From Bacteriovoracaceae bacterium (GTDB lineage Bacteria > Bdellovibrionota > Bacteriovoracia > Bacteriovoracales > Bacteriovoracaceae), in the NCBI GenBank assembly GCA_016784965.1, contig JADHTQ010000017.1, positions 1-64,000 on the forward strand: 64,000 nt of DNA, given 5' to 3'. Of this stretch, positions 1 to 64,000 are shown in pieces. The notes beneath the pieces are model-generated. The model was not told the DNA's origin and made no database searches. It saw only the letters and a program-made list of their open reading frames with translations. The translations under genes and the position numbers were made by a program. Position 1 is the stretch's first letter. Every line of letters starts with the position of its first letter.

Positions 1-132
1 AAACGATTTCTGAGGAGTTTTGGGCCTAATCTCGGCCATTTGGGTACAAAAATAAGAAAATTATTATGATTTTTATTGATCATTTTAAATGGTTATCAAT
101 ATTTAATGGATGCTATGCGATAGGTGAAAAGT

Positions 133-195
133 TCAGGTACATGCAGAAACTAAAATGACAAACACCACGAATAAAAAGAGTTTTAAGCCTTTCAT
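133..195 (-). CDS. Possible 20-residue lipoprotein-like peptide
   Basis: ATG at 195 opens a 20-codon frame, read as MKGLKLFLFVVFVILVSACT, ending in TGA. A G-rich Shine-Dalgarno run lies a few bases upstream on the minus strand. The peptide has a basic start, a hydrophobic core and a VSAC lipobox, followed by one Thr and then the stop. If processed by the lipoprotein pathway the mature product would be a lipidated Cys-Thr dipeptide plus a released signal peptide. Entericidins and bacteriocin-release lipoproteins are short but have longer mature parts. It could also be the remnant of a longer lipoprotein gene, or chance. The ribosome site plus an exact lipobox favours a real gene, but the length is too short for certainty. 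Confidence 0.4.
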   Translation of the reverse strand: MKGLKLFLFVVFVILVSACT

Positions 196-391
196 CGTAA
201 TACCCCCCGTAAATAATACTATCTACTCATAATTATAATTTAGTTCCAAAAACCGACCAAATCATTTGTTCTTATCGGTAAATTTTGGGAAAACTTGCTC
301 TTTAACTATCGAAAAATAAAGGAAAAGAGCATTATTCCGTCTCGACTGTTATTTTAATTTTCTGATCGGAATATCGGCCTTTTTTGACTAA

Positions 392-413
392 ACTGGCAAC
401 TTATCTTGCCAGT
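392..413. repeat. 8-bp perfect inverted repeat
   Basis: ACTGGCAA at 392-399 and TTGCCAGT at 406-413 form a perfect 8-bp stem with a six-base loop. No T-run follows on either strand, so it does not look like a standard intrinsic terminator. It could be an operator or an RNA hairpin. Confidence 0.35.
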
Positions 414-547
414 AAACATGGTGTATCGAGATTCTTTAAAATAACTCAATCATTGTCAACTATTAGCATCGGTAAATAAAACTGTGTTGGGGCCTAATTT
501 GTGCAAACTAATTGGGCCAACTCAAATTTGCATGTTTGCGATGCAAT

Positions 548-1273
548 TTACTCATAATCTGCACGACAAAACTCGCGGATTATTCTAAATTGACTTGTGT
601 CGTTGTCTTGCACCAATAGTGAAATGGTCTCCACTTCGATGCTTTTTTGACAAAAAGGAGCAAACATCTTTTGCAGCTTGTTTTGGACGCTACCAATATC
701 TGGATACCTATAGGGGTTAAAAAGTGTAAAGTGGGGCCTATAATCATCAAGCCCCGTGTTGGTATGAAAGATATCTACCTTGTTGTCAATGTAGCTGGGG
801 CGGTTGTCGCTTTTTTTTGACCCCACCCTCTTTCTGTCAGAGTACAGCGAACCAGTACCGCATGGATGCAGCTTACATACAACCATGGTATGGAATAGTT
901 GAAGGTATGTGTTGGCATCATAGTTTAGGACTATTATCTCTTTGTCTTCTCCCCGCAGTCCGACGAACGCGTCTGTTTTTGGGGTTAATAGCCATTTTTT
1001 GCTTGGATTTAAAACTTTTAAAATGTCCTCTATTTCTTTTTCTATTTGTGGCAAAACATCTAAGCTAAAATTTATGGCATCCCCTATTGTCACGTGAAAC
1101 CCGTACTCTTGTGATAATTTAGTCCAATCACTTTTAAAACTTTTAAAATGCTCATTTGGGTCAAGCTCTAGATTTTTTCTTACATCATAAGTAAGCAAAG
1201 AGCTGCCAAGCCGGTAGAATTCTTCAAGTTCTCCCTCACAAGGTGGGACATAATATAGAGCGAACTTTGGCAT
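548..1273 (-). CDS. 2H phosphoesterase-superfamily protein (DUF1045-like)
   Basis: This 241-residue protein carries two histidine motifs of the 2H phosphoesterase fold: YGFHVTI with His60 and PHFTLFNPY with His181. Members of this fold open or hydrolyse 2',3'-cyclic phosphates or related esters. The N-terminal FALYYVPP followed by LGSSLLTYD resembles the DUF1045 branch, which often sits in phosphonate operons. No phosphonate gene is present here. The ATG start is preceded by AGGAGA. The gene is 32 bases after menC on the same strand, so it may be the last gene of the menaquinone operon, although no role in quinone synthesis is known for the family. Substrate unknown; it is most likely a cytoplasmic enzyme. 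Confidence 0.65.
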   Translation of the reverse strand: MPKFALYYVPPCEGELEEFYRLGSSLLTYDVRKNLELDPNEHFKSFKSDWTKLSQEYGFHVTIGDAINFSLDVLPQIEKEIEDILKVLNPSKKWLLTPKTDAFVGLRGEDKEIIVLNYDANTYLQLFHTMVVCKLHPCGTGSLYSDRKRVGSKKSDNRPSYIDNKVDIFHTNTGLDDYRPHFTLFNPYRYPDIGSVQNKLQKMFAPFCQKSIEVETISLLVQDNDTSQFRIIREFCRADYE

Positions 1274-1305
1274 TTAAAATTTCTCCTAAAATTGTGAACA
1301 TATTC

Positions 1306-2346
1306 TTAAAAAAAGCGTAGTGTATCTAATCCTGCAGGTGTTAATTTGATCTGATTTTGTTGGTGGGCCAAAAGTTTGAGTAGGTTCATGGCCACGGGAG
1401 AGTCAAAAGTAGAACTTATCACCACCACAACTCCAAGTTTTTGGCCCAAAGCGATTAATTCTAATGTTTTAGATATTCCACCAGTGACTGTTGGCTTTAA
1501 AACCCATGCCTTGGTTCCCACTGGAAGTTTTTGTGCTATTTGGTCAAATGACTCCTCCAGTAAATCACGCAAACTTTCGTCTATTGCAAGAGGAACTTTT
1601 TTGCGACTATAAGCTTCCTCCCAGCGATTCATCAAGGCCAGAGGCTCTTCTACATAATCAACATTGTCGGTATCAATGGATGCCATAAGCTGTAAGTAAT
1701 CTTCAAATACAAGCCGTCTGTTGCCATCAATCCGCAAAGACAAACTATGCTCTGATAGTTGGTTTATAGTATTGATCGTATCAATATCTTCAGCTATAAA
1801 TCTTCCTTCAGTTCCAACTTTTATCTTGACTGTCGTTATTCCACACAAGTGCCACTCATCTAATAGTTTTTTCATTTTATCTTTTGAAGCAATCTTTTTG
1901 CCAGGAATAAATAGACCGTTTACAGGAACATCCCCAACCCATTTATTGGCATTAAATGAACGAGTAAAAAGATTGTTATCAACCTTTTTAAGCCACGATA
2001 CAACTGCCGACTCCAACCCAAACAATACCGATGAGGAAGCTCCCTTTAGCTCTTGTTCACACAAAATTCCAAACAAGGGAGAAGTTAGTGATAAGTCAGA
2101 AATTGTAAATGTTCTATAGCGCAGCTTTGGCGTAATAGAATCTAGTGACTGAATTGTTTGTCTTAAAGTTTCTTTATGCAATCCAGGAAAAGGAGAAATT
2201 TCCCCCTCGCCATGGACACCATTTTTATCTGTTAGCCTTACAATGTAGCCGGTTCTATTTTTTAATATGGAGTCTCCCATTTTAAGAGGATTTTTAAGCA
2301 GCATATGAAATGGCTTCAGTGAAAACTTTACAAATTGAAAACTCAT
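1306..2346 (-). CDS. menC: o-Succinylbenzoate synthase
   Basis: MenC dehydrates SHCHC to o-succinylbenzoate in menaquinone synthesis. The 346-residue protein is an enolase-superfamily enzyme. The KxK catalytic lysines are at 174/176 (VKIKVG), the metal ligands are Asp207 (RIDGN), Glu233/234 (VEEPL) and Asp256 (AIDES), and the second catalytic lysine is Lys284 (WVLKP). I chose the ATG at 2346 because it overlaps the menA stop as ATGA, whereas the longer frame begins deep inside menA. The N-terminal part (MSFQFVKFSLKPF) matches the usual capping domain start. It is the last recognised men gene in the operon. Identity is secure from motifs and context, although the superfamily also contains muconate cycloisomerases and epimerases. 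Confidence 0.93.
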   Translation of the reverse strand: MSFQFVKFSLKPFHMLLKNPLKMGDSILKNRTGYIVRLTDKNGVHGEGEISPFPGLHKETLRQTIQSLDSITPKLRYRTFTISDLSLTSPLFGILCEQELKGASSSVLFGLESAVVSWLKKVDNNLFTRSFNANKWVGDVPVNGLFIPGKKIASKDKMKKLLDEWHLCGITTVKIKVGTEGRFIAEDIDTINTINQLSEHSLSLRIDGNRRLVFEDYLQLMASIDTDNVDYVEEPLALMNRWEEAYSRKKVPLAIDESLRDLLEESFDQIAQKLPVGTKAWVLKPTVTGGISKTLELIALGQKLGVVVVISSTFDSPVAMNLLKLLAHQQNQIKLTPAGLDTLRFF

Positions 2347-3230
2347 CTTAGTCCTATGTTTAGAGTTAGTGCAAACAACATGCAATATAAAAACAGATAT
2401 TGGCCAATTCTTGCTAGTGCATAGTTAAACTGCTCGTCAATTTTTCCCAGCAATAATAATCTCCAAGTTTTATAAAATAAAATGGGAGTTAAAGGTACAA
2501 TTAAAATCCAAGGTACCTGTATAAAGTGATAAGTAACAAGGGGCACAATTGCAGAAAAAATAACTAGCCTTAAACACAAGATTCTTGCAACCTTTTCACC
2601 AAGACGTACTGCAAGAGTTTTTTTACCATTTTTTTTATCACTCTCAATATCTCTTAAATTATTACATGCCATAATTGTAGCAGCAATAAGGCCTGGACCC
2701 AACCCAATAAGTAGAGGAAAAAAGTCAACTCGACCAACTTGGAGAAAATAGGTTCCCCAAACTGCTATGGGCCCAAAAAAGATAAGAGCAACAACCTCAC
2801 CCAGCCCCAGATGAGAAATGGGCAGAGGGCCTGCAGTATAGATATAGGCAAAAAGCAGGGAAAAAATACCAATGGTAGCTATGGGCCACCCTCCAATGGT
2901 GATTAAGTATATCCCGCAAAGAAATGCCAAGATAAAGCAAATGCGATAACCCCACTGTACTGTTTTGGGGGCCATTAATCCCTGCGAGGTTACTCGCAAA
3001 GGACCTAAGCGCTCATCCCCATCTACACCACTTTTAAAATCAAAGTAGTCATTGACTAAATTAGTAGCTATTTGCATTAAAATGGCGCACAAAGCAGTTG
3101 CTACTGCTACAGAAATACTTAATGTACCCTCAACAAAGTGTGCAATCCCAAGACCTAACAATACTGGCCCGACAGAGGCAGGTAAAGTCTTGGGGCGAAT
3201 AGCTAAAATCCAAATTTGCAATTTATTCAT
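2343..3230 (-). CDS. menA: 1,4-Dihydroxy-2-naphthoate polyprenyltransferase
   Basis: MenA attaches the polyprenyl chain to 1,4-dihydroxy-2-naphthoate in the inner membrane, giving demethylmenaquinone. The 295-residue protein is a multi-pass UbiA-superfamily prenyltransferase. The first Asp-rich motif is NDYFD (60-64), followed by KSGVD, and the second is NNLRDIESD with Asp194 and Asp198. The N-terminal RPKTLPASVGPVLLG is typical of MenA. It starts 7 bases after menB, and its TGA overlaps the menC ATG. The prenyl donor would come from the diphosphate synthase encoded divergently at 7988. No strong ribosome site is visible before its ATG, so translational coupling to menB is likely. Confidence 0.95.
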   Translation of the reverse strand: MNKLQIWILAIRPKTLPASVGPVLLGLGIAHFVEGTLSISVAVATALCAILMQIATNLVNDYFDFKSGVDGDERLGPLRVTSQGLMAPKTVQWGYRICFILAFLCGIYLITIGGWPIATIGIFSLLFAYIYTAGPLPISHLGLGEVVALIFFGPIAVWGTYFLQVGRVDFFPLLIGLGPGLIAATIMACNNLRDIESDKKNGKKTLAVRLGEKVARILCLRLVIFSAIVPLVTYHFIQVPWILIVPLTPILFYKTWRLLLLGKIDEQFNYALARIGQYLFLYCMLFALTLNIGLR

Positions 3231-3236
3231 AAATTT

Positions 3237-4070
3237 TTAGGGTCTTCTTGGGAATTTTTCCATATCTCCATAATCTGGTTTTCTTTTTTCTAAAAAGGCG
3301 TTTTTCCCTTCGGCCCCTTCATCAGTCATGTAAAAAAGCATTGTAGCAGCTCCGGCCAATTCTTGCAGGCCTGCTTGACCATCACAGTCTGCATTCATAG
3401 CGGCCTTTAGACAACGAATGGCAATTGGTGATTTGGCAATAATCTCTTGGGCCCACTCTATGGTTACTCTTTCTAAATCTTCATAAGGGACTACCTTGTT
3501 TACAAGTCCCATATCGATTGCCTCTTGTGCACTATAGATTCGACACAAAAACCAAATTTCACGGGCCTTCTTTTGGCCTACAATTCGGGCCATATAGCTG
3601 GCGCCATACCCTCCATCAAAAGATCCAACCTTTGGACCTGTTTGGCCAAACTTGGCATTATCAGCAGCTATTGTTAAGTCACACATCAGGTGCAACACAT
3701 GTCCACCTCCAACGGCAAATCCGGCCACCATGGCAATTACAGGTTTGGGACATGTTCTAATTTGTCTTTGAAAATCCAGAACATTTAAGCGAGCAGTCCC
3801 TTGATGGTCAACATAGCCTGCTGTCCCTCTCACCCTTTGATCTCCACCAGCACAAAAGGCATCAGGCCCCTGTCCTGTCAAAATCACTACACCGATATGA
3901 TCATCATTTCTGGCATCATCAAGGGCCTTGATCATCTCTTTGACAGTTTGAGGTCTAAAGGCATTTCTCACCTCAGGTCGATTAATAGTAATTTTGGCCA
4001 TACCTCGCGATTTTTCGTAGATAATATCTTGATAATCACCAGTTTTAATCCAGTCTTCTAACGGTATCAC
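3237..4070 (-). CDS. menB: 1,4-Dihydroxy-2-naphthoyl-CoA synthase
   Basis: MenB is the crotonase-fold enzyme that cyclises o-succinylbenzoyl-CoA to 1,4-dihydroxy-2-naphthoyl-CoA. At 277 residues it has the family length. The sequence shows the start region [21 protein letters not shown], the oxyanion loop [11 protein letters not shown], the [15 protein letters not shown] helix and the MenB-specific [14 protein letters not shown] segment. The start is GTG at 4070, which overlaps the menD TGA as GTGA, a translational-coupling arrangement. The last residues, FPRRP, match the usual MenB C-terminus. The CoA-ligase supplying its substrate (MenE) is not found in this window. Confidence 0.96.
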
Positions 4071-5824
4071 GTTTGCTCCTTATATAAGTTATTAAGCTTT
4101 CTATGTGCATTTAAATTATCTTCATCTAATGTTTGGAGCTCTATGAGTGTGTGCTCTTGTACTCTTTGAGAGTCACTGTATACTTGTTTAAAGCATTTTA
4201 CACTGTCAGCTATTTGATAGTTAATCCCAAACTGTCTTGCAATAAATTCAAAATTAAAGTTATGGGGAGAGGTAATTATGGGAGTTAATTGCGGTTCATT
4301 ACCAATTGGAAGATGTTTAAAAATCTTACCTCCACCATTGTTAATCACTACGATAGTAACAGGACTCACGGTCTCACTTAGAATACTTAATGAGCTTAAA
4401 TCATGTAACATCGAGATGTCACCTATCACTAAAGTGACAGCATCATTACAACCCTTAGCATATCCACAAGCACTGGCCACAAACCCCTCTATGCCACTCA
4501 CCCCACGATTAGACACTACTTGTAGTTCTTTGGGTTTTGCAGGTGCGACATAAGAATCAAAGCAGCGAATTGCCATACTATTTCCCAAATATAGTGCTGC
4601 GCCTGACTTAATCTGTTCTAGGATCACATTTGCTACATTCCAATAATTTATAGGCAGATCAATTACTAATTGCTTTGCCTTAGGGATAAACTCTTGGCAA
4701 GAAGTTGAAAATGCCTCCATCTTTGTAAGGTGGGTATCACGTAGTAATTTTGCATATTGATTGGGACATATATTGACTTTCAACGTTGTCAGATCACTGG
4801 GGTCTTGGCGCTCCAGGCTTTTATTTGCTACAATCATCTGCTTTGGTGGCATCTGTTTTAAATACTGATAATAAGATTTTGAGACTACTTTGCCACCTAT
4901 ATGAATTATAGTATCAAATGGTTTGTTAAAAATTGTCTCCTTAATAAACTGATTGTCCAAAGAAGGGATAAAGTTATTATTATTTGTAAATCCAAAGCGC
5001 AAAGAGCTTGTAACATCCAAGTAAAATGGAACTTTAAGCGCTCCTATGAGTTTTTTTATATGCTTTTTATTTAAGTTATTCTCTAAAGTGCCTATTACTA
5101 CACAAACTCTATCCGTGGCAGGTAGGTGCACATCGATGTCTGATTGCTTTGCAATGAGGTTATTGGTTGCAGGTTGCTTTGTCGCATAGATCTCTTTGGC
5201 CCAATTTAGGTATAACGAAGACACAAAGGCCTTATCACTGCCTAAGGGTTCGCGAAAAGGACAGTTCATATGTACTGGTTTTAAAACGGGATACTTGGAC
5301 TTAAATATAAGGTTTGCAATCGATCTACTCAATGCATTTGGAGAGATCTCTTCTGTTGGAGTTGTAAGATTTAAAAAAGCTTGTGTGTATTTATCGAATA
5401 AGTTTATCTGATCCATTGTTTGATTATCACCAGAACTTATAAGCTCTGTGGGCCTGTCGGCAGTTAAGATAAACAAAGGTGTATCAGATTTATAGGCCTC
5501 AATAACCGCAGGCATATAATTGGCCATTGCCGTTCCGGAAGTGCACACAAGTACAGCACTGCTTGCTTGTGCTTTAGCATACCCCAAAGCATAATAAGAT
5601 GCCGACCTTTCATCAATTATTACAGTATGTGTTGCAAGTGGGTGTGCCTCAACTGCAGCGATTAGAGGGGCATTTCGCAGCCCAGGAGAGATGACAAAAT
5701 GATTCAAATCATGTTTGACCAATTGATCAATGATCAAAGATGCCCACATCCAATTCAGGTTGTTTGTCAAAAACCCTAGAGGATCTGTAGGAAGTTTTGC
5801 ATTTTGTTGTCGATCTCTATCCAC
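4067..5824 (-). CDS. menD: SEPHCHC synthase
   Basis: MenD uses thiamine diphosphate to add the succinyl-semialdehyde unit of 2-oxoglutarate to isochorismate, the first committed step. It is 585 residues long. The pyrimidine-binding Glu lies in [15 protein letters not shown] (Glu72), followed by [14 protein letters not shown] and the TADRP segment. The C-terminal cofactor domain has [10 protein letters not shown] and [12 protein letters not shown]. The usual SPGSRS motif is SPGLRN here, a small variation. I keep the GTG start at 5824, which has an AAGGG upstream but makes the gene overlap menF by 49 bases. The ATG at 5749 has no good ribosome site. Either start preserves most of the catalytic core. 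Confidence 0.93.
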
Positions 5825-7140
5825 TCTTTTGACCCTTGAGAACCGGTAACAATTCCGGCCCCCCCATATATATGAATGTCTCTTCCATTGATTAAAGTGC
5901 TACGTATACCCACCACAAATTCACAAGTGTTGGCAGACATATAACCTATTGGTCCCGCATATAGACCTCTATCAAAATTCTCTGAATCAAGCTGTAAGTC
6001 AAATGCCTCAGACCATGGGCGACCACCAACTGCAGGAGTTGGATGTAGAGTTTTAATGGTAGCTGCCACCGAAACATCTTTATTTAATACTCCAAAAAAG
6101 GAGGTATGAAGATGTTGAATAAAAGGGAGTTTTCGAATATCTTCTTGCACTACAACTTCCACACAGTCACACAATTTTGCAAGTTTTTCTTCTACTTCAC
6201 AGGAAACAATGCGATGTTCATTCAAATCTTTTGCAGAAGACTGTAAAAGCTGGGCAAGCTCATCATCCTCTATTTTGGTATTACCTCTGCGCACTGTTCC
6301 CGCTAGGGAATCTACAAAAATCTTGCCCTCTTCAATTAAAAATAACCTCTCAGGAGAAAGAGATAAAAATGCAGTATCATCATCTATTTGCAAATAGACC
6401 AAGTAAGAGCTATGACAACTTTGCTGCACTCTCCTTAACAGATCCTTGGGATTAAATGCGTGTTGTGCTTTTAATATTTCCTTTCTGGCAATCACTACTT
6501 TTTCAATATTTTGATTTTCAATCTCATCCAAACATCTGTCAATAACGTCATTCCACTGTTTCCTCGCAATTGAGGTGTAGCATTTTTTGAGGGTCAAAGA
6601 AGACTGAAAACTTGGGGGCGTGGTAAGGACCTGTTCAATCCTCTCAACTAATTTTATTCTTTTTGATTCATCATTTATGATACTGGAACAAAAGTTAACG
6701 GTCAGCACCACCTTATTAAAATCAGTCAAGTTATTGGAAAACTCCAGAAGCGGCAAAAAGAAAAAGTGCTTACCAAATTTTTCCCACTCGCTATCTGGCG
6801 TTTCTTGGTTAAAGCGCTGCCCTCCAAAAAATCTCAAATGCTTATTTTCTGCCATAAGCTCACAGGCATCAACTTGATTGGCCCCAACTCCCCCATCAAT
6901 AGCAACACTTCCCAGTGCTAAAAACTCTTGAATGTTATCTAAATCTTTAAAATAAAATAGGGGTGATACTTCCACCAGGCCTATGGATTCAGTAATATCA
7001 TTTAATGGAGTTGAGATACTGATACTTTGGAATTGGGCATTTTCATTGGCCTTTTTTAAATATGTATCGAGTGAACCTGAAAATAATTTTTTTATCACAG
7101 CAAGAAGTTGTGCCTTTTGCGGAGAAAAATTATTAATCAC
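5776..7140 (-). CDS. menF: Isochorismate synthase
   Basis: MenF converts chorismate to isochorismate, the entry reaction of the pathway. The 454-residue protein has the chorismate-binding fold. The signature HPTPAVGG is at 366-373, followed by FDRGLYAGPIGY and GGAGIVTGSQ near the C-terminus, and the motif IEKVVIARK lies at the domain entry. GTG at 7140 follows AGGGGTAAGAT and overlaps the end of menG by 8 bases. The family includes the siderophore synthases EntC and DhbC, but the flanking men genes settle the role. Confidence 0.93.
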   Translation of the reverse strand: MINNFSPQKAQLLAVIKKLFSGSLDTYLKKANENAQFQSISISTPLNDITESIGLVEVSPLFYFKDLDNIQEFLALGSVAIDGGVGANQVDACELMAENKHLRFFGGQRFNQETPDSEWEKFGKHFFFLPLLEFSNNLTDFNKVVLTVNFCSSIINDESKRIKLVERIEQVLTTPPSFQSSLTLKKCYTSIARKQWNDVIDRCLDEIENQNIEKVVIARKEILKAQHAFNPKDLLRRVQQSCHSSYLVYLQIDDDTAFLSLSPERLFLIEEGKIFVDSLAGTVRRGNTKIEDDELAQLLQSSAKDLNEHRIVSCEVEEKLAKLCDCVEVVVQEDIRKLPFIQHLHTSFFGVLNKDVSVAATIKTLHPTPAVGGRPWSEAFDLQLDSENFDRGLYAGPIGYMSANTCEFVVGIRSTLINGRDIHIYGGAGIVTGSQGSKEWIEIDNKMQNFLQIL

Positions 7141-7852
7141 ATCTTACCCCTTGATACAACATAGCAACTCCAAAAGAACAACGGCCATAGTCTACGCGAC
7201 AAAAATTGGCCTGCTCCAGCATCACTAGGAAGTTGTCTCCATAGGGAAATTGCTCTACTGACTTATTTAAGTAAGTATATGCATCAACATGCTTTGAAAT
7301 AAAATTTCCAATAAATGGCAAGATGTATCTAAAGTAAAACAGGTACAGCTTTTTAATGATCAAAGATTCAGGAAGAGCAAACTCCATAATTAACAACTTT
7401 CCACCAGGTTTTAACACTCTTTGAATTTCTCTCAATGATTTGTTGGGATCAAAAAAATTGCGTATCCCAAAAGAGATGGTGACCACATCAAAAGACTTAT
7501 CTTCAAAATCAATTGCGGTGGCATCTCCTATGCGCAGATCTATTTTATCTTCTAGGTTTCTTTTTTTTACTTTTGCTCTACCAAGCTCGACCATCTCTTT
7601 GGATAGGTCTATTCCAATTATATTTTTTACTCTTTTATCTTTGGCAAGCGTAATGGGCACATCACCTGTACCGCATGCCAAGTCCAAACAACGCAAATTT
7701 GATTTTTTTGGCAGTTTTGCTATAAATTTTTTTCTCCAATAGGTGTCTAGCCCCATGGATAGCAAGTGGTTTAAAAAATCGTAAGTACCTGCAATTTCAT
7801 CGAATATCTTGTAAGATTCTTTTTTTTGTGTCTCTAGTGGAATTAAGCTCAC
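7133..7852 (-). CDS. menG: Demethylmenaquinone methyltransferase
   Basis: This SAM-dependent methyltransferase (UbiE/MenG family) performs the last step, C-methylation of demethylmenaquinone to menaquinone. It is 239 residues long. The SAM site is LDLACGTGDVP (57-67) and the family motifs include FDEIAGTYDFLNHLLSMG and FGIRNFFDPNKSLREIQRVLKPGG. The start is GTG at 7852 with GGTGA upstream. It is the first gene of the men operon, transcribed away from the prenyl diphosphate synthase. UbiE enzymes can also methylate ubiquinone precursors, but no ubiquinone gene is present, so a menaquinone role is preferred. Confidence 0.93.
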   Translation of the reverse strand: MSLIPLETQKKESYKIFDEIAGTYDFLNHLLSMGLDTYWRKKFIAKLPKKSNLRCLDLACGTGDVPITLAKDKRVKNIIGIDLSKEMVELGRAKVKKRNLEDKIDLRIGDATAIDFEDKSFDVVTISFGIRNFFDPNKSLREIQRVLKPGGKLLIMEFALPESLIIKKLYLFYFRYILPFIGNFISKHVDAYTYLNKSVEQFPYGDNFLVMLEQANFCRVDYGRCSFGVAMLYQGVRCD

Positions 7853-7888
7853 TTATTCACCCATTGGCCCATAGCATATATTTAATAA

Positions 7889-7952
7889 ATTATAATCTTA
7901 TGACTAATACATAGAATTAAACCTTGTCAATAACTCATTAATTATCTATTTT
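7889..7952. promoter_or_regulatory. Divergent promoter region between menG and prenyl synthase
   Basis: The 135 bases between the two start codons are strongly AT-rich. On the plus strand TTGTCA (7924-7929), a 17-base spacer and TATTTT (7947-7952) make a plausible sigma-70-like promoter for the prenyl synthase gene. On the minus strand a TATAAT lies at 7894-7889, but no good -35 is spaced correctly. Predicted by eye only. Confidence 0.3.
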
Positions 7953-7987
7953 TAAAGGCCATGAATTAGTTTTAATTTGGAACTTAG

Positions 7988-8962
7988 ATGTTAGCAGAAT
8001 TACTGAAAAATATTCCACCTGAAATTACTGAGGGCGTCAACGACCTCAATATGCATATTAAGTCTAAAAACTGTGAGTCTGCAATCAATGAGCTACTCGG
8101 TAGGACTGTTTTGGTTGGAGGCAAGAGGTTGCGCCCACTGCTTACTTTTTTAATGAGCGACCTGTTTGGAGTTTCGGTACCCAAGATAATGCCTTTTGCA
8201 AAATCCATTGAGTTGGTGCACGCTGCTAGCTTATCCCATGATGATGTAGTCGATGGTGCAACAATTAGAAGGGGCATGCCCTCCATAAACATCGTTGGCT
8301 CAAATAAAAAAGCGGTCCTGGCAGGAGATTATCTACTGGCAAATGTCATGAGCAACTTGGCAAAAGAGGGCAATATTGACTTAGTTATTGAGATGGCACA
8401 AGTTATTTCAGATTTAGCAGAAGGCGAATGGCTACAGCTAGATACCTCAGAAAGTCGCAAGTACACCCGCCAAATTATCAACGAGATTGCTATTAAAAAA
8501 ACTGGCAGTGTGATGAGCTTTTGTTCCATTGCACCGGCATACTTGGCACAGGCCCCCAAAGGCCTCATTGAACATTGTCGGCAACTTGGAATTAATCTAG
8601 GCCTGGCCTTTCAACTGATGGATGATACCCTCGATTTTAGTAAAAATGCCCCCAAAAATACTGCTTTAGACTTAAAAAATGGAATCGTAAATTCCGTGGT
8701 TTTTGAGTGGATGCAACTTAATCCCGGAATGCAAAATAAATACCTTGAAGGTGCAGACCTTGGCAGCTTGGTTGCGCCAGACAATATGCTAGATGCGATC
8801 CACGTAGTAAAAAATATGGCAAACTCCTTACTAAACGAATCACAAGACATTTTAAAAATTATAAGCACAGAAATCAGAAGCTACCGAACGCAGAAGCAGG
8901 TTCAGCAGGCCTTAATACCAATTGAAATGATCATAGATTTTTTAGGTAAAAGAAGCTACTAG
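7988..8962 (+). CDS. ispB: Polyprenyl diphosphate synthase
   Basis: This is a trans-isoprenyl diphosphate synthase that would extend farnesyl diphosphate with isopentenyl units to make the long side chain of menaquinone. The 324-residue sequence has GGKRLRPLL, the first Asp-rich motif DDVVD (85-89) followed by GATIRRG, and the second Asp-rich motif DDTLD (212-216). It has its own divergent promoter region next to menG, which argues for a quinone chain rather than a short-chain product. Chain length cannot be read with confidence; HepT/IspB-type octaprenyl or heptaprenyl synthases are the closest kind. Confidence 0.88.
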   Translation: MLAELLKNIPPEITEGVNDLNMHIKSKNCESAINELLGRTVLVGGKRLRPLLTFLMSDLFGVSVPKIMPFAKSIELVHAASLSHDDVVDGATIRRGMPSINIVGSNKKAVLAGDYLLANVMSNLAKEGNIDLVIEMAQVISDLAEGEWLQLDTSESRKYTRQIINEIAIKKTGSVMSFCSIAPAYLAQAPKGLIEHCRQLGINLGLAFQLMDDTLDFSKNAPKNTALDLKNGIVNSVVFEWMQLNPGMQNKYLEGADLGSLVAPDNMLDAIHVVKNMANSLLNESQDILKIISTEIRSYRTQKQVQQALIPIEMIIDFLGKRSY

Positions 8963-8980
8963 GCCTACGCTTATAATCTT

Positions 8981-9268
8981 CTAGTTCGCTAAAAAGCACT
9001 GTACCTCACCACCTTCAGCTGACAACAATCGACACTCAAGCAATGTTCCATCGCTACTTTGGCATGATAAAATGGTGAGGTCACCAAAATCATCTTTGGG
9101 ATTGTCGCCACAATCAACACTTTCATTTGAATTATTGGTGTCGAACATCTCAGTACAGCTTTTGTAAGTTGTTGTCCCTATTGTGCAACCTCTATCCTGT
9201 GATGAATGTGCTACATGGAAGCTTATAACTTGAATTAAAAACATAATTACAATAGTAGTTTTGTGCAT
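8981..9268 (-). CDS. Small secreted cysteine-containing protein
   Basis: This 95-residue protein has an N-terminal signal peptide with a hydrophobic core from about residue 5 to 17 and a likely cut near AHSSQ. The mature part has six cysteines spread along about 70 residues, consistent with disulfide bonds in the periplasm or outside the cell. The ATG has GAGGAGA upstream, a strong ribosome site. It matches no family I recognise. It lies between the prenyl synthase and the large secreted protein and is on the same strand as the latter, with about 100 bases between them. Confidence 0.65.
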   Translation of the reverse strand: MHKTTIVIMFLIQVISFHVAHSSQDRGCTIGTTTYKSCTEMFDTNNSNESVDCGDNPKDDFGDLTILSCQSSDGTLLECRLLSAEGGEVQCFLAN

Positions 9269-9370
9269 TTACACTTCTCCTCATAAATATAACATTTTGA
9301 GAACCAAGCATAACACACCGCATCGCTCAATAATACTCATTTGTAAACTTTATATTGTACAATCAAAATG

Positions 9371-12300
9371 TTAATTACGATCCATGTAGCGTTGCATATA
9401 TTTTCTTGAAATTATTCTAAATAAACTCAAGTCCGGATTTTTATGTATTCCCAATCCTTTAATATATAACTGATTGTAGCCTTTATTCTCGTCTTCATCT
9501 TTTTTAACAACTGCGCTACTACTCCTTTTTTCTTCTTCATCTAAAATTATTTTATTTTGGACTGCACTTTCCAAATTGTCATAAGATGAGTCTAAAGAAT
9601 CGTCTTCAGATGTATAAATATCGGATGCAGACACTTCAGTAGTAGGTCTTAGTGGGGTATATTCAACTGAAGTACCACTTTTAATCAGTTTTTGAATATT
9701 TAGCTCCCTCGCTGATATTGCATACACATTTTGAATGTAATTTTTGCGGTATAAATCAAAATTTAGGGGCCTTCGATTTGAGTTTACTCTGCGTCTGTTG
9801 ATTTCTGCTTCAAGCCTGTATCTCAACCTCTTCAAACCATCTCTTTTGCTGGCCAATTTATTCATATTATCCCAAGTCTCTTGATCAATGCCCCTTTTGT
9901 AACTAAAACCATCTCCAATCTTGGCGATGAGTTGTCTTGCTTCTAGAAAGTCTTTAGTAATATATCCGGCGTTGTATTCATTTACTACAGGCAGTCGTCC
10001 ACTTAATATCTTCGAAGTAGAATAGCATGTTCCATTTATACTGGTTGTACAAGGTAACTTTGGAAGCTTGAGAACATAATTACTCCGCTTGGCAGCGGCG
10101 TTTGCATTAAAAACATTAGCAAGTGAGCTCATAACAAATTTAGTGATCTTGGAAAATATGCTTTTAGGAGAAAAGTCATCCATAATATACGAGTTGCGCT
10201 TTTGCTCTCTTTCTTTCATTTTTAGCTCTTTGTGCAACTCTAATTTTCGATCTCTTCGCCAAAAAAGGGTATTTTCACCTTTTTGATGGTGATGTTCTAC
10301 AGTTTCTATCATTTCACTTCTTGCACTTGAGGTCATCCCCTGCACACATGAAAAGGTAGTGTCGACAGTTGATCTTCCAAAAAGACTTCCCGCAGTTCTA
10401 AGTAGGACATTTCCAGCCGCAGGACTATAGTGAGTACTGGCCAGTATTTGAGGATACGGAATGCCAGCATAGGCCTCACCAATCATCAAGCTATCAATTT
10501 CACAAAGAATTTTTTCTACAATGTTTGGGCCTATACATTTTTTGATTGGCATCAAAAAGGCATTGTCGCTTCCAAATACTCCTCCTAACCAAGCGGACGC
10601 CTGGGTTGCTCTTCTATTTACCGCTCCCCTTACAGAATTGTAAGCATTTGCTGTGTTTTCCATCCCTCGACTCGCCGAGTCTACTACTGAGTCATATGCA
10701 CCTGTTGTCGCACTCCAACCTCTGGCCATAGAAGCATCTAAATCTTTTTTATGTTGGGCTATAGATGTACCTCCAATCGTGGTATTACTTTCAAAATCAT
10801 TGATTTCATCTTCGACTACTCCTGCGCCTTGTTGGATCGACTCTGGCAACCATGGGGTATTTCTAATCGCTTTTGCTAGAGGTGCCACCGATTGATAAAT
10901 TGTGACAGCGGCATCAACTGCACCGATTACTTGTCCGACAACAGGTACAAAATACACTGCTCTTCTTGCGACTTGTCCTGCAGCCGTTTTTGCCATCCTA
11001 ACCGCTGCAACCTTAACTGCTTGTCGTGCAGCTGCTTTTTTAGCTGCGGCCTTTGTTGCTGCTTGAGTCGCTCTTTGAGCGGCCTTTTTTTGAGCTTTCT
11101 TACCAGCACCCTGTCGTGCTGCTTCTTGAGCTGCTCTTTGGCCGGCCTTTTTAGCGGCTTTTTTAGTACCCTTTTTTTTAGCATCCCTCACGGCCCTTCC
11201 AGCTTTCTCCTTAGTTTTCTTTTTTAATACAGAGAATTTTGTGGCCTTTTTAGATGCATATTTTTGCGCTCTACCCAAACTTGAATTATTCCTGAGTTGC
11301 CTTCGCTGCATCTCACCTAACGCCGCCTTGTTGGCAGCACGCCTTGCGATGATCGTTTTTATTTTACTTTTTGCTGCATTTTCCACGACTATGGCCGTTG
11401 CTTGTATGCCTGAATTAACGTAGCCTTTAGCTCCCTCTCTGCCTCTTTCTGTACCCGCTTCTAAACCAAAATTAGTGGCTATATTGTCTAGGGTTTCTTC
11501 CTCTGTGTGTGTCCCCGGTGCGCCCTCAGCAACACCTTGAACCCCTGCTTTTGATTGACCTGCTGCTTTTCCTGCTGTACTTAGCGTACCATCGATAATT
11601 GCCTTCCCCAGGGGCTTTCCAGCAGTACCGAGTACAATAGCGTAAGCACTATCGACAGGAATTTTAAAAAATTCTAAAAATTTAACAATTGGATTTTTAT
11701 CGGTAGAGGTAGTTATTAATTTTGATGAATGCACAGGTTTAATAAAAGAGTATGTATCTATCTCTTTACGAGCTCTAACATATTCAACATAAACTTCATG
11801 TTTTGCAATATTATAGAGAGGTTCTCTACTGCCACTAATAGCGCAATTGGCATTACACACAGTACTGCTGATCATACTCTGCATTTTACTTGTAGATTTT
11901 CTAATCCCTTTAAAGTAACTAACTAGCTCTTTTAGTTGCACTTTCATTAATTGCGCAAATGGAACTTTATGAGGGCCAACAGTAAGTTTGGTATATCCTT
12001 TTTGTTTTGCAATTTTAAGTTGTGGTACAACTTTTTGTTGATAATGTTGTTGCAAGCTCTTGAGACCCTTCTTCGCATTTTGGGCAAGCTTTGTTAGAGT
12101 GCCGTCAGCCCCTAAGTGTTGGATGTAGCCACAAGTGGACGACCATTCTTGACAGGATGATGTAGATTTTGCACAATCTCTTCCAATGCCGTGAATTTGT
12201 CCCATACCGTGGTCTGTATTTGCTGTACCACGCATTACATCCTGCCCAGATTTCACGGCATGGCTTGTATTAGCAGCTACCACTCCGTGCCCTTTTGACG

Positions 12301-12571
12301 TGCTGCCCATTTGGCAATACATATCCATCCGATCACAAACATTCTGCCCAGCACGACACTGCGTCTGATGATCGTTCATCTCAGATGCACTTTTGGAATG
12401 AGCAATATCCCCACCCATATAGCCATTTTTTTGCACCATCAATTGATCAGGATTAAAGCCAGTAGGAGCATTTGCAAGGGCCACACCACTAAAGATGAAC
12501 TGAAAAATGATTGAAAAAAACCAAACTAATCTACAACTTAGTGAAAAATACAAGTTCAATTTAGCTGACAT
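9371..12571 (-). CDS. Large secreted Ala/Lys-rich protein of unknown function
   Basis: A 1066-residue protein with an N-terminal signal peptide ending near SGVALANA. Residues 30-260 contain at least nine cysteines, including the pairs C-X4-C, C-X5-C and VCNANC. A block of roughly residues 400-560 is extremely rich in Ala, Lys, Arg and Gln (for example KKAAKKAGQRAAQEAAR) and ends in a hydrophobic segment (VYFVPVVGQVIGAVDAAVTIYQ). A Cys-poor tail rich in Glu and Ser follows. Several short stretches end in a small-residue A-x-A pattern (DSAYA, GEAYA, NANAAA). I recognise no family. The mix of a signal peptide, Cys-rich head, basic helical block and glycine-containing hydrophobic hairpin suggests a large surface or periplasmic structural protein. 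The start has GGAA upstream. Confidence 0.8.
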   Translation of the reverse strand: MSAKLNLYFSLSCRLVWFFSIIFQFIFSGVALANAPTGFNPDQLMVQKNGYMGGDIAHSKSASEMNDHQTQCRAGQNVCDRMDMYCQMGSTSKGHGVVAANTSHAVKSGQDVMRGTANTDHGMGQIHGIGRDCAKSTSSCQEWSSTCGYIQHLGADGTLTKLAQNAKKGLKSLQQHYQQKVVPQLKIAKQKGYTKLTVGPHKVPFAQLMKVQLKELVSYFKGIRKSTSKMQSMISSTVCNANCAISGSREPLYNIAKHEVYVEYVRARKEIDTYSFIKPVHSSKLITTSTDKNPIVKFLEFFKIPVDSAYAIVLGTAGKPLGKAIIDGTLSTAGKAAGQSKAGVQGVAEGAPGTHTEEETLDNIATNFGLEAGTERGREGAKGYVNSGIQATAIVVENAAKSKIKTIIARRAANKAALGEMQRRQLRNNSSLGRAQKYASKKATKFSVLKKKTKEKAGRAVRDAKKKGTKKAAKKAGQRAAQEAARQGAGKKAQKKAAQRATQAATKAAAKKAAARQAVKVAAVRMAKTAAGQVARRAVYFVPVVGQVIGAVDAAVTIYQSVAPLAKAIRNTPWLPESIQQGAGVVEDEINDFESNTTIGGTSIAQHKKDLDASMARGWSATTGAYDSVVDSASRGMENTANAYNSVRGAVNRRATQASAWLGGVFGSDNAFLMPIKKCIGPNIVEKILCEIDSLMIGEAYAGIPYPQILASTHYSPAAGNVLLRTAGSLFGRSTVDTTFSCVQGMTSSARSEMIETVEHHHQKGENTLFWRRDRKLELHKELKMKEREQKRNSYIMDDFSPKSIFSKITKFVMSSLANVFNANAAAKRSNYVLKLPKLPCTTSINGTCYSTSKILSGRLPVVNEYNAGYITKDFLEARQLIAKIGDGFSYKRGIDQETWDNMNKLASKRDGLKRLRYRLEAEINRRRVNSNRRPLNFDLYRKNYIQNVYAISARELNIQKLIKSGTSVEYTPLRPTTEVSASDIYTSEDDSLDSSYDNLESAVQNKIILDEEEKRSSSAVVKKDEDENKGYNQLYIKGLGIHKNPDLSLFRIISRKYMQRYMDRN

Positions 12572-12744
12572 GCAAGTTCCTTCTGCAAAACATTTACTAG
12601 ATAGTTATGATTTTAATATCATTTGCAATTTGCATATAGAGGGCAAATGTGTACCGTTTTAATAGCTTAAAGTTCACACAAAATTTACCGACAAGAATAG
12701 TGGAGTGTTACTCAATATAAACTTTTAAATTTAGGGGATGGGAC

Positions 12745-13923
12745 ATGTTACATTTTGTTATGGCCTTTTTTTTACTCAACATGCAATTGTTCTCATTTGT
12801 TTATGCAGGTGAAGCGTTAGGAGAAGTACACAACGTAAAAGAAGAAAATACGATTAAAAACCTGGAACAAATTGTACAAAAAAGTGAGCAATATATTGAG
12901 AGAAAGTTTCAGCTGTCTCTGGACTATAAAAAACAAAGACGACTGCTGGATTCTTTGACTAAGATTTATCAATCAAAAAAAGATAAGAAATTTATAAATA
13001 CCCTAAAAAGCAAAACACCAAACGTTGTAAGTAAAATTCAGCTGAAAGTAATACCACACGATAACACCATAGTTTTATCTGCAAAAGGGATTCCTGCCGC
13101 TATTAAAATTAAATCTGTCAATCCAGACCTTGGTATCTATACCATAAACGGACAAAAGTATGTTGTTTCTCCATTTGTAAATACTTATCTCGAAGACGAT
13201 TATAACTATGTCAGTAAAGCAATATTTGCGCCTAATGAAGTGAAAAATAGTGCCAGTTCTTTTTTAGAAAATGTAGTACTTTCCTCTGCACAGGCAAACG
13301 CTTCCACATATGCCTCCATAGCAGTTGGAGTCATTATTGCCGCACTTTTGATTGTAAAATTTGGTGCGATGGCGATGATCGCCCCCTTCATTGCTGGTGC
13401 GCTGGGAGTAACAGCATTAGTCACACACTTAACTGAAAAATCCAGAATTAATGGTAAATGTGCAAAAAGGGCGACAGATAAAAATAAAGATCTAGTAGAT
13501 AAGCTTAGAAAAAAATGCAAATTTAAACATCTAAAATCCAGCTTCAAAAGTATAAAAGACCAGTTAATTAAAGAAAAAATTGCATCCAAGGGCATGTTAG
13601 ATTCTATAATAAATGTATGGAATAAAAAGTTTGACCCTAAATATGTTGAAAATGTTGAACTGGTTAACTCGTGTGAAGATTTTGCTGCAACCCTTTTTGG
13701 CCGTGCTTCCAAAGGACTCAGCCAGTGTATCAATCAGCAAGACATGAAACAGCTTTGTAAATTTGTTGCTTATGCAAATCAATGTAATGACACTTTTAGA
13801 AAAAACTTTGCAAGTGGTAGTAATACGGACAAAGTTTATACTGGAATGAAACCTAAAAAAACTAATCAAAACCAAAAGGGCGGCGCATCGCAGCATCCAC
13901 CTGCTTCATCAAGCGACAGGTAA
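12745..13923 (+). CDS. Secreted protein with central hydrophobic segment
   Basis: This 392-residue protein is transcribed divergently from the large Ala/Lys-rich gene. It has a signal peptide (core 5-18, cut near VYAGEA) and a Lys/Gln-rich stretch to about residue 110. A segment at about 170-228 reads FLENVVLSSAQANAS and then a long Ala/Ile/Gly hydrophobic stretch that could form a hairpin in a membrane. The C-terminal third has several cysteines and a Lys/Gln/Ser/Pro tail. AGGGGATGGGAC precedes the ATG. No family recognised. The SAQANAS pattern just before the hydrophobic stretch resembles patterns in the neighbouring 1066-residue protein, so the pair may work together. Confidence 0.75.
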   Translation: MLHFVMAFFLLNMQLFSFVYAGEALGEVHNVKEENTIKNLEQIVQKSEQYIERKFQLSLDYKKQRRLLDSLTKIYQSKKDKKFINTLKSKTPNVVSKIQLKVIPHDNTIVLSAKGIPAAIKIKSVNPDLGIYTINGQKYVVSPFVNTYLEDDYNYVSKAIFAPNEVKNSASSFLENVVLSSAQANASTYASIAVGVIIAALLIVKFGAMAMIAPFIAGALGVTALVTHLTEKSRINGKCAKRATDKNKDLVDKLRKKCKFKHLKSSFKSIKDQLIKEKIASKGMLDSIINVWNKKFDPKYVENVELVNSCEDFAATLFGRASKGLSQCINQQDMKQLCKFVAYANQCNDTFRKNFASGSNTDKVYTGMKPKKTNQNQKGGASQHPPASSSDR

Positions 13924-13996
13924 CTATAATACCAATAATTTTAAAAAATTCATGATATGATACATATGATAACCTTTTTCAAGGGAGGGCGATCTA

Positions 13997-14521
13997 GTGG
14001 GTAAAAAACAAACAAAGCAGGCAAAGAAACTACAAAACTCCACAAAGACATATAGACCTGCTGGCTTTTTTATTAGGGCCACTGCCACATTTATTGATGG
14101 GCTATTATTTTGGTCCTTAAGTGCCTTCATAGCATTGATATTTCAGATAGTATTCAACTTTGACCAAGAGCTATATTTAACTCAACTAAAATTTCAAACA
14201 ATATCTGATCAAGATATGGTAGTCGGCTTGATCTTATACATGATAGTCATTGTGATTAACGTTTTGTCGATTTTTATGGTGTACTATTTATTTTATCACT
14301 TTAAATCTGCAACTCCTGGAAAAATTATTTGTGGTCTCAAAGTACTCAGAAGCGACAAAGATGAATCCATTGGCGCTATCGGGGTCATTATGAGAGAGTT
14401 TGTGGGTAAACTCATCAGTTGCATATTGCTTTTTATGGGCTTTTTTCTAGTGGCCATTCGGTCTGATAAAAAAGGGCTTCACGACTTTATCGCCAAGACC
14501 CGAGTTGTTGCTCAAAGATAA
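13997..14521 (+). CDS. RDD-family membrane protein
   Basis: A 174-residue inner-membrane protein of the RDD family, named for conserved Arg and two Asp. The sequence shows the opening RPAGFFIRATATFIDG, four predicted membrane segments (about 26-50, 73-97, 124-150 and the one preceding DKKGLHDFIAKTRVV) and the ATPGKIICGLKV loop. RDD proteins are of unclear function; some have been linked to ion transport. The GTG start at 13997 has a strong AGGGAGGG upstream. It lies 73 bases after the secreted protein gene. Confidence 0.8.
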   Translation: MGKKQTKQAKKLQNSTKTYRPAGFFIRATATFIDGLLFWSLSAFIALIFQIVFNFDQELYLTQLKFQTISDQDMVVGLILYMIVIVINVLSIFMVYYLFYHFKSATPGKIICGLKVLRSDKDESIGAIGVIMREFVGKLISCILLFMGFFLVAIRSDKKGLHDFIAKTRVVAQR

Positions 14522-14658
14522 GCAAAAAAATACCTAAAGAGATGCTTTAATTGGTCGAAAAGTAACCAACGATCGCTGCCACTTGGTACAGTTTGTGTAG
14601 GTGGTGGTGAGAGTTTTGGATATAAGAGACTAATTACCATTTGTTAAGGAGCGCCACT

Positions 14659-15021
14659 ATGTCACCTCATACAGTGTATAAACTTCCACAACATGAAGCA
14701 CATGAAGAAGATTATGATCAGTTTCCCAAACCAGATGCCTTATTGTATGTTTTAAAGTTCTCTGGCATTATTTTTTTAGTGGCAAACCTGGTACTATTTT
14801 TTACAGGTGTTGTTCTAACTAGTGGAATGATCGCTACTACCAAGCAAAATGTTTTAATTGGAACGTTTATGGTGGTGGGTGCCCCCTTTGGAGCTCTATT
14901 TAGCTATTTGATTTTTTGGGGCCTATCTAGCTGCTATCAACTATTAATTAGTATTGAGATTAATACAAGACACGGCTTTAGAAGTTGGACAAAAAGTCTC
15001 AAGCTATTTTTAAATAAATAG
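14659..15021 (+). CDS. Small two-TM membrane protein
   Basis: A 120-residue protein. I chose the ATG at 14659, which has AAGGAGCGCCACT in front; an upstream TTG lacks a site. After a soluble, His/Glu/Asp-rich start of about 35 residues there are two predicted membrane spans (about 37-61 and 71-97), then a short basic tail (RHGFRSWTKSLKLFLNK). No family recognised. It is separated from the RDD gene by about 140 bases and converges on pepP. Confidence 0.7.
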   Translation: MSPHTVYKLPQHEAHEEDYDQFPKPDALLYVLKFSGIIFLVANLVLFFTGVVLTSGMIATTKQNVLIGTFMVVGAPFGALFSYLIFWGLSSCYQLLISIEINTRHGFRSWTKSLKLFLNK

Positions 15022-15039
15022 GGTCTAAAAAAGTCAAAT

Positions 15040-16359
15040 TCACTCAGGTTCAGCTCTACAGGCATTTTCAATGTCTTCTATCGATTTGGGAGTACTTTGG
15101 GTTAAATTCTCTTTTCCATCTTTAGTGATAAGTATATCATCTTCGATTCTAATTCCAATTCCCCTAAACTCCTCTTTAGTTGTTTCATCATCAAGGGGAA
15201 TATAGATACCAGGCTCCACAGTAAAGACCATTCCCTCTTTAAATTGAATTTCTTCATCTTTTTCATTTTCAGAAGGGGTGTTATCGTGGACATCAACCCC
15301 CATCCAGTGCCCCAGGCCATGGGGGAAGTATTTTTTATACTTTTTTTCCTCCATATTTTCATCAACACTACCTTCAAGCAGCTTCAACTCAATCAACCCT
15401 TCGGTCATGATTCTTGCTGTAAAGTCATGGTTTTGATTTAAGGTGAGTCCGCAAGAAATATTATCAATTGCTTTAATTTGTGCATCCAACACTAACTGAT
15501 AAAGATCTCTTTGCACGGGAGTGAACTTGCCATTTACCGGAAAGGTTCTAGTTATATCACTTGCATAAAAGTTATACTCACAACCTGCATCAATTAATAC
15601 GAGCTCTCCATCAACTAGTAACATGTCATTGTTTTCATAATGAAGAGTGGTTGCATTATTGCCACCGGCAATGATGGTGCCATAGGCCGGTCCCTGTGCC
15701 CCTTCACATTTAAAAATATACTCCATCAAGGCCTGAAGGCGACTCTCATTCATTCCAGGTTTTGCTTGGGCCATGGCCATTTTATGGGCCTTATTAGATA
15801 TCTCACATGCCAACTTTATATTTTCAATCTCACTGCTATCTTTAAATAAGCGCAGCTTACCAATGACCGGTGTTAAGTCAATGAACTGCTCGGGAGAGCG
15901 GTGGCCAACTTTACTTCTTTTGGGAGATAATTTTCGACACTGATCAACCATTTTATTAAAGAAATTAGCATTGCAAAACAGATCAATATAAAGTTTTTTA
16001 TGACCTATTAGAAATTCAGATAACTTGCCATCCATCTCAGTCATCGGTATAACTTCATCGACTCCAGTCAGCTTCTGTACATCTGTTGCACTCATTCTTC
16101 TGCCCGTCCAAAGCTCAGTGTGAGGGTCATTGGGAGTTACAAACAAAATACTTTTTAAGCTTGCATGGTTATTACAAAGAACTAAAAGTGCGCCATCTTC
16201 GTTGTATCCGGTCAAGTAATGAAAGTTGCTGTCTTGCCTGAAAGGAAAGAGGGTGTCATGGCTTTTAGTTTTATAAGTAGCAGATGGGATTAGTGCTACC
16301 CCATCTGTCATGAGCGACAACAGTTTTTTGCGTCTATTGCTAAAAATTGATTTATTCAT
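15040..16359 (-). CDS. pepP: Xaa-Pro aminopeptidase
   Basis: This M24 metallopeptidase removes an N-terminal residue preceding proline. The 439-residue protein has an N-terminal creatinase-like domain and a pita-bread C-terminal domain with the five metal ligands Asp257, Asp268, His351, Glu382 and Glu406, in DAGCEYNF, SDITRTFP, GLGHWMG, VFTVEPG and GIRIEDD. I start it at ATG 16359, with AGGA ten bases upstream, rather than at a TTG three codons earlier. It is likely cytoplasmic and a single-gene unit on the minus strand. Confidence 0.93.
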   Translation of the reverse strand: MNKSIFSNRRKKLLSLMTDGVALIPSATYKTKSHDTLFPFRQDSNFHYLTGYNEDGALLVLCNNHASLKSILFVTPNDPHTELWTGRRMSATDVQKLTGVDEVIPMTEMDGKLSEFLIGHKKLYIDLFCNANFFNKMVDQCRKLSPKRSKVGHRSPEQFIDLTPVIGKLRLFKDSSEIENIKLACEISNKAHKMAMAQAKPGMNESRLQALMEYIFKCEGAQGPAYGTIIAGGNNATTLHYENNDMLLVDGELVLIDAGCEYNFYASDITRTFPVNGKFTPVQRDLYQLVLDAQIKAIDNISCGLTLNQNHDFTARIMTEGLIELKLLEGSVDENMEEKKYKKYFPHGLGHWMGVDVHDNTPSENEKDEEIQFKEGMVFTVEPGIYIPLDDETTKEEFRGIGIRIEDDILITKDGKENLTQSTPKSIEDIENACRAEPE

Positions 16360-16421
16360 CTTTTTCAAATCCTATTGGTTTGGCCTAATTGCTTTTTATC
16401 CTAAGTTTGGACAATTTTAAG

Positions 16422-17585
16422 TCAATATGAACAATATGTCACACTACCTACCACCTTCAATCTTTTTTTAACTTGAGGATGGGCAAAGTATATTTTACTA
16501 AGCCTTGTGTCATTTGTGACATAGGAAGATCCTGGCATAAGCTGCGTATTTTCACACAAATCATTTCTTAAGTTTATGCTCAAATAGGGAGCAATACTGA
16601 TCACTTCAGTAGAAAACCAATCGGCAAATGCTTCTTGAATTTGGTCTTTTTGAAATCCAGTTGGAGGATAATTTACCTTATTACAGGTGGGATTTAACTT
16701 CAAAGATAGGGCCAACTCTGCAGTTAGGCGCCCACGACTTACAAGTTCCTGCAAAGGTGTATCATCTCTGCGCTTTGCGTTGACACTATCTTTTGTTCTT
16801 AGACAACTGGTTACTTTTAAAAGAGGAAACTTGCCATCAAAAAAGGCCACCCAACGACAAGGATCAAATGAGTGACCTATTTCATGAGCAAAAACAGCAA
16901 AAATGGTTTCATCATTGCTATATTTTAGAGCTTTAATTCCAATATTAATCTCATTTGGAATCGGGTCATAAGCTATACCCCATTTAATAAACTCCAAAGG
17001 CATTTTTTCAAACTTTGAGCCTTTTAAAGATCTAAACCAATACAATTTGATTTTTTCAATTCTTTCAACTATCGCTTTTTTATCTTTGGCAGACAACGGC
17101 ATTTGGCCGACTTTTTTTATAGCGTATGTTTTGGCCTGCCCAAACAGATCTTGGTACTTTTTTTTAATATCCACAGAAAATGTTAATGCATTAACCTCTT
17201 GTAAGAAGTTTTCAATTATGGCATTTAGTTCTTGGTTATTCAGAGGATATTTATTAATAACAAAGTTTTCAAGGTAGTACTTACGCCACAAAATACTCAT
17301 CTGTTTAAAATTTTTATCCGAGAGGTTTCTTTTTTTTATCCACCTAAGTATTATAGGACTTTCGGCATTGATTAGTTTAACAAGAATTTGATCTGCTGGG
17401 CCTTTAATTAGTGGGTGATTTGAAAGAGCAGACCGTCTATCATCAATTTTTTTTAAAATTTGCTTATAAGAAGGACTTGTTAGCTCCTGATGATTTTGGC
17501 ACCACTGCTGTGCTGGCAGGGGTCTTGAAATAATTAGTAAAGCAGTGATTAAAAAAGCTGCTGCTTCCTTATTAAAGTTCATCAT
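16422..17585 (-). CDS. Secreted HExxH metallopeptidase, M13-like motifs
   Basis: A 387-residue protein with a signal peptide (core about 8-20, cut near LPAQQ) and a zinc-peptidase motif HEIGHSFDP at 234-242. A downstream EAFAD at 318-322 is placed as the third zinc ligand and Asp of gluzincins. HEIGHxFD plus ExxAD resembles the M13 neprilysin catalytic site, but family M13 members are nearly twice as long, so this is a short relative or a convergent form. Four or five cysteines in the mature part would suit the periplasm or outside. Two in-frame ATGs stand together at the start with AAGGTG upstream. For a predatory lifestyle a secreted protease would be natural, but that is inference. Confidence 0.72.
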   Translation of the reverse strand: MMNFNKEAAAFLITALLIISRPLPAQQWCQNHQELTSPSYKQILKKIDDRRSALSNHPLIKGPADQILVKLINAESPIILRWIKKRNLSDKNFKQMSILWRKYYLENFVINKYPLNNQELNAIIENFLQEVNALTFSVDIKKKYQDLFGQAKTYAIKKVGQMPLSAKDKKAIVERIEKIKLYWFRSLKGSKFEKMPLEFIKWGIAYDPIPNEINIGIKALKYSNDETIFAVFAHEIGHSFDPCRWVAFFDGKFPLLKVTSCLRTKDSVNAKRRDDTPLQELVSRGRLTAELALSLKLNPTCNKVNYPPTGFQKDQIQEAFADWFSTEVISIAPYLSINLRNDLCENTQLMPGSSYVTNDTRLSKIYFAHPQVKKRLKVVGSVTYCSY

Positions 17586-17685
17586 ATGTTCACCTTATAA
17601 AGATTTAATTTTGATTATTTTTGCATAGATAAAAGAAGCTTACAATAGACATTTGAGGTACAATTTTAATATCAAAGGAATATAA

Positions 17686-18438
17686 ATGTATCAAGTGAAA
17701 AGACTCAGTAAGTATAGAACCGTTGTCAACAATGTACTTAGAATGTCTCTACCTAATAGCTATCCCATTCACATGAACACTCAAGTTGACATAGAGTCCC
17801 TGCTGGAATTTAAAAAGAGCAAAAAGCTTGGCATGAATGCTATTTTAACTAAAGCAATTGCCGACACAATTGTAGACAATCCCAAATTTAAAGTTCTTGG
17901 CAGTGTTTTGCAAAAAAATATTTTGGGACAGAAATTAGTAGTATTTGATCACGTCTCCTTTTCTATTGCAATAGATACTACCTATGAAGACGAGATGGTG
18001 GCCTCTACTTATTTGCTGGAAAATGTTGATTGCAAGTCATTAGAAGAAGTTGATAAAGAGCTTACTCCTATTAACAATCTTAAGGCCTCTGAGTTACCTG
18101 TCTTTAAATTGTTAAAATTTCTGTTGCCACTGCCCTCTTGGATGCAAAGATCCCTGTTTTATTTAAACTCTATGATTCCACGAGATAAAGCTATTACATT
18201 AGGTAGTATTGGATTTTCCAACTTGGGTAAAGGAAGTATTCATTCGTTTTTCCCCCTTTCTCCCAAAACCATAATGTTTGGCATCGGAGGAACTCATCAA
18301 CGTGTAGTGCTCAAAGATGAAAAAGCAATAAATCACACATTTTTAACCATCAATATTACATTTAACCATTTTGTAGTGGATGGTAAGATCTGTAGTGAGT
18401 TTTTAACATCACTTAAACAAAGGTTGGAGGCATTTTAA
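17686..18438 (+). CDS. Stand-alone E2-type acyltransferase domain
   Basis: The 250-residue sequence looks like the catalytic domain of a 2-oxo acid dehydrogenase E2 without lipoyl or subunit-binding domains. SIGFSNLGKGSIHSFFPLS corresponds to the E2 segment before the active site, and FNHFVVDG (His228, Asp232) corresponds to the DHRxxDG motif. The substrate is unknown, but the family moves acyl groups through CoA or chloramphenicol-acetyltransferase-like chemistry. The gene ends 2 bases before the RND exporter start, so the two are co-translated. This suggests acylation of a lipid or small molecule that the exporter then handles. The ATG has AAAGGA upstream. Confidence 0.72.
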   Translation: MYQVKRLSKYRTVVNNVLRMSLPNSYPIHMNTQVDIESLLEFKKSKKLGMNAILTKAIADTIVDNPKFKVLGSVLQKNILGQKLVVFDHVSFSIAIDTTYEDEMVASTYLLENVDCKSLEEVDKELTPINNLKASELPVFKLLKFLLPLPSWMQRSLFYLNSMIPRDKAITLGSIGFSNLGKGSIHSFFPLSPKTIMFGIGGTHQRVVLKDEKAINHTFLTINITFNHFVVDGKICSEFLTSLKQRLEAF

Positions 18439-18440
18439 AA

Positions 18441-20723
18441 ATGCAAATAAAATACAACGAATCAAAAATTTATAATCTGCTGTTAGATTACCCCAAAACC
18501 TGTCTCCTACTATCATTTTTGCTGGTAGCACCACTTGCTCCCCACCTTTTTAAGTTAAAACTGTACTTTGGGCCCAAGGCCTGGTTTCCCAAAGAAAGTG
18601 CAGAAATGGTCAACCTTGTCGACTTTGAAAGAAAGTTTGGCAACGATGAAGGGATGGTTATTGCTGTTTACGACAAATCTACAATTTATAATCCCCAAAC
18701 CTTTAAAGCAATAAAAGACATCACAAACGATTTTTGGCAACAAGAAAATATTATTCGCGTCGACTCCCTGGCAAATTTTAACCATATTTTTTCACAAGAG
18801 GATGACATCTTGATCGAACCTTTAATAGGCGATGACGATCAGATCACTGAGGAATATGTGGAAAAAAAGAAAAGTATTATAAAAAACCACGAGGACTTGC
18901 CAGGATTTTTGGTTAGCCCACAAGGAACTACCACTTTAATATTTGCCACACTTAGGCCCTATTTTGATGAGGTTCCAAATCTTGACAAGATAAAAAAAGG
19001 CGCCTCCAAAGTTATTGCAAAATACAAAAAGAGTCACCCCAACCTGCAGTTTTACATATTGGGACAGGTATCGCTGCTGTCATCACTAAAAGAGATTGCC
19101 TTCAATGATACCAACCTGTTAATACCACTCATCTCTTTTTTTATCGCAGCTTTATTTTTTTATCTTTTTAAAAATGTATGGGGTCTTATTATCCCCCTTT
19201 TAATCGTGCTTTTTACCAATCTGACCACCTTAGGTATTGGTGGCCTTTTGCAAGTTCACTTTACCGGCATCTCTTTTATTATTCCAATAATTCTTATGGC
19301 CATCAGTATCGCTGATGCTGTTCACATGCTAGATACTTTTTTTAAAAAATATGAGCAAGGTCAACCCAAAAAAGAGGCCTTAAAAAATACACTTTTAAAA
19401 AACTTTCTACCTACTTTTTTAACCAGTCTAACTACCGCAATTGGCTTTTTTTGTTTAATGACTGCAGACCTCATCCCTTTAAAACATCTTGGATTGATTA
19501 CAGGAATTGGAGTTATGTTTGCATGGGTTTATAGTCAAACTCTTTTAATCCCCATTTTGCTTATCTTTCCAGTGGGCAAAGTAAAAAGAAATACGACTTG
19601 GAAGCCAAGCCCTGAGTTTGTAAATAAATACATTGATTTTATCAAAAGCTACAAAGTTCACATTATCACTACGTTTATATTATTTACGATAGCTCTAACC
19701 TACTTGGGCTCAACAAATGAAATTAACTCCAACCCCTACAAAAACTTCTCTCCCCACATCGGCATTAGAGTGGCCAATGAATTTATGTTAAAAGAGTTTG
19801 GCGGGTTAACTGGCCCGCAAATTATCTTAGATAGCAAATCAGCTGAAGGAGTAAACTCCTACGAGTTTTTAAGTAAGGTAGAGATGTTTCAAGATTGGCT
19901 GGTAGGCCAGGACTATATAAATAGTGCTTCAAGCATTTTAAATGTTTTAAAACAGATGAACCGCGCCTTAAACGGTGGAGGAGATGATCAGTACATCTTG
20001 GCCAAGAATAAAAAGTCCATTGCAGAGCAGATATTTTTATATACTTTAAGCGTTCCAGAGGGAAAAAACCTAAACCACTTACTGTCTTTAAATCAACAAT
20101 TTATTAGAATGTCGCTTTTGTGGACAGTACAAGACTCTGTTGATGGAGTAAAAAAAATGCATCAGATGGAGCAAAAGGCAAAAGAGCTAGGACTTAGTGC
20201 CCACATTACAGGCAAAGTTGCCCTAACCCAAAGGATGGTGAGCCACGTAATCAGCGTCTTTTTAAAATCTTTTGGTCTAAGCCTTACAGTTATTGTCATC
20301 ATCTTATTTTTAGTATTTCGCTCATTAAAAATTGGGCTTTTATCCATTATTCCAAATATTGTCCCCATCGCCCTAGCTAGTGGCATCTTAACCATCTGGG
20401 GCGTCACCATTGATTTTACCATTGCCATTGTTTCTAGCGTATGTCTAGGGATCGCCGTAGATGATACTATTCACTTTTTAACCCACTATCAGCGCTTAGA
20501 AAAAGAGGGGGTCAGTGAACGAGATAGCTTTTTAGAAATATTTCAAAAAACTGGGCCATCTCTTATCATCACCTCATTCATCTTAATGGCAGGTTTTGGT
20601 TCATTTGTATTTTCCAATTTTCTGCCAAATAGAAACTTCGGGATATTATGCGCGATAGTTTTAGGACTGGCACTTCTAACTGATCTCATATTGCTGCCGG
20701 CCCTAGTTATTAAGAAAAAATAA
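18441..20723 (+). CDS. RND-superfamily exporter (MMPL-like)
   Basis: A 760-residue inner-membrane protein with the RND duplication: one membrane span at about 21-39, a large extracytoplasmic loop, five spans at about 215-380, another single span near 400, a second loop, and five more spans to the C-terminus. The conserved MAISIADAVHMLDTFF and CLGIAVDDTIHFLTHY segments in the fourth span of each half carry the Asp residues typical of the family. At 760 residues it is shorter than AcrB and closer to the MMPL/HpnN-type lipid or hopanoid transporters. It is preceded by the E2-like acyltransferase in the same operon. Confidence 0.85.
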   Translation: MQIKYNESKIYNLLLDYPKTCLLLSFLLVAPLAPHLFKLKLYFGPKAWFPKESAEMVNLVDFERKFGNDEGMVIAVYDKSTIYNPQTFKAIKDITNDFWQQENIIRVDSLANFNHIFSQEDDILIEPLIGDDDQITEEYVEKKKSIIKNHEDLPGFLVSPQGTTTLIFATLRPYFDEVPNLDKIKKGASKVIAKYKKSHPNLQFYILGQVSLLSSLKEIAFNDTNLLIPLISFFIAALFFYLFKNVWGLIIPLLIVLFTNLTTLGIGGLLQVHFTGISFIIPIILMAISIADAVHMLDTFFKKYEQGQPKKEALKNTLLKNFLPTFLTSLTTAIGFFCLMTADLIPLKHLGLITGIGVMFAWVYSQTLLIPILLIFPVGKVKRNTTWKPSPEFVNKYIDFIKSYKVHIITTFILFTIALTYLGSTNEINSNPYKNFSPHIGIRVANEFMLKEFGGLTGPQIILDSKSAEGVNSYEFLSKVEMFQDWLVGQDYINSASSILNVLKQMNRALNGGGDDQYILAKNKKSIAEQIFLYTLSVPEGKNLNHLLSLNQQFIRMSLLWTVQDSVDGVKKMHQMEQKAKELGLSAHITGKVALTQRMVSHVISVFLKSFGLSLTVIVIILFLVFRSLKIGLLSIIPNIVPIALASGILTIWGVTIDFTIAIVSSVCLGIAVDDTIHFLTHYQRLEKEGVSERDSFLEIFQKTGPSLIITSFILMAGFGSFVFSNFLPNRNFGILCAIVLGLALLTDLILLPALVIKKK

Positions 20724-20823
20724 CGCACAGCTCCTTTCTTTTTTTCACCCCCCTTTTACAAAGTAAATACTTATTGATAGCAGCACATATCTTTAAAGTT
20801 TTTAAGATTAAAAGGCATAATTT

Positions 20824-21933
20824 GTGAATGTAATAAAATTTAAACCAATTCTGCTGACGGCCATATACTTACTATTTTCATATCAAATGGCCAGTGCCAA
20901 CGATTGTACAGACATAAGGCTAGATCGCCCAAATTATTCGATGGAAAGGGTACCTGTAACTAATCAGGGGGGCCTTGGCATTTGTTACTCACATATTGCT
21001 GCCTCACTTGTCGACTCCTATCGCTTTTTTAACAATACTCAAAACACTCAAGAACCTAACCCTCACTACACTTCCGCTTTGGCCCTTGCAGTAAACTATA
21101 GAGACGACAACAACAATTTCTTCTATAACGACAAGGATATTGAAAGTGGTCACATTTGTAGTGCAGTAAAAAGCCTTCTAAAGCACGGTAGTTGCAATAA
21201 AGAAGCAATCAATAAGCAGTTATTAAAAATAGAAAGCTTAATTTATACTTTAGACAGTGAGCGCCAGAGTCGCTTTATAAACATGCTTGAAAACGTTGAG
21301 GCAAAAGAGTCTTTAGACGAACTATTAGAAAGTATTGAGCAAGTTATCATAAAACAAAATTTGATCCCCACACATCTTGCAAGTAGCTTACGCTCTAGAG
21401 TTTTGGACGCAACTAACAGTGTTTTTAAAACGCTCAACCTAAAAAAAATTGTAACCGACCTGTTATGTGAGGGGCAAACAGTAGCTCTTGATCACCTTGA
21501 GGTACAATGTAATATCAACGATCTATTGAATGCAGACAACCGGCCTCTAGCGTGTTTTGGCAGTGAATGCCTAGATGATGAAGATGATGAAGACGTCATG
21601 ACTTTATTAGAACAAATTCATGCAGTTTTAGACAAAGGAGTGGATGCACGCCCTATCGGCATTGAGTACTGCTCTAAAGTCTTAGAAGACAAAAGCTATC
21701 GCCGCAATCTACTCACTTACTTTTTCCCAGAAAACACAGAGTGTGGGCCACATGGCTCTATGATTATAGGAAGAAAAAAAGCTGCAAATGGACAGTGTCA
21801 CCTGCTAGTGCGCAATACATGGGGTACACAAAGTCATACTTACGATTGGGAAAGTGAAAGTGGACACATTTGGGTTGAGCAAAATGCTTTGGCAGATAAC
21901 TTATTTAAAGTTGTAACCCTGGTTGATAAATAA
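20824..21933 (+). CDS. Secreted papain-like cysteine peptidase
   Basis: The 369-residue protein has a signal peptide (core about 9-20, cut near MASAND). The active-site pieces of the papain family are present in order: NQGGLGICYSHIAA with Gln48 and Cys54, then HGSMIIGRK with His310, and LLVRNTWGT with Asn331. About 250 residues separate Cys and His, mostly a helical insert with many Leu and Glu and five further cysteines, longer than in papain. The GTG start has AAGG upstream. It would act outside the cytoplasm; the target is unknown. Downstream by 34 bases is another secreted protein gene, so the two may be linked. Confidence 0.78.
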   Translation: MNVIKFKPILLTAIYLLFSYQMASANDCTDIRLDRPNYSMERVPVTNQGGLGICYSHIAASLVDSYRFFNNTQNTQEPNPHYTSALALAVNYRDDNNNFFYNDKDIESGHICSAVKSLLKHGSCNKEAINKQLLKIESLIYTLDSERQSRFINMLENVEAKESLDELLESIEQVIIKQNLIPTHLASSLRSRVLDATNSVFKTLNLKKIVTDLLCEGQTVALDHLEVQCNINDLLNADNRPLACFGSECLDDEDDEDVMTLLEQIHAVLDKGVDARPIGIEYCSKVLEDKSYRRNLLTYFFPENTECGPHGSMIIGRKKAANGQCHLLVRNTWGTQSHTYDWESESGHIWVEQNALADNLFKVVTLVDK

Positions 21934-21937
21934 AGGC

Positions 21938-21951
21938 CTTTAGGCCTAAAG
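21938..21951. repeat. 14-bp perfect palindrome
   Basis: CTTTAGGCCTAAAG is its own reverse complement and lies between the peptidase stop codon and the next ribosome site. It may act as a weak hairpin or a protein-binding site; it lacks a long T-run. Confidence 0.3.
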
Positions 21952-21967
21952 AAAAATTGGAGAGAAA

Positions 21968-22498
21968 ATGAGTAAATTTGCAATGTTTATAATGGTTATA
22001 CTGTGTTGCACGCAATCTTATGCAGCTAATGAGCAGGTGCCAACTGAAGTTGGCCCCCTAATTGTCAAACTGGAGTCCATATTTAAAGGCGGCAGTCATC
22101 AAACATTTAGAGTAGATAAAGATTATTCTCTCAAAATGGTAAAAGAGTTTATACTGCTATATACAGAAGACGAAGATCTATTCAACGATTACACTTTTGT
22201 CCAGTGGCAAGATGAACTGCAGGTTGATTCTCAAACCGCTGGTACAATGACTTTAAAGGCCGCAATTTCTGCCGTACAAGACGGTGTAGATTACATGCAA
22301 TATGGTAGATCTAACGTTGACCCCAATTTAAAAACAAGTGCGATCAATACCATTAAAGCGCTCAAATCAAATCCTGGGATCTACTTTGGTTTTGACGCAA
22401 TGGCACAAAATAGCTGCGCAGCCCCCACACCTTTGATGTTGGTGATCGATACTGTGTCCGGGCTAGTTTACGGTATTGAGTTAAATCCCTGCTGGTAG
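21968..22498 (+). CDS. Small secreted protein
   Basis: A 176-residue protein with a signal peptide (core about 4-16, cut near SYAANE). The ATG has GGAGAG upstream. The mature part is mixed helix/strand with two late cysteines (SCAAPTP and NPCW), consistent with a disulfide. No family recognised. It follows the papain-like peptidase by 34 bases on the same strand, so it may be an inhibitor or substrate of the peptidase, but nothing in the sequence proves this. Confidence 0.65.
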   Translation: MSKFAMFIMVILCCTQSYAANEQVPTEVGPLIVKLESIFKGGSHQTFRVDKDYSLKMVKEFILLYTEDEDLFNDYTFVQWQDELQVDSQTAGTMTLKAAISAVQDGVDYMQYGRSNVDPNLKTSAINTIKALKSNPGIYFGFDAMAQNSCAAPTPLMLVIDTVSGLVYGIELNPCW

Positions 22499-22626
22499 CC
22501 CTTTCCATCTACTGATAATTATTAATATAGCTATAATTTATACCAAATCACAATATTTTTTGTTGTATAACTGCATTAATTCTGCTTATAGTAGTCGTTA
22601 AATTAACTTCATTTAGGAGAACTATT

Positions 22627-22977
22627 TTGGAGATAGATTTCGATTATTTTAAGCATAAGATTTCAAAAAATATTTCAACCGTAGAGCAAGATATTGAATT
22701 ATATAAAAAAGCAAGTGTCCCAGTTTCCCCGGATAACGCAATTGGTCGCTTGACACGCATGGAGGCCATCAACGCCAAAAGTGTTAGTGAGGCCAATTTA
22801 AATAATGCCAAACTTAGGTTACTAAAACTAAAAGCAGCACTTGATCGCATTTCAGATGGCGATTATGGCGAATGTTTGGTTTGTGAAAATGAGATCGCCA
22901 AAAACCGTTTAGAGAGTGTTCCAGAAGCGACGCGCTGTATTTTTTGTGCTGAAAAAAACCTAAAAAACGGTCACTGA
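22627..22977 (+). CDS. DksA/TraR-type C4 zinc-finger protein
   Basis: A 116-residue protein with an N-terminal coiled-coil part and a C-terminal zinc finger CxxC-x17-CxxC formed by Cys83, Cys86, Cys104 and Cys107. The linking motif DGDYGECLVCENEI matches the DksA/TraR family, which bind the RNA polymerase secondary channel and shift transcription at stringent-response promoters. The coiled-coil tip has ISDG as in the family. It is shorter than E. coli DksA (151 residues), so it may be a paralogue rather than the main DksA. It uses a TTG start with AGGAG upstream. Confidence 0.82.
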   Translation: MEIDFDYFKHKISKNISTVEQDIELYKKASVPVSPDNAIGRLTRMEAINAKSVSEANLNNAKLRLLKLKAALDRISDGDYGECLVCENEIAKNRLESVPEATRCIFCAEKNLKNGH

Positions 22978-22984
22978 AGCATTA

Positions 22985-23194
22985 CTACATGCGGTATCCA
23001 TCCTCATACCTCTGACCTTCAAAAAAACGAACCTTATTGTCTATATGCACGGCCATCTCTTCCATGAAATCAATCAACTCTTTGTTACATATAAGGTGCT
23101 CAGCATTGTCTTCTTGAAACTTTTCAAGATGCCTCTTAAGTTTGGATAAGGTTTCAATCGACTCTCTATCTCTTTGTTCATCATTAAGCGACAT
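22985..23194 (-). CDS. Small acidic helical protein
   Basis: A 69-residue soluble protein, mostly charged (many Glu, Asp, Lys, Arg), with a long predicted helix (SKLKRHLEKFQEDNAEHL). I chose the ATG at 23194, which has GGAG six bases upstream; a TTG four codons earlier is in frame but overlaps that site. No family recognised. It converges with the zinc-finger gene, leaving 7 bases between stops. Confidence 0.6.
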   Translation of the reverse strand: MSLNDEQRDRESIETLSKLKRHLEKFQEDNAEHLICNKELIDFMEEMAVHIDNKVRFFEGQRYEDGYRM

Positions 23195-23227
23195 ATTGCT
23201 CTCCAAATTTTTTTTACTACTTACATC

Positions 23228-23950
23228 CTACTGTGAATCAAACAGAGGGTGTAAAATGAGTTCTCGTATAACTTTAGCAACTCCCACTTGTGACCTTCCA
23301 CGAGAGCTTCTAATTTGCTTTGCATTTAAAATTGACTTAACGATAAGCTTTTGCGGCCCGTACATTGCAAACCACACGCGATACTTAATCTTTAACTTTT
23401 GCGATCCATTTTGCAGAGTTGATCTAATTCTAAAGTATTGGGTATCAAACTCACCAAATTTATTTTTAAATTTCTGCAATTTATACTCATCAACGTGATA
23501 ATTTGTGCCAATAAAGCTATATTCGGTATTAATAAATCCTCTAATTTCGCGCAGCTGCTCAATTTTACATCTGCTCATAAATTGATTTTTGGTAAGCGTT
23601 CGGTTTGACTCTGGGCCGTCTATGACATTATTGGGGTCAGTTGAGCTGACAGTATATCTTTGCTCAATTTCATCAGTTGAGCTTCCTAAAATTTCTGTTT
23701 GTTCTATAGATTGCTCTACCTGGATTGTGCCCTTTTGTACTTTGTGGGCCACAATTGTTCCTGCTGGATATTGATCCAGCTGGTGATTCCAAAGATGCTG
23801 GCAAATCTCTAAAGCAGATGCCTGGTCGGCGACCAACTCGCGCATACCGTTTCTATAACCATCATCGTTTTCGTCATCGCCATCACTTTGGCAAGATAGA
23901 GTCAAAACAAAGCTTAATATCAAAAAACTATTTAGCAATTTATGTTTCAT
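23228..23950 (-). CDS. Lipoprotein of unknown function
   Basis: A 240-residue predicted lipoprotein. The start at 23950 gives a clean signal peptide ending in LTLSC (Cys20), followed by an Asp/Glu-rich linker (QSDGDDENDDG). AGAGG sits upstream. An in-frame start 21 codons earlier would bury the lipobox. The mature domain alternates strands and helices with no family I recognise. It is downstream of alaS on the same strand, with about 70 bases between them. Confidence 0.7.
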   Translation of the reverse strand: MKHKLLNSFLILSFVLTLSCQSDGDDENDDGYRNGMRELVADQASALEICQHLWNHQLDQYPAGTIVAHKVQKGTIQVEQSIEQTEILGSSTDEIEQRYTVSSTDPNNVIDGPESNRTLTKNQFMSRCKIEQLREIRGFINTEYSFIGTNYHVDEYKLQKFKNKFGEFDTQYFRIRSTLQNGSQKLKIKYRVWFAMYGPQKLIVKSILNAKQIRSSRGRSQVGVAKVIRELILHPLFDSQ

Positions 23951-24021
23951 AGACCGTGCCTCTACTTTCAAATACGAAACAAAATTATAGCAAGGCCTAT
24001 CAATTTGTGTCACTTATTATT

Positions 24022-26646
24022 TCAAAGAAGTTGCTGCACCCAAGTGCTGATTGAGTCACTGAGGTTAAAAATTTGTCCAACATTTTCGATTTTAGATCCA
24101 CCACCTTGAGCGAAGTTGGGTTTTCCCCCACCTTTGCCATCAATGGGAGCAAGAAGGATTTGTAATAGCTTAGAGGCATTAATTTTGCCCGCATATTGCT
24201 TATCAACCCAAGTAAATACCCGTGCTGCATTTTTATCAATACCGATCAGACACAAAATTTGGGTCTGATCACTTTGAATAATTGTATCTCCCAGCTCTTT
24301 GATCTTTTTTGATGCTAAGTCAGTACTGGCCATCACACAGACCAATTCTTCATTGATCTTAAATTTTTTCTCGGACAAAAACTTCACATCAGTTGCCTCT
24401 ACCTTTTGTGCTGCCTTGGTTAAATCATTAACTTTTTGCCGCAGCTCCTTGATTCTTGGAACCAGTTGTGCATTGTTTACTCCTAAAACTGAAGTGGCCT
24501 CTTTTAAAATTTTATTTTTTTGTTGCATAAGCTGTATGGCCTCTGCTCCTGTTGTCGCCTCAATTCTTCGTACACCGCGGGCGATACTACTTTCACAGAT
24601 GATTACAAATTGGCCAATTTCTCCGAGATTAGAGACATGAGTGCCTCCACACAACTCAACAGAGGTTCCATCAAAGCTTACAACCCTGACTAATTCGTCG
24701 TAATTTTCCCCAAACAAGGCCAGTGCCCCGCTTTTTAAAGCTTTTTGGTAATCCATGACATCTGTTTTTTGCTGAGCATTTGTTCTAATCCATTCATTAA
24801 CCTTATGCTCAATCATGGCAAGTTCTTCACCACTAAGTGCCTTTTGATGAGTAAAGTCAAAGCGCAACCTAGTAGGCCCTACCAGGGATCCCTTTTGCAA
24901 AGCATGCTTGCCCACCACTTCATGCAAGGCAGCATGCAGCAGATGAGTTACTGAATGGTTGCAACAGGTGTTTTGTCGATCCTTAGCACTAACTTCTAAT
25001 TGGACAACATCTGCTAGCTTTATCTCTCCAGATATCACAGTGCCAACATGTAAATAAATACCATCGACTTTAATCGTATCTGTAATTTTTCCCTCTGCAA
25101 CGCTGGTTTTAATGACTCCAACATCACCTACTTGGCCTCCAGCTTCTGCATAAAATGGTGTCTTGTCAGCTGCAATCCAAAACTGCTGACCTGTAGACAC
25201 TGAGTTGACTGCCTGCTTTTGACTAATAATAAAAAGCAGTGATGCATCTGTTTTTAATTTTCGGTAACCCACAAACTCAGTGTCAGAAATGCCAGCAAGC
25301 AACTTTTTAATATCGTCTTGGTCAAATGTAACTCCGGCAGCTTTTTTCACCACTCTTGAAACATTTCTGTGATCTTCATAGCATTTATCAAACCCAGGTC
25401 TGTCGATGGTAAATCCACGTTCTTGCAGCTCATTTTCAATCACATCATAAGGCATACCAAAAGTTGTCACCAACTCAAAGGTAAACTCACCAGGAAATAC
25501 TTTAGTGCTCAACCCCTGAATCTGATTTTCAATGCGCTTAATCCCCTGCTTAATCACTGGTAGGAAGTCATCTGTTTCTAATTTCCAGTGGTGCATAATA
25601 ATCTCAACAGAGTTTTGCAAATGGGGATAGCTTGGCCCCATTAGCTCAATCACTTTTTTTACAATTTCTTGAAAGTCAATTTTTTCTACACCTTTGCTTG
25701 CCAGAGTTGCCACACATTTTCTGATCAAACGCCTAGGGATATAGCCTTGCCCTTCGTTACTGGGCAAAACACCTTCAGACAACAACATGGTGGTGGTTCT
25801 GATGTGATCTGTAAGCATTCTCTCCTTTTGCTCACCAAGGCCTTTATACTTTCTTTGAACCAACTCTAAAATGGGTTTGACTAGATCAATCTCATAGACC
25901 GAATCGACGCCATTCATAATCATCGCCATGCGCTCAAGTCCAGAGCCGGTATCTACGCTTTTAAGTGGAAGAGTATCATAAGTACCATCAGCTAACTTGT
26001 TAAGCTCCATAAAAACACCGGCATTCCAAATTTCGATATACCGACTTTCGCTATCAAATTCGCCTCCGGGAACATACGCCTTCCCAAACTTTTCTCCTGT
26101 ATCAAAAAAAACCTCGGTACAAGGGCCACACGGGCCAACTTCACCGGCAGGTCCCCAAAAATTATCAACACCTAGTGGTACAATATGATCCTTTTTAATT
26201 CCTACTTTTTCCCAAGCAGCACTTGACTCTAAGTCAGGGCCAATGCCTAGTGCTTCATCACCATTAAAGATTGTCACATATAATTTTTCAGGATCAAATC
26301 CAAAGTGGTTTACAAGCAGTTCATAGGCCAGTTCAATGGCCTTCTCTTTATAGTAATCACCAATAGACCAGCTACCCAACATCTCAAAAAAAGTCATGTG
26401 GTGGCGATCTCCAACATCATCAATGTCAATAGTTCGAACACATGGTTGAATATTGCAAAGCCTGGGTGAAGTGGGTGTATCAAGTCCTAAAAAATATCTC
26501 TTAAGGGGGGCCATACCCGAGTTGATAAATAGTAAGGTATTGTCATTTTTAGGCACTAAAGAAGATGACTTGATTTTTAGATGGTCATTGTTTTGAAAAA
26601 AAGTTAAAAAATTATCTCGAATTTGGGTACAACTTAAACGTTTCAT
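24022..26646 (-). CDS. alaS: Alanyl-tRNA synthetase
   Basis: Charges tRNA-Ala. It is 874 residues, the family length. The N-terminal catalytic domain begins with LSCTQIRDNFLTFF and SSSLVPKNDNTLLFINSGM. The editing domain has the zinc motif HSVTHLLH at about residue 567 and CGGTHV at about 665. The C-terminal domain ends with GKGGGKPNFAQGGG. The ATG overlaps the stop of the receiver-like gene upstream as ATGA, so the two are coupled. Identity is certain. Confidence 0.98.
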   Translation of the reverse strand: MKRLSCTQIRDNFLTFFQNNDHLKIKSSSLVPKNDNTLLFINSGMAPLKRYFLGLDTPTSPRLCNIQPCVRTIDIDDVGDRHHMTFFEMLGSWSIGDYYKEKAIELAYELLVNHFGFDPEKLYVTIFNGDEALGIGPDLESSAAWEKVGIKKDHIVPLGVDNFWGPAGEVGPCGPCTEVFFDTGEKFGKAYVPGGEFDSESRYIEIWNAGVFMELNKLADGTYDTLPLKSVDTGSGLERMAMIMNGVDSVYEIDLVKPILELVQRKYKGLGEQKERMLTDHIRTTTMLLSEGVLPSNEGQGYIPRRLIRKCVATLASKGVEKIDFQEIVKKVIELMGPSYPHLQNSVEIIMHHWKLETDDFLPVIKQGIKRIENQIQGLSTKVFPGEFTFELVTTFGMPYDVIENELQERGFTIDRPGFDKCYEDHRNVSRVVKKAAGVTFDQDDIKKLLAGISDTEFVGYRKLKTDASLLFIISQKQAVNSVSTGQQFWIAADKTPFYAEAGGQVGDVGVIKTSVAEGKITDTIKVDGIYLHVGTVISGEIKLADVVQLEVSAKDRQNTCCNHSVTHLLHAALHEVVGKHALQKGSLVGPTRLRFDFTHQKALSGEELAMIEHKVNEWIRTNAQQKTDVMDYQKALKSGALALFGENYDELVRVVSFDGTSVELCGGTHVSNLGEIGQFVIICESSIARGVRRIEATTGAEAIQLMQQKNKILKEATSVLGVNNAQLVPRIKELRQKVNDLTKAAQKVEATDVKFLSEKKFKINEELVCVMASTDLASKKIKELGDTIIQSDQTQILCLIGIDKNAARVFTWVDKQYAGKINASKLLQILLAPIDGKGGGKPNFAQGGGSKIENVGQIFNLSDSISTWVQQLL

Positions 26647-28691
26647 GGCGTGCGATCACCGTCCTCTTCTTCTTTGGTCTGGTCTCTTTCTTTTTCTAAA
26701 TCTTTGATTTTTTGCTCTTGCTCTTCTTTTTCCACTCTTCTTTTCTCATTTAAATCCGCAAAGAATACATCATAGACAAATTGGCGAACCTCTTGTCTTT
26801 CAATTTCTCCAATACTATGAATAAATCCTCGATAACTTTGCATATTTTTATCATCAGCTACCTCATCTTCACGAGGAAAGATTGTAACACTCATATCGAT
26901 GGGAAAATTTGTTTTATAGGCCTGCCTCATCAAAGGTCGCTCAGACTTACAAGTAATTTCTGCTTCAGTCATACTTGTAAGGGTTACTTGGTGAGCAATT
27001 TTTGCAACTCTGAGTCTGCTGGTATCTTTTAAAAAGACCTTTGGACCTAAAACCTCACTCATGGGCATATCTTTATATTTTTCGGGTTCTTTCTTTTTTA
27101 GCTCTTCATATCTAACCTTATCCTGCTCCTCCTCAACTTTAAGATGCATCTGCTCCACTTTTTGTGCCATCAGGTTTATTAGCTCCATTGAAAACTTATC
27201 TGGCATAGATTGAATATGGTCATAACTATAGGTTTCTTGCAATTTTGTAGAGTTTAGTTTTTTACAGTTAAACAAAAGAATCGGTGGTTCATAGTTTTTT
27301 ATGGAGTCAATTTTTGCAATCATGGCCTTAACCCAGCTCATCTGCTCCGCTTCTTCTGACTTTATCTTTTCTAAAAGCTCCTCGCGCTCCTCCAAACTAA
27401 GCTGCTCGTCTTCGGGAATTGTCTCATCATCAATATCAGGAACGACATGGACCACTAATTGAAAAGCGATAATATCGGGGCGAAATTGCCCTACTTCTGT
27501 AGCACCTGGACCTAATTTAGATTGAAAGTTGATCTTATAAGGAGTCATATCAAAGTGATTTTTGGGATCATCAAAAATACTTATGTTTTTATCAATTAGT
27601 AAAATCCTAACATTTGGAGGTCTAAAGTCATTGATTCGAGATGTGATAAATTCGGTTAAGTTCTTTTTGGAGTTTTCAAGTTTTGTTTTATAGACATCCA
27701 TCTCCAACTCAAGCATTATTTCTAACTCTTCTGGACTATCACACGTTTCCTCTAGATCATCTTTTTTGGGTTTTTCCGCGTAGATATAATCGATGTCATA
27801 TGCATAAGCGTAATTATAGACCACATCAATTCTAGAGACATTTCGCACTACGAACTTATTGGAAAATAAAACGGGCTCCTCAAAGCCAGTTTCTAGTTCA
27901 ATATTTTCACCTTTACTAAGCTTAATATTTCCCTCAACTCGCAAAGTGGTAGGAGTCATATAGACAATGCGAAGAATTTCAAATAGAGGTGTCTCGCGCT
28001 CAAATAAGGCCAAAGCATAATCCGGTTTAACTACATTCTCCTTATAGACAACCATACACGGGTGATAGACGACAGAGCCGATCTCACCACATTTTATGTG
28101 CACAAAATCAACTCCTGCTTCATTACACTGGTAAAACAACTTCATGTCATCTGCAAGCCCCACCATTGGAATATCTTTAATGGTATTTTCTTTTCTTAAA
28201 ATCTTTACCACTTTGATATGGGCATCTAAGTTGGTGGAAAAATCTGCAAAGATTAAAAATGGGTCAGCTTCTATAAACCTTCTAATATAGGCAGAAAAGT
28301 CATGGGGGTTTTTTTCATTATAGAAACTTTTAACATGAAATGTATCTGATGGGTAATGCTCCTGCAGACGATTTTTTATATGCTCAATATAGTTGGTGTC
28401 ATTACCTAAGTATGCTATGGCCTTTACAGGGTTAGCTAACTTCTCTTGGGCATGATCAACCTTCTCTGCCTCATTTTCGCCTTTTTGCTCAGGCTTTGTT
28501 TCTGCTTTCTCAGCAGGTTTCTCTTCTACTTTCTCTTCTACTTTCTCTTCTACTTTCTCTTCTACTTTCTCTTCTACTTTCTCTTCTACTTTCTCTTCTA
28601 CTTTCTCTTCTACTTTCTCAGCAGGTTTCTCTTCTGTTTTCTCGGGAGCTTTCTCTTCAGTTGCTGGGGCCACATCTTTTTCATCTGACAT
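26643..28691 (-). CDS. Receiver-like/PilZ-like protein with a Lys-Glu-Val repeat
   Basis: A 682-residue cytoplasmic protein. Residues about 10-75 are a low-complexity tail of Lys, Glu, Pro and Ala with eight KVEE units. From about residue 90 to 210 a receiver-like domain is visible (KAIAYLGND..., PFLIFADFSTN, IPMVGLADD, VDFVHIKCG). A PilZ-like beta segment follows (LRVEGNIKLSKGENIELETG). The central part repeats the pattern with NVRILLIDKNISIF and PPILLFNCKK, then another beta segment with SERPLMRQAYKTNFPID. This points to a duplicated signalling module with degenerate receivers, inferred from visual similarity only. It is co-translated with alaS. Another receiver-like gene lies just upstream. 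Confidence 0.72.
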   Translation of the reverse strand: MSDEKDVAPATEEKAPEKTEEKPAEKVEEKVEEKVEEKVEEKVEEKVEEKVEEKVEEKPAEKAETKPEQKGENEAEKVDHAQEKLANPVKAIAYLGNDTNYIEHIKNRLQEHYPSDTFHVKSFYNEKNPHDFSAYIRRFIEADPFLIFADFSTNLDAHIKVVKILRKENTIKDIPMVGLADDMKLFYQCNEAGVDFVHIKCGEIGSVVYHPCMVVYKENVVKPDYALALFERETPLFEILRIVYMTPTTLRVEGNIKLSKGENIELETGFEEPVLFSNKFVVRNVSRIDVVYNYAYAYDIDYIYAEKPKKDDLEETCDSPEELEIMLELEMDVYKTKLENSKKNLTEFITSRINDFRPPNVRILLIDKNISIFDDPKNHFDMTPYKINFQSKLGPGATEVGQFRPDIIAFQLVVHVVPDIDDETIPEDEQLSLEEREELLEKIKSEEAEQMSWVKAMIAKIDSIKNYEPPILLFNCKKLNSTKLQETYSYDHIQSMPDKFSMELINLMAQKVEQMHLKVEEEQDKVRYEELKKKEPEKYKDMPMSEVLGPKVFLKDTSRLRVAKIAHQVTLTSMTEAEITCKSERPLMRQAYKTNFPIDMSVTIFPREDEVADDKNMQSYRGFIHSIGEIERQEVRQFVYDVFFADLNEKRRVEKEEQEQKIKDLEKERDQTKEEEDGDRTP
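28521..28616. repeat. Eight tandem copies of a 12-bp unit
   Basis: Eight direct copies of CTCTTCTACTTT (plus strand) lie inside the receiver-like gene and encode KVEE repeats in frame. The flanks are also a direct duplication: TCAGCAGGTTTCTCTTCT is found on both sides. A 12-bp unit can gain or lose copies by slippage without breaking the frame. Confidence 0.95.
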
Positions 28692-28760
28692 AAATCAATC
28701 CCTGAAATTTTTATAAATTATAATTGTACAATTATAACACTATCATCATGCAATTACTTC

Positions 28761-29153
28761 CTACAAATTATTTTTACCAAAGCTAAATTTAGATGGTGCA
28801 AGTATCACTTGAGCAATATTCTTAGTGGTTATGGGTTTTTTGATGATACCCAAAATCCTACAGCGGTACTCACTTATAAGATCTAGATCGGCGATAGAAC
28901 CTGTTACCAGTACAGGAATCTGCGCAGCTTCTGGCACATTATCTAAGTTTTCAAAAAACCAAGTAACGTCGTCAATAACAGTTTGAATGTCTAAAACAAT
29001 AAGTTCGGGTAGAATATCTGCAATGAAGTGAAAATCTCGCACTATATCCTCTGTCGTAAATAGTTCAACAGACTCAGATATGGAGGCCATCTCTAGCATA
29101 TTTCTTAGAAATTTTTCCCGCTCAATATAGAATAAACTCTTAACTGTACTCAT
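28761..29153 (-). CDS. Stand-alone receiver-like protein
   Basis: A 130-residue protein with the layout of a response-regulator receiver: ELIVLDIQTV with Asp55 in the phosphoacceptor position, IPVLVTGS with Thr84 in the switch position, and IIKKPIT with the conserved Lys-Pro at 106-107. The usual N-terminal acidic pair is only weakly present (YIERE). It has no output domain. It lies between the rpsA terminator and the larger receiver-like gene. An atypical or pseudo-receiver is possible. Confidence 0.75.
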   Translation of the reverse strand: MSTVKSLFYIEREKFLRNMLEMASISESVELFTTEDIVRDFHFIADILPELIVLDIQTVIDDVTWFFENLDNVPEAAQIPVLVTGSIADLDLISEYRCRILGIIKKPITTKNIAQVILAPSKFSFGKNNL

Positions 29154-29165
29154 GAAAATTTATCC

Positions 29166-29197
29166 AAAAAAAAGGGAGCATTCGCCCCCCTTTTTTT
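29166..29197 (-). terminator. Intrinsic terminator after rpsA
   Basis: On the minus strand GGGGGC-GAAT-GCTCCC makes a six-base-pair stem (one G-T pair) with a four-base loop, flanked by a long A-run before and a T-run of eight after. It sits 23 bases after the rpsA stop. The symmetric A/T flanks could also allow termination in the other direction. Confidence 0.85.
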
Positions 29198-29219
29198 CAA
29201 CTATTTGACTTACAAAAAA

Positions 29220-30950
29220 TTATTCAACATTGAAGCCTTTAAGCTTATCAGCAAGGGTTGAAGTTTTAACTACATCATCTGAGTAGCTTGTACCTTTACC
29301 TTCTGCGTTGACTGCCGCCTTTAAAGATAAAGCAATCTTTTTAGACTCTTTATCCAAAGAAATTACCATTGCTTTGCACTTATCACCTTTTTTGACAACA
29401 TCAGAAGGTCGCTCAACTCTTTCTTCTGAAAGTTCTGAAATATGAATCAGCCCCTCAATGCCAGTTTCTAGCTCTACAAATGCACCAAAATCGGTAACGC
29501 GAACAATTTCGGCCTCAACAACTGTTCCAACTGGAAGCCTTGCTTCAATCTTCTTCCAAGGATCTTCAACCAACTGCTTAATACCAAGACAAAATTTTTG
29601 ACTCTCTTTATCCACAGACAGCACAATTGCCTCAAGATCTTCTCCCTCTTTAAACAATGTACTTGGAACGATGTTCTTTTTAGTCCATGACAAATCAGAT
29701 ACATGAATCAAGGCATCAATTTCTTCTCCCAAGTCAACAAAGATCCCAAAGTCTACAATCGACTTAATCTTACCAGATACCTTTTTACCCAGTGGATATT
29801 TTTCCACAATATCATCCCAAGGATTAGGGGTGAGTTGTTTGATACCTAGTGAAATTCGTTTATTATCCACATCAACTTCAATGATTTGTGCTTCAACCTT
29901 AGATCCCACTGTGTAGTGCTTGGCAGGATTTTTAATTTTGCCAGTCCAACTAAGCTCAGACACATGGACAAGTCCCTCTATGCCGTCATTTAGTTCTACA
30001 AAAATGCCATAATCCTTAACAGAAACAATTTCGCCCTCAACTTTGGTTCCTGGAAGATAGTTGTCTCTGGCCTCTTCCCAAGGATTTGGTTGAACTTGCT
30101 TTAGTCCTAAAGAGACACGCTCTTTTTCTGCATCAAATTTTAATATTTTAACCTCTATCTCATCGGCCACATTTAAAAGGTTACTTGGGTGCTTAACTCG
30201 TCCCCAAGACATGTCTGTAATGTGTAGTAGACCGTCAATGCCTCCAAGATCAATAAACGCACCATAATCAGTAATATTTTTTACAATACCTTTAACGATC
30301 ATTCCCTCTTGGATCTGTCCTAGAATTTCACTGCGCAGTTTACCACGCTCTTCTTGTAGGATTGCACGACGAGATAAAACAATGTTTCCTCGTTTTTTGT
30401 TAAACTTGATAACCTTAAATTCCATCTTTTTACCAATGTACTTATCAAGGTATCTAGTTGGCCTTAAGTCAATTTGAGAACCTGGTAAAAAGGCCTTAAC
30501 ACCAATATCAACAGATAGACCGCCTTTTACTTTTGCAATAACAGTACCTTCAAGTGGCTCCCCTGATTCGCAAGCATTAGAAATTTTATCCCAGGCCTGT
30601 AAAATTTCGGCCTTATCTTTAGATAGAACCAAGTTGCCCAAAGTAGACTCCAAGCGCTCTAAATAAACTTCAATTTCCTCTCCCTCTTTGACCTTCAAGG
30701 TTCCATCATAATTTAAAAATTCTTTGACGTGGATTAAACCTTCTTGTTTGTAGCCAATATCAATCATCACATAGTCGGGTCCAATCGAGATAACTTTCCC
30801 TTTAAAAACCTCCCCCTCTTGAAAATTGATCATTTGCGCACTGTCCAAAGTCACAGAAAAATCGGTTTCGACCTTTTCTTCAACTTCATCGCCGTAAACT
30901 ACTTCGTACTCCTCCATCCATTTTTGTTTAATTTCTGTTTGTTTTTCCAT
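29220..30950 (-). CDS. rpsA: 30S ribosomal protein S1
   Basis: A 576-residue protein with six S1 RNA-binding domains visible by their repeats, for example GKVISIGPDYVMIDIG, GTVIAKVKGGLSVDIG, GIVKNITDYGAFIDLG, GEIVSVKDYGIFVEL, GKIKSIVDFGIFVDLG and AEIVRVTDFGAFVEL. Ribosomal S1 captures mRNA for translation. I chose ATG 30950, preceded by AGAGGTG, over an ATG 12 codons upstream without a good site. A terminator follows. Six domains match proteobacterial S1. Certain. Confidence 0.97.
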   Translation of the reverse strand: MEKQTEIKQKWMEEYEVVYGDEVEEKVETDFSVTLDSAQMINFQEGEVFKGKVISIGPDYVMIDIGYKQEGLIHVKEFLNYDGTLKVKEGEEIEVYLERLESTLGNLVLSKDKAEILQAWDKISNACESGEPLEGTVIAKVKGGLSVDIGVKAFLPGSQIDLRPTRYLDKYIGKKMEFKVIKFNKKRGNIVLSRRAILQEERGKLRSEILGQIQEGMIVKGIVKNITDYGAFIDLGGIDGLLHITDMSWGRVKHPSNLLNVADEIEVKILKFDAEKERVSLGLKQVQPNPWEEARDNYLPGTKVEGEIVSVKDYGIFVELNDGIEGLVHVSELSWTGKIKNPAKHYTVGSKVEAQIIEVDVDNKRISLGIKQLTPNPWDDIVEKYPLGKKVSGKIKSIVDFGIFVDLGEEIDALIHVSDLSWTKKNIVPSTLFKEGEDLEAIVLSVDKESQKFCLGIKQLVEDPWKKIEARLPVGTVVEAEIVRVTDFGAFVELETGIEGLIHISELSEERVERPSDVVKKGDKCKAMVISLDKESKKIALSLKAAVNAEGKGTSYSDDVVKTSTLADKLKGFNVE

Positions 30951-31042
30951 TAATAACACCTCTAATATATAAAAATAACTCTCCATTTAAGAGAGCATCG
31001 AAACATCTCTACTGAGATCATTACGAACTTAAATCATTTGAA

Positions 31043-31072
31043 TGACTTATCACAAGTCAATTTAATAAGTCA
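31043..31072. repeat. Inverted repeat upstream of rpsA
   Basis: TGACTTAT at 31043-31050 and ATAAGTCA at 31065-31072 form an 8-bp stem with a 14-base loop, in the 130-base leader between rpsA and the preceding lipoprotein gene. It may be part of the rpsA leader or promoter, or may mark the end of the lipid A operon; no T-run follows. Confidence 0.25.
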
Positions 31073-31080
31073 ATTCCTCT

Positions 31081-32166
31081 CTATTTAACTAGGTTGCCCC
31101 AGATGGCACCAATTTTAATCTTGGCCGAAAACCTAAGTAGCTGTTTGGCCCCATCTTTTTTTAGCCAGATAGTAATATGGGTACCTTTTTTCAGCTCTCC
31201 AGGAAAGAGAGTACTAGTCATCAGCTTAACTGCTTGGACTTTTTTATCTTTAATTTCAAGCTCCTCATACCCCACAACCTTCACTCTAAAGATCTTTACT
31301 TTGGTTTGATTAACAATAGGGATTTCGTAGATATCGCCTATATTAAGCGGAGCGCCTCGGATAAAAAACATGATCGAAAAGGAATCTTGAAAGTACTTGG
31401 GTAAAAATGCACTCTTTTTTTTCTCAGTCACTTTTTCTTTTTTAATTTTTTTATACCAAAAGTAGGTCTTCAAGGCCTTATGGTCAAATAACTGTAAATC
31501 ATCGATGCTCTTTCCCGACTCTCTTTGACTAAGTGCATATTTGATGGGAACCAGCGTCTCTTTATCAATATAGCTATTTAGCGAGTCATTTAAACTATAG
31601 ACGTACTTATAGTATTTTGCCGACTTTAATGTCGCATTTAAATGATATACTTCCCTGCCTGAGACCATTAAGTTATCTTTGGTCCTAAACGTTATATACC
31701 CCGCTGTAACGCCGAAATATTTTATCTTATAGACATACTCTTCCCCGGGCACTACCTGTGGTTTAAACAGTTTCCAAAATTTCTTAGTTTTTTTATCTAG
31801 CTCAATGTATTTATCAGGATAATCTGGAGGATATTGGGGTATGGGAGCTATCAACTTTTTAGTTTGAGAAAGCTCACTGGCAGTGCCAACTTTTTTAGAG
31901 CTATTTTTTTTTATTGTCTTTGCAGTCTTTTTTTTCACTTGTGCTTGTTTGCTCTTTTTATCTGTAGTAACGACAGTTTGTTCCTGCTGGGCAGTCTTTG
32001 CAACAGGAGTTATTTGCTTTGTTTCAAACTGCTTAAATTCTTCTTTGTTTAAGTCAAAGCTCTCTACCAACTCCTCTTTACTCAAGTCAACATCGTAGTA
32101 TTGCGAAACAGAGCAAGACAATAGTATTACCAAAAGCGAAACGAAAAAAAATATCTTATAATTCAT
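31081..32166 (-). CDS. DUF3108-type lipoprotein
   Basis: A 361-residue protein with a lipoprotein signal (VSLLVILLSC, Cys18). A charged, Thr/Lys-rich linker follows to about residue 110, with basic runs (KKKTAKTIKKNSSKK). From about 140 the domain resembles DUF3108, with VPGEEYVYKIKYFGVTAGYI and the later SLNDSLNSYIDKETLVP. Its ATG overlaps the lpxK stop as ATGA, so it is the last gene of the lipid A operon. The family function is unknown; the position suggests an envelope role. Confidence 0.82.
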   Translation of the reverse strand: MNYKIFFFVSLLVILLSCSVSQYYDVDLSKEELVESFDLNKEEFKQFETKQITPVAKTAQQEQTVVTTDKKSKQAQVKKKTAKTIKKNSSKKVGTASELSQTKKLIAPIPQYPPDYPDKYIELDKKTKKFWKLFKPQVVPGEEYVYKIKYFGVTAGYITFRTKDNLMVSGREVYHLNATLKSAKYYKYVYSLNDSLNSYIDKETLVPIKYALSQRESGKSIDDLQLFDHKALKTYFWYKKIKKEKVTEKKKSAFLPKYFQDSFSIMFFIRGAPLNIGDIYEIPIVNQTKVKIFRVKVVGYEELEIKDKKVQAVKLMTSTLFPGELKKGTHITIWLKKDGAKQLLRFSAKIKIGAIWGNLVK

Positions 32167-33233
32167 TTTAACACCTGCAAAATTCTCTCCTTTACAAGGT
32201 CTTCTGATTGCATAAAATTAACATCAATCTCGAGATAGAAAATTGTATCCTCAAAAGTGGGTCTTCTAAGTTTAACAATATCCTTTTCTGTCGTTAAGAT
32301 AATTGCTCCAATTTTTTTTGCCTCACCAAGCATAGAGTCTATTTCACTATCTCTAAAGTCATGATGATCGGGAAAGGCCAACTTCTTAACAACTTCTGCC
32401 CCAGATAACTCGACCATTCTAAAAAAAGAAAGAGGAGAAGCAATACCGGCCACACACATGACCTTCATGCCTCTTAGTTGTTCATACGTTTTATAGGGAG
32501 CATAGTTGAGATCATATACTCCTTTGGGCACATAACTAATTTCTACGATTAAAATATCTGCTCTTGTATATTTTTTGATCAAGTCAGACAAAGCACAAAT
32601 CTTATCTCTAGTTACATGATCGCTCCTAGAAAGTACCACCATATCCGCATCACTTAAAGCACTTAATCCTTCGCGCAGATACCCTCTTGGTGCAACTCGG
32701 TACCTGGTAAGTGGCATGAGTGAGTCAAAAAGAATTATATTTAAGGAGCGGTGCAAGCGGATGTGCTGATGCCCATCATCTAGTAGCACCACATCTGGTT
32801 TTTCAATATCAAAATAGTACTCTAAATTTTTACTTCTATTTTTGCCCACCACTATAGTTGATTTAATCTTTCTCCTAGAGAGTAAAATCGCCTCATCTCC
32901 AAAATCCTCTGCTGTGGCCTTAAACATTTCTCCAGATTTAAGCACACCATGACTGTGCTCTAATGCTCCTTTGTGTCCACGCATCAGAATTAAAACTTTT
33001 TTATCAATCGAATCCATGTACCGGGCCAACCACAGAGTAAAAGGAGTTTTTCCGGTTCCACCAAAGGTTAAATTGCCAACAGAAATTATAGGAACACCAA
33101 AGTATTCTCTTTTTAGTATTCCAAAGTTGTAAGCAAGACGCCTAATGCGATATACCCACTCCCATAACAGGGAGATTGGCCAAAGTGTAACTAAACTAAC
33201 AATCAATAAAATACTATCTTTTATAACTTTCAC
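32163..33233 (-). CDS. lpxK: Tetraacyldisaccharide 4'-kinase
   Basis: LpxK phosphorylates the 4' position of the tetraacyldisaccharide to make lipid IVA. It has 356 residues. An N-terminal membrane anchor (about 7-25) precedes the P-loop GNLTFGGTGKT at 53-63. Later motifs are MRGHKG and DVVLLDDGHQHIRL. It overlaps the lpxB end by 20 bases. Its presence means a Kdo-type lipid A precursor is made. Confidence 0.94.
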   Translation of the reverse strand: MKVIKDSILLIVSLVTLWPISLLWEWVYRIRRLAYNFGILKREYFGVPIISVGNLTFGGTGKTPFTLWLARYMDSIDKKVLILMRGHKGALEHSHGVLKSGEMFKATAEDFGDEAILLSRRKIKSTIVVGKNRSKNLEYYFDIEKPDVVLLDDGHQHIRLHRSLNIILFDSLMPLTRYRVAPRGYLREGLSALSDADMVVLSRSDHVTRDKICALSDLIKKYTRADILIVEISYVPKGVYDLNYAPYKTYEQLRGMKVMCVAGIASPLSFFRMVELSGAEVVKKLAFPDHHDFRDSEIDSMLGEAKKIGAIILTTEKDIVKLRRPTFEDTIFYLEIDVNFMQSEDLVKERILQVLK

Positions 33234-34338
33234 GTATCACCTGTGCCATATATTCTGGCACTGAAAAAGACTCAACTCTAATAAGTTCAAGTGTTTTACT
33301 TAACACCGCCTTTATTTTGTCATATTCGTTTTTATCTGTTAACCACCGCAACAATTCTTTTTTAATATTGAGGCTACTGCACTTTGCCTGAATCAGCTCT
33401 GGAAACACTATCTTTTGATGCACTATGTTGGTAAGTGCAAAGGGCCCTTCATATTCAACAAAGCTATTGAAGAGAAACTCATTTAAAAGCGAGACTCGAT
33501 GAGCAACCACAGTGGGAATTTGGCCGATTGCAGTTGCCAGGGTAACTGTGCCACTAGCGGCAATTGCAAAGTCGGCTTGCCGCAACGCATCCTTTAGCTG
33601 CTCATCCCCAAATACCTGGTGGGCCAAGCTCTCATAGTCAGCATAATAACTTGGCGGAACATTCGAAGACTTTACAAGCAAAATCTGAATATCAAATCCA
33701 TCCGCTAAAGATTTTACTGTTTGAAAAAAAATGGGAATTAAACTCTTAACCTCTGATCTTCTACTACCCGGTAATAAAAGAATATTTACCTTGTTACCTT
33801 TTTGATAATCACTTTTTACTTGGGTATCACTTAGGCCCAGATATAATGGATGAGTAACACTTTGAACTCTTTGAACCCCGCGATCTTCAAACCACTGCTT
33901 CTCAAAGGGAACAATCGTAAATAAAGTATGAACTACTTGGGCCAAAGTTTTTGCTCGTCCCGCTTTCCATGCCCAGGCCTTAGGTGCCACATAGTACAAT
34001 ACCGACACTCCACAGGCCTTTAAAGAGCGGGCCAATTTCAGGTTAAAGCTTTGAAAGTCCACCAAGATGGCAACTTTGCACTCTCTTGATTTTACTTCTG
34101 CTTCTAGGGTTTTAAGGGCCTTATAGTAAAAGGGAAGTTTTCCAATTACTTCACTTACTCCCCAATTAGAAAAATCTTTTAAGTGATAGAGTAGCTCCAT
34201 CCCCTCTTGTTCAAGAATATCACCGCCAACGCCCCAAAAATGGACAGCTGGACAATTGGCCTTGAGTTGCTTGAAAAAATTCAAACATAACTCTTCACCT
34301 GATTTTTCACCTACAACAATTAGACAGTTCGATTTCAT
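33214..34338 (-). CDS. lpxB: Lipid-A-disaccharide synthase
   Basis: LpxB joins UDP-diacylglucosamine and lipid X to make the disaccharide. It has 374 residues with start ATG 34338, preceded by AAGGGCGCAT; a GTG five codons upstream overlaps that site. The opening VVGEKSGEELCLNFFKQL matches the family (usually GEASGD), with GVGG, WGVSEVIGKLP, PKAWAWKAGRAK and LLPGSRRSEVKS, all LpxB motifs. It lies between lpxA and lpxK. Confidence 0.94.
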   Translation of the reverse strand: MKSNCLIVVGEKSGEELCLNFFKQLKANCPAVHFWGVGGDILEQEGMELLYHLKDFSNWGVSEVIGKLPFYYKALKTLEAEVKSRECKVAILVDFQSFNLKLARSLKACGVSVLYYVAPKAWAWKAGRAKTLAQVVHTLFTIVPFEKQWFEDRGVQRVQSVTHPLYLGLSDTQVKSDYQKGNKVNILLLPGSRRSEVKSLIPIFFQTVKSLADGFDIQILLVKSSNVPPSYYADYESLAHQVFGDEQLKDALRQADFAIAASGTVTLATAIGQIPTVVAHRVSLLNEFLFNSFVEYEGPFALTNIVHQKIVFPELIQAKCSSLNIKKELLRWLTDKNEYDKIKAVLSKTLELIRVESFSVPEYMAQVIRESYKR

Positions 34339-34354
34339 ATGCGCCCTTGGCACA

Positions 34355-35170
34355 CTATGTCACAAATGGAGCAATACCGATCTTACTATTTCTGATATCG
34401 GAGACCATCTCTACAATGACTTCATTATCTTGATATTCTCTCATGGTTTCTTCATTATTTATAAAGGCCAAAGGAGATAATCCCGAAGACTCCATGGTGC
34501 GCAAAAAGTCGACAACTCCAGAGATAATGTCTCTTTTGTAGTTTTGCCTGCGCATTCCTATGATGTTGACCCCTTTTAGTCTGGCCCTGTTGCCCACGGC
34601 CGTGCAAAATGCTGGAACATCTCGGTCCAAGGCCGAGCCTCCACCTATAAAGCATCCTTTGCCAATTGAACAAAATTGTGAAATTACAGTTCCACCACCT
34701 ATTACCACTCTATCTGCAATCTTGGCGTGACCTGCAATTTGGGTTGCATTGGAAATAGTACAAAAGTCCCCCATCACTACATCGTGACCGAAGTGGACAT
34801 ACTCCATTATCAGAGAGTTATTGCCAATTATGGTAACTCCGTCTTGCTTTAAAGTACCGCGATTAATTGTGGTGCACTCTCTGAAAATATTATTGTCACC
34901 AATTTCAAGCCTGGTTGGCTCCCCTTTGTAGGTATAATCCTGTGGAGCAGCTCCAATGGAAGAAAACTGATAAAATTCGTTGTTTTTACCAATTTTGGTA
35001 TGCTCTGCAATGACAACGTGGGAGTGTAGGTTGCATCCATCTCCGACTTCCACATGGGGACCGATAATACTATATGGGCCCACTTTAACTCCCTGGCCTA
35101 TTATCGCCTCATTGGAAATAATGGCGGTGGGGTGGATTAGCTCACTTGTTGAATATGAATTTTCAGACAT
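34355..35170 (-). CDS. lpxA: UDP-N-acetylglucosamine acyltransferase
   Basis: LpxA transfers a hydroxyacyl group from ACP to UDP-GlcNAc, the first lipid A step. The 271-residue protein is a left-handed beta helix of hexapeptide repeats; SYSTSELIHPTAIISNEA and the EYVHFGHD segment with the catalytic-type His are visible, followed by SNATQIAGHAKI. The length is typical. It overlaps fabZ by 8 bases. The alternative, LpxD, has an extra N-terminal domain which is absent. Confidence 0.94.
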   Translation of the reverse strand: MSENSYSTSELIHPTAIISNEAIIGQGVKVGPYSIIGPHVEVGDGCNLHSHVVIAEHTKIGKNNEFYQFSSIGAAPQDYTYKGEPTRLEIGDNNIFRECTTINRGTLKQDGVTIIGNNSLIMEYVHFGHDVVMGDFCTISNATQIAGHAKIADRVVIGGGTVISQFCSIGKGCFIGGGSALDRDVPAFCTAVGNRARLKGVNIIGMRRQNYKRDIISGVVDFLRTMESSGLSPLAFINNEETMREYQDNEVIVEMVSDIRNSKIGIAPFVT

Positions 35171-35675
35171 CCTTACTTTCCTCCTTAAAATCTACAATGG
35201 CCAATACAGAGGCCTCTGACATCAATTCATTTCCTGCAAAAATATGACTCATAAAGGTCATAATCGTACCACGGGCCTTCTTGCAAGTGGATCTAATCGT
35301 TAAATCCATTCCCGGCAAAATAGGCTTTCTAAACTTGGCCTCTTCCACTTTTAAAAGTGCAACGTCTAAGTTTACATTATCAAAGTCAGCGTACAGCTTT
35401 GAAACCACAAAAATTGAAGCTTGGGCCATCATTTCAATCTGCAGTACACCAGGCAAGACCGGCTTTTTCGGAAAATGGCCAGTAAAAACTTCCATGTCTT
35501 CTCTAACTTTGAATTTTGCAACTGCAGTTAGACCAATAAGCTCTTTCAATGATATTAGAACTTCACCATCAATTAACTGGCCCTCTCCACCTTCAATAGA
35601 CTCAACTGAATCTATAAATAAAAATGGATCGCGGTGTGGTAGAAACTTTAGAACTTGCTCGCGATTAAATAACAT
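35163..35675 (-). CDS. fabZ: 3-Hydroxyacyl-ACP dehydratase
   Basis: FabZ dehydrates 3-hydroxyacyl-ACP in fatty acid synthesis and competes with LpxA for hydroxyacyl-ACP. The 170-residue protein has PHRDPFLFID and the catalytic His67 and Glu81 (GHFPKKPVLPG, IEMMAQ). It is 20-25 residues longer than the common form at the C-terminus. It lies in the lipid A operon between skp and lpxA. The adjacent lpxD seen in many Gram-negatives is absent. Confidence 0.93.
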   Translation of the reverse strand: MLFNREQVLKFLPHRDPFLFIDSVESIEGGEGQLIDGEVLISLKELIGLTAVAKFKVREDMEVFTGHFPKKPVLPGVLQIEMMAQASIFVVSKLYADFDNVNLDVALLKVEEAKFRKPILPGMDLTIRSTCKKARGTIMTFMSHIFAGNELMSEASVLAIVDFKEESKDV

Positions 35676-35683
35676 ACTAGATG

Positions 35684-36205
35684 CTACTTTTTCTTCTTAA
35701 ATGGGTGCTTTTTATCGTATGCTTTAATGACACTAGCTGTGAGGTCTTTTTTATTTTTTGCATAGAGGACCGGTGTAGCACTTATCTCAAAGGTCATATC
35801 CACACCTTGTTTTTTCGAGATCGCTTCAATGACTGAATTGACTTTAACAAGAAGTGGTCTTTTATATTTTTCTTCCAAGCTTTGCATCTCTTTTTGATAG
35901 CTCATAGATTGTTGTTGGATTTTAATCATCAACTCTTGGAGCTTAGTTTGCTTTTGTTGCTTGGCCTTTTCGCTCATCACTAAACTTTGTTTTTTATACT
36001 CTTCTTGAAGCTTTTTGATTTTTTTCTCTTCGGCCTTTAGAAGCTTTTGCTTTCCTTCAAAAAAGACTTCTAGTTTACTTTTAATATTTTTTCCCTCTGC
36101 AACTGTGGTGATCACCTTTCTCATATCCACAGTACCAATGGTGATTTTGGCAAATACTGGTAATACAAAGAAAAAACTTAAAATTACTATAATACCTTTG
36201 TTCAT
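35684..36205 (-). CDS. skp: OmpH/Skp-type periplasmic chaperone
   Basis: A 173-residue Skp-like protein with a signal peptide (core 3-15, cut near VFAKI). The mature protein starts TIGTVDMRKVITTVAEGKN and continues with a long coiled-coil of Lys, Glu and Gln (for example EEKKIKKLQEEYKKQ), typical of the Skp tentacles, and a positively charged C-terminus. It carries unfolded outer-membrane proteins to the BAM complex. It lies 23 bases after bamA. The start has GGGAG upstream. Confidence 0.88.
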   Translation of the reverse strand: MNKGIIVILSFFFVLPVFAKITIGTVDMRKVITTVAEGKNIKSKLEVFFEGKQKLLKAEEKKIKKLQEEYKKQSLVMSEKAKQQKQTKLQELMIKIQQQSMSYQKEMQSLEEKYKRPLLVKVNSVIEAISKKQGVDMTFEISATPVLYAKNKKDLTASVIKAYDKKHPFKKKK

Positions 36206-36228
36206 AAATACTCCCTATCTACAATTTT

Positions 36229-38547
36229 TTAAAAAAGTTGTCCTATATCAAAATTAAAATTGCTTCCTTGCTTACTATCTTTACCAATTGGCCACCCCAG
36301 CTCAAAGCGCAGTACACCAATTGGTGAAAACCAGCGGAATCCAATTCCATAATCAGCTTTTAATGAATAGTCATCATTTTTTCCCATGTATTTATCATAC
36401 ACATTTCCCATGTCGAAAAATACTACCCATTTAAGGCCTGCTTCTCTGGCCAGTGGATGCTCAAGCTCTAAAGCGGCAAAAGTGGTAAATAATCCACCGG
36501 TATGAAAGGTTCTATTTAAAGTAGAGCCATCATCTTGGGTAACGGCTACCGTTTTGGTCGGTCCAATAGTGTTGTGCAAATAACCTCTGAGGTTTCTAGA
36601 TCCACCTAGTAAATACTTTTCATTTCGTGGAATCTCTTGTCCACCAATTTTATCAAGCTTGCCAAAAAATAACCTCGATCTAAATATCAAATCGCCATAG
36701 ACCCTATAAAAATAGCGGCCTTCTAGCTCATACCTCTGCCACTTCTTTTTCCCACCAAGTCCTGTATACTCATAGGAAGCACTGAAATACCCACCTTTAC
36801 TCGGTTCAAAACGATTATCTCGCTTATCAAATACAACAGAAGTCCGCACAGTGGAAGCCGTTCCATTTTCTAGCTCAAGGTCTAGTGTTTCATCTTTTTC
36901 TTTAGTGATCTTGGTATCTTCAAATTTATAGCTAACATACATCCTGGTATATTCAAAAATGGGGTGTCCCACCCGCAAACCTGCTCCCTTTTTTTCGTAC
37001 TCATAGGAATCAGAGATAGAACTTTCACTTCTGTATAGATCAACTCCTGCCGACCACTTGCTATCAAACAGATAAGGCTCGGTAAAACTAATCGTAAACT
37101 CATTGCTTTGTTTTGACAGTTTAAAACTAAGTTTCAGGTTTTGTCCCCGTCCCATAAAGTTGATCTGAGCAATAGATGCTTGCAAAAATCCTTTACTGGC
37201 AGAAGAGTAACCGGCCCCCATTGAAAGCTGTCCCGTACTTCGCTCCTCAACAGAAATTTCAATATCGAGCAAATCATCGCGATCTTCTCTTGTAATCGTT
37301 TTAAAAGTAATGCTTCCTGGTGTAAAAAAGCCCAAACGCGCAACGTTTTCCTTTGAACGTCTAAGATCTGTACCGTTGAATTTGGTTCCTTCTTGAATTT
37401 TTAACTCTCTTCTAATTACCTTGTCTCTGGTCTTGGTGTTTCCTTTAATGTCAATTCTTCCAAAATAGGCGATTTTGCCCTTTTCAAAAGAAAACTCCAC
37501 GTCGACCTTGTTTTCACCGGGAATTACACTGAGAGTTCTTAAAACATTTGCAAAGGCATAGCCCTTGTCCTGATACATCTCAGTTAGAAGCTGAATGTCT
37601 TTTCTTAGGGACTCTTCAGAGTAAGTATTGCCGGTCTTAAGAGATATTTTTTTGGCAAGCTTATTCTCATCAAAAAGTACCTCTCCTTGAAAGGTAATAT
37701 TATTTACAGAAAAACGCGGGCCTTCATTTATTTTTAAAGTAATAAAAACCCACTTTCTATCCTCAGAGATGGTAATCTCAGGTGTCCCCAAGTTGGCCTG
37801 CAAGTATCCTTTAGTTTTATAAAAATACTTAATCATCTCCATATCGGCCTGGAAATGAAATTCTTTGAAATTTCCTGAACCGGACATAAAAGAAAGAAAG
37901 CCCTCCTCGCTCGTTCCTCGCATTATGCCCTTTAGCTGATCATCACTAAATACACGATTGCCCAAGAAGATGATTTTTTTAACCTTAACCTTATCAAACT
38001 CTCGCACTGTAAAAACCAACTCAATATTCTCATCGTTAATTTTTTTAACTTTAAAACTCACTTGGGCCAGATAGAAACCTTTGTCTTCGTAATGCTTTTG
38101 CAGAGTTTCAACATCGGACTTAACATCACTAATATTTAAAATAGCAAACTCTTGGCTCTTCATCTCAGCGGTTAAGTCTTCTTCGTCAATTTCATCGTTG
38201 CCCAAAATGGTAATCTTAGAAATAATTGGTCTTTCTTTAACTTTTATAACTAAATAATTTTTCCCCTGTTTTTGCTCGTGATGGGCAGAAACTGAATCAA
38301 AATACTTCATGCTATATATGCGCTCAAGATCCTCTTTGAGTGTATAGTTATCGACTACCATCCCCTCTTTTAAAGCAATTTTTTCTACAATCGCCTCTTT
38401 TTCGACCTTTTTAATTCCATCAATTTTTAAAATATCAATTTTGAAATAGTCGACCTTAGGCCCCAAATCTAGCGATGCGTACCCATCAATGTAAGAGACA
38501 AAAAATAGTACCCATATAATTAGGGCCCGTGCCCTCACAATATTCAT
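36229..38547 (-). CDS. bamA: Outer-membrane assembly factor BamA
   Basis: BamA inserts beta-barrel proteins in the outer membrane. The 772-residue protein has a signal peptide, POTRA domains (the fifth about 355-432 with GRIDIKGNTKTRDKVIRRE) and a C-terminal beta-barrel from about 435 that ends in a final Phe (DIGQLF), as expected for outer-membrane proteins. NEKYLLGGSRNLRGY and later GVLRFELGWPIG match the barrel. It is the first gene of the lipid A operon. Confidence 0.96.
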   Translation of the reverse strand: MNIVRARALIIWVLFFVSYIDGYASLDLGPKVDYFKIDILKIDGIKKVEKEAIVEKIALKEGMVVDNYTLKEDLERIYSMKYFDSVSAHHEQKQGKNYLVIKVKERPIISKITILGNDEIDEEDLTAEMKSQEFAILNISDVKSDVETLQKHYEDKGFYLAQVSFKVKKINDENIELVFTVREFDKVKVKKIIFLGNRVFSDDQLKGIMRGTSEEGFLSFMSGSGNFKEFHFQADMEMIKYFYKTKGYLQANLGTPEITISEDRKWVFITLKINEGPRFSVNNITFQGEVLFDENKLAKKISLKTGNTYSEESLRKDIQLLTEMYQDKGYAFANVLRTLSVIPGENKVDVEFSFEKGKIAYFGRIDIKGNTKTRDKVIRRELKIQEGTKFNGTDLRRSKENVARLGFFTPGSITFKTITREDRDDLLDIEISVEERSTGQLSMGAGYSSASKGFLQASIAQINFMGRGQNLKLSFKLSKQSNEFTISFTEPYLFDSKWSAGVDLYRSESSISDSYEYEKKGAGLRVGHPIFEYTRMYVSYKFEDTKITKEKDETLDLELENGTASTVRTSVVFDKRDNRFEPSKGGYFSASYEYTGLGGKKKWQRYELEGRYFYRVYGDLIFRSRLFFGKLDKIGGQEIPRNEKYLLGGSRNLRGYLHNTIGPTKTVAVTQDDGSTLNRTFHTGGLFTTFAALELEHPLAREAGLKWVVFFDMGNVYDKYMGKNDDYSLKADYGIGFRWFSPIGVLRFELGWPIGKDSKQGSNFNFDIGQLF

Positions 38548-38680
38548 ATTAACAGTCCAAAAGAAGTTATAAAAACGTGTAAACGTTGAAAGAAAGTATC
38601 AATAATCTCACAATCTTACAATCCCAAAAATAAAAAAAGGAAGGAGATGCTCAATTATTGGAAGGCGTTACTTTGGATCA

Positions 38681-39187
38681 TCAACCAGTTAACTTATCAT
38701 TTTTGGATTGTTCAGTTGTGCTCCCTTTGATTTTTCTGGATGCTATAAATTGATTCACAGATTCAGGCAGCTCTTTGAAAAAATCTCTCTTTCTAAATTT
38801 AAGTTTTTCAAGGTCCTCAAGATTGTCAGAGTTGGTGGCCTTTTTTAAAAAATTATTCAAATGATATAGTGGACCTGCAACTCTATGAGAGAGAAAAAGA
38901 CTTGAAACCAACACAATGCAAAACACGATCATTCTAGAAACTACAAAAATATTATTTAGCAGACCGTGCTGTTCTTTGATCAACTGAAAGTAAATGTGCC
39001 CCTCTTCTAGACCTTTTTGCTTGCCAAATGCTACCAGTGAATTGAAAAAATAAATATCTGCTACATAAAATGACATGATGGAAAGTATTAACCCAAAAAT
39101 CATAAAGCCCATAAAACGCAACTGAAACGAGGGATTAATAAAAAAATTTCGCCTTCTTCCTAGGAGCTTTTCAATAATTTGAACCAT
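38681..39187 (-). CDS. Two-TM membrane protein with HAMP-like region
   Basis: A 168-residue inner-membrane protein. Two spans at about 25-50 and 84-102 enclose a short extracytoplasmic loop. The second span is followed by SHRVAGPLYHLNNFLKKA, which resembles the start of a HAMP linker, but the signalling domain that normally follows is missing; a short charged tail ends it. Possibly a sensor stub or regulator of a partner. Its stop is 133 bases before the bamA start on the same strand. Confidence 0.68.
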   Translation of the reverse strand: MVQIIEKLLGRRRNFFINPSFQLRFMGFMIFGLILSIMSFYVADIYFFNSLVAFGKQKGLEEGHIYFQLIKEQHGLLNNIFVVSRMIVFCIVLVSSLFLSHRVAGPLYHLNNFLKKATNSDNLEDLEKLKFRKRDFFKELPESVNQFIASRKIKGSTTEQSKNDKLTG

Positions 39188-39232
39188 ACCAATTCCTTTT
39201 AGTAAATTACAAACCCTTAACCTAAATACTCA

Positions 39233-40144
39233 TCATCTCTCGGGAAAAGATTTTAGATAGTTAATAAAAAATTCACGGCAAATCTCCACAATACGCAAGC
39301 TGTGATTTTTTTCTCGGTAGGTGAGATTTATTGTGTTGGCAAGCTGGGCCTTGGTTTCTAAATAACACAGCTCTTTTTTGGCCACACAATTGTCAACAAG
39401 GTAGCGCGGAACAATGGCCACCCCCACTCCCATTTTAACCATCTGAATAATGGTAGGTGTCTGGAGAACCCTAGCAGCAATAACCAGAGATTTGGGAATT
39501 TTATCAAAATGAAACTTAAACCAACTTTTTGTAATTGGAGCATCTTCTTTATAAACAATAAATTTTTCTACAACTAACTGATCAAATAATTCGTTTTGAT
39601 CCTTGTAGTCTTTAAAATGATTTGGTGGGCCAATTAGAGCAACATGTTCACAAAACACGGGCACTTGCTTGATATCATTGCTAAATGTTACGTAAGGATC
39701 GGTAAAGGCAAAATCTAAGTTATCCTCTAGCAACATCGCCTCAAGCTCCTGAGGGTTACCATGCTCAATTATAAATGTGATGTCGGGGTAATTTTTTTGA
39801 AACTCGGCCACAAGCTTTGAAATCATGGCAATTGAAAATCCTGAAGGGGTTCCAATCTTTATCGTTGCTTTAACTGCACCATCAATGTTTCTCAAGTTTT
39901 GCGCAAAGTTTTCCAAGGTCGCAAAGTACTCTTGTGTAGTTTTATATAACTCATGCCCTATACTCGTAGGTCGCAGCAACTTCTTGTCGCGACTAAAAAG
40001 TGTCGCACCAATTCTTTGCTCGAGAGCTTTTATGTGTTGGCTCACACCTGACTGAGTAATATAGAGCTTCTTGGCCGCTTTTGTGGGGCTTTTTGTCTGA
40101 TAGACATAGTAAAAAACTTTCAATTTATTTAGATCAAAATCCAT
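39233..40144 (-). CDS. LysR-family transcriptional regulator
   Basis: A 303-residue LysR-type regulator. The winged helix-turn-helix is at 1-62 (LNKLKVFYYVYQTKSPTKAAKKLYITQSGVSQHIKALEQ), followed by a substrate-binding effector domain (KIGTPSGFS, DFAFTDPYVTF). Effector and targets cannot be read. It lies 45 bases upstream of the two-TM gene and 87 bases downstream of a secreted protein gene, all on the minus strand. Confidence 0.92.
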   Translation of the reverse strand: MDFDLNKLKVFYYVYQTKSPTKAAKKLYITQSGVSQHIKALEQRIGATLFSRDKKLLRPTSIGHELYKTTQEYFATLENFAQNLRNIDGAVKATIKIGTPSGFSIAMISKLVAEFQKNYPDITFIIEHGNPQELEAMLLEDNLDFAFTDPYVTFSNDIKQVPVFCEHVALIGPPNHFKDYKDQNELFDQLVVEKFIVYKEDAPITKSWFKFHFDKIPKSLVIAARVLQTPTIIQMVKMGVGVAIVPRYLVDNCVAKKELCYLETKAQLANTINLTYREKNHSLRIVEICREFFINYLKSFPER

Positions 40145-40231
40145 ACGCTATTATCCTATTAAATGAAACAAAATACAAAGAATTTGACCATAAATACTAA
40201 ATATTCTTTATTTTTGAAATATCTTTTATCA

Positions 40232-41068
40232 TTAGTATTGCCCGAAGCCAGTTACATTTGTCGAAAAGAAGTCATCATTATCATCATAATCTTCAACTTG
40301 TACCCGTTCATCTGGTCTAACTAATTCAATTGCTACATCACCAACAAAAGGAAACATTTTATAGATCTTAGTTACCGCTTTAAGTTTTGTATCATAAATT
40401 ATTTTTTTAGGGAGTGCTTCTTTAACATCATCAGAAGTGGGTGCAAGTGGAACTACTTTAATTTCAATCTCGCTACCTGATAATTTCTTTACATATTTAA
40501 TTTCGGCCTTGGCAATTGTCCGGTTAATTGCCACATATAGCGTCCGTGAAGGATTTTGAGGACTTAAATCCAGTGTTTTTATAAACAGAGGAATTGCTCC
40601 TGCATCGTAAATTAGATTATCCTGATCATTGTAATCGGGTTGTTGTTCATTGATATTGTGCAAGTCTACCCCAGATCCACCTTCAACAATTGAAATAATT
40701 GAAGCTCCTGAACTTTGATGAGATCTCTTGAACAAAAAGCGGTTATTCCCAATATGCTCAGTAGACTTACAATTTTCATCTGTTGGACTATCTGGTTTTT
40801 CACACTCAATGCTTTTTACTGGTGTCAGATTTAGGTTTGCATATGAAGAATATTCTAAAGAATAGGTGCCAAATCCCCAATCTGCCTTGATACTCGACGA
40901 AAGTAACTTCATCTTCTTACCTGCATGCTCTACATCTTGTACAGTCAAAACGGCTTCTGCCGATGCCCATAAAAGCCCTGCACGATAGGTATAAGTTTCA
41001 GTCACGGAGGCCTTTAACTGATAAGTGGCCAGCAATAAAGTTATACAAATTAATAGTCGCGCTTTGAT
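40232..41068 (-). CDS. Secreted protein, probable ATC start codon
   Basis: A protein of about 278 residues. From the in-frame TTG at 41035 it lacks most of a signal peptide, but reading back 11 codons to an ATC at 41068 gives (M)KARLLICITLLLATYQLKA followed by SVTET, a textbook signal peptide. GGGAG sits six bases before that ATC, the ideal distance, while no ATG, GTG or TTG occurs in frame between the upstream stop and the TTG. ATC is a rare but known start codon (as in infC). The mature part contains no family I recognise; it has Asp/Asn-rich C-terminal residues (DYDDNDDFF). Confidence 0.62.
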   Translation of the reverse strand: MKARLLICITLLLATYQLKASVTETYTYRAGLLWASAEAVLTVQDVEHAGKKMKLLSSSIKADWGFGTYSLEYSSYANLNLTPVKSIECEKPDSPTDENCKSTEHIGNNRFLFKRSHQSSGASIISIVEGGSGVDLHNINEQQPDYNDQDNLIYDAGAIPLFIKTLDLSPQNPSRTLYVAINRTIAKAEIKYVKKLSGSEIEIKVVPLAPTSDDVKEALPKKIIYDTKLKAVTKIYKMFPFVGDVAIELVRPDERVQVEDYDDNDDFFSTNVTGFGQY

Positions 41069-41198
41069 ACAAATCTCCCATCTAATTGATTTTATTATTT
41101 GATCTCATTATGCAAACAGTAATGTATACCACAAAATGCCCAAATCTCTAGACAAATTGACGCATCAAGCATTTTTTACATATTTCTCGGGGGCCCAA

Positions 41199-41260
41199 CA
41201 GAAACAGGAACAGAAACTGTTGCCGTTGCAGTTGCAGTTTTCAGTTTGGGTTGGACCGAA
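41199..41260. repeat. Imperfect inverted repeat with short direct repeats
   Basis: Between the secreted gene and scoB, CCAACAGAAACAGGAACAG at the left faces a sequence of the type CAGTTTTCAGTTTGGGTTGG at the right, with shared GTTGCAGTT units between. The arms pair only partly (CCAAC with GTTGG and AAACTG with CAGTTT). It might end scoB transcription or be a low-complexity relic. Nothing else was seen in the 240-base gap. Confidence 0.3.
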
Positions 41261-41312
41261 AGGGGAATTTTTTTATTGGCCAGAATGTCGCTTAGAAAAA
41301 AATATAAATTTA

Positions 41313-41972
41313 TTAATCAATTTGCATTTCAGGAATATCACCTTCAACAATAAGTGTTCCATCAGTTAGTTGTTGTATCTGCTCAACACTGACTCCGGGT
41401 GCTCTCTCAATTAAGTGAAACGCCTCATTTTTAATTTCCATAACACACAAATCGGTTACTACTTTTTTGATGCAACTAACTCCCGTTAAAGGAAGAGAGC
41501 ACTTTTTTAAGATCTTGGATTGCCCTTTTTTGCTGGCGTGTTGCATGGCCACTACAATATTTTGTGCTCCAGCAACTAGATCCATTGCTCCGCCCATTCC
41601 TTTGACAAGTTTTCCTGGGATCATAAAAGAAGCAATATTGCCGAGTTGGTCCACTTCAAACGCCCCTAAGACTGTAATATCTACATGTCCTCCCCGAATC
41701 ATGGCAAAACTTTCAGAGGATGAAAAAAATGCGGCCCCTGTATCTGCAGTAACAGTCTGTTTACCTGCATTGATCAAGTCAGCGTCAACGTCCTCTTCAG
41801 CTGGAAACTCTCCCATGCCAAGCAGACCATTTTCAGATTGGAGTACTACGTTTATCCCTTTGGGTATGTAGTTTGCTACCAGAGTTGGAATCCCAATTCC
41901 CAGATTTACATAATCTCCGTCTTTCATTTCTAGGGCAATTCTTTTTGCGATTTCTTCTCTTGTTAAGGCCAT
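41313..41972 (-). CDS. scoB: 3-Oxoacid CoA-transferase subunit B
   Basis: The beta subunit of succinyl-CoA:3-oxoacid CoA-transferase, which moves CoA from succinyl-CoA to acetoacetate or a similar acid. It has 219 residues. NLGIGIPTLVANYIPKG and LQSENGLLGMG with the catalytic Glu47 match the family. Together with scoA upstream it forms the heterodimer. The ATG has AAGAGAG upstream. Confidence 0.92.
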   Translation of the reverse strand: MALTREEIAKRIALEMKDGDYVNLGIGIPTLVANYIPKGINVVLQSENGLLGMGEFPAEEDVDADLINAGKQTVTADTGAAFFSSSESFAMIRGGHVDITVLGAFEVDQLGNIASFMIPGKLVKGMGGAMDLVAGAQNIVVAMQHASKKGQSKILKKCSLPLTGVSCIKKVVTDLCVMEIKNEAFHLIERAPGVSVEQIQQLTDGTLIVEGDIPEMQID

Positions 41973-42000
41973 ATATTTACTCTCTTAATGGGGTTTTTGG

Positions 42001-42696
42001 TTATTTAGTTGTTTTTTGTTCAATTCGTTTTTCAAAGGTTCCTTTAATCACTTTATTCACATAAATTCCAGGAGTGTGGATATAATCGGGATCTAGCTCT
42101 CCAGCAGGAACAATTTCTTCCACTTCCGCAATTGTGATTTTGCCTGCTGTTGCGATCATTGGATTAAAGTTCATAGCTGTTTTTCGATATATCAAATTCC
42201 CCATAGTATCCGCTTTCCATGCCTTTACAAAGGAGAAATCTGCTTTTAAACCTTTTTCCAAAAGGTACATCCGCCCATCAAATTCTTTGGTCTCTTTACC
42301 TTCGGCCACTGGAGTTCCATAACCTGTTGCTGTATAAAAACCTGGAATACCTGCCCCTCCGGCCCTTATTTGTTCTGCTAAAGTGCCTTGAGGTGTTAAG
42401 ATCACCTCCATTTCGCCAGAGAGAAATAATTTTTCAAATAATGCATTTTCACCGACGTATGATGCGATCATAGTCTTTATTTGTCGACTTTTTAGCCACA
42501 GGCCTAACCCAAAATCGTCTACTCCGGCATTATTTGAGATACAAGTTATACCCTTGATATCTGTTTCACTAACCTTTTTGATTAGACCTTCAGGAATTCC
42601 ACACAGTCCAAATCCCCCAACCATAATAGTCATATTGCTCTGTAAACCAGCGATGGCATCATCATAGCTTTTAATTACTTTGTTTATCTCAGACAC
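42001..42696 (-). CDS. scoA: 3-Oxoacid CoA-transferase subunit A
   Basis: The alpha subunit, 231 residues. GGFGLCGIPEGLI (27-39) and GAGIPGFYTATGYGTPVAEGK are family signatures. It starts at GTG 42696 with GGGAG upstream. It precedes scoB by 28 bases. The pair may feed acetoacetate or branched acids into the TCA cycle; the exact substrate cannot be read. Confidence 0.92.
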   Translation of the reverse strand: MSEINKVIKSYDDAIAGLQSNMTIMVGGFGLCGIPEGLIKKVSETDIKGITCISNNAGVDDFGLGLWLKSRQIKTMIASYVGENALFEKLFLSGEMEVILTPQGTLAEQIRAGGAGIPGFYTATGYGTPVAEGKETKEFDGRMYLLEKGLKADFSFVKAWKADTMGNLIYRKTAMNFNPMIATAGKITIAEVEEIVPAGELDPDYIHTPGIYVNKVIKGTFEKRIEQKTTK

Positions 42697-42795
42697 TTGA
42701 AATCTCCCATAAAATGTTGGATCAAATAATAAGTTGAATAAGTTATTAAATCAATAGATTTTTGATGATAAAAGATCGATGTTGCGCAGAAGAAT

Positions 42796-43275
42796 CTAGA
42801 TCTCAATACAGTTGGTTAGGATATCTACCTTATTGTTGAAATTAATAAGGCCTCCTTGATTTTTTGAGACTATGAGGTATCCTGAGTCACTGGTACGTCC
42901 ATTAATAGTACAACTTGTAGCTGTCCTGAGCATAATTCTTAAAATTCGTCCATGAGACATAAGGTCAATCAAATCTTGTTCAATCATAATGTTTCGATAG
43001 ACAGTCCCTTTATCATCTATAATGCTTAAGTTGCGAACGGCAACTTCATATTGATAGTCCATAAAACGCATGTACCTAGGACTCATTCTTATCTCTAGTC
43101 CGATAGATTTTCCAAAACATTTCATAATGGTCGTCTCATATTGAGTATCATTCCAAATACTTGGATACTCAGCTCGTTGAGCTTCACAAACATGATTTGA
43201 ATTTGCCTGAAGTTGAGTAAGTGATATCATAGAGAGGAAAATACACAGTACAATTGGTCTTATTTTATTCATCAA
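42796..43275 (-). CDS. Secreted protein of unknown function
   Basis: A 159-residue protein with a signal peptide (core about 8-20, cut near LQANSNHVC) and four further cysteine positions (MKCFG, SCTING, LTNCIEI). No family recognised. It is in a single-gene unit between the olefin cluster and scoAB. Confidence 0.65.
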   Translation of the reverse strand: MMNKIRPIVLCIFLSMISLTQLQANSNHVCEAQRAEYPSIWNDTQYETTIMKCFGKSIGLEIRMSPRYMRFMDYQYEVAVRNLSIIDDKGTVYRNIMIEQDLIDLMSHGRILRIMLRTATSCTINGRTSDSGYLIVSKNQGGLINFNNKVDILTNCIEI

Positions 43276-43321
43276 GTCCCCTTTTTATAAAAATTTATTG
43301 TTTATCCCTTACGCGATTTTG

Positions 43322-44968
43322 TCATACTTTGTCAAACAATTTGCGCAGCATTAGGCGGTCGATTTTAATGTTATGCCTAATATCTACGGGAAAATTTTTA
43401 TGATAGAAGTAATGCTTTATATCTTGGGTATGAGTGTACTTAGACGCCAAAATGCTCAACTCTTTTTCTAGTTGAGCTTTTTCATCGCCATGGGGCATTT
43501 TGTGATCAATCATCTCGATAACAACACCTACCTTATCAGTGCTTATTCCAATTAAAGCAGACCTTGCAACCTTGGGGTGTTGATTAAAAATTGCCTCACA
43601 TTGTACACTACAAAGCATTGCAGTATCGGTTTGTACTCGATGTGTTGCTCTTCCACAAAACCAAAGCTTACCACTTTCATCAAAATATCCCAGGTCTCCC
43701 ATGCGATGCCATATAACTATCCCATTTTCTGTCTGCTCATAAATTTTGGCCAGTTTGGTCTTTTCTGGCATTTTAAAATACTCTGGAGTGACGACATTGC
43801 CCGAAACAATAATTTCGCCAACCTCTCCCACGGATAGCTTGTCAATATCATCAAAGCAATCGATCTGTTTGTCAGACACTCTTATAATCAAGGCTTCGAT
43901 GGTAGGTACCGGTACTCCAATACAGGTGCCTTTGCCTTGCTCAGTATCTTCTTTTGTGTTTTGTAAAATATATTCACCAGAAATGTTTGACACCGGCAAA
44001 GATTCTGTAGCGCCATAGGGTGTGTAGGTGGTGCCATTTGGCAAAATCGTTTCAAATATCTGATGAAGATCAGTCGCTACTGGAGCTCCAAACATAACCA
44101 AATACTTCACACTGGGTAAAGTTACTTGGTTCTGTTTACAATAGTTTCCGACCACTTTCCAGATAGCAGGAGATCCAGCAATAAAAGTGCAGCTTTGATC
44201 TATGATATTTTGTACGATTCGCTGTGGCTTAACATTTGCGGGTTTGGCAGGATTCATATCGGGAATACAACTTTTCATCCCCATAGTTACAGTAAACAGG
44301 GAAAAAAGAGGAAAGCCTGGCAGATCAATCTCTGAGTCATTAAGGGAAAATAGCTCTTGCAAGATATCAATCTGAGCATTAAAAATTTTATGGGTATAAA
44401 CTACACCTTTTGGTACCCCAGTGCCACCAGAGGTAAATAAGATCGCCGCCACATCACCTTCTTCAACCTCATGACAAATATGTTGCGACTCACCTGTTTT
44501 AAAACCTGCAATTAGTGCTTTTAAACTATGAGTGTTTGTTAGTGGCAACTTACAGGTTGAAACAAAAATCTTGATAGATTTAAATTGTTCTTTAAAAAAA
44601 CTCTTTATAATGTGAACAATCGGTTCAGCAATTAAAATGTCCGGTTCTACCTGTGAAATGGCATTTAAAAGATTCTTTCGCCCCATCCCCGGATCGATTA
44701 AAACGGGAATAACCCCCAACTTAAACAGAGCAAAAACAATGGCCGTAAAATCTAGGCAAGGTCTAATAAAAAGTAGAGTCTTGTGCCCTTTTTTCATCCC
44801 AAGACTGGAAAATTTTTGTGCATAATGATTGGATTTTGCCTCTAATTGCTCAAAGGTTAGATGAAGGTATTGATATTTTAAAGTAAATTTGCTCTTTTGG
44901 GGAAAGCTGATTGCTTGTTTATGGGGAGTCTTTTTGGCAATGCTAGTTAGCCTGTTGGCTATATTCAT
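43322..44968 (-). CDS. oleC: OleC, beta-lactone synthetase (AMP-binding)
   Basis: OleC activates the beta-hydroxy acid made in head-to-head hydrocarbon synthesis with ATP and closes it to a beta-lactone. The 548-residue protein is an ANL-superfamily adenylating enzyme: P-loop LFTSGGTGVPKG (177-188), the ATES motif in TPYGATESLP, and GDLGYFDESGKLWFCGRATHRVQ, which closely resembles OleC proteins. The start is an ATG that overlaps the oleB stop as ATGA. Other ANL ligases (acyl-CoA synthetases) share the fold, but the order oleA-oleB-oleC makes OleC the best call. Confidence 0.87.
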   Translation of the reverse strand: MNIANRLTSIAKKTPHKQAISFPQKSKFTLKYQYLHLTFEQLEAKSNHYAQKFSSLGMKKGHKTLLFIRPCLDFTAIVFALFKLGVIPVLIDPGMGRKNLLNAISQVEPDILIAEPIVHIIKSFFKEQFKSIKIFVSTCKLPLTNTHSLKALIAGFKTGESQHICHEVEEGDVAAILFTSGGTGVPKGVVYTHKIFNAQIDILQELFSLNDSEIDLPGFPLFSLFTVTMGMKSCIPDMNPAKPANVKPQRIVQNIIDQSCTFIAGSPAIWKVVGNYCKQNQVTLPSVKYLVMFGAPVATDLHQIFETILPNGTTYTPYGATESLPVSNISGEYILQNTKEDTEQGKGTCIGVPVPTIEALIIRVSDKQIDCFDDIDKLSVGEVGEIIVSGNVVTPEYFKMPEKTKLAKIYEQTENGIVIWHRMGDLGYFDESGKLWFCGRATHRVQTDTAMLCSVQCEAIFNQHPKVARSALIGISTDKVGVVIEMIDHKMPHGDEKAQLEKELSILASKYTHTQDIKHYFYHKNFPVDIRHNIKIDRLMLRKLFDKV

Positions 44969-45870
44969 GACTCACCTTCAGCACCTAGCAAAAAGGGTCT
45001 CACCGCACTAAGCGCTTCTTCTAATTCATCTTCTAATAGATAATGACCGGCATTTTCTAAAAGTTTAAAGGCGGCATCTGGATAAATTTGCTGCCACTTT
45101 TTAAAGTAGTGTAAATCAAAGCAAAAATCCCGAGCACCCCACAACAAAAACTTGGGACAAGTCAGAGTCTGGAGTTTATTCTCTATATCAAGTAGTGTTT
45201 TAAAACTGGGATGAGTCGATGACAAAGGTATGTCGGTTACAAATTTGGCGGTAGCTATTCTATTTTTATAATTATTATAAGGTAGTAAAAACCCCTCTTT
45301 TATAATTGAAGACAGCCCCTTTGTTGTTGTCATAAAGGTAGCAGGATATGCAAAGCCATTAAAGATCCTAATAAACCATTCACCAATAACTGGAGTTTTG
45401 CAAATATTGATACGCTTTGGAATTTTTGTGTCTGTAAATGCAGCAGTATTTAAAATAGTAATTTTTTCAATTTTTTCAGGGTGCCTAACGGCATAGCCAA
45501 AACCAATTGCCCCTCCCCAGTCGTGAACAATCAAAGATACCGACTTTAATTTTAACTTATTATCTATTAAGTCTTCTAAGTTATCGATGTGTTGCTTTAG
45601 GGTATAATTATAGTTTTGTGGTTTATCCGATAATCCACACCCCATATGGTCTGGAGCAATAACTCTAAAATGCTCTGACAAATCTTTTATCAAATTGCGA
45701 TAAAAAAAAGACCAGGTGGGGTTTCCATGAAGCATGACTAGATTTTTATCATTGCAACGGGTTTTATGATGATCTACAAAATGCATTTTGTGTGGGCCAT
45801 CCAGCGGTAGAAAATAGTTTGAACAAAATGGATAGTGCTCTTTTAAATGTGGGGGAATTGTCACTACCAT
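44965..45870 (-). CDS. oleB: OleB, beta-lactone decarboxylase (alpha/beta hydrolase)
   Basis: OleB converts the beta-lactone to the olefin with loss of CO2. The 301-residue protein is a haloalkane-dehalogenase-type hydrolase: HGNPTWSF (oxyanion loop), nucleophile Asp117 in VHDWGGAIG, an acid in GARDFCFD and catalytic His276 in NAGHYLLED. An Asp nucleophile rather than Ser is what distinguishes OleB from esterases. It overlaps oleA by 7 bases and oleC by 4. Confidence 0.88.
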   Translation of the reverse strand: MVVTIPPHLKEHYPFCSNYFLPLDGPHKMHFVDHHKTRCNDKNLVMLHGNPTWSFFYRNLIKDLSEHFRVIAPDHMGCGLSDKPQNYNYTLKQHIDNLEDLIDNKLKLKSVSLIVHDWGGAIGFGYAVRHPEKIEKITILNTAAFTDTKIPKRINICKTPVIGEWFIRIFNGFAYPATFMTTTKGLSSIIKEGFLLPYNNYKNRIATAKFVTDIPLSSTHPSFKTLLDIENKLQTLTCPKFLLWGARDFCFDLHYFKKWQQIYPDAAFKLLENAGHYLLEDELEEALSAVRPFLLGAEGES

Positions 45871-46895
45871 TTTACCCCCAAAATGGTTGAGGTCAGCCCT
45901 GAGCCAATGCCAAGCATAGCAACATGTTCGCCGCGCTTTAGGTCTTGAGTCTGGTCGAGCTTGGCCAAGGTTATCGGTAAAGCTGAAGAGCCAGTGTTAC
46001 CCAGAGTTGGATAAGTAGCAAAAGTATTTAATTTGTGTAATTTCAAAGATTTTAAAGTCATCTTTTCATGGGCCACCCCAACTTGATGGCCAATAACCCA
46101 GTCCACATTATCATTGGTCCACTCCAAGTTCTTTTTGGCAAGCTCCCAAGTATCTTGGGCCAGGGCCACGCCCTCTTTCATCAGCTCTTCGGAATCAGTT
46201 TCCATCATTAATGAATTGGGGTTACCATCTCCCTGGCATAAGGTGTTGGCACTTGATCTGGTCATTGTAGCGCCTCCAAGCAAGGTGTGTCCCTCAGGTG
46301 CCAATGACTTATGACAAAGAATAAAGGCCACAGCAGCGGAACCAATCGTGAGGTTGGCAACATATTTTTTTATATTTTTGCGGGTTAAGTCCTTTGAGTT
46401 GTTTAAAAAACCGATGGTTTCTTGTAACAAAGGCCCACCATTTTCACCTGCAACTACCATCCCACATTGTATCGTCCCTTGCTCTATCATGTTGGCAATT
46501 ACCACAAAGGAGCTCATCACTCCCAGGCAAGCATTGGACAAATCAAAAATCATACACTTGGGATCAAGCCCTAAGTTATGGTGAACGACAGAGGCCGTCG
46601 ATGGCTCTAAAAAATCGCGACAAACTGAAGCATGGATTAAAACATCAATATTTTTTTTGTTAATCTTCGAGCGCTCAAAAGCTTCTAAGGCGGCATTAGT
46701 AGAAAGTTCAGATGGTCTTGTACCCTGACTCCAAAAGCGCCTCTGCTTTATTCCAGTCATTAACTCAAGTCTGCCCTTGGGCAGTCGAAGACGATCATAT
46801 ACACTTTGCAGCTTTTGTTCAATTTCAGCAGATGTTAAGATCTCTTGGGGAAGGTGATAACCGTATGACTCAATACGAACCTGTTCAAAACGCAT
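45864..46895 (-). CDS. oleA: OleA, head-to-head acyl condensing enzyme
   Basis: OleA, a thiolase-fold enzyme, joins two fatty acyl thioesters to make a beta-keto acid. With start ATG 46895 (GGAAGGGG upstream) it has 343 residues. Active-site Cys123 (SNACLG), His270 (WVIGHQVGV) and Asn300 (LGNTGS) match the family. Glu97 in RDFLEPSTA is 26 residues before the Cys, the same spacing as Glu117 and Cys143 in Xanthomonas OleA, where Glu117 is needed for the condensation. The His-Asn spacing of 30 also matches 285-315. This separates it from FabH. It is preceded by a CrtI-like gene that overlaps slightly upstream of this start. Confidence 0.9.
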   Translation of the reverse strand: MRFEQVRIESYGYHLPQEILTSAEIEQKLQSVYDRLRLPKGRLELMTGIKQRRFWSQGTRPSELSTNAALEAFERSKINKKNIDVLIHASVCRDFLEPSTASVVHHNLGLDPKCMIFDLSNACLGVMSSFVVIANMIEQGTIQCGMVVAGENGGPLLQETIGFLNNSKDLTRKNIKKYVANLTIGSAAVAFILCHKSLAPEGHTLLGGATMTRSSANTLCQGDGNPNSLMMETDSEELMKEGVALAQDTWELAKKNLEWTNDNVDWVIGHQVGVAHEKMTLKSLKLHKLNTFATYPTLGNTGSSALPITLAKLDQTQDLKRGEHVAMLGIGSGLTSTILGVKW

Positions 46896-46899
46896 ATCC

Positions 46900-48291
46900 C
46901 TACCCCTTCCAATCACGTGTTAAAATATGCATATTACTAATTGTAATGCCACTAAGTAGTGTCCCGACAATGCCAATCAACCCCTGATCTGTACCACAGA
47001 GGAGCAAATTTTCAATACCGGTCAATCCGTCTGGGAGCTTGTCAGGACTTCCATACACTGCACCTGCCATGTGACCTGTAAATCTTTTTATAGTCTTTGG
47101 AGTAAAGACATCTTGAAACTTAAGCTCTCCATTCAATGAAGGCATTACTGCTTTTAAAGTCTCTAGGGAGTGCTCAACAACTTTTTGCTTTTGCGCTTTA
47201 TATTCGGTACTTTTAAAACTATCCCATAGATCAAAATTAGCAAGACTAGTAAGTCGAATAACCCCCTCGTCATATTCACAATCAGAAAAATTATTCGGTA
47301 GACAGATTGAAGTACTGGTCTCATCGATTGCGGTGGTGGGTTTTTGGTAATTATATCTGTCTTGATTGCTGTAATAAATTATAGTTGAGTCGATATCACA
47401 TTGAGCTGGTTTTTTATCAAAGATAAAAATTGTCTCGATGGGACTAATCCTGCCTACTGCGGGAGTTGTAACCTGCTGTGACTCTACCAAGCTCATCGTT
47501 TCAGGGTACCCAATAGATGAAATAACGTAATCGGCTTCTATCATCTCCCCATTGTTTAAAAGGGCCCCTTGAACCTTGCTATTTTTTGTAACAATTTTTT
47601 CAACCTTGTGGCGATACCTTAATTCCCCACCTAAGGCATTAAACTTATCCAAAAGGATGTCAATTATAGTTCTAACTCCCCCCATGGGTCTTGAAAACCC
47701 TTCGAGATATACACTTTGAAAGAGGATAATAAAAGAATTGACATCTAAGTCGTGTTCTGTGGAACTTCCATAAAAAAGTATGGGATAAAAAATCATATCC
47801 TCTAACATTTTATTTTTAATATACTGGCCTACAAATTGCCTTGCCGATTTAAAGTCTTTTGAGGGTAGTAAGTCTTTATGAATATTAATATTTTTAATAA
47901 GTTCTAAAAAACCATCAACTTCTTCGGGGAAATTTTTGGCAACTTGGGAAATCAAAAGCTCAATATCGTTAGAAAAATTGATCTCCAAATCTCTAAATTG
48001 AACCTTAGACGACTTTTGCTCTTTTAGTTGTAAGCTATCATAACGAATGCGCAACTGCTTTAGAATTTTACTTAACGGGTGCCCTTTAGTTCCCTTTTTC
48101 ACAAAGTTGGTCAAAGCGTGAAGACCAACATCAAACTTCCGACTACCTCTTTGATAAAAAGAGTTAAGTCCCCCGGGCAAAGAGTGCATTTCTGCAATGC
48201 AAACTGTTTTGCCAAACATCGCAAGGCGAATACCTGCCGCCATGCCAGACATTCCGGCACCTATGATTAAAACATCATATTTGGTGGTCAT
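46900..48291 (-). CDS. CrtI-like FAD-dependent oxidoreductase
   Basis: A 463-residue flavoprotein of the phytoene desaturase/carotenoid isomerase type. A Rossmann motif GAGMSGMAAGIRLA (12-25) and the following GGLNSFYQRGSRKFDVGLHAL match the family. The C-terminus has GAVYGSPDKLPDGLTGIENLLLCGTDQGLIGIVG, the usual FAD-binding end. Such enzymes saturate or desaturate conjugated chains, or isomerise them. Lying inside an ole operon that lacks the NADP reductase OleD, it may modify the chain or replace that step, but which one is unclear. Gap of 23 bases after the ACP gene. Confidence 0.83.
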   Translation of the reverse strand: MTTKYDVLIIGAGMSGMAAGIRLAMFGKTVCIAEMHSLPGGLNSFYQRGSRKFDVGLHALTNFVKKGTKGHPLSKILKQLRIRYDSLQLKEQKSSKVQFRDLEINFSNDIELLISQVAKNFPEEVDGFLELIKNINIHKDLLPSKDFKSARQFVGQYIKNKMLEDMIFYPILFYGSSTEHDLDVNSFIILFQSVYLEGFSRPMGGVRTIIDILLDKFNALGGELRYRHKVEKIVTKNSKVQGALLNNGEMIEADYVISSIGYPETMSLVESQQVTTPAVGRISPIETIFIFDKKPAQCDIDSTIIYYSNQDRYNYQKPTTAIDETSTSICLPNNFSDCEYDEGVIRLTSLANFDLWDSFKSTEYKAQKQKVVEHSLETLKAVMPSLNGELKFQDVFTPKTIKRFTGHMAGAVYGSPDKLPDGLTGIENLLLCGTDQGLIGIVGTLLSGITISNMHILTRDWKG

Positions 48292-48314
48292 TAAAGTTGC
48301 CGCTTATGTTAATT

Positions 48315-48581
48315 TTATTGGCAAAATTTTGGAGAAAGGTACCTAACACAACTCTCTAGCGTCGCAAGCTGCGGATAGTCTTCTGAGGGCACTTCCACCT
48401 TATACCTTTTTTTAAGTTCCATAACAATGTCTAAAAAGTCCATTGAATCTAAATCGAGCTGGTCTCGCAAGGAGGCCCCATCATTGATCTCAGATAGGTC
48501 CTCGTCAAGAGCAATATCTGAAATAATATCAACAACTGCTTTTCTCACATCTACTACTTCTGTATTCATTTCCATATTCAC
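48315..48581 (-). CDS. Acyl carrier protein
   Basis: An 88-residue ACP. The phosphopantetheine site is DLDSMDFL with Ser46, in the recognition helix of the family; the protein is acidic (ALDEDLSE). It is encoded between the FabF-type ketosynthase and the CrtI-like gene, so it is a dedicated carrier of this pathway rather than the housekeeping AcpP. The start at 48581 has two more in-frame ATG codons (M3, M5) close by, so the exact start is uncertain. Confidence 0.87.
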   Translation of the reverse strand: MNMEMNTEVVDVRKAVVDIISDIALDEDLSEINDGASLRDQLDLDSMDFLDIVMELKKRYKVEVPSEDYPQLATLESCVRYLSPKFCQ

Positions 48582-48606
48582 TTACTCCTTACAACTTAAG
48601 GTGAAT

Positions 48607-49851
48607 TTATAACTTTTTTACAATTAATGTCGAGTTGATACCTAACATGCCAAAAGAGTTATTTAAAATGGTTTTTACCTCTTTTTGCAAATTATCCTCA
48701 GCTACCAAGTTTTTTAAATTACACTTTGGATCTATGTTTTCAATTCCATGACATGAATGAACTGTACTGTCAACAAAACTTGGTAAATTACCAGCAAGTT
48801 CTAAGGCCCCCGCGGCCCCCATAGTATGACCGATAAACCCCTTGGTACAATTTACATGAGTGTTGTCTGAAGCTCCAAAGACTGTACTGATCGCCTCACA
48901 CTCTTGTATATCCCCTTGTGGGGTGCCGGTTGCGTGCATATTAACAATATCAAGATCTTCAGCAGTCATGCCCGCCTTTTCCATCGCTTTTTGCATACAT
49001 TCCATCTGCCTTGCAGGGTTGGGCAGTACAAAATCGGTGGCATCTGAATTTATATGGTAACCCACTATTTCGCCATAAATCTTTGCATTGCGTGCCTTGG
49101 CAGTTGATAGTCTCTCAAGTGCATAAATGCAACCACCTTCAGATACCACCACTCCATTTCTATCTTTATCAAGAGGTCTTGTGGCCTTGGTGGGATCATC
49201 GTGGGAGCCAAGTGCTCCCTGGGCAGCAAAGGCCGCAAATATACCAAAAGTACCAGGGCTCTCTGAAACCCCTCCGGCCAGTGCCAAGTCGACTTCCTTA
49301 AGCTTCAGCATCTGTACACCTTGAATAATTCCAATATTTCCAGCAGCACACGCTGCTCCCATTGTATAATGGGGACCGGTTATTTTGAGATTTAAAGTTA
49401 CTTCTCCAGCTGGAGAGTTGGCCACAGTTCTTGGGTTGTGGTGATGAGACCAAAATGAAGCATTTTTATTATGCTCGTTGTACAAATCATGAATTTCATT
49501 TTCAGTACTAACATTTCCATGCTCAGTAATACCGATATATACCCCAACTTTAGAGCGATCAACTTCTTCTATATTAATCTTAGCATCACCTAATGCCTCA
49601 TTGGCACAATAGATCGAAATCGATCCGGCTCTGGTTCCCCTTCTTCTGTGTTTCTTTTTTAAATACTTGAATTCATCAAAGTCCAAAAGTCCGGTAGTAA
49701 CTTTGCCCATATGTCGAATTTCGATGTGCTCAAGTCCAGATTTTCTTTCTAACAGTGACTTTCTAAATTCTTCCAAGTTATTACCATTTGGAGCACTCAG
49801 CCCAACTCCGGTAATAACAATGCGCTCATCATCGCTATAATTGCTGTTCAT
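48607..49851 (-). CDS. fabF: Beta-ketoacyl-ACP synthase, FabF type
   Basis: A KAS II-type ketosynthase of 414 residues with start ATG 49851, preceded by AGGAGAG. The catalytic triad is Cys168 (GAACAAGN), His306 (NMHATGTPQGD) and His342 (FIGHTMGAAG), with Lys337. It elongates or condenses acyl-ACP. In this operon it may extend the carrier-bound chain used by OleA. It is more diverged than a housekeeping FabF in places (HHHNPRTVAN), so it may have special substrate choice. Confidence 0.88.
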   Translation of the reverse strand: MNSNYSDDERIVITGVGLSAPNGNNLEEFRKSLLERKSGLEHIEIRHMGKVTTGLLDFDEFKYLKKKHRRRGTRAGSISIYCANEALGDAKINIEEVDRSKVGVYIGITEHGNVSTENEIHDLYNEHNKNASFWSHHHNPRTVANSPAGEVTLNLKITGPHYTMGAACAAGNIGIIQGVQMLKLKEVDLALAGGVSESPGTFGIFAAFAAQGALGSHDDPTKATRPLDKDRNGVVVSEGGCIYALERLSTAKARNAKIYGEIVGYHINSDATDFVLPNPARQMECMQKAMEKAGMTAEDLDIVNMHATGTPQGDIQECEAISTVFGASDNTHVNCTKGFIGHTMGAAGALELAGNLPSFVDSTVHSCHGIENIDPKCNLKNLVAEDNLQKEVKTILNNSFGMLGINSTLIVKKL

Positions 49852-50551
49852 TATATCTCTCCTGTAATTTGGATAATCCACCTTTTAGTTTATGTGCAAT
49901 ATTGGTTTTAATATTTGAGGTCATATTTGCAATTGGAGTTGCTCCTCCAATTAATAGATCCAGTACTACAGGAAGCCTTCCAATGATCTGGGTGTATTGC
50001 TTTGAAGCTTGTAGCCCACCCAAAGCAATTACAAAACTCATAAGAGTTTGGGAAAAATTGCAGGTTAAAAGAATCGACTTCAACCTGGTGATGCGCTTAG
50101 GAGTACGATCTGCTTCATGCTCTAATGTATAGTTTAAACTTCTGGTGATCATCAGTTTAAATTCCTCAACGATGTGTTGCTCTCTTTTTCTAATAATTGC
50201 AGAAACAATACTCAAACTATCTTTGCGGGCCCTGTGGAGCTTACAACGTCTTTTTCTACAATCAATTGATTCAATCGCCAAGTAGTGCGTTAGGTTTTTT
50301 AAAGAAACAGATGTGGCACTTTGCGACAATCCCAAGGCAGACTCAATTTCTTCAGAACTTAAGGCCTCTTCAGAAAGAACCAAAAGACCAAAGATGGCAC
50401 CATCTACACGCTTTAGCCCCACATTGTGAAAAAAGCTTTCAAAATGGGGCAACTCATCCATTAATGGACTTTCAAAAAGTGAAGTAGATCTATCTAAGCT
50501 CAAATTCTCATATCTCAAAAATAAAATATTGCTAATATCTATAATGCCCAA
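49835..50551 (-). CDS. GbsR/MarR-type transcriptional regulator
   Basis: A 238-residue DNA-binding protein. A winged helix-turn-helix of the GbsR type is seen at about 50-95 (VDGAIFGLLVLSEEALSSEEIESALGLSQSATSVSLKNL). The C-terminal half is helical and could sense a ligand. Being the first gene of the ole operon, overlapping the ketosynthase, it is probably its regulator. No operator was identified. Confidence 0.82.
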   Translation of the reverse strand: MGIIDISNILFLRYENLSLDRSTSLFESPLMDELPHFESFFHNVGLKRVDGAIFGLLVLSEEALSSEEIESALGLSQSATSVSLKNLTHYLAIESIDCRKRRCKLHRARKDSLSIVSAIIRKREQHIVEEFKLMITRSLNYTLEHEADRTPKRITRLKSILLTCNFSQTLMSFVIALGGLQASKQYTQIIGRLPVVLDLLIGGATPIANMTSNIKTNIAHKLKGGLSKLQERYNEQQL

Positions 50552-50667
50552 TATAAATGGATGAAATTATTATGTCTAGATAAACAAAGGAATTTTTTTG
50601 GCATGTTAACAAATAATCACTATAATAAACAATAATCTAAGTAAATCTTTTAAAAAGAGGGTGATTC

Positions 50668-50976
50668 TTGATCGAAAGCAACAACTATTCACAAAAGAGA
50701 AAATTCGTCCGCTTTAAGCCACACGCCAGTACTATGGCCATTTTATCCTTTGCAAAAGATCTAGGTACATATACCCCTGAAATTTATGGTCTAGTAATTA
50801 ATGAGGGCTACATGGGTTGTGGTGCTGTAATGCTCAAGCATCATGCATTGCAAGTTGCCACTGAATGCATAATCAAGTGCGGTGATTTAGACCCACTAAA
50901 GGCCACAGTACGCTGGATCAATGAATTAGACGATGATGTAATAAAAATCGGCTTCCAATATTCCGATGAAAGGTAA
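50668..50976 (+). CDS. PilZ-like protein
   Basis: A 102-residue protein with the signature of a PilZ c-di-GMP receptor: KRKFVRFKP near the N-terminus and NEGYMGCGAVM in place of the (D/N)xSxxG motif. The second motif is imperfect (Gly-Tyr for Ser), so binding is uncertain. It uses a TTG start at 50668 with AGAGGGTG upstream. It is divergent from the ole regulator, with 116 bases between. Confidence 0.7.
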   Translation: MIESNNYSQKRKFVRFKPHASTMAILSFAKDLGTYTPEIYGLVINEGYMGCGAVMLKHHALQVATECIIKCGDLDPLKATVRWINELDDDVIKIGFQYSDER

Positions 50977-51002
50977 CCGTCACTTTTTTGATACCTACTG
51001 AG

Positions 51003-51743
51003 TTATTTTACTAGCTTTGTTAAAAAATCGATGGGCAGTGGGAAAAAAGTTGTACTTCTACCTTCCCCGGTCGAAATTTCTTTCATAGTATCTAGATATC
51101 TTAACACTATTGAATTTTTTTGAGTGTCGAGTATTTTTGCTGCCTCGGCCAGTTTTACAGCAGCTTCCATCTCCCCTTGTGCGGAAATAATTTTGGCCCT
51201 TTTATCTCTTTCTGCTTCTGCTTGCTTGGCCATTGCTCGTTGCATTTCAATTGGCAGATCAATGGCCTTTACCTCTACAGCGGAGACTTTTATGCCCCAT
51301 GGTTCTGTCTGATCATCTAGAATAGTTTGCAACTTGTGGTTGATTTTGTCGCGCATAGATAAAATTTCATCGAGTTCAAATTGGCCAATTACAGACCTTA
51401 GAGTAGTTTGAGAAATCTGCCCAGTGGCCTGCAGAAAGTCTTCTACGGCAATGATTGATTTTTCTGGATTTTCTACGCGAAAATAAACAACCCCATTAAC
51501 TTTTAAAGTTACGTTGTCGCGGGTGATGATATCTTGGGAGGGAATGTCCATAGTTACAGTTCTAAGGTCTACCCTTCTCATTTTTTCAATACCAGGTATC
51601 AAAATGATAAGACCTGGGCCTCTGACACTAGAAAAGCGACCTAGAAAAAACACTACCGCCCTTTCGTATTCATTTAAAATTTTAAATGTATTAAATAATA
51701 AAACTACAAAAATGATAATAAAGGGAACTAAAACTGGAAACAT
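51003..51743 (-). CDS. Stomatin/SPFH-domain protein (slipin)
   Basis: A 246-residue slipin with a single N-terminal membrane hairpin (about 1-20) and an SPFH domain: [42 protein letters not shown], and a helical coiled-coil later ([23 protein letters not shown]). I start it at ATG 51743 with GGAGGG seven bases away. It pairs with the downstream-strand NfeD-type protease gene, as in many bacteria and archaea, where the protease cleaves the stomatin C-terminus. Confidence 0.92.
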
Positions 51744-51763
51744 ATTCAACCCTCCAAAAAAAA

Positions 51764-53077
51764 TTAAACAATTAACATCAAATCTTTTACGTCATGCTCT
51801 TTAACTGTCACCATATCGTCGACACTATATTTATTGGTAGATCTAGCATTCCATATTTCACCTGAAATTTTTACTTGGTATCGATATAGTCCTGCCTGGT
51901 GAGAATCTACCTCACAAACCACAATGCCTTGCTTTCCTACTAGAGAAAAAAACTGAACATGTTTTTTATTCATTATATTTCGCACTAAAAAGAAGGTCAC
52001 AAAAGCTAAAAAAAGTGCAATAGCAGATACTGAAGAAAATATGACACTGTTGCTGAGTGAGATGTAGGCGTTATCAGTTCTAAATAAAAACAAAGAACCA
52101 AATATTAAGGCGGCAATACCCGCCAACGAAATAATGCCAAAGCTGGTGATATAAATCTCCAAGATAAACATAACAAATGACAAGATGATGAGACCAAATG
52201 CCCCAAAATTTAGAGGTAGTACTTGAAAACCAATACCTGCCAAAATTAGACAAATGGTGCCAATGCTGCCTGCTATAAAGCCACCTGGGGCCTGCAGTTC
52301 TAAATAAATTAAAGCTGCGCCAATTAGTAGAAGCACATAGGCCATGCTGGGGTTGGCAAAGATGTTTAAAAGCCTCTGACCTAAATCCATACTAAATTCG
52401 ATGATCTGCTTTGACTTAAGTATCAATTTTAGAGTCGTTCCTTTGACTGTCACTTTTTTGTTATTGATCTTATCCAAAAGATCTGCTTTGTTATCAACTA
52501 TCCCGTCTATCAAGTTTTTCTTTTTTGCCTCTTTTGCCTTAAATGATGAGGCCTTCTCCACCATCTGACCAAACAGGGCCCCATTTCTGCCGCGGGCCTC
52601 AGATAGACTTTGCACAAGTGCCACTAAATCGTTTATGGCCTTGTTTTTCATGTCCACTTGCTTGATATCCCCAGATAATTCGATCGGGGTTGCCGCACCT
52701 ATATTGGTGCCTTCTGACATGAATAAAAGATGGGCACCACTGGCGATAATGGCCCCGGCAGAGGTAGCAGAAGCGCCCTCTGGTGTAACCCACACCACAG
52801 TTGGCATGTCACTGCTGCCAAAAAGGGTCAAAATACTTTTTGTCGTTGACACCAGCCCACCAGGTGTGTTCATTTTTATTAACACTAAGTTGGCCCCATC
52901 TACTTTGGCCTGTTTATAACCCGATGATAGATAATTCAAAGTAGCAGGATTTATAGATGAGTTAATAGTCATTTGCAAAATGCTATTAATCTCATAATTT
53001 TTAATAGGTGCCGATATAACTGTCATAAAAGGCAGAAGTATCATTGCAATAGTGATCAATTTGGTATTAAATTTCAT
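51764..53077 (-). CDS. NfeD-family membrane serine protease
   Basis: A 437-residue protein with a signal peptide (start at 53077, [15 protein letters not shown]...). A ClpP-like protease domain has NTPGGLVST, the Ser nucleophile in [14 protein letters not shown] and a Lys in [17 protein letters not shown]. Several membrane spans at about 250-380 follow, and an OB-fold NfeD domain closes it ([11 protein letters not shown]... [10 protein letters not shown]). It lies 20 bases upstream of the slipin gene and is co-transcribed with it. The weak ribosome site makes the start tentative. Confidence 0.9.
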
Positions 53078-53106
53078 GGTACTATTGTTATTTGTTGGAG
53101 ACCGTT

Positions 53107-54423
53107 TTGCAACACCCATGTTATAAAATTTTGTTATGCGATATATTAAATCCCCTAAGCGACACTAAGTCGGAGCTTGTAAAAGGTGGTGCCATCGCAC
53201 TTAGAAGAGTAAAAAACAATCATTTCTATAAAATTGAAAGTATTGGCCATGCCGAGAAAATTCTACAACTGTATAAGTTAAAGCGCTCTGTCACCATATA
53301 CAATTTTCAAAAATATTTAGCAATGCCCTCTTTTTTAGATCTGCACTTTCACTGGGTGCAAGATGATGTAACTTTAATGCCCAAAGACTCACTGCTTTCT
53401 TGGCTATCAAAGTATACTTGGCCCAATGAGGCAAAATTTAAAAAGAAAACTTATTCAAAACAAAAGGCAAAACAATTTTGTAACAAATTACTGCAAATGG
53501 GTACTTTGGGTGGTGGATGTTTTGCATCTATTCATGAACATACGGTAGATCATGCCCTAGAGCAATTTCACGGTGACTTTGTTGTAGGCAACGTTTTAAT
53601 GACTATTAACTCTCCCGATTATTTAACCCAATCGAGTCAAAATGCTGTCGAAATTGTTCGCAGTAAATCTAAAAAGTATGGCAAAAAATATGCAATCACT
53701 CCGAGGTTTGCACCGACTGTCGACCCACACACCATGAAAGAAACTGCAAAGATTGCAGCAAAAAGCGGTTGTTTTATTCAAAGTCACTTGTGTGAAACAC
53801 AAGAGGAGATAGAATACGTCTTGTCCATCTACAATAAGTTTAAGGGATTTGAAAGTATTAATAGTTATACAGAGATCTACAATGCTTGTGGACTGTTGGG
53901 ACCAAAAACTATCATGGCCCATGGAATTTACTTAAACTCTTCAGAGCTTAAAACCTTGAAAAAAACGAATACGGCAATTGCTCACTGCCCGACCTCTAAT
54001 GCTCCCACAAAAGATTTAGGCCTTGGATCGGGGCTGTTTGATTTTAAAAAAATAGAAAAAGCAGGCATTTGCTGGGGCCTTGGCTCCGATATTGGTGGTG
54101 GCCCCTATTTGTCCATGTTTGATGTAATGAGATCTTTTGTGCTACAAAATAAAAAAATTGGAACCAAAGTAAGCTGCTCTAAAGCTTTATACCGGGCCAC
54201 TTTAAAAAACGCACAGATCCTAGGTCTTGATAAAACTTGTGGTAATTTATCTCCCAATAAGCACGCCAATATCATTATGATTGAGTCTCCTCACACTAGC
54301 AGTAGCGATACAGCAGAAAGTGTACTAGAGCGAGTGCTGCTTAAAAATATAAAATCTCGGCATAACTTTTCTAAGCTAGTCAAAAAAACTATTTATCGCG
54401 GTAAATGTTGGGAATTTGATTAG
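53107..54423 (+). CDS. guaD: Guanine deaminase-like amidohydrolase
   Basis: A 438-residue amidohydrolase. The metal-binding HFH (LDLHFHWVQ), SHLCETQEEIEYV, AHGIYL, HCPTSN and GLGSDIGGG motifs match guanine deaminase, which turns guanine to xanthine; related amidohydrolases act on S-adenosylhomocysteine or triazines, so the substrate is not proven. I prefer the TTG at 53107 because GGAG lies six bases upstream; earlier in-frame TTGs lack a site. It diverges from the NfeD gene with only about 30 bases between starts. Confidence 0.83.
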   Translation: MQHPCYKILLCDILNPLSDTKSELVKGGAIALRRVKNNHFYKIESIGHAEKILQLYKLKRSVTIYNFQKYLAMPSFLDLHFHWVQDDVTLMPKDSLLSWLSKYTWPNEAKFKKKTYSKQKAKQFCNKLLQMGTLGGGCFASIHEHTVDHALEQFHGDFVVGNVLMTINSPDYLTQSSQNAVEIVRSKSKKYGKKYAITPRFAPTVDPHTMKETAKIAAKSGCFIQSHLCETQEEIEYVLSIYNKFKGFESINSYTEIYNACGLLGPKTIMAHGIYLNSSELKTLKKTNTAIAHCPTSNAPTKDLGLGSGLFDFKKIEKAGICWGLGSDIGGGPYLSMFDVMRSFVLQNKKIGTKVSCSKALYRATLKNAQILGLDKTCGNLSPNKHANIIMIESPHTSSSDTAESVLERVLLKNIKSRHNFSKLVKKTIYRGKCWEFD

Positions 54424-54610
54424 TTTTTCATTTTTCCTATTAAGGAATCTCTAATTCTAACGATCTAACCATAAGTCACTGTTAAGTTGCTAAAAGGTCA
54501 TTCACTCCGTTGTAAAATATACAAAGATTGGCCTTATTTGATGACAAATGACGCACACAGGCATATGGTGCTGTGAAAATATATTTAAGCAATTTATAAT
54601 GGAGAGATCT

Positions 54611-54745
54611 ATGAAGAGGTTGATTTTACTTATTGTTACTTTAGGTTCAATATTTTTGCAAGCAAATGCAGATTCAAATTCAGGCCTTGAAGGACAAGGA
54701 AGTGCCAAAGATGAGAGCTTTTACCCGTTAAAACTCTGGCCATAA
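54611..54745 (+). CDS. Short secreted peptide, possible frameshifted gene
   Basis: An ATG at 54611 with GGAGAG upstream opens a 44-residue frame: signal peptide (MKRLILLIVTLGSIF, cut near QANADS) and a short tail ending in PLKLWP. A minus-one frame is open to 54891 and reads TLAIIFPTIGELLYNNGGRTI and onward with a natural composition. One additional A in the AAAA run at 54730-54733 would join the two into a protein of about 94 residues. So this could be a real 44-residue protein, a decayed gene, or a sequencing or programmed shift. See the findings. Confidence 0.5.
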   Translation: MKRLILLIVTLGSIFLQANADSNSGLEGQGSAKDESFYPLKLWP

Positions 54746-54891
54746 TTTTTCCTACAATTGGTGAGCTGCTATACAATAATGGAGGGCGCACCATTACAAT
54801 CTCTTATGATGAAAACAGACAAGAATCCTTTGACTATGCTCTATTAGTAATGACTTCGCTTAGAAAAAATCTAAAAGGAAAACATCTTTGA
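54746..54891 (+). pseudogene. Possible frameshifted continuation of the small secreted gene
   Basis: This stretch continues in the minus-one frame as described for the preceding entry: an open frame of about 50 codons with Gly/Thr/Asn strands (NNGGRTITISYDENRQESFDYALLVM) and no start codon of its own with a ribosome site. Called pseudogene only as a hypothesis. Confidence 0.3.
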
Positions 54892-55013
54892 AAGTTGCGC
54901 AGTAACACTCATAGACGAGGTGATCTTCATATCTTTGTAGCAAATAAAATTTAACATTAGAATAAAATTCATCAACATTATATTGGGCCTGTCTTTCAAC
55001 GACTATTACTAAT
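54892..55013. other. Noncoding gap
   Basis: About 120 bases follow the frameshifted gene before the stop of the DUF4139 gene. No gene, hairpin terminator or repeat was found here. The same applies to 54424-54610 except for the ribosome site of the small secreted gene. Confidence 0.5.
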
Positions 55014-56630
55014 TTACCAGTTAAAGTGAAACTCCTCAGGTGCAGTAACTTCTAGTGATAGTGTTAGAGCTTTGCTTTGTCTACTACCGAGCAGAAGGTC
55101 CCAAAAAACCCAACTGGGGGTTCCTGGCAGTGGTTTAAAGCCTTCTGTGGAACCTTTTGTTTCAACTTTTAGCTCTTTTAATTCTGATCTTGGAATCTGA
55201 CCTAGAACTTTAATTTTCTTACTATGCTTGGAGAAATTTTCTAAATTAAAAGACAGCACTCTTTTATAAGTTTTGGTCTTATCTATTAGACCTCCAATCA
55301 TGCTATTGTTGGTTACTTTTTGCTTTTGCCCAGTTTTAACGACAATACTATGGTCAAGACCAGCATTAATTGAAAAGGTGTCTCCCTTTCTGACCTGAGA
55401 TACTTGGATTTTTTGCACAAATTTGCCATCGTAGAAAACTGATGCAATTCCTGGTGCTAGGGCCCATTGTAAGTTATTTATTATTTTTCCTTTTTTATAG
55501 ACGTGAGGGTATTGGTTGGGAACAACTTCTAGGTGCTCCTCATAGGGCAACTTATTTTTATAAATAAAAATCATACTGTTGACCATACCGTCAGCAATAG
55601 ACTGCCGGCCCACAATAATAAAATTTTTGGCCAGACCAGATGCTGTCTGGGCATCATCTAGAGTTAAACTGGATGTATTTAATGAAGCCGCAACATCCTG
55701 GACACTTTCGATGTGGGTTTGTACTTTTTTTACTTCCTGCCAATTAAGTGTATAAGGTGTAATTGTGGGTGCTTTAATTTTTAGCCGGGTTTGCAGGTTA
55801 TTTAAAATCAAGTTTACATTATCCCAATCCTCCCCTGAGCGCTGGGTAATGAGTGCATGTTGCTCCAGGGTCGCAGTTTTTTCCGAGCTATTTAAGCGAA
55901 TATTATAAAATGGTCGCCAACCAACATTTTTTACTAAGTATTGTAACCCAACGGTAACGCTCCCACGTACTGTCACTGACAAATCGACTACAACATCAAT
56001 ATTTTTATAGTTCGATATAGAGCGCAGCTGTTTAATTTTTGCGTTAACAAACCTTAGTTGTTTAGTAATTTTTAAATATCTTTTATAAGCCACCTTCCAA
56101 GGACCAAACATCTTCTTTCTGCGATCTTGCATAAATTTTAAAAATCCTGAAAACTTGCTCTTGGACCATTTTTTTGTGTGCAAGTTCAAGGTAAATGATT
56201 CGTGATAATGTTTAACAATTTCGCGCAAATTAGAGTGCTCTTTTATGAGGCCTTGAACCTCTTTGTGCAATTTTTTTAAGCTTAAGTCTAATTTGGCCTT
56301 TTGCTTTAAATAAACTTTAAGCTCCCCATTAAAAGACTTGGCATTAAAGTTTGAAACCGTTCTAACACCTAAAATCTCGCATTTGTCTTTATTAGATAAG
56401 GTCACCTTCAGAGTATCCTTGTCTAAAATGGGGGTCAGTCCAGAAAAGACAACAGATTGGCCACCTAAATTCAGGGATACTTTCTTGGAGCGCTTGATGT
56501 ATGCACGATCTTTAAATAGAGTCACCTGCTCAATGCTGGAGCGATTTTTGGCCTTAGCTGAAACACTAAACGCTTGTTTGGTGCTAATTATTAGTAGACA
56601 AAAAATAATATATCTTAAATTTGTTATCAT
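55014..56630 (-). CDS. Secreted DUF4139 protein (shorter paralogue)
   Basis: A 538-residue protein with a signal peptide (core 8-19, cut near AFSVSA). The N-terminus has the DUF4140 opening (IEQVTLFKDRAYIKRSKKVSL), a coiled-coil insert at about 100-215, and a C-terminal DUF4139 barrel (VGLQYLVKNVGWRPFYNIRL, LITQRSGEDWDNVNLILNN). Known members are called MuiA-like, of unknown function at the cell envelope. Its start overlaps the stop of the longer paralogue as TAATG, so the pair is co-translated. Confidence 0.88.
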   Translation of the reverse strand: MITNLRYIIFCLLIISTKQAFSVSAKAKNRSSIEQVTLFKDRAYIKRSKKVSLNLGGQSVVFSGLTPILDKDTLKVTLSNKDKCEILGVRTVSNFNAKSFNGELKVYLKQKAKLDLSLKKLHKEVQGLIKEHSNLREIVKHYHESFTLNLHTKKWSKSKFSGFLKFMQDRRKKMFGPWKVAYKRYLKITKQLRFVNAKIKQLRSISNYKNIDVVVDLSVTVRGSVTVGLQYLVKNVGWRPFYNIRLNSSEKTATLEQHALITQRSGEDWDNVNLILNNLQTRLKIKAPTITPYTLNWQEVKKVQTHIESVQDVAASLNTSSLTLDDAQTASGLAKNFIIVGRQSIADGMVNSMIFIYKNKLPYEEHLEVVPNQYPHVYKKGKIINNLQWALAPGIASVFYDGKFVQKIQVSQVRKGDTFSINAGLDHSIVVKTGQKQKVTNNSMIGGLIDKTKTYKRVLSFNLENFSKHSKKIKVLGQIPRSELKELKVETKGSTEGFKPLPGTPSWVFWDLLLGSRQSKALTLSLEVTAPEEFHFNW

Positions 56631-58627
56631 TAGTTAAACTCCGATACTATGAAGTTGTCAGGATGAGTTACTTTATAATTAAACACAATCTCTTTTTTTG
56701 CCCGTGGAAGAATTTTAAATTGCCAAGATAAAATACTATTTTTGTGCTCCAGCTCAGGGGGTACTCTTTGCAAAAGCTTCACTTTGATTTTATCGATTGG
56801 GGTTTGGGGATAGTTATCTTTTACATCTATTTCAATGGGGAAATTGTGATGGTTTACAATTTCAATTTTGACCTCTACATTCGTGGAATGTTCTTTAAAA
56901 AGGGTTCCTTTATCTTCTGCTTTTTTTGTAACAATGCGGTTGACCTCAATATTTTTATCCACACCTAGATCTACTATAAAAAAACTATCTTCAGCGATAG
57001 TTGGAATTTTCGTTTTGCTCATCAAGTTGCCATCCATAAAAATTTGAGCATTACCGGCCAAAATTGGTGCCGAGGTGGAATTTATCATATGGGCCTTAAG
57101 ATAGACGTTTTTATCCTTTTTGGGGATTACAAAATAGCGCAATTTTCCTCGCAGATTTTGTGACTGAATAGGTACTTTTAAGGCCGGTTTTCCACTACCG
57201 AGGTGTACCTTAAACAAAGAAGTCATCTCTAGTAATCTTCCTTTGGCCAAAACAGCAGGTAGGGACTTGTCTCGATAGTGAGTTTTTCTAGGCCTTTTTA
57301 AATTCATAAATTGCCGGGGTAAAACATCACGGCCTTTAGTATTTTGAGTTAAGTTTTCAATATTATTTTGTAATGAGTACAAGTCATTAAAAATACTCCC
57401 CAGAGGTGCCAAAGGAAAGAGGTTGTAAGGCGAAACACTTCGCCTCTTTGAACGCCTTGGTCTGCTTTTTTGATTGGAAACATAAGGCTTTGAAGACATT
57501 GCCGCACCCATTTTAAGATCTTGGTATGGTGGCTCCTCAGAAAGAGTATCGGCCATATCCTCCACCATATCATCTTGCATGAAACTATCTCTACTTAACC
57601 CTTTTGATTTTGCTGACCTTTTGTATCTTCTGCTCTCTTTTTTGACCATTGGTGCCGCACGCCGCCTACTGCTAAAATTCCACCTAGTAAGCTTTGGCAA
57701 AAATAATGCAACCGGATCTAGGCTGGAAAAAGTGGCCTCCACATCTTGCCAATTCTCACCGGTATTTTGTTGTAAAATCCCAGAAGTTACTAGTCTAATG
57801 TCTGCTTCACCTTTTTGATAATCGAGGCCAGCACGAACAGCATATGATGGATGCCAAAATGCAGAATTGATCATATAACTCAAATTTATAGTCTTTTTAG
57901 GACGCGACAATTTTAATTGATTGGTTACCTGCACGTATACATGGTTTGTCCACTTTTGTCCGTTTAAAGAGGTGTATGGTTTTAACTCATGTAAGAGCGT
58001 GGAGATTTTATCATCAATATTTTTTATCTGCTCTTGCAACTTTTGTCTGTTGGCCAAAATACTCAAGACCTTCTGTCTTATGGTAGTCATGGCCTTGCCG
58101 AGTTGATCGGGGGGTGCCAAAAACCCAACGTATTTTTGCCCATCTTTGTTAAAAGGGGCACTAAATTTCAAATTTTGAACAAAGTATAATTCTTCATCAA
58201 AAAACTTATCTGTCTGTAAAAGTTCCAACTTTAAAGCATATAGCTCCTCTAGCTTCTCAATGTTATTTTCTGCCTCGGGAGTCATACCAGTATTTTCAAA
58301 CTGTTCTTCAATGATAATTTGAGATATGGCCACCTGGTCACTTTTATCTGTCTCTACAATTAAAGAAGTTTTATCAAGATTGCTTGGTAGTGATGCAAAA
58401 AGTAGCCAGGTTGAGTGTCCAGCTTTTTTATTGAGTTTCACAGTAGCACTTCTAGTTATCAGGGCGCGATCCGAGTAAACTGTCACTTTGTTAATTTTAT
58501 TCTTTACCCGTACAGACTCCTTTTGATATTCGGCCTCCATGGCCCAACAAAACTCATTAATTGGGAGAGTAAAACAGAAAAAGGCCACAACAATGTACAA
58601 AAAACTATCAAAATAAATCTTGATCAT
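56630..58627 (-). CDS. Secreted DUF4139 protein (longer paralogue)
   Basis: A 665-residue relative of the previous protein with a signal peptide (core about 10-24, cut near CWAMEA). It has INKVTVYSDRALITRSATVKL, an insert with coiled-coil, LSYMINSAFWHPSYAVRAGL and ILQQNTGENWQDVEATFSS. A Lys/Arg/Ser-rich linker at about 325-450 (including two basic SRPRRSKRR-like stretches) is unique to this copy. It is the first gene of the pair and has a noncoding upstream region of about 200 bases. Confidence 0.88.
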   Translation of the reverse strand: MIKIYFDSFLYIVVAFFCFTLPINEFCWAMEAEYQKESVRVKNKINKVTVYSDRALITRSATVKLNKKAGHSTWLLFASLPSNLDKTSLIVETDKSDQVAISQIIIEEQFENTGMTPEAENNIEKLEELYALKLELLQTDKFFDEELYFVQNLKFSAPFNKDGQKYVGFLAPPDQLGKAMTTIRQKVLSILANRQKLQEQIKNIDDKISTLLHELKPYTSLNGQKWTNHVYVQVTNQLKLSRPKKTINLSYMINSAFWHPSYAVRAGLDYQKGEADIRLVTSGILQQNTGENWQDVEATFSSLDPVALFLPKLTRWNFSSRRRAAPMVKKESRRYKRSAKSKGLSRDSFMQDDMVEDMADTLSEEPPYQDLKMGAAMSSKPYVSNQKSRPRRSKRRSVSPYNLFPLAPLGSIFNDLYSLQNNIENLTQNTKGRDVLPRQFMNLKRPRKTHYRDKSLPAVLAKGRLLEMTSLFKVHLGSGKPALKVPIQSQNLRGKLRYFVIPKKDKNVYLKAHMINSTSAPILAGNAQIFMDGNLMSKTKIPTIAEDSFFIVDLGVDKNIEVNRIVTKKAEDKGTLFKEHSTNVEVKIEIVNHHNFPIEIDVKDNYPQTPIDKIKVKLLQRVPPELEHKNSILSWQFKILPRAKKEIVFNYKVTHPDNFIVSEFN

Positions 58628-58833
58628 GAGTACTCCGCAATACTAAAAAGATGAATTATTCAAAGGAATTATCTACCTAATTAACACAGAATTGACAAGA
58701 AACTCCACAAGAATCTAAAAAAACTGCTACTTTCTTGACTGTTTTACTAAAGTATTTGAAAAACACTCCGATAGTTCAGTAGCACGAGTTATGTTTTGTG
58801 CACAAAGTTTTAACATCAAGGAGTGTCTTAGAT

Positions 58834-59034
58834 ATGCATTGGCCTATGCTCATCTGTTTAAATTTTCTCATCACTCATTTTTTTATTGCACTATTTCTCA
58901 TCAATATGGATCACAAGGAGCTGCCAAAAACTCAAAGTAAGGTGGTAAAGAGTAAAGTAATGAGGACACCAGCGGCCAAAGAAAAAAATCGGCCAGAGTC
59001 AATTGTAATTAGGGATAACCCCTCAAAAGACTAA
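58834..59034 (+). CDS. Small single-span membrane protein
   Basis: A 66-residue protein from the ATG at 58834, which has AAGGAG ten bases upstream. One membrane span at about 5-24, then a basic soluble tail with KSKVMRTPAAKEKNRPES. The stop overlaps the fetB stop by 12 bases in convergent orientation. No family recognised; it could be a regulatory peptide. Confidence 0.5.
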   Translation: MHWPMLICLNFLITHFFIALFLINMDHKELPKTQSKVVKSKVMRTPAAKEKNRPESIVIRDNPSKD

Positions 59035-59799
59035 TTGACAATCTTTGTTAAAACAATATTTTCTCACCCAATAGGTTGTCATAATTGATCCAACCGAGGT
59101 TGATACTAAGATCATTAACATGACTATAATTTGATATTTGACAGCACTTAGAGGAGCTTGACCACCTAGAATTTGTCCAGTCATCATGCCAGGTAGAGAA
59201 ACTAGTCCAACCGTCATCAGTGAGTTAATGGATGGAATCATCCCAGATGTTATAGCATTTTTAAAGATTGTTTGTGATGCTTCTTGATAAGTTGCACCAA
59301 AAGATAATGCTTGCTCAATCTCATCTTTTTTATTGATCAATTCATTAAAAAAGCGATCAAGTGAAATAGAAATAGCATTCATTGAGTTGCCAATGATCAT
59401 TCCGGTAATCGGAATTAGATACTGTGGTAAATACCAAGGCCTTACACCAATGATGAAGTAAGTCACTATAAATGCAAGTGGTAGATAGCAAATAAGCATT
59501 GTACAAATAGTTGGTAAAAAAATAGGAATTAGCTTTTTACTTTTAACTCGAGATTTAACTGCATGGGAGGCCCAAAACACCATCCAGACCAGCACCAAGA
59601 TTATTAAATATACATTTTCAATATCAAAGATATGACTGAGAATATATCCGACAAGCAATAATTGCCCAAACGTTCTGATAGACCCAATCAATATCTCTTT
59701 TTCTAATTTTAATTTCATGCTAATCGATAGGATGGAGACTATTAGCACAAATCCTAAACACATCAATAACTGGTAATATGAAATTTCAATGGTACTCAT
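59023..59799 (-). CDS. fetB: FetB-type ABC exporter permease
   Basis: A 258-residue permease of the UPF0014/FetB family with about seven membrane spans. Motifs IRTFGQLLLVGYILSHIF and GMIIGNSMNAISISLDR are typical. FetAB exports iron in E. coli and lowers oxidative stress. Its ATG overlaps the fetA stop as ATGA. The C-terminus is short and hydrophilic. Confidence 0.87.
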   Translation of the reverse strand: MSTIEISYYQLLMCLGFVLIVSILSISMKLKLEKEILIGSIRTFGQLLLVGYILSHIFDIENVYLIILVLVWMVFWASHAVKSRVKSKKLIPIFLPTICTMLICYLPLAFIVTYFIIGVRPWYLPQYLIPITGMIIGNSMNAISISLDRFFNELINKKDEIEQALSFGATYQEASQTIFKNAITSGMIPSINSLMTVGLVSLPGMMTGQILGGQAPLSAVKYQIIVMLMILVSTSVGSIMTTYWVRKYCFNKDCQLVF

Positions 59800-60467
59800 T
59801 TGTTTTGCTCCAACGACCCATCAATAGGTGGCAGTGACAATTTTTTTAAACAACGCCCAGGTACATCTTTAAACTGACGATGGTTGACCACTAAAAATGT
59901 TGTGCCGGTTTGCAAGTTATGCTCAACCAGTCGATCTTCAATTAATTCTTTATTTTGCTCATCTAGAGAAGAGGTTGGCTCATCCAACAATAAAACCTCA
60001 GGTTTTAAAATAACTCCTCTAATTAAAGCAATGCGCTGTTGCTGGCCCACAGACAATTTTTGGGCATCCTGTTGCAGTGAAAGATCAGTTAGAGCAAAAC
60101 TATCCAACAGTTGATAAAGCTGATCATCACTAGGCATCAATTGTCCCTTTCTAACTTGATACTTAAATGGAAACAGCAAATTATGCTTCACTGAACCACT
60201 GACCATCATGGGTTTTTGATGAATATAAAGAACCTTTTGGCGAAGCTTGCAAACCAAAATTTGATCAATTTTTTGATTATTAAACAAAATTTGGCCCATT
60301 GAAGGTGACAACATTCGATTTATGAGCAACAAAAGACTCGTTTTACCGACTCCTGACGGCCCACTTAACAAAATAAAGTCGCCCTTTGTGATCTTTAGAT
60401 TGACATTGCTAAAGATGTTCTCTTTTTCAAATTTAAGGGAGACATTTTCAAACTCAATCTGCTTCAT
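59796..60467 (-). CDS. fetA: FetA-type ABC exporter ATPase
   Basis: A 223-residue ATPase (start ATG 60467; an upstream in-frame ATG at 60497 has no clear ribosome site either). Walker A GPSGVGKTS, signature LSVGQQQRIALIRG, Walker B VLLLDEPTSSLD and the switch His in VVNHR are all present. It is the partner of FetB. Confidence 0.88.
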   Translation of the reverse strand: MKQIEFENVSLKFEKENIFSNVNLKITKGDFILLSGPSGVGKTSLLLLINRMLSPSMGQILFNNQKIDQILVCKLRQKVLYIHQKPMMVSGSVKHNLLFPFKYQVRKGQLMPSDDQLYQLLDSFALTDLSLQQDAQKLSVGQQQRIALIRGVILKPEVLLLDEPTSSLDEQNKELIEDRLVEHNLQTGTTFLVVNHRQFKDVPGRCLKKLSLPPIDGSLEQNK

Positions 60468-60616
60468 TGCTACTTTCGGGCCTTCAAGTGTATTCATATT
60501 AAAATATAGGCGATAATACTACAAAAGATTAGATATATCTTGTTTAATATTTTTTTTAATGATATTTTTATTGTCTGGTATCCGATATAACAAATTTTTA
60601 AAATAAGGAGTGTTTC

Positions 60617-60823
60617 ATGCCAAATACGAGTATGCCTCATATCCGTAACGATGCATCAGACGAAGAATTTCGCAATGAAATGATCAAACATATCAAAAAA
60701 AGTTTCGGTACTCTCCTAAATGAGGAGGATCTGCGCGAACTAGAAAATGGCGCTGAAGGCCTTGCCAAAATTGCCAAAAAATACCAAAAAGCTCATCCAG
60801 AAAAACCCAGAACACTACACTGA
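60617..60823 (+). CDS. Small charged protein
   Basis: A 68-residue soluble protein with AAGGAG upstream of the ATG. Mostly charged and helical (FRNEMIKHIKKSFG, EEDLRELENGAEGLAKIAKKYQKAHPEK). No family recognised. It converges with the Spo0M-like gene, leaving 4 bases between stops. Confidence 0.62.
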   Translation: MPNTSMPHIRNDASDEEFRNEMIKHIKKSFGTLLNEEDLRELENGAEGLAKIAKKYQKAHPEKPRTLH

Positions 60824-60827
60824 TTAA

Positions 60828-61586
60828 TTAGGTATAAAACTTGTTTTCACTCTGAGCAATAATTTCACCTATTGCTTTTAAAATCCCATCGTGATTGAAA
60901 TATCCCCCAAATAGTTGATACTGTTTGGGAGTAAACTGTTGTTTAAACTCTTTTTTCTCCTTTTGCACTTTCATTTCACCTTCAATATTTTTTAGGATTT
61001 TCATGCTAAAGATGTATTTTACCTCAATAACGTCTTTTTTAGTACTCAGTTGACAAAGAAGGTGCTCAACCATTTTGAGTTCTTGTGATTTTGGGGGGAG
61101 TAATTTAATTTCAGTAAAACCTTTTTTAAATTTTTGTGATTGAACTTTAAAGCGAAAGTATGTCTGCAGAACTTGCATAAACTGCTGCAAAATACTATGT
61201 AGGTCAATTGTAAGTTGTAGTTGACCACACTCCCACGCATTATTTTGGGAACCATATAGTAGGTATAAACTGGCAAACTTATCGGTTATGGGGCAATTAG
61301 TAGATAGCTTAAACTCCCAAGGATACTCTTTTTGCTCACCTGCATCTAGAGATAAGTTTTCATGGGCCACATGTAGCTCTTGCACTTCAAAGGCCTTGGG
61401 ATCTTTGGCCCTAATTTTTTTCAAATTTCCATAGGCCAAAATAGTCTGGATTTTATCAATTGTGGCAGTTTCTGTGCCGTTATTTTTTACAAGAAGTGTA
61501 CCCGAAACCATTTCACCTTGTTGCCACTGCTCTTTTGAGGTTTGTAACTTATATTCTAATAGCTTATCAAACATAGTTCCTTTCAT
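60828..61586 (-). CDS. Arrestin-fold-like protein (Spo0M-like)
   Basis: A 252-residue protein that begins MKGTMFDKLLEYKLQTSKEQWQQGEMVSGTLLVKNNGTETATIDKI. The alternating hydrophobic beta pattern and FDKLL opening resemble sporulation-control protein Spo0M and other arrestin-fold proteins; identity is low by eye. Two possible ATGs (61586 with GAGG, 61574 with AAAGGA). The stop of the PilZ gene upstream is 2 bases away, so it is the last gene of the operon with the cyclase. Confidence 0.55.
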   Translation of the reverse strand: MKGTMFDKLLEYKLQTSKEQWQQGEMVSGTLLVKNNGTETATIDKIQTILAYGNLKKIRAKDPKAFEVQELHVAHENLSLDAGEQKEYPWEFKLSTNCPITDKFASLYLLYGSQNNAWECGQLQLTIDLHSILQQFMQVLQTYFRFKVQSQKFKKGFTEIKLLPPKSQELKMVEHLLCQLSTKKDVIEVKYIFSMKILKNIEGEMKVQKEKKEFKQQFTPKQYQLFGGYFNHDGILKAIGEIIAQSENKFYT

Positions 61587-61588
61587 TA

Positions 61589-62296
61589 TTACCTCATTGG
61601 TTTTGTGGTAGTATTGAGCTCAGTAACTAACTCTTTTAAATTAACTTCTGCAGCACCTGATAGTGAGCTAAAGTAAACTCCAATTAGTACTGTTCCACAA
61701 GAGTGCAAGCTTCTGCGTATGATTTTAGCTTTTGTGTTCAGTTTGGCCGAGCTGGTATGAAATGATATATTCGCAGTATCATGTTCAGGGTAATTTTCCA
61801 TATTAATCAAAGCACCAGAGACGGAAATATTTAAAATGGTTCCATCTAATGTAAAATCAACTTTACAGGGAATACTAGTTAGATACCTCGTATCTTGCTC
61901 CCACCAGCGCAAATTCTTATCAAAAAATAATGATCTAATTGTGGGCCGAAGCAGGTAAAACACTACTGCAATATTAATAATTATAAATAGGATCATGCCC
62001 TGATAGGGCAAACTATTCACTTCATGTTTGCTAAAAAAATCCAAGTTTATGGTAAAAAAAGCAAGTTTGCCCAAGGCCACAAGGAACAAGCTCCAGTCTT
62101 TAACAAAAAATATGGCAACCCCTACCACTGGATAAATTACAAAATAGGCAACAATATTCAAGGTAGGTGTTGAAGAAGTCGATAATTGAGCAAAGAAATT
62201 TTGATTAAAGACGTATTTACCAGTTAAAAAGTATATAAGTGGTGCAAGGATATAAATAATTGCAATTAGCTTAATCATGTTTGGTTTTGTCGGCAT
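61589..62296 (-). CDS. Membrane protein with C-terminal PilZ-like domain
   Basis: A 235-residue protein with about four N-terminal membrane spans (residues 7-120), then a PilZ-like domain (LRWWEQDTRYLTSIPCKVDFTLDGTILNISVSGALINM) with the NxSxxG motif at NISVSGA. Membrane-linked c-di-GMP binding is the usual role. It is in an operon with the cyclase and the arrestin-fold-like gene. Confidence 0.75.
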   Translation of the reverse strand: MPTKPNMIKLIAIIYILAPLIYFLTGKYVFNQNFFAQLSTSSTPTLNIVAYFVIYPVVGVAIFFVKDWSLFLVALGKLAFFTINLDFFSKHEVNSLPYQGMILFIIINIAVVFYLLRPTIRSLFFDKNLRWWEQDTRYLTSIPCKVDFTLDGTILNISVSGALINMENYPEHDTANISFHTSSAKLNTKAKIIRRSLHSCGTVLIGVYFSSLSGAAEVNLKELVTELNTTTKPMR

Positions 62297-62309
62297 ACTA
62301 ATTTACTCC

Positions 62310-64000
62310 TCATTTATTTGTGTAAGTTGTCACCCCGTCCCAGTCATCAGGTGGAGGCTCTTGCAAATACTGCTCACAAGATCCGATTAAGCGCTGACAT
62401 GATTTATCTTCGGGATACTGCTCACACAGCTCATTTAATTTATTAATGGCATCACTAAAATGTTGTTTTTGGTAGAGATCAAAACACTTCTGATAATCCT
62501 CAAAGGCCACTTGATCCAATTTAAATGGGTGAAACGAATGCATAACCTCATAGATAGTTACTGCTTGCTCTTTTCCTTTAACACGCACCTTATCTAAAAT
62601 TCTAAAATCTAACTCATCTTGCAACTTTGGTGGTATGGCATCTTTGGTATACTCAGAAATTATTAACTGTGACCCATAAAACTTACACAAACCTTCAAGG
62701 CGCGCCCCAAGGTTCATATTATCTCCCAAAGCAGTATAGGAAAAAATTTTATCAGATCCCATGTTCCCCACTGAGCAGTCCCCTGTATTTAGACCTATAC
62801 CGTGTTTAAATTGAGGGAAGCCCTGTTTTTTAAAATTTTTATTAATAGCAGGTAGCGCCTCGATCATTTTTAAAGCTGCCTTAACTGCATGATAGGCATG
62901 ATTTTCCACATCAATGGGTGCACCCCAATAGGCGACAATGGCATCACCAATATATTTGTCCAAAGTGCCGAAGTTTTCAAACAGAATGTCGGTCATTTTC
63001 CCCATGTAAATATTTAAACAGGTGGTCAAATCTTCCGGAGATAATTTTTCACTGATGGAGGTAAAATCTCTAACATCTGAAAAAAAGACAGTTATATGTT
63101 TTTTCTCCCCTCCCACTTTGACTTTGCTGGGATCAGAGAGCATTTGATCAACAATAGCAGGGGCCACAAAGCGAGAAAAAGTTCCTCTAATTTGTTTTTT
63201 CTCTCTGCTGGTTAAGTAAAAATTCAGTAATGTATTCCACGAATAAACAGCTACCATCGAAAACAAGCAAAAAAACAGTTTAATTTCATGGCCAATGGGA
63301 GTTAAGTAGTAAATATCAAATAGCAAGGTTCCAACAGTTAACAGAAAAATCACCAACAAATCTACTAACGCATGGCCAAAAGATTGAATAACAATAATCA
63401 ACAGGGTGCAAATTAACATTATGGCCCAAGAAATCTTGATTGAGCTATCTTTACCTTTAAAAAAAGCGCCATCAAGTAGCATTTGGGTCATATTGGCGTG
63501 AAGATACACCCCTGGCAACATGGCATCAATTGGGGTATGTCGTAAATCGTGACCTCCAAAGGCCGTCTGGCCCACAAAGATTATTTTATCTTGAAAGATT
63601 TTTATCATCTCAGGATCGTCATCTGGAGCATCCAGTATTCTAAAAATGGGTACTGTGGGAAAAAAGCGGTAATCACCAAACCAACGAATTTTTGATTCGC
63701 CTTTAACATTAAGTTCCAAGTCACCAGTTGCAAGCTTCAGTCGAGCAACAGTATAATCTTGAATTTCCAAAACAGGCTTAGAGTCTGTATAAAGTTGATA
63801 GGTCAAAAGTGAAAAGGATGGAAGATACAAAGTCTCTACATTGCCCACCAGCTTATAGTGGCGAAAAATTCCATCATAATCCTCTGTCGCTTCAATGTGA
63901 GCAAGAGATGGCCCGGCTGCAAGTAACTCGGGAATGGGCCATACTGATTTTGAAACTTGACTTGCTTGTAGATTTTGGCCTTCGGTCTGTTTGGTATCCA
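62310..64000 (-). CDS. CHASE2-adenylate/guanylate cyclase, partial
   Basis: The gene runs off the right end of the window; the frame is open from 63848 to 64000 and carries the rest of an extracytoplasmic CHASE2 sensor (IPELLAAGPSLAHI, IEATEDYDGIFRHYKLV). Three membrane spans follow at about 146-225 of the internal start, then a class III cyclase domain: ITVFFSDVRDFTSISEKL, IGDAIVAYWGAP and YTALGDNMNLGARLEG carry the metal and substrate sites. A short TPR-like tail ends it. It makes a cyclic nucleotide, probably cAMP, from an external or envelope signal. Confidence 0.9.
   Translation of the reverse strand, partial: DTKQTEGQNLQASQVSKSVWPIPELLAAGPSLAHIEATEDYDGIFRHYKLVGNVETLYLPSFSLLTYQLYTDSKPVLEIQDYTVARLKLATGDLELNVKGESKIRWFGDYRFFPTVPIFRILDAPDDDPEMIKIFQDKIIFVGQTAFGGHDLRHTPIDAMLPGVYLHANMTQMLLDGAFFKGKDSSIKISWAIMLICTLLIIVIQSFGHALVDLLVIFLLTVGTLLFDIYYLTPIGHEIKLFFCLFSMVAVYSWNTLLNFYLTSREKKQIRGTFSRFVAPAIVDQMLSDPSKVKVGGEKKHITVFFSDVRDFTSISEKLSPEDLTTCLNIYMGKMTDILFENFGTLDKYIGDAIVAYWGAPIDVENHAYHAVKAALKMIEALPAINKNFKKQGFPQFKHGIGLNTGDCSVGNMGSDKIFSYTALGDNMNLGARLEGLCKFYGSQLIISEYTKDAIPPKLQDELDFRILDKVRVKGKEQAVTIYEVMHSFHPFKLDQVAFEDYQKCFDLYQKQHFSDAINKLNELCEQYPEDKSCQRLIGSCEQYLQEPPPDDWDGVTTYTNK

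Follow-up and report, generated by a model that had tools for sequence, protein, structure and literature searches.

The chemistry of OleA, OleB, OleC and OleD has been established by earlier work (PMC7064751, PMC6463001), and the coupling of this hydrocarbon pathway to a dedicated synthase is likewise already known for Pfa (PMC3098273, PMC4882568). Specifically, the Pfa-Ole system of Shewanella and Geobacter bemidjiensis makes hentriacontanonaene, C31:9 (PMC3098273, PMC4882568, PMC6463001). Desulfotalea psychrophila makes both C31:8 and C31:9 and, according to a 2009 report, lacks PKS-type PUFA genes (PMC2649909). That report also describes fatty-acid clusters of Desulfotalea that hold phytoene-dehydrogenase-like genes and proposes an anaerobic PUFA route (PMC2649909); the idea of a type II synthase that works with phytoene-dehydrogenase-like enzymes to yield polyunsaturated hydrocarbons had already been put forward in 2009. 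How polyunsaturated chains are made without oxygen and without Pfa has been a question since at least that report (PMC2649909). The phytoene-desaturase-like enzymes of anammox bacteria are still without an assigned reaction (PMC2649909, PMC4790861), and those of Kuenenia made no lycopene (PMC4790861).

The locus described here comes from a Bacteriovoracaceae bacterium (assembly GCA_016784965.1, contig JADHTQ010000017.1; source genome G000), of which positions 1-64,000, the whole stretch of DNA that was analysed, are referred to as the window. An earlier note on this DNA had described seven overlapping or near-touching genes, and their positions and identities are confirmed: all lie on the minus strand, running from 50551 down to 43322 in the order regulator, KAS, ACP, CrtI1, OleA, OleB, OleC, and they overlap or touch, with a largest gap of 31 bp if the likely starts are used. 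These genes, and the one that follows OleC, are:

49835..50551, minus strand: regulator with a winged helix-turn-helix, MarR/ArsR-like by a weak match; first gene
48607..49851, minus strand: KAS, a dedicated FabF-type beta-ketoacyl-ACP synthase with the catalytic Cys-His-His-Lys set and gate loop GMLG
48315..48575, minus strand: ACP, a dedicated acyl carrier protein (PF00550) with a DSMD phosphopantetheine site
46900..48291, minus strand: CrtI1, a CrtI/CRTISO-like FAD flavoprotein, from TIGR02730 and fold comparison
45864..46895, minus strand: OleA thiolase, from NF006720 and X. campestris OleA (3s21)
44965..45870, minus strand: OleB beta-lactone decarboxylase (alpha/beta hydrolase), from haloalkane-dehalogenase-type matches and its conserved position between OleA and OleC
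43322..44968, minus strand: OleC beta-lactone synthetase (acyl-AMP ligase family), from NF006754
42796..43275, minus strand: small signal-peptide-like protein, 46 bp past OleC, without a family match

The true start of the regulator may be internal to the listed reading frame, the ACP has an alternative GTG start at 48581, and the OleA reading frame opens at 46916, with the ATG at 46895 as the probable start. The small protein occupies the place that OleD has in relatives and lies outside the conserved module.

The three Ole proteins of the operon are recognized by profile, by structure match and by position. OleA scores 415 bits against NF006720 (cut-off 285), finds its best PDB match in the X. 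campestris OleA (E 1.7e-64) and keeps the active Cys, the Glu of the Glu117 type, the His and the Asn. OleC scores 604 bits against NF006754 (cut-off 478), and 497 and 492 bits against two olefin beta-lactone synthetase models, in both cases under the strict cut-off. OleB is a haloalkane-dehalogenase-type alpha/beta hydrolase with the nucleophile motif HDWGG; it is assigned by family and position, the model libraries used containing no OleB-specific model. The OleA of Halobacteriovorax marinus is active in a cell assay (PMC7064751), and an isolate of that species carries the same operon (locus L115).

OleD, which the earlier note had reported as missing, is indeed missing from the locus; for the genome the statement does not hold. 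It lies on a different contig from the operon, at C87:43939-44934. An OleD profile, searched against the source genome, matches this protein at C87:43939-44913 with 471 bits (E 1.9e-141), with the next protein at 96 bits, and the motifs TGAGGFLG and YAKSK are present. Its best curated models are NF042423 (361 bits) and NF042422 (321 bits), both of which score it under their strict cut-off of 580, with the next family at 133 bits, and it is 52% identical to an operon-borne OleD. OleA, OleB and OleC are found at the locus and OleD elsewhere in the same genome, and by what is known of these families the source organism would probably carry out the OleABCD chemistry. In most relatives OleD, a protein of approximately 330 residues, lies 3′ of OleC; a few have it at a distance of one to five genes. 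Both junctions fall within contigs, although a misjoin could still lie behind the separation seen here. That each part found elsewhere is represented by one strong copy argues against a contaminating second genome.

The genes upstream of OleA make up a private set of lipid-synthesis proteins. KAS is FabF-like and keeps Cys168, His306, Lys337 and His342, scores 293 bits against TIGR03150 (under the cut-off of 494) and is 58–72% identical to homologues from other genera and phyla. In 22 homologues from several phyla the gate loop has the sequence GMLG, with GMVG in a single case, compared with GFGG in the matched FabF structure, and this altered loop suggests that the enzyme may handle an unusual chain. 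The ACP matches PF00550 (E 4.6e-9) and its translation includes the DSM serine. In relatives, and likewise in Planctomycetota, a homologue of the regulator stands in front of KAS; the MarR_2 model matches 14 of the 14 family members, with the window copy matching weakly (E 0.0065).

CrtI1 belongs by fold to the CrtI family of flavoproteins and stands apart within it. It has in common with the carotenoid enzymes CrtI, CRTISO and CrtD both the fold and the FAD motif; its structure model (pLDDT 89) is nearest to the gamma-carotene desaturase 4rep, and CrtI (4dgk) ranks third. It differs from them in score and in phylogeny. The best NCBIfam model, the carotenoid isomerase TIGR02730, gives 113 bits (cut-off 587), followed by TIGR02734 with 75 bits (cut-off 238) and TIGR02733 with 73 bits (cut-off 550), so that CrtI1 falls under the curated cut-off of each of these families. 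In a tree, CrtI1 and a second protein, CrtI2, form two separate clades, each extending across the phyla of the named loci described below. CrtI-family enzymes are also able to saturate or isomerise, and CrtI1 and CrtI2 may be desaturases, isomerases or saturases.

The remaining parts of the module, which were out of view for the earlier note, are all in the source genome, complete but scattered over the operon contig and the contigs C87 and C21. CrtI2 (C87:27207-28637) shares its contig with OleD, FabI (C21:75674-76471) adjoins FabZ (C21:76523-76942), and FabG is at C21:89252-89992. In many relatives CrtI2 is followed by homologues of FabG, FabZ and FabI, often near the ole operon, and partial dispersal of the module recurs in further genera (for example in genomes G003, G019 and G025). 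Compared with the OleABCD systems of Xanthomonas and Shewanella, the source operon has the same order of OleA, OleB and OleC and the same catalytic residues, with OleD in the genome; the differences are that OleD is unlinked and that the genome adds a KAS, an ACP, two CrtI-like proteins, FabG, FabZ and FabI.

We surveyed the source genome and its relatives, 59 genomes in all, 37 of them from the same family (Bacteriovoracaceae), to which Bacteriovorax and Halobacteriovorax belong. The order KAS-ACP-CrtI1-OleA-OleB-OleC, often with the regulator first, is kept in more than 20 Bacteriovoracaceae genera, between which the conserved operon proteins are approximately 50% identical; this is conservation far beyond chance. 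OleA (E <1e-30) occurs in 30 of the 59 genomes, 28 of these belonging to the family, and CrtI2 occurs in 29 of the 37 family genomes: the 28 with OleA, plus G033, a genome with broken contigs on which KAS-ACP-CrtI1 and OleB-OleC-OleD can be recognized. A high-scoring OleD is encoded in each of the 29, and neither CrtI2 nor OleA was found in any of the eight family genomes without the operon genes. The comparison of gene orders with and without OleD that the earlier note had proposed shows that nearly all relatives retain OleD 3′ of OleC. A plain OleABCD set, with neither the module nor CrtI2, is found in two genomes of a different family within the phylum. A PfaA-type synthase scored over the cut-off in none of the 59 genomes, which rules out chain supply by a Pfa synthase in the source genome and these relatives; the best PfaA score in the source genome, 348 bits against a cut-off of 1010, comes from the KS-containing part of a PKS-like protein. 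The likeness to Pfa-Ole is that a dedicated lipid synthase is genetically tied to OleABCD (PMC3098273, PMC4882568, PMC6463001), and the difference is that here it consists of separate type II proteins, with no PfaA over the cut-off in these 59 genomes of the phylum.

Outside the family, a profile search with a CrtI1 alignment gave 566 candidates, of which the best 80 form the set of named loci; a search of named genomes with the window OleA alone gave no match. The best 80 loci come from Bdellovibrionota, Smithella, Syntrophaceae, Opitutae, Planctomycetota, Chloroflexi and Nitrospinaceae. Among them, KAS lies directly 5′ of ACP-CrtI1 or of CrtI1 in 69 of the 72 with enough upstream sequence, OleA is present in 61 of the 80, and nine, one of them from a planctomycete, unite KAS, ACP, CrtI1, CrtI2, FabZ, FabI and OleA-D. 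Smithella, Opitutae and Planctomycetota likewise have the module next to ole genes, and in several planctomycetes a single stretch carries regulator, KAS, ACP, CrtI1, CrtI2, FabZ and FabI together with ole genes. Across 392 planctomycete genomes, OleC accompanies CrtI1 in 96 of 98, versus 50 of the 294 genomes without CrtI1 (Fisher p 5e-51, a value that ignores relatedness). The view in the earlier note that ACP, KAS and the CrtI-like enzyme are dedicated to working with OleABC is supported, and the association is conserved across phyla. The tie to olefins is not universal: OleC is lacking from Chloroflexi, one genome of Nitrospinaceae and a few further carriers of the KAS/CrtI1/CrtI2 module, and in Chloroflexi and a few others the synthase module has at most an OleA-like gene in view. 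Such carriers may make another product.

The simplest reading of these observations is that the module supplies OleA with unsaturated acyl chains. In our view the odds are somewhat better than even that a complete OleABCD pathway receives unsaturated chains from a dedicated type II fatty-acid synthase, with a long-chain polyunsaturated hydrocarbon as the product. In such a scheme, the private ACP would carry the chain while KAS elongates it, the dedicated FabG, FabZ and FabI, all encoded elsewhere in the source genome, would respectively reduce, dehydrate and reduce, and CrtI1 and CrtI2 would form double bonds in the chain as it grows, or rearrange them, without a Pfa-type synthase. OleA would then join two acyl chains head to head, the distant OleD would reduce the keto acid, OleC would close the beta-lactone, and OleB would decarboxylate it to an internal olefin. 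The gene identities, the conserved linkage, the presence of every part in the genome and the lack of a PfaA-type synthase are observed; beyond these, we propose that OleA would draw acyl-ACP from the private synthase, that the CrtI-type enzymes would bring about the polyunsaturation, and that the chain would be long. The product would perhaps resemble the C31:8 and C31:9 of Desulfotalea. Counted against this explanation are the 50 planctomycetes that have OleC without CrtI1, the occurrences of the module without OleC, and the scattered copy in the source genome, whose parts may not be co-regulated.

It is worth considering what else these genes might do. The CrtI-like enzymes could be CRTISO-like isomerases, or else saturases, instead of desaturases and set the position or geometry of double bonds that FabZ makes and FabI spares. 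Such a variant of our favoured explanation is a serious possibility, if one we would not bet on: among curated families CrtI1 matches a carotenoid isomerase best, albeit far under the cut-off, and Pfa synthases make their double bonds by dehydratase/isomerase action and not by desaturases, while the nearest solved folds are those of carotenoid desaturases, although fold alone does not decide the reaction. A greater departure is that OleA uses ordinary acyl chains, the KAS-ACP-CrtI genes making a separate lipid or only altering chain length, so that the olefin would be built from saturated or monounsaturated chains. The plain OleABCD sets in the other family of the phylum and the planctomycetes with OleC and no CrtI1 are consistent with this; within the window's family, however, genomes have either both the module and the ole genes, usually as one operon with OleA directly 3′ of CrtI1, or neither, and we think this alternative rather unlikely.

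Two further possibilities have lost most of their appeal. The pathway without OleD that the earlier note had envisaged, ending in a ketone or a beta-lactone, agrees with the lack of OleD in the 64-kb window and is largely refuted by the OleD on C87, a homologue elsewhere in the genome being the first half of what the note had named in advance as speaking against it. We reject it as very improbable, and the impression of such a pathway is hereby corrected. Likewise, OleB is present and conserved, which makes the suggested beta-lactone an unlikely end product. That a carotenoid gene came to lie among ole genes by chance would fit the CrtI-family fold, but CrtI1 scores far under all the carotenoid cut-offs and adjoins KAS and ACP across phyla; low family scores and this linkage disfavour a carotenoid role, and we regard the coincidence as hardly credible.

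Returning to synthesis of unsaturated chains for OleA, a broader proposal can be made, if tentatively and at slightly worse than an even chance: that KAS-ACP-CrtI1-CrtI2-FabG-FabZ-FabI constitutes a dissociated polyunsaturated acyl synthase, independent of both Pfa and oxygen, distributed among several phyla and in most cases coupled to OleABCD for the making of polyunsaturated hydrocarbons, of a kind yet to be demonstrated. If true, such a synthase would explain how bacteria that have no pfa genes come by C31:8 and C31:9, and cultivable relatives of enzymes suspected of ladderane synthesis would become available. The open literature, of which our coverage is incomplete, yielded no publication that joins the KAS-ACP-CrtI module to ole genes; the widespread operon-level link of the KAS/ACP/CrtI1/CrtI2/FabG/FabZ/FabI module to OleABCD thus appears to be new within the searchable literature. 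Predators that can be grown in culture, such as H. marinus, have the module tied to a hydrocarbon pathway that is well understood, which opens the synthesis of polyunsaturated chains without oxygen and Pfa to testing.

The earlier note had also likened these genes to anammox fatty-acid clusters, and the likeness has its basis in the 2009 paper. By published description, the clusters of D. psychrophila and Kuenenia stuttgartiensis (Rattray 2009) resemble the module in their KAS, ACP, FabG, FabZ and phytoene-dehydrogenase-like genes (PMC2649909), and they differ in that the accessible text draws no link to ole genes and in that the source operon is without radical SAM genes. No radical SAM family was detected among the operon genes and the scanned nearest neighbours, in agreement with the earlier note, and the locus thereby lacks the radical SAM enzymes that in ladderane-type clusters accompany KAS, ACP and a phytoene-desaturase-like gene. 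The ladderane link was examined through planctomycetes positive for hydrazine synthase. One of them (G395) has a CrtI-like gene only 26% identical to CrtI1; another planctomycete, G066, which is without OleC, combines matches to the HZS_alpha domain with true CrtI1 and CrtI2.

The pairing of the two CrtI-like flavoproteins, CrtI1 and CrtI2, also occurs in genomes where no gene for OleC, the beta-lactone synthetase, is found genome-wide, namely those of records L125, L127, L133, L139, L140, L143, L166 and L187 (Chloroflexi, with one Nitrospinaceae and one planctomycete record). The FabF-type ketosynthase (KAS) accompanies the pair in all of these except L187, FabG-FabZ-FabI is present at most of them, and either an OleA-like gene or none is in view; such loci may give rise to a ketone or fatty acid. 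The planctomycete genome (G066, L125), which carries CrtI1, CrtI2, two KAS genes and an OleA-like gene, also contains three HZS_alpha-domain matches and is a possible bridge toward anammox-type lipid clusters.

Elsewhere in the genome of the source organism, C125:12000-25000 (L072, L073) encodes large PKS/NRPS-like proteins, 2217 and 1872 residues long, that contain AMP-binding and KS parts, and their KS part gives the genome's sole PfaA-like signal (348 bits against a cut-off of 1010).

Genes in the window flanking the operon, and others farther off, are as follows.

41313-42696: two CoA-transferase subunits, downstream of OleC after the small secreted protein
51003-53119: SPFH/Band 7-NfeD pair on the operon's upstream side
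17686-20723: short stand-alone 2-oxoacid-dehydrogenase acyltransferase-like protein, followed directly by an MMPL/Patched-like transporter
55014-58627: tandem pair of neighbouring DUF4139/DUF4140 proteins

The arrangement of small secreted protein and CoA-transferase after OleC has no match among the families of OleC-adjacent genes in relatives. Several relatives have proteins similar to the SPFH/Band 7-NfeD pair (clusters c14 and c15) on the upstream side of their operon.
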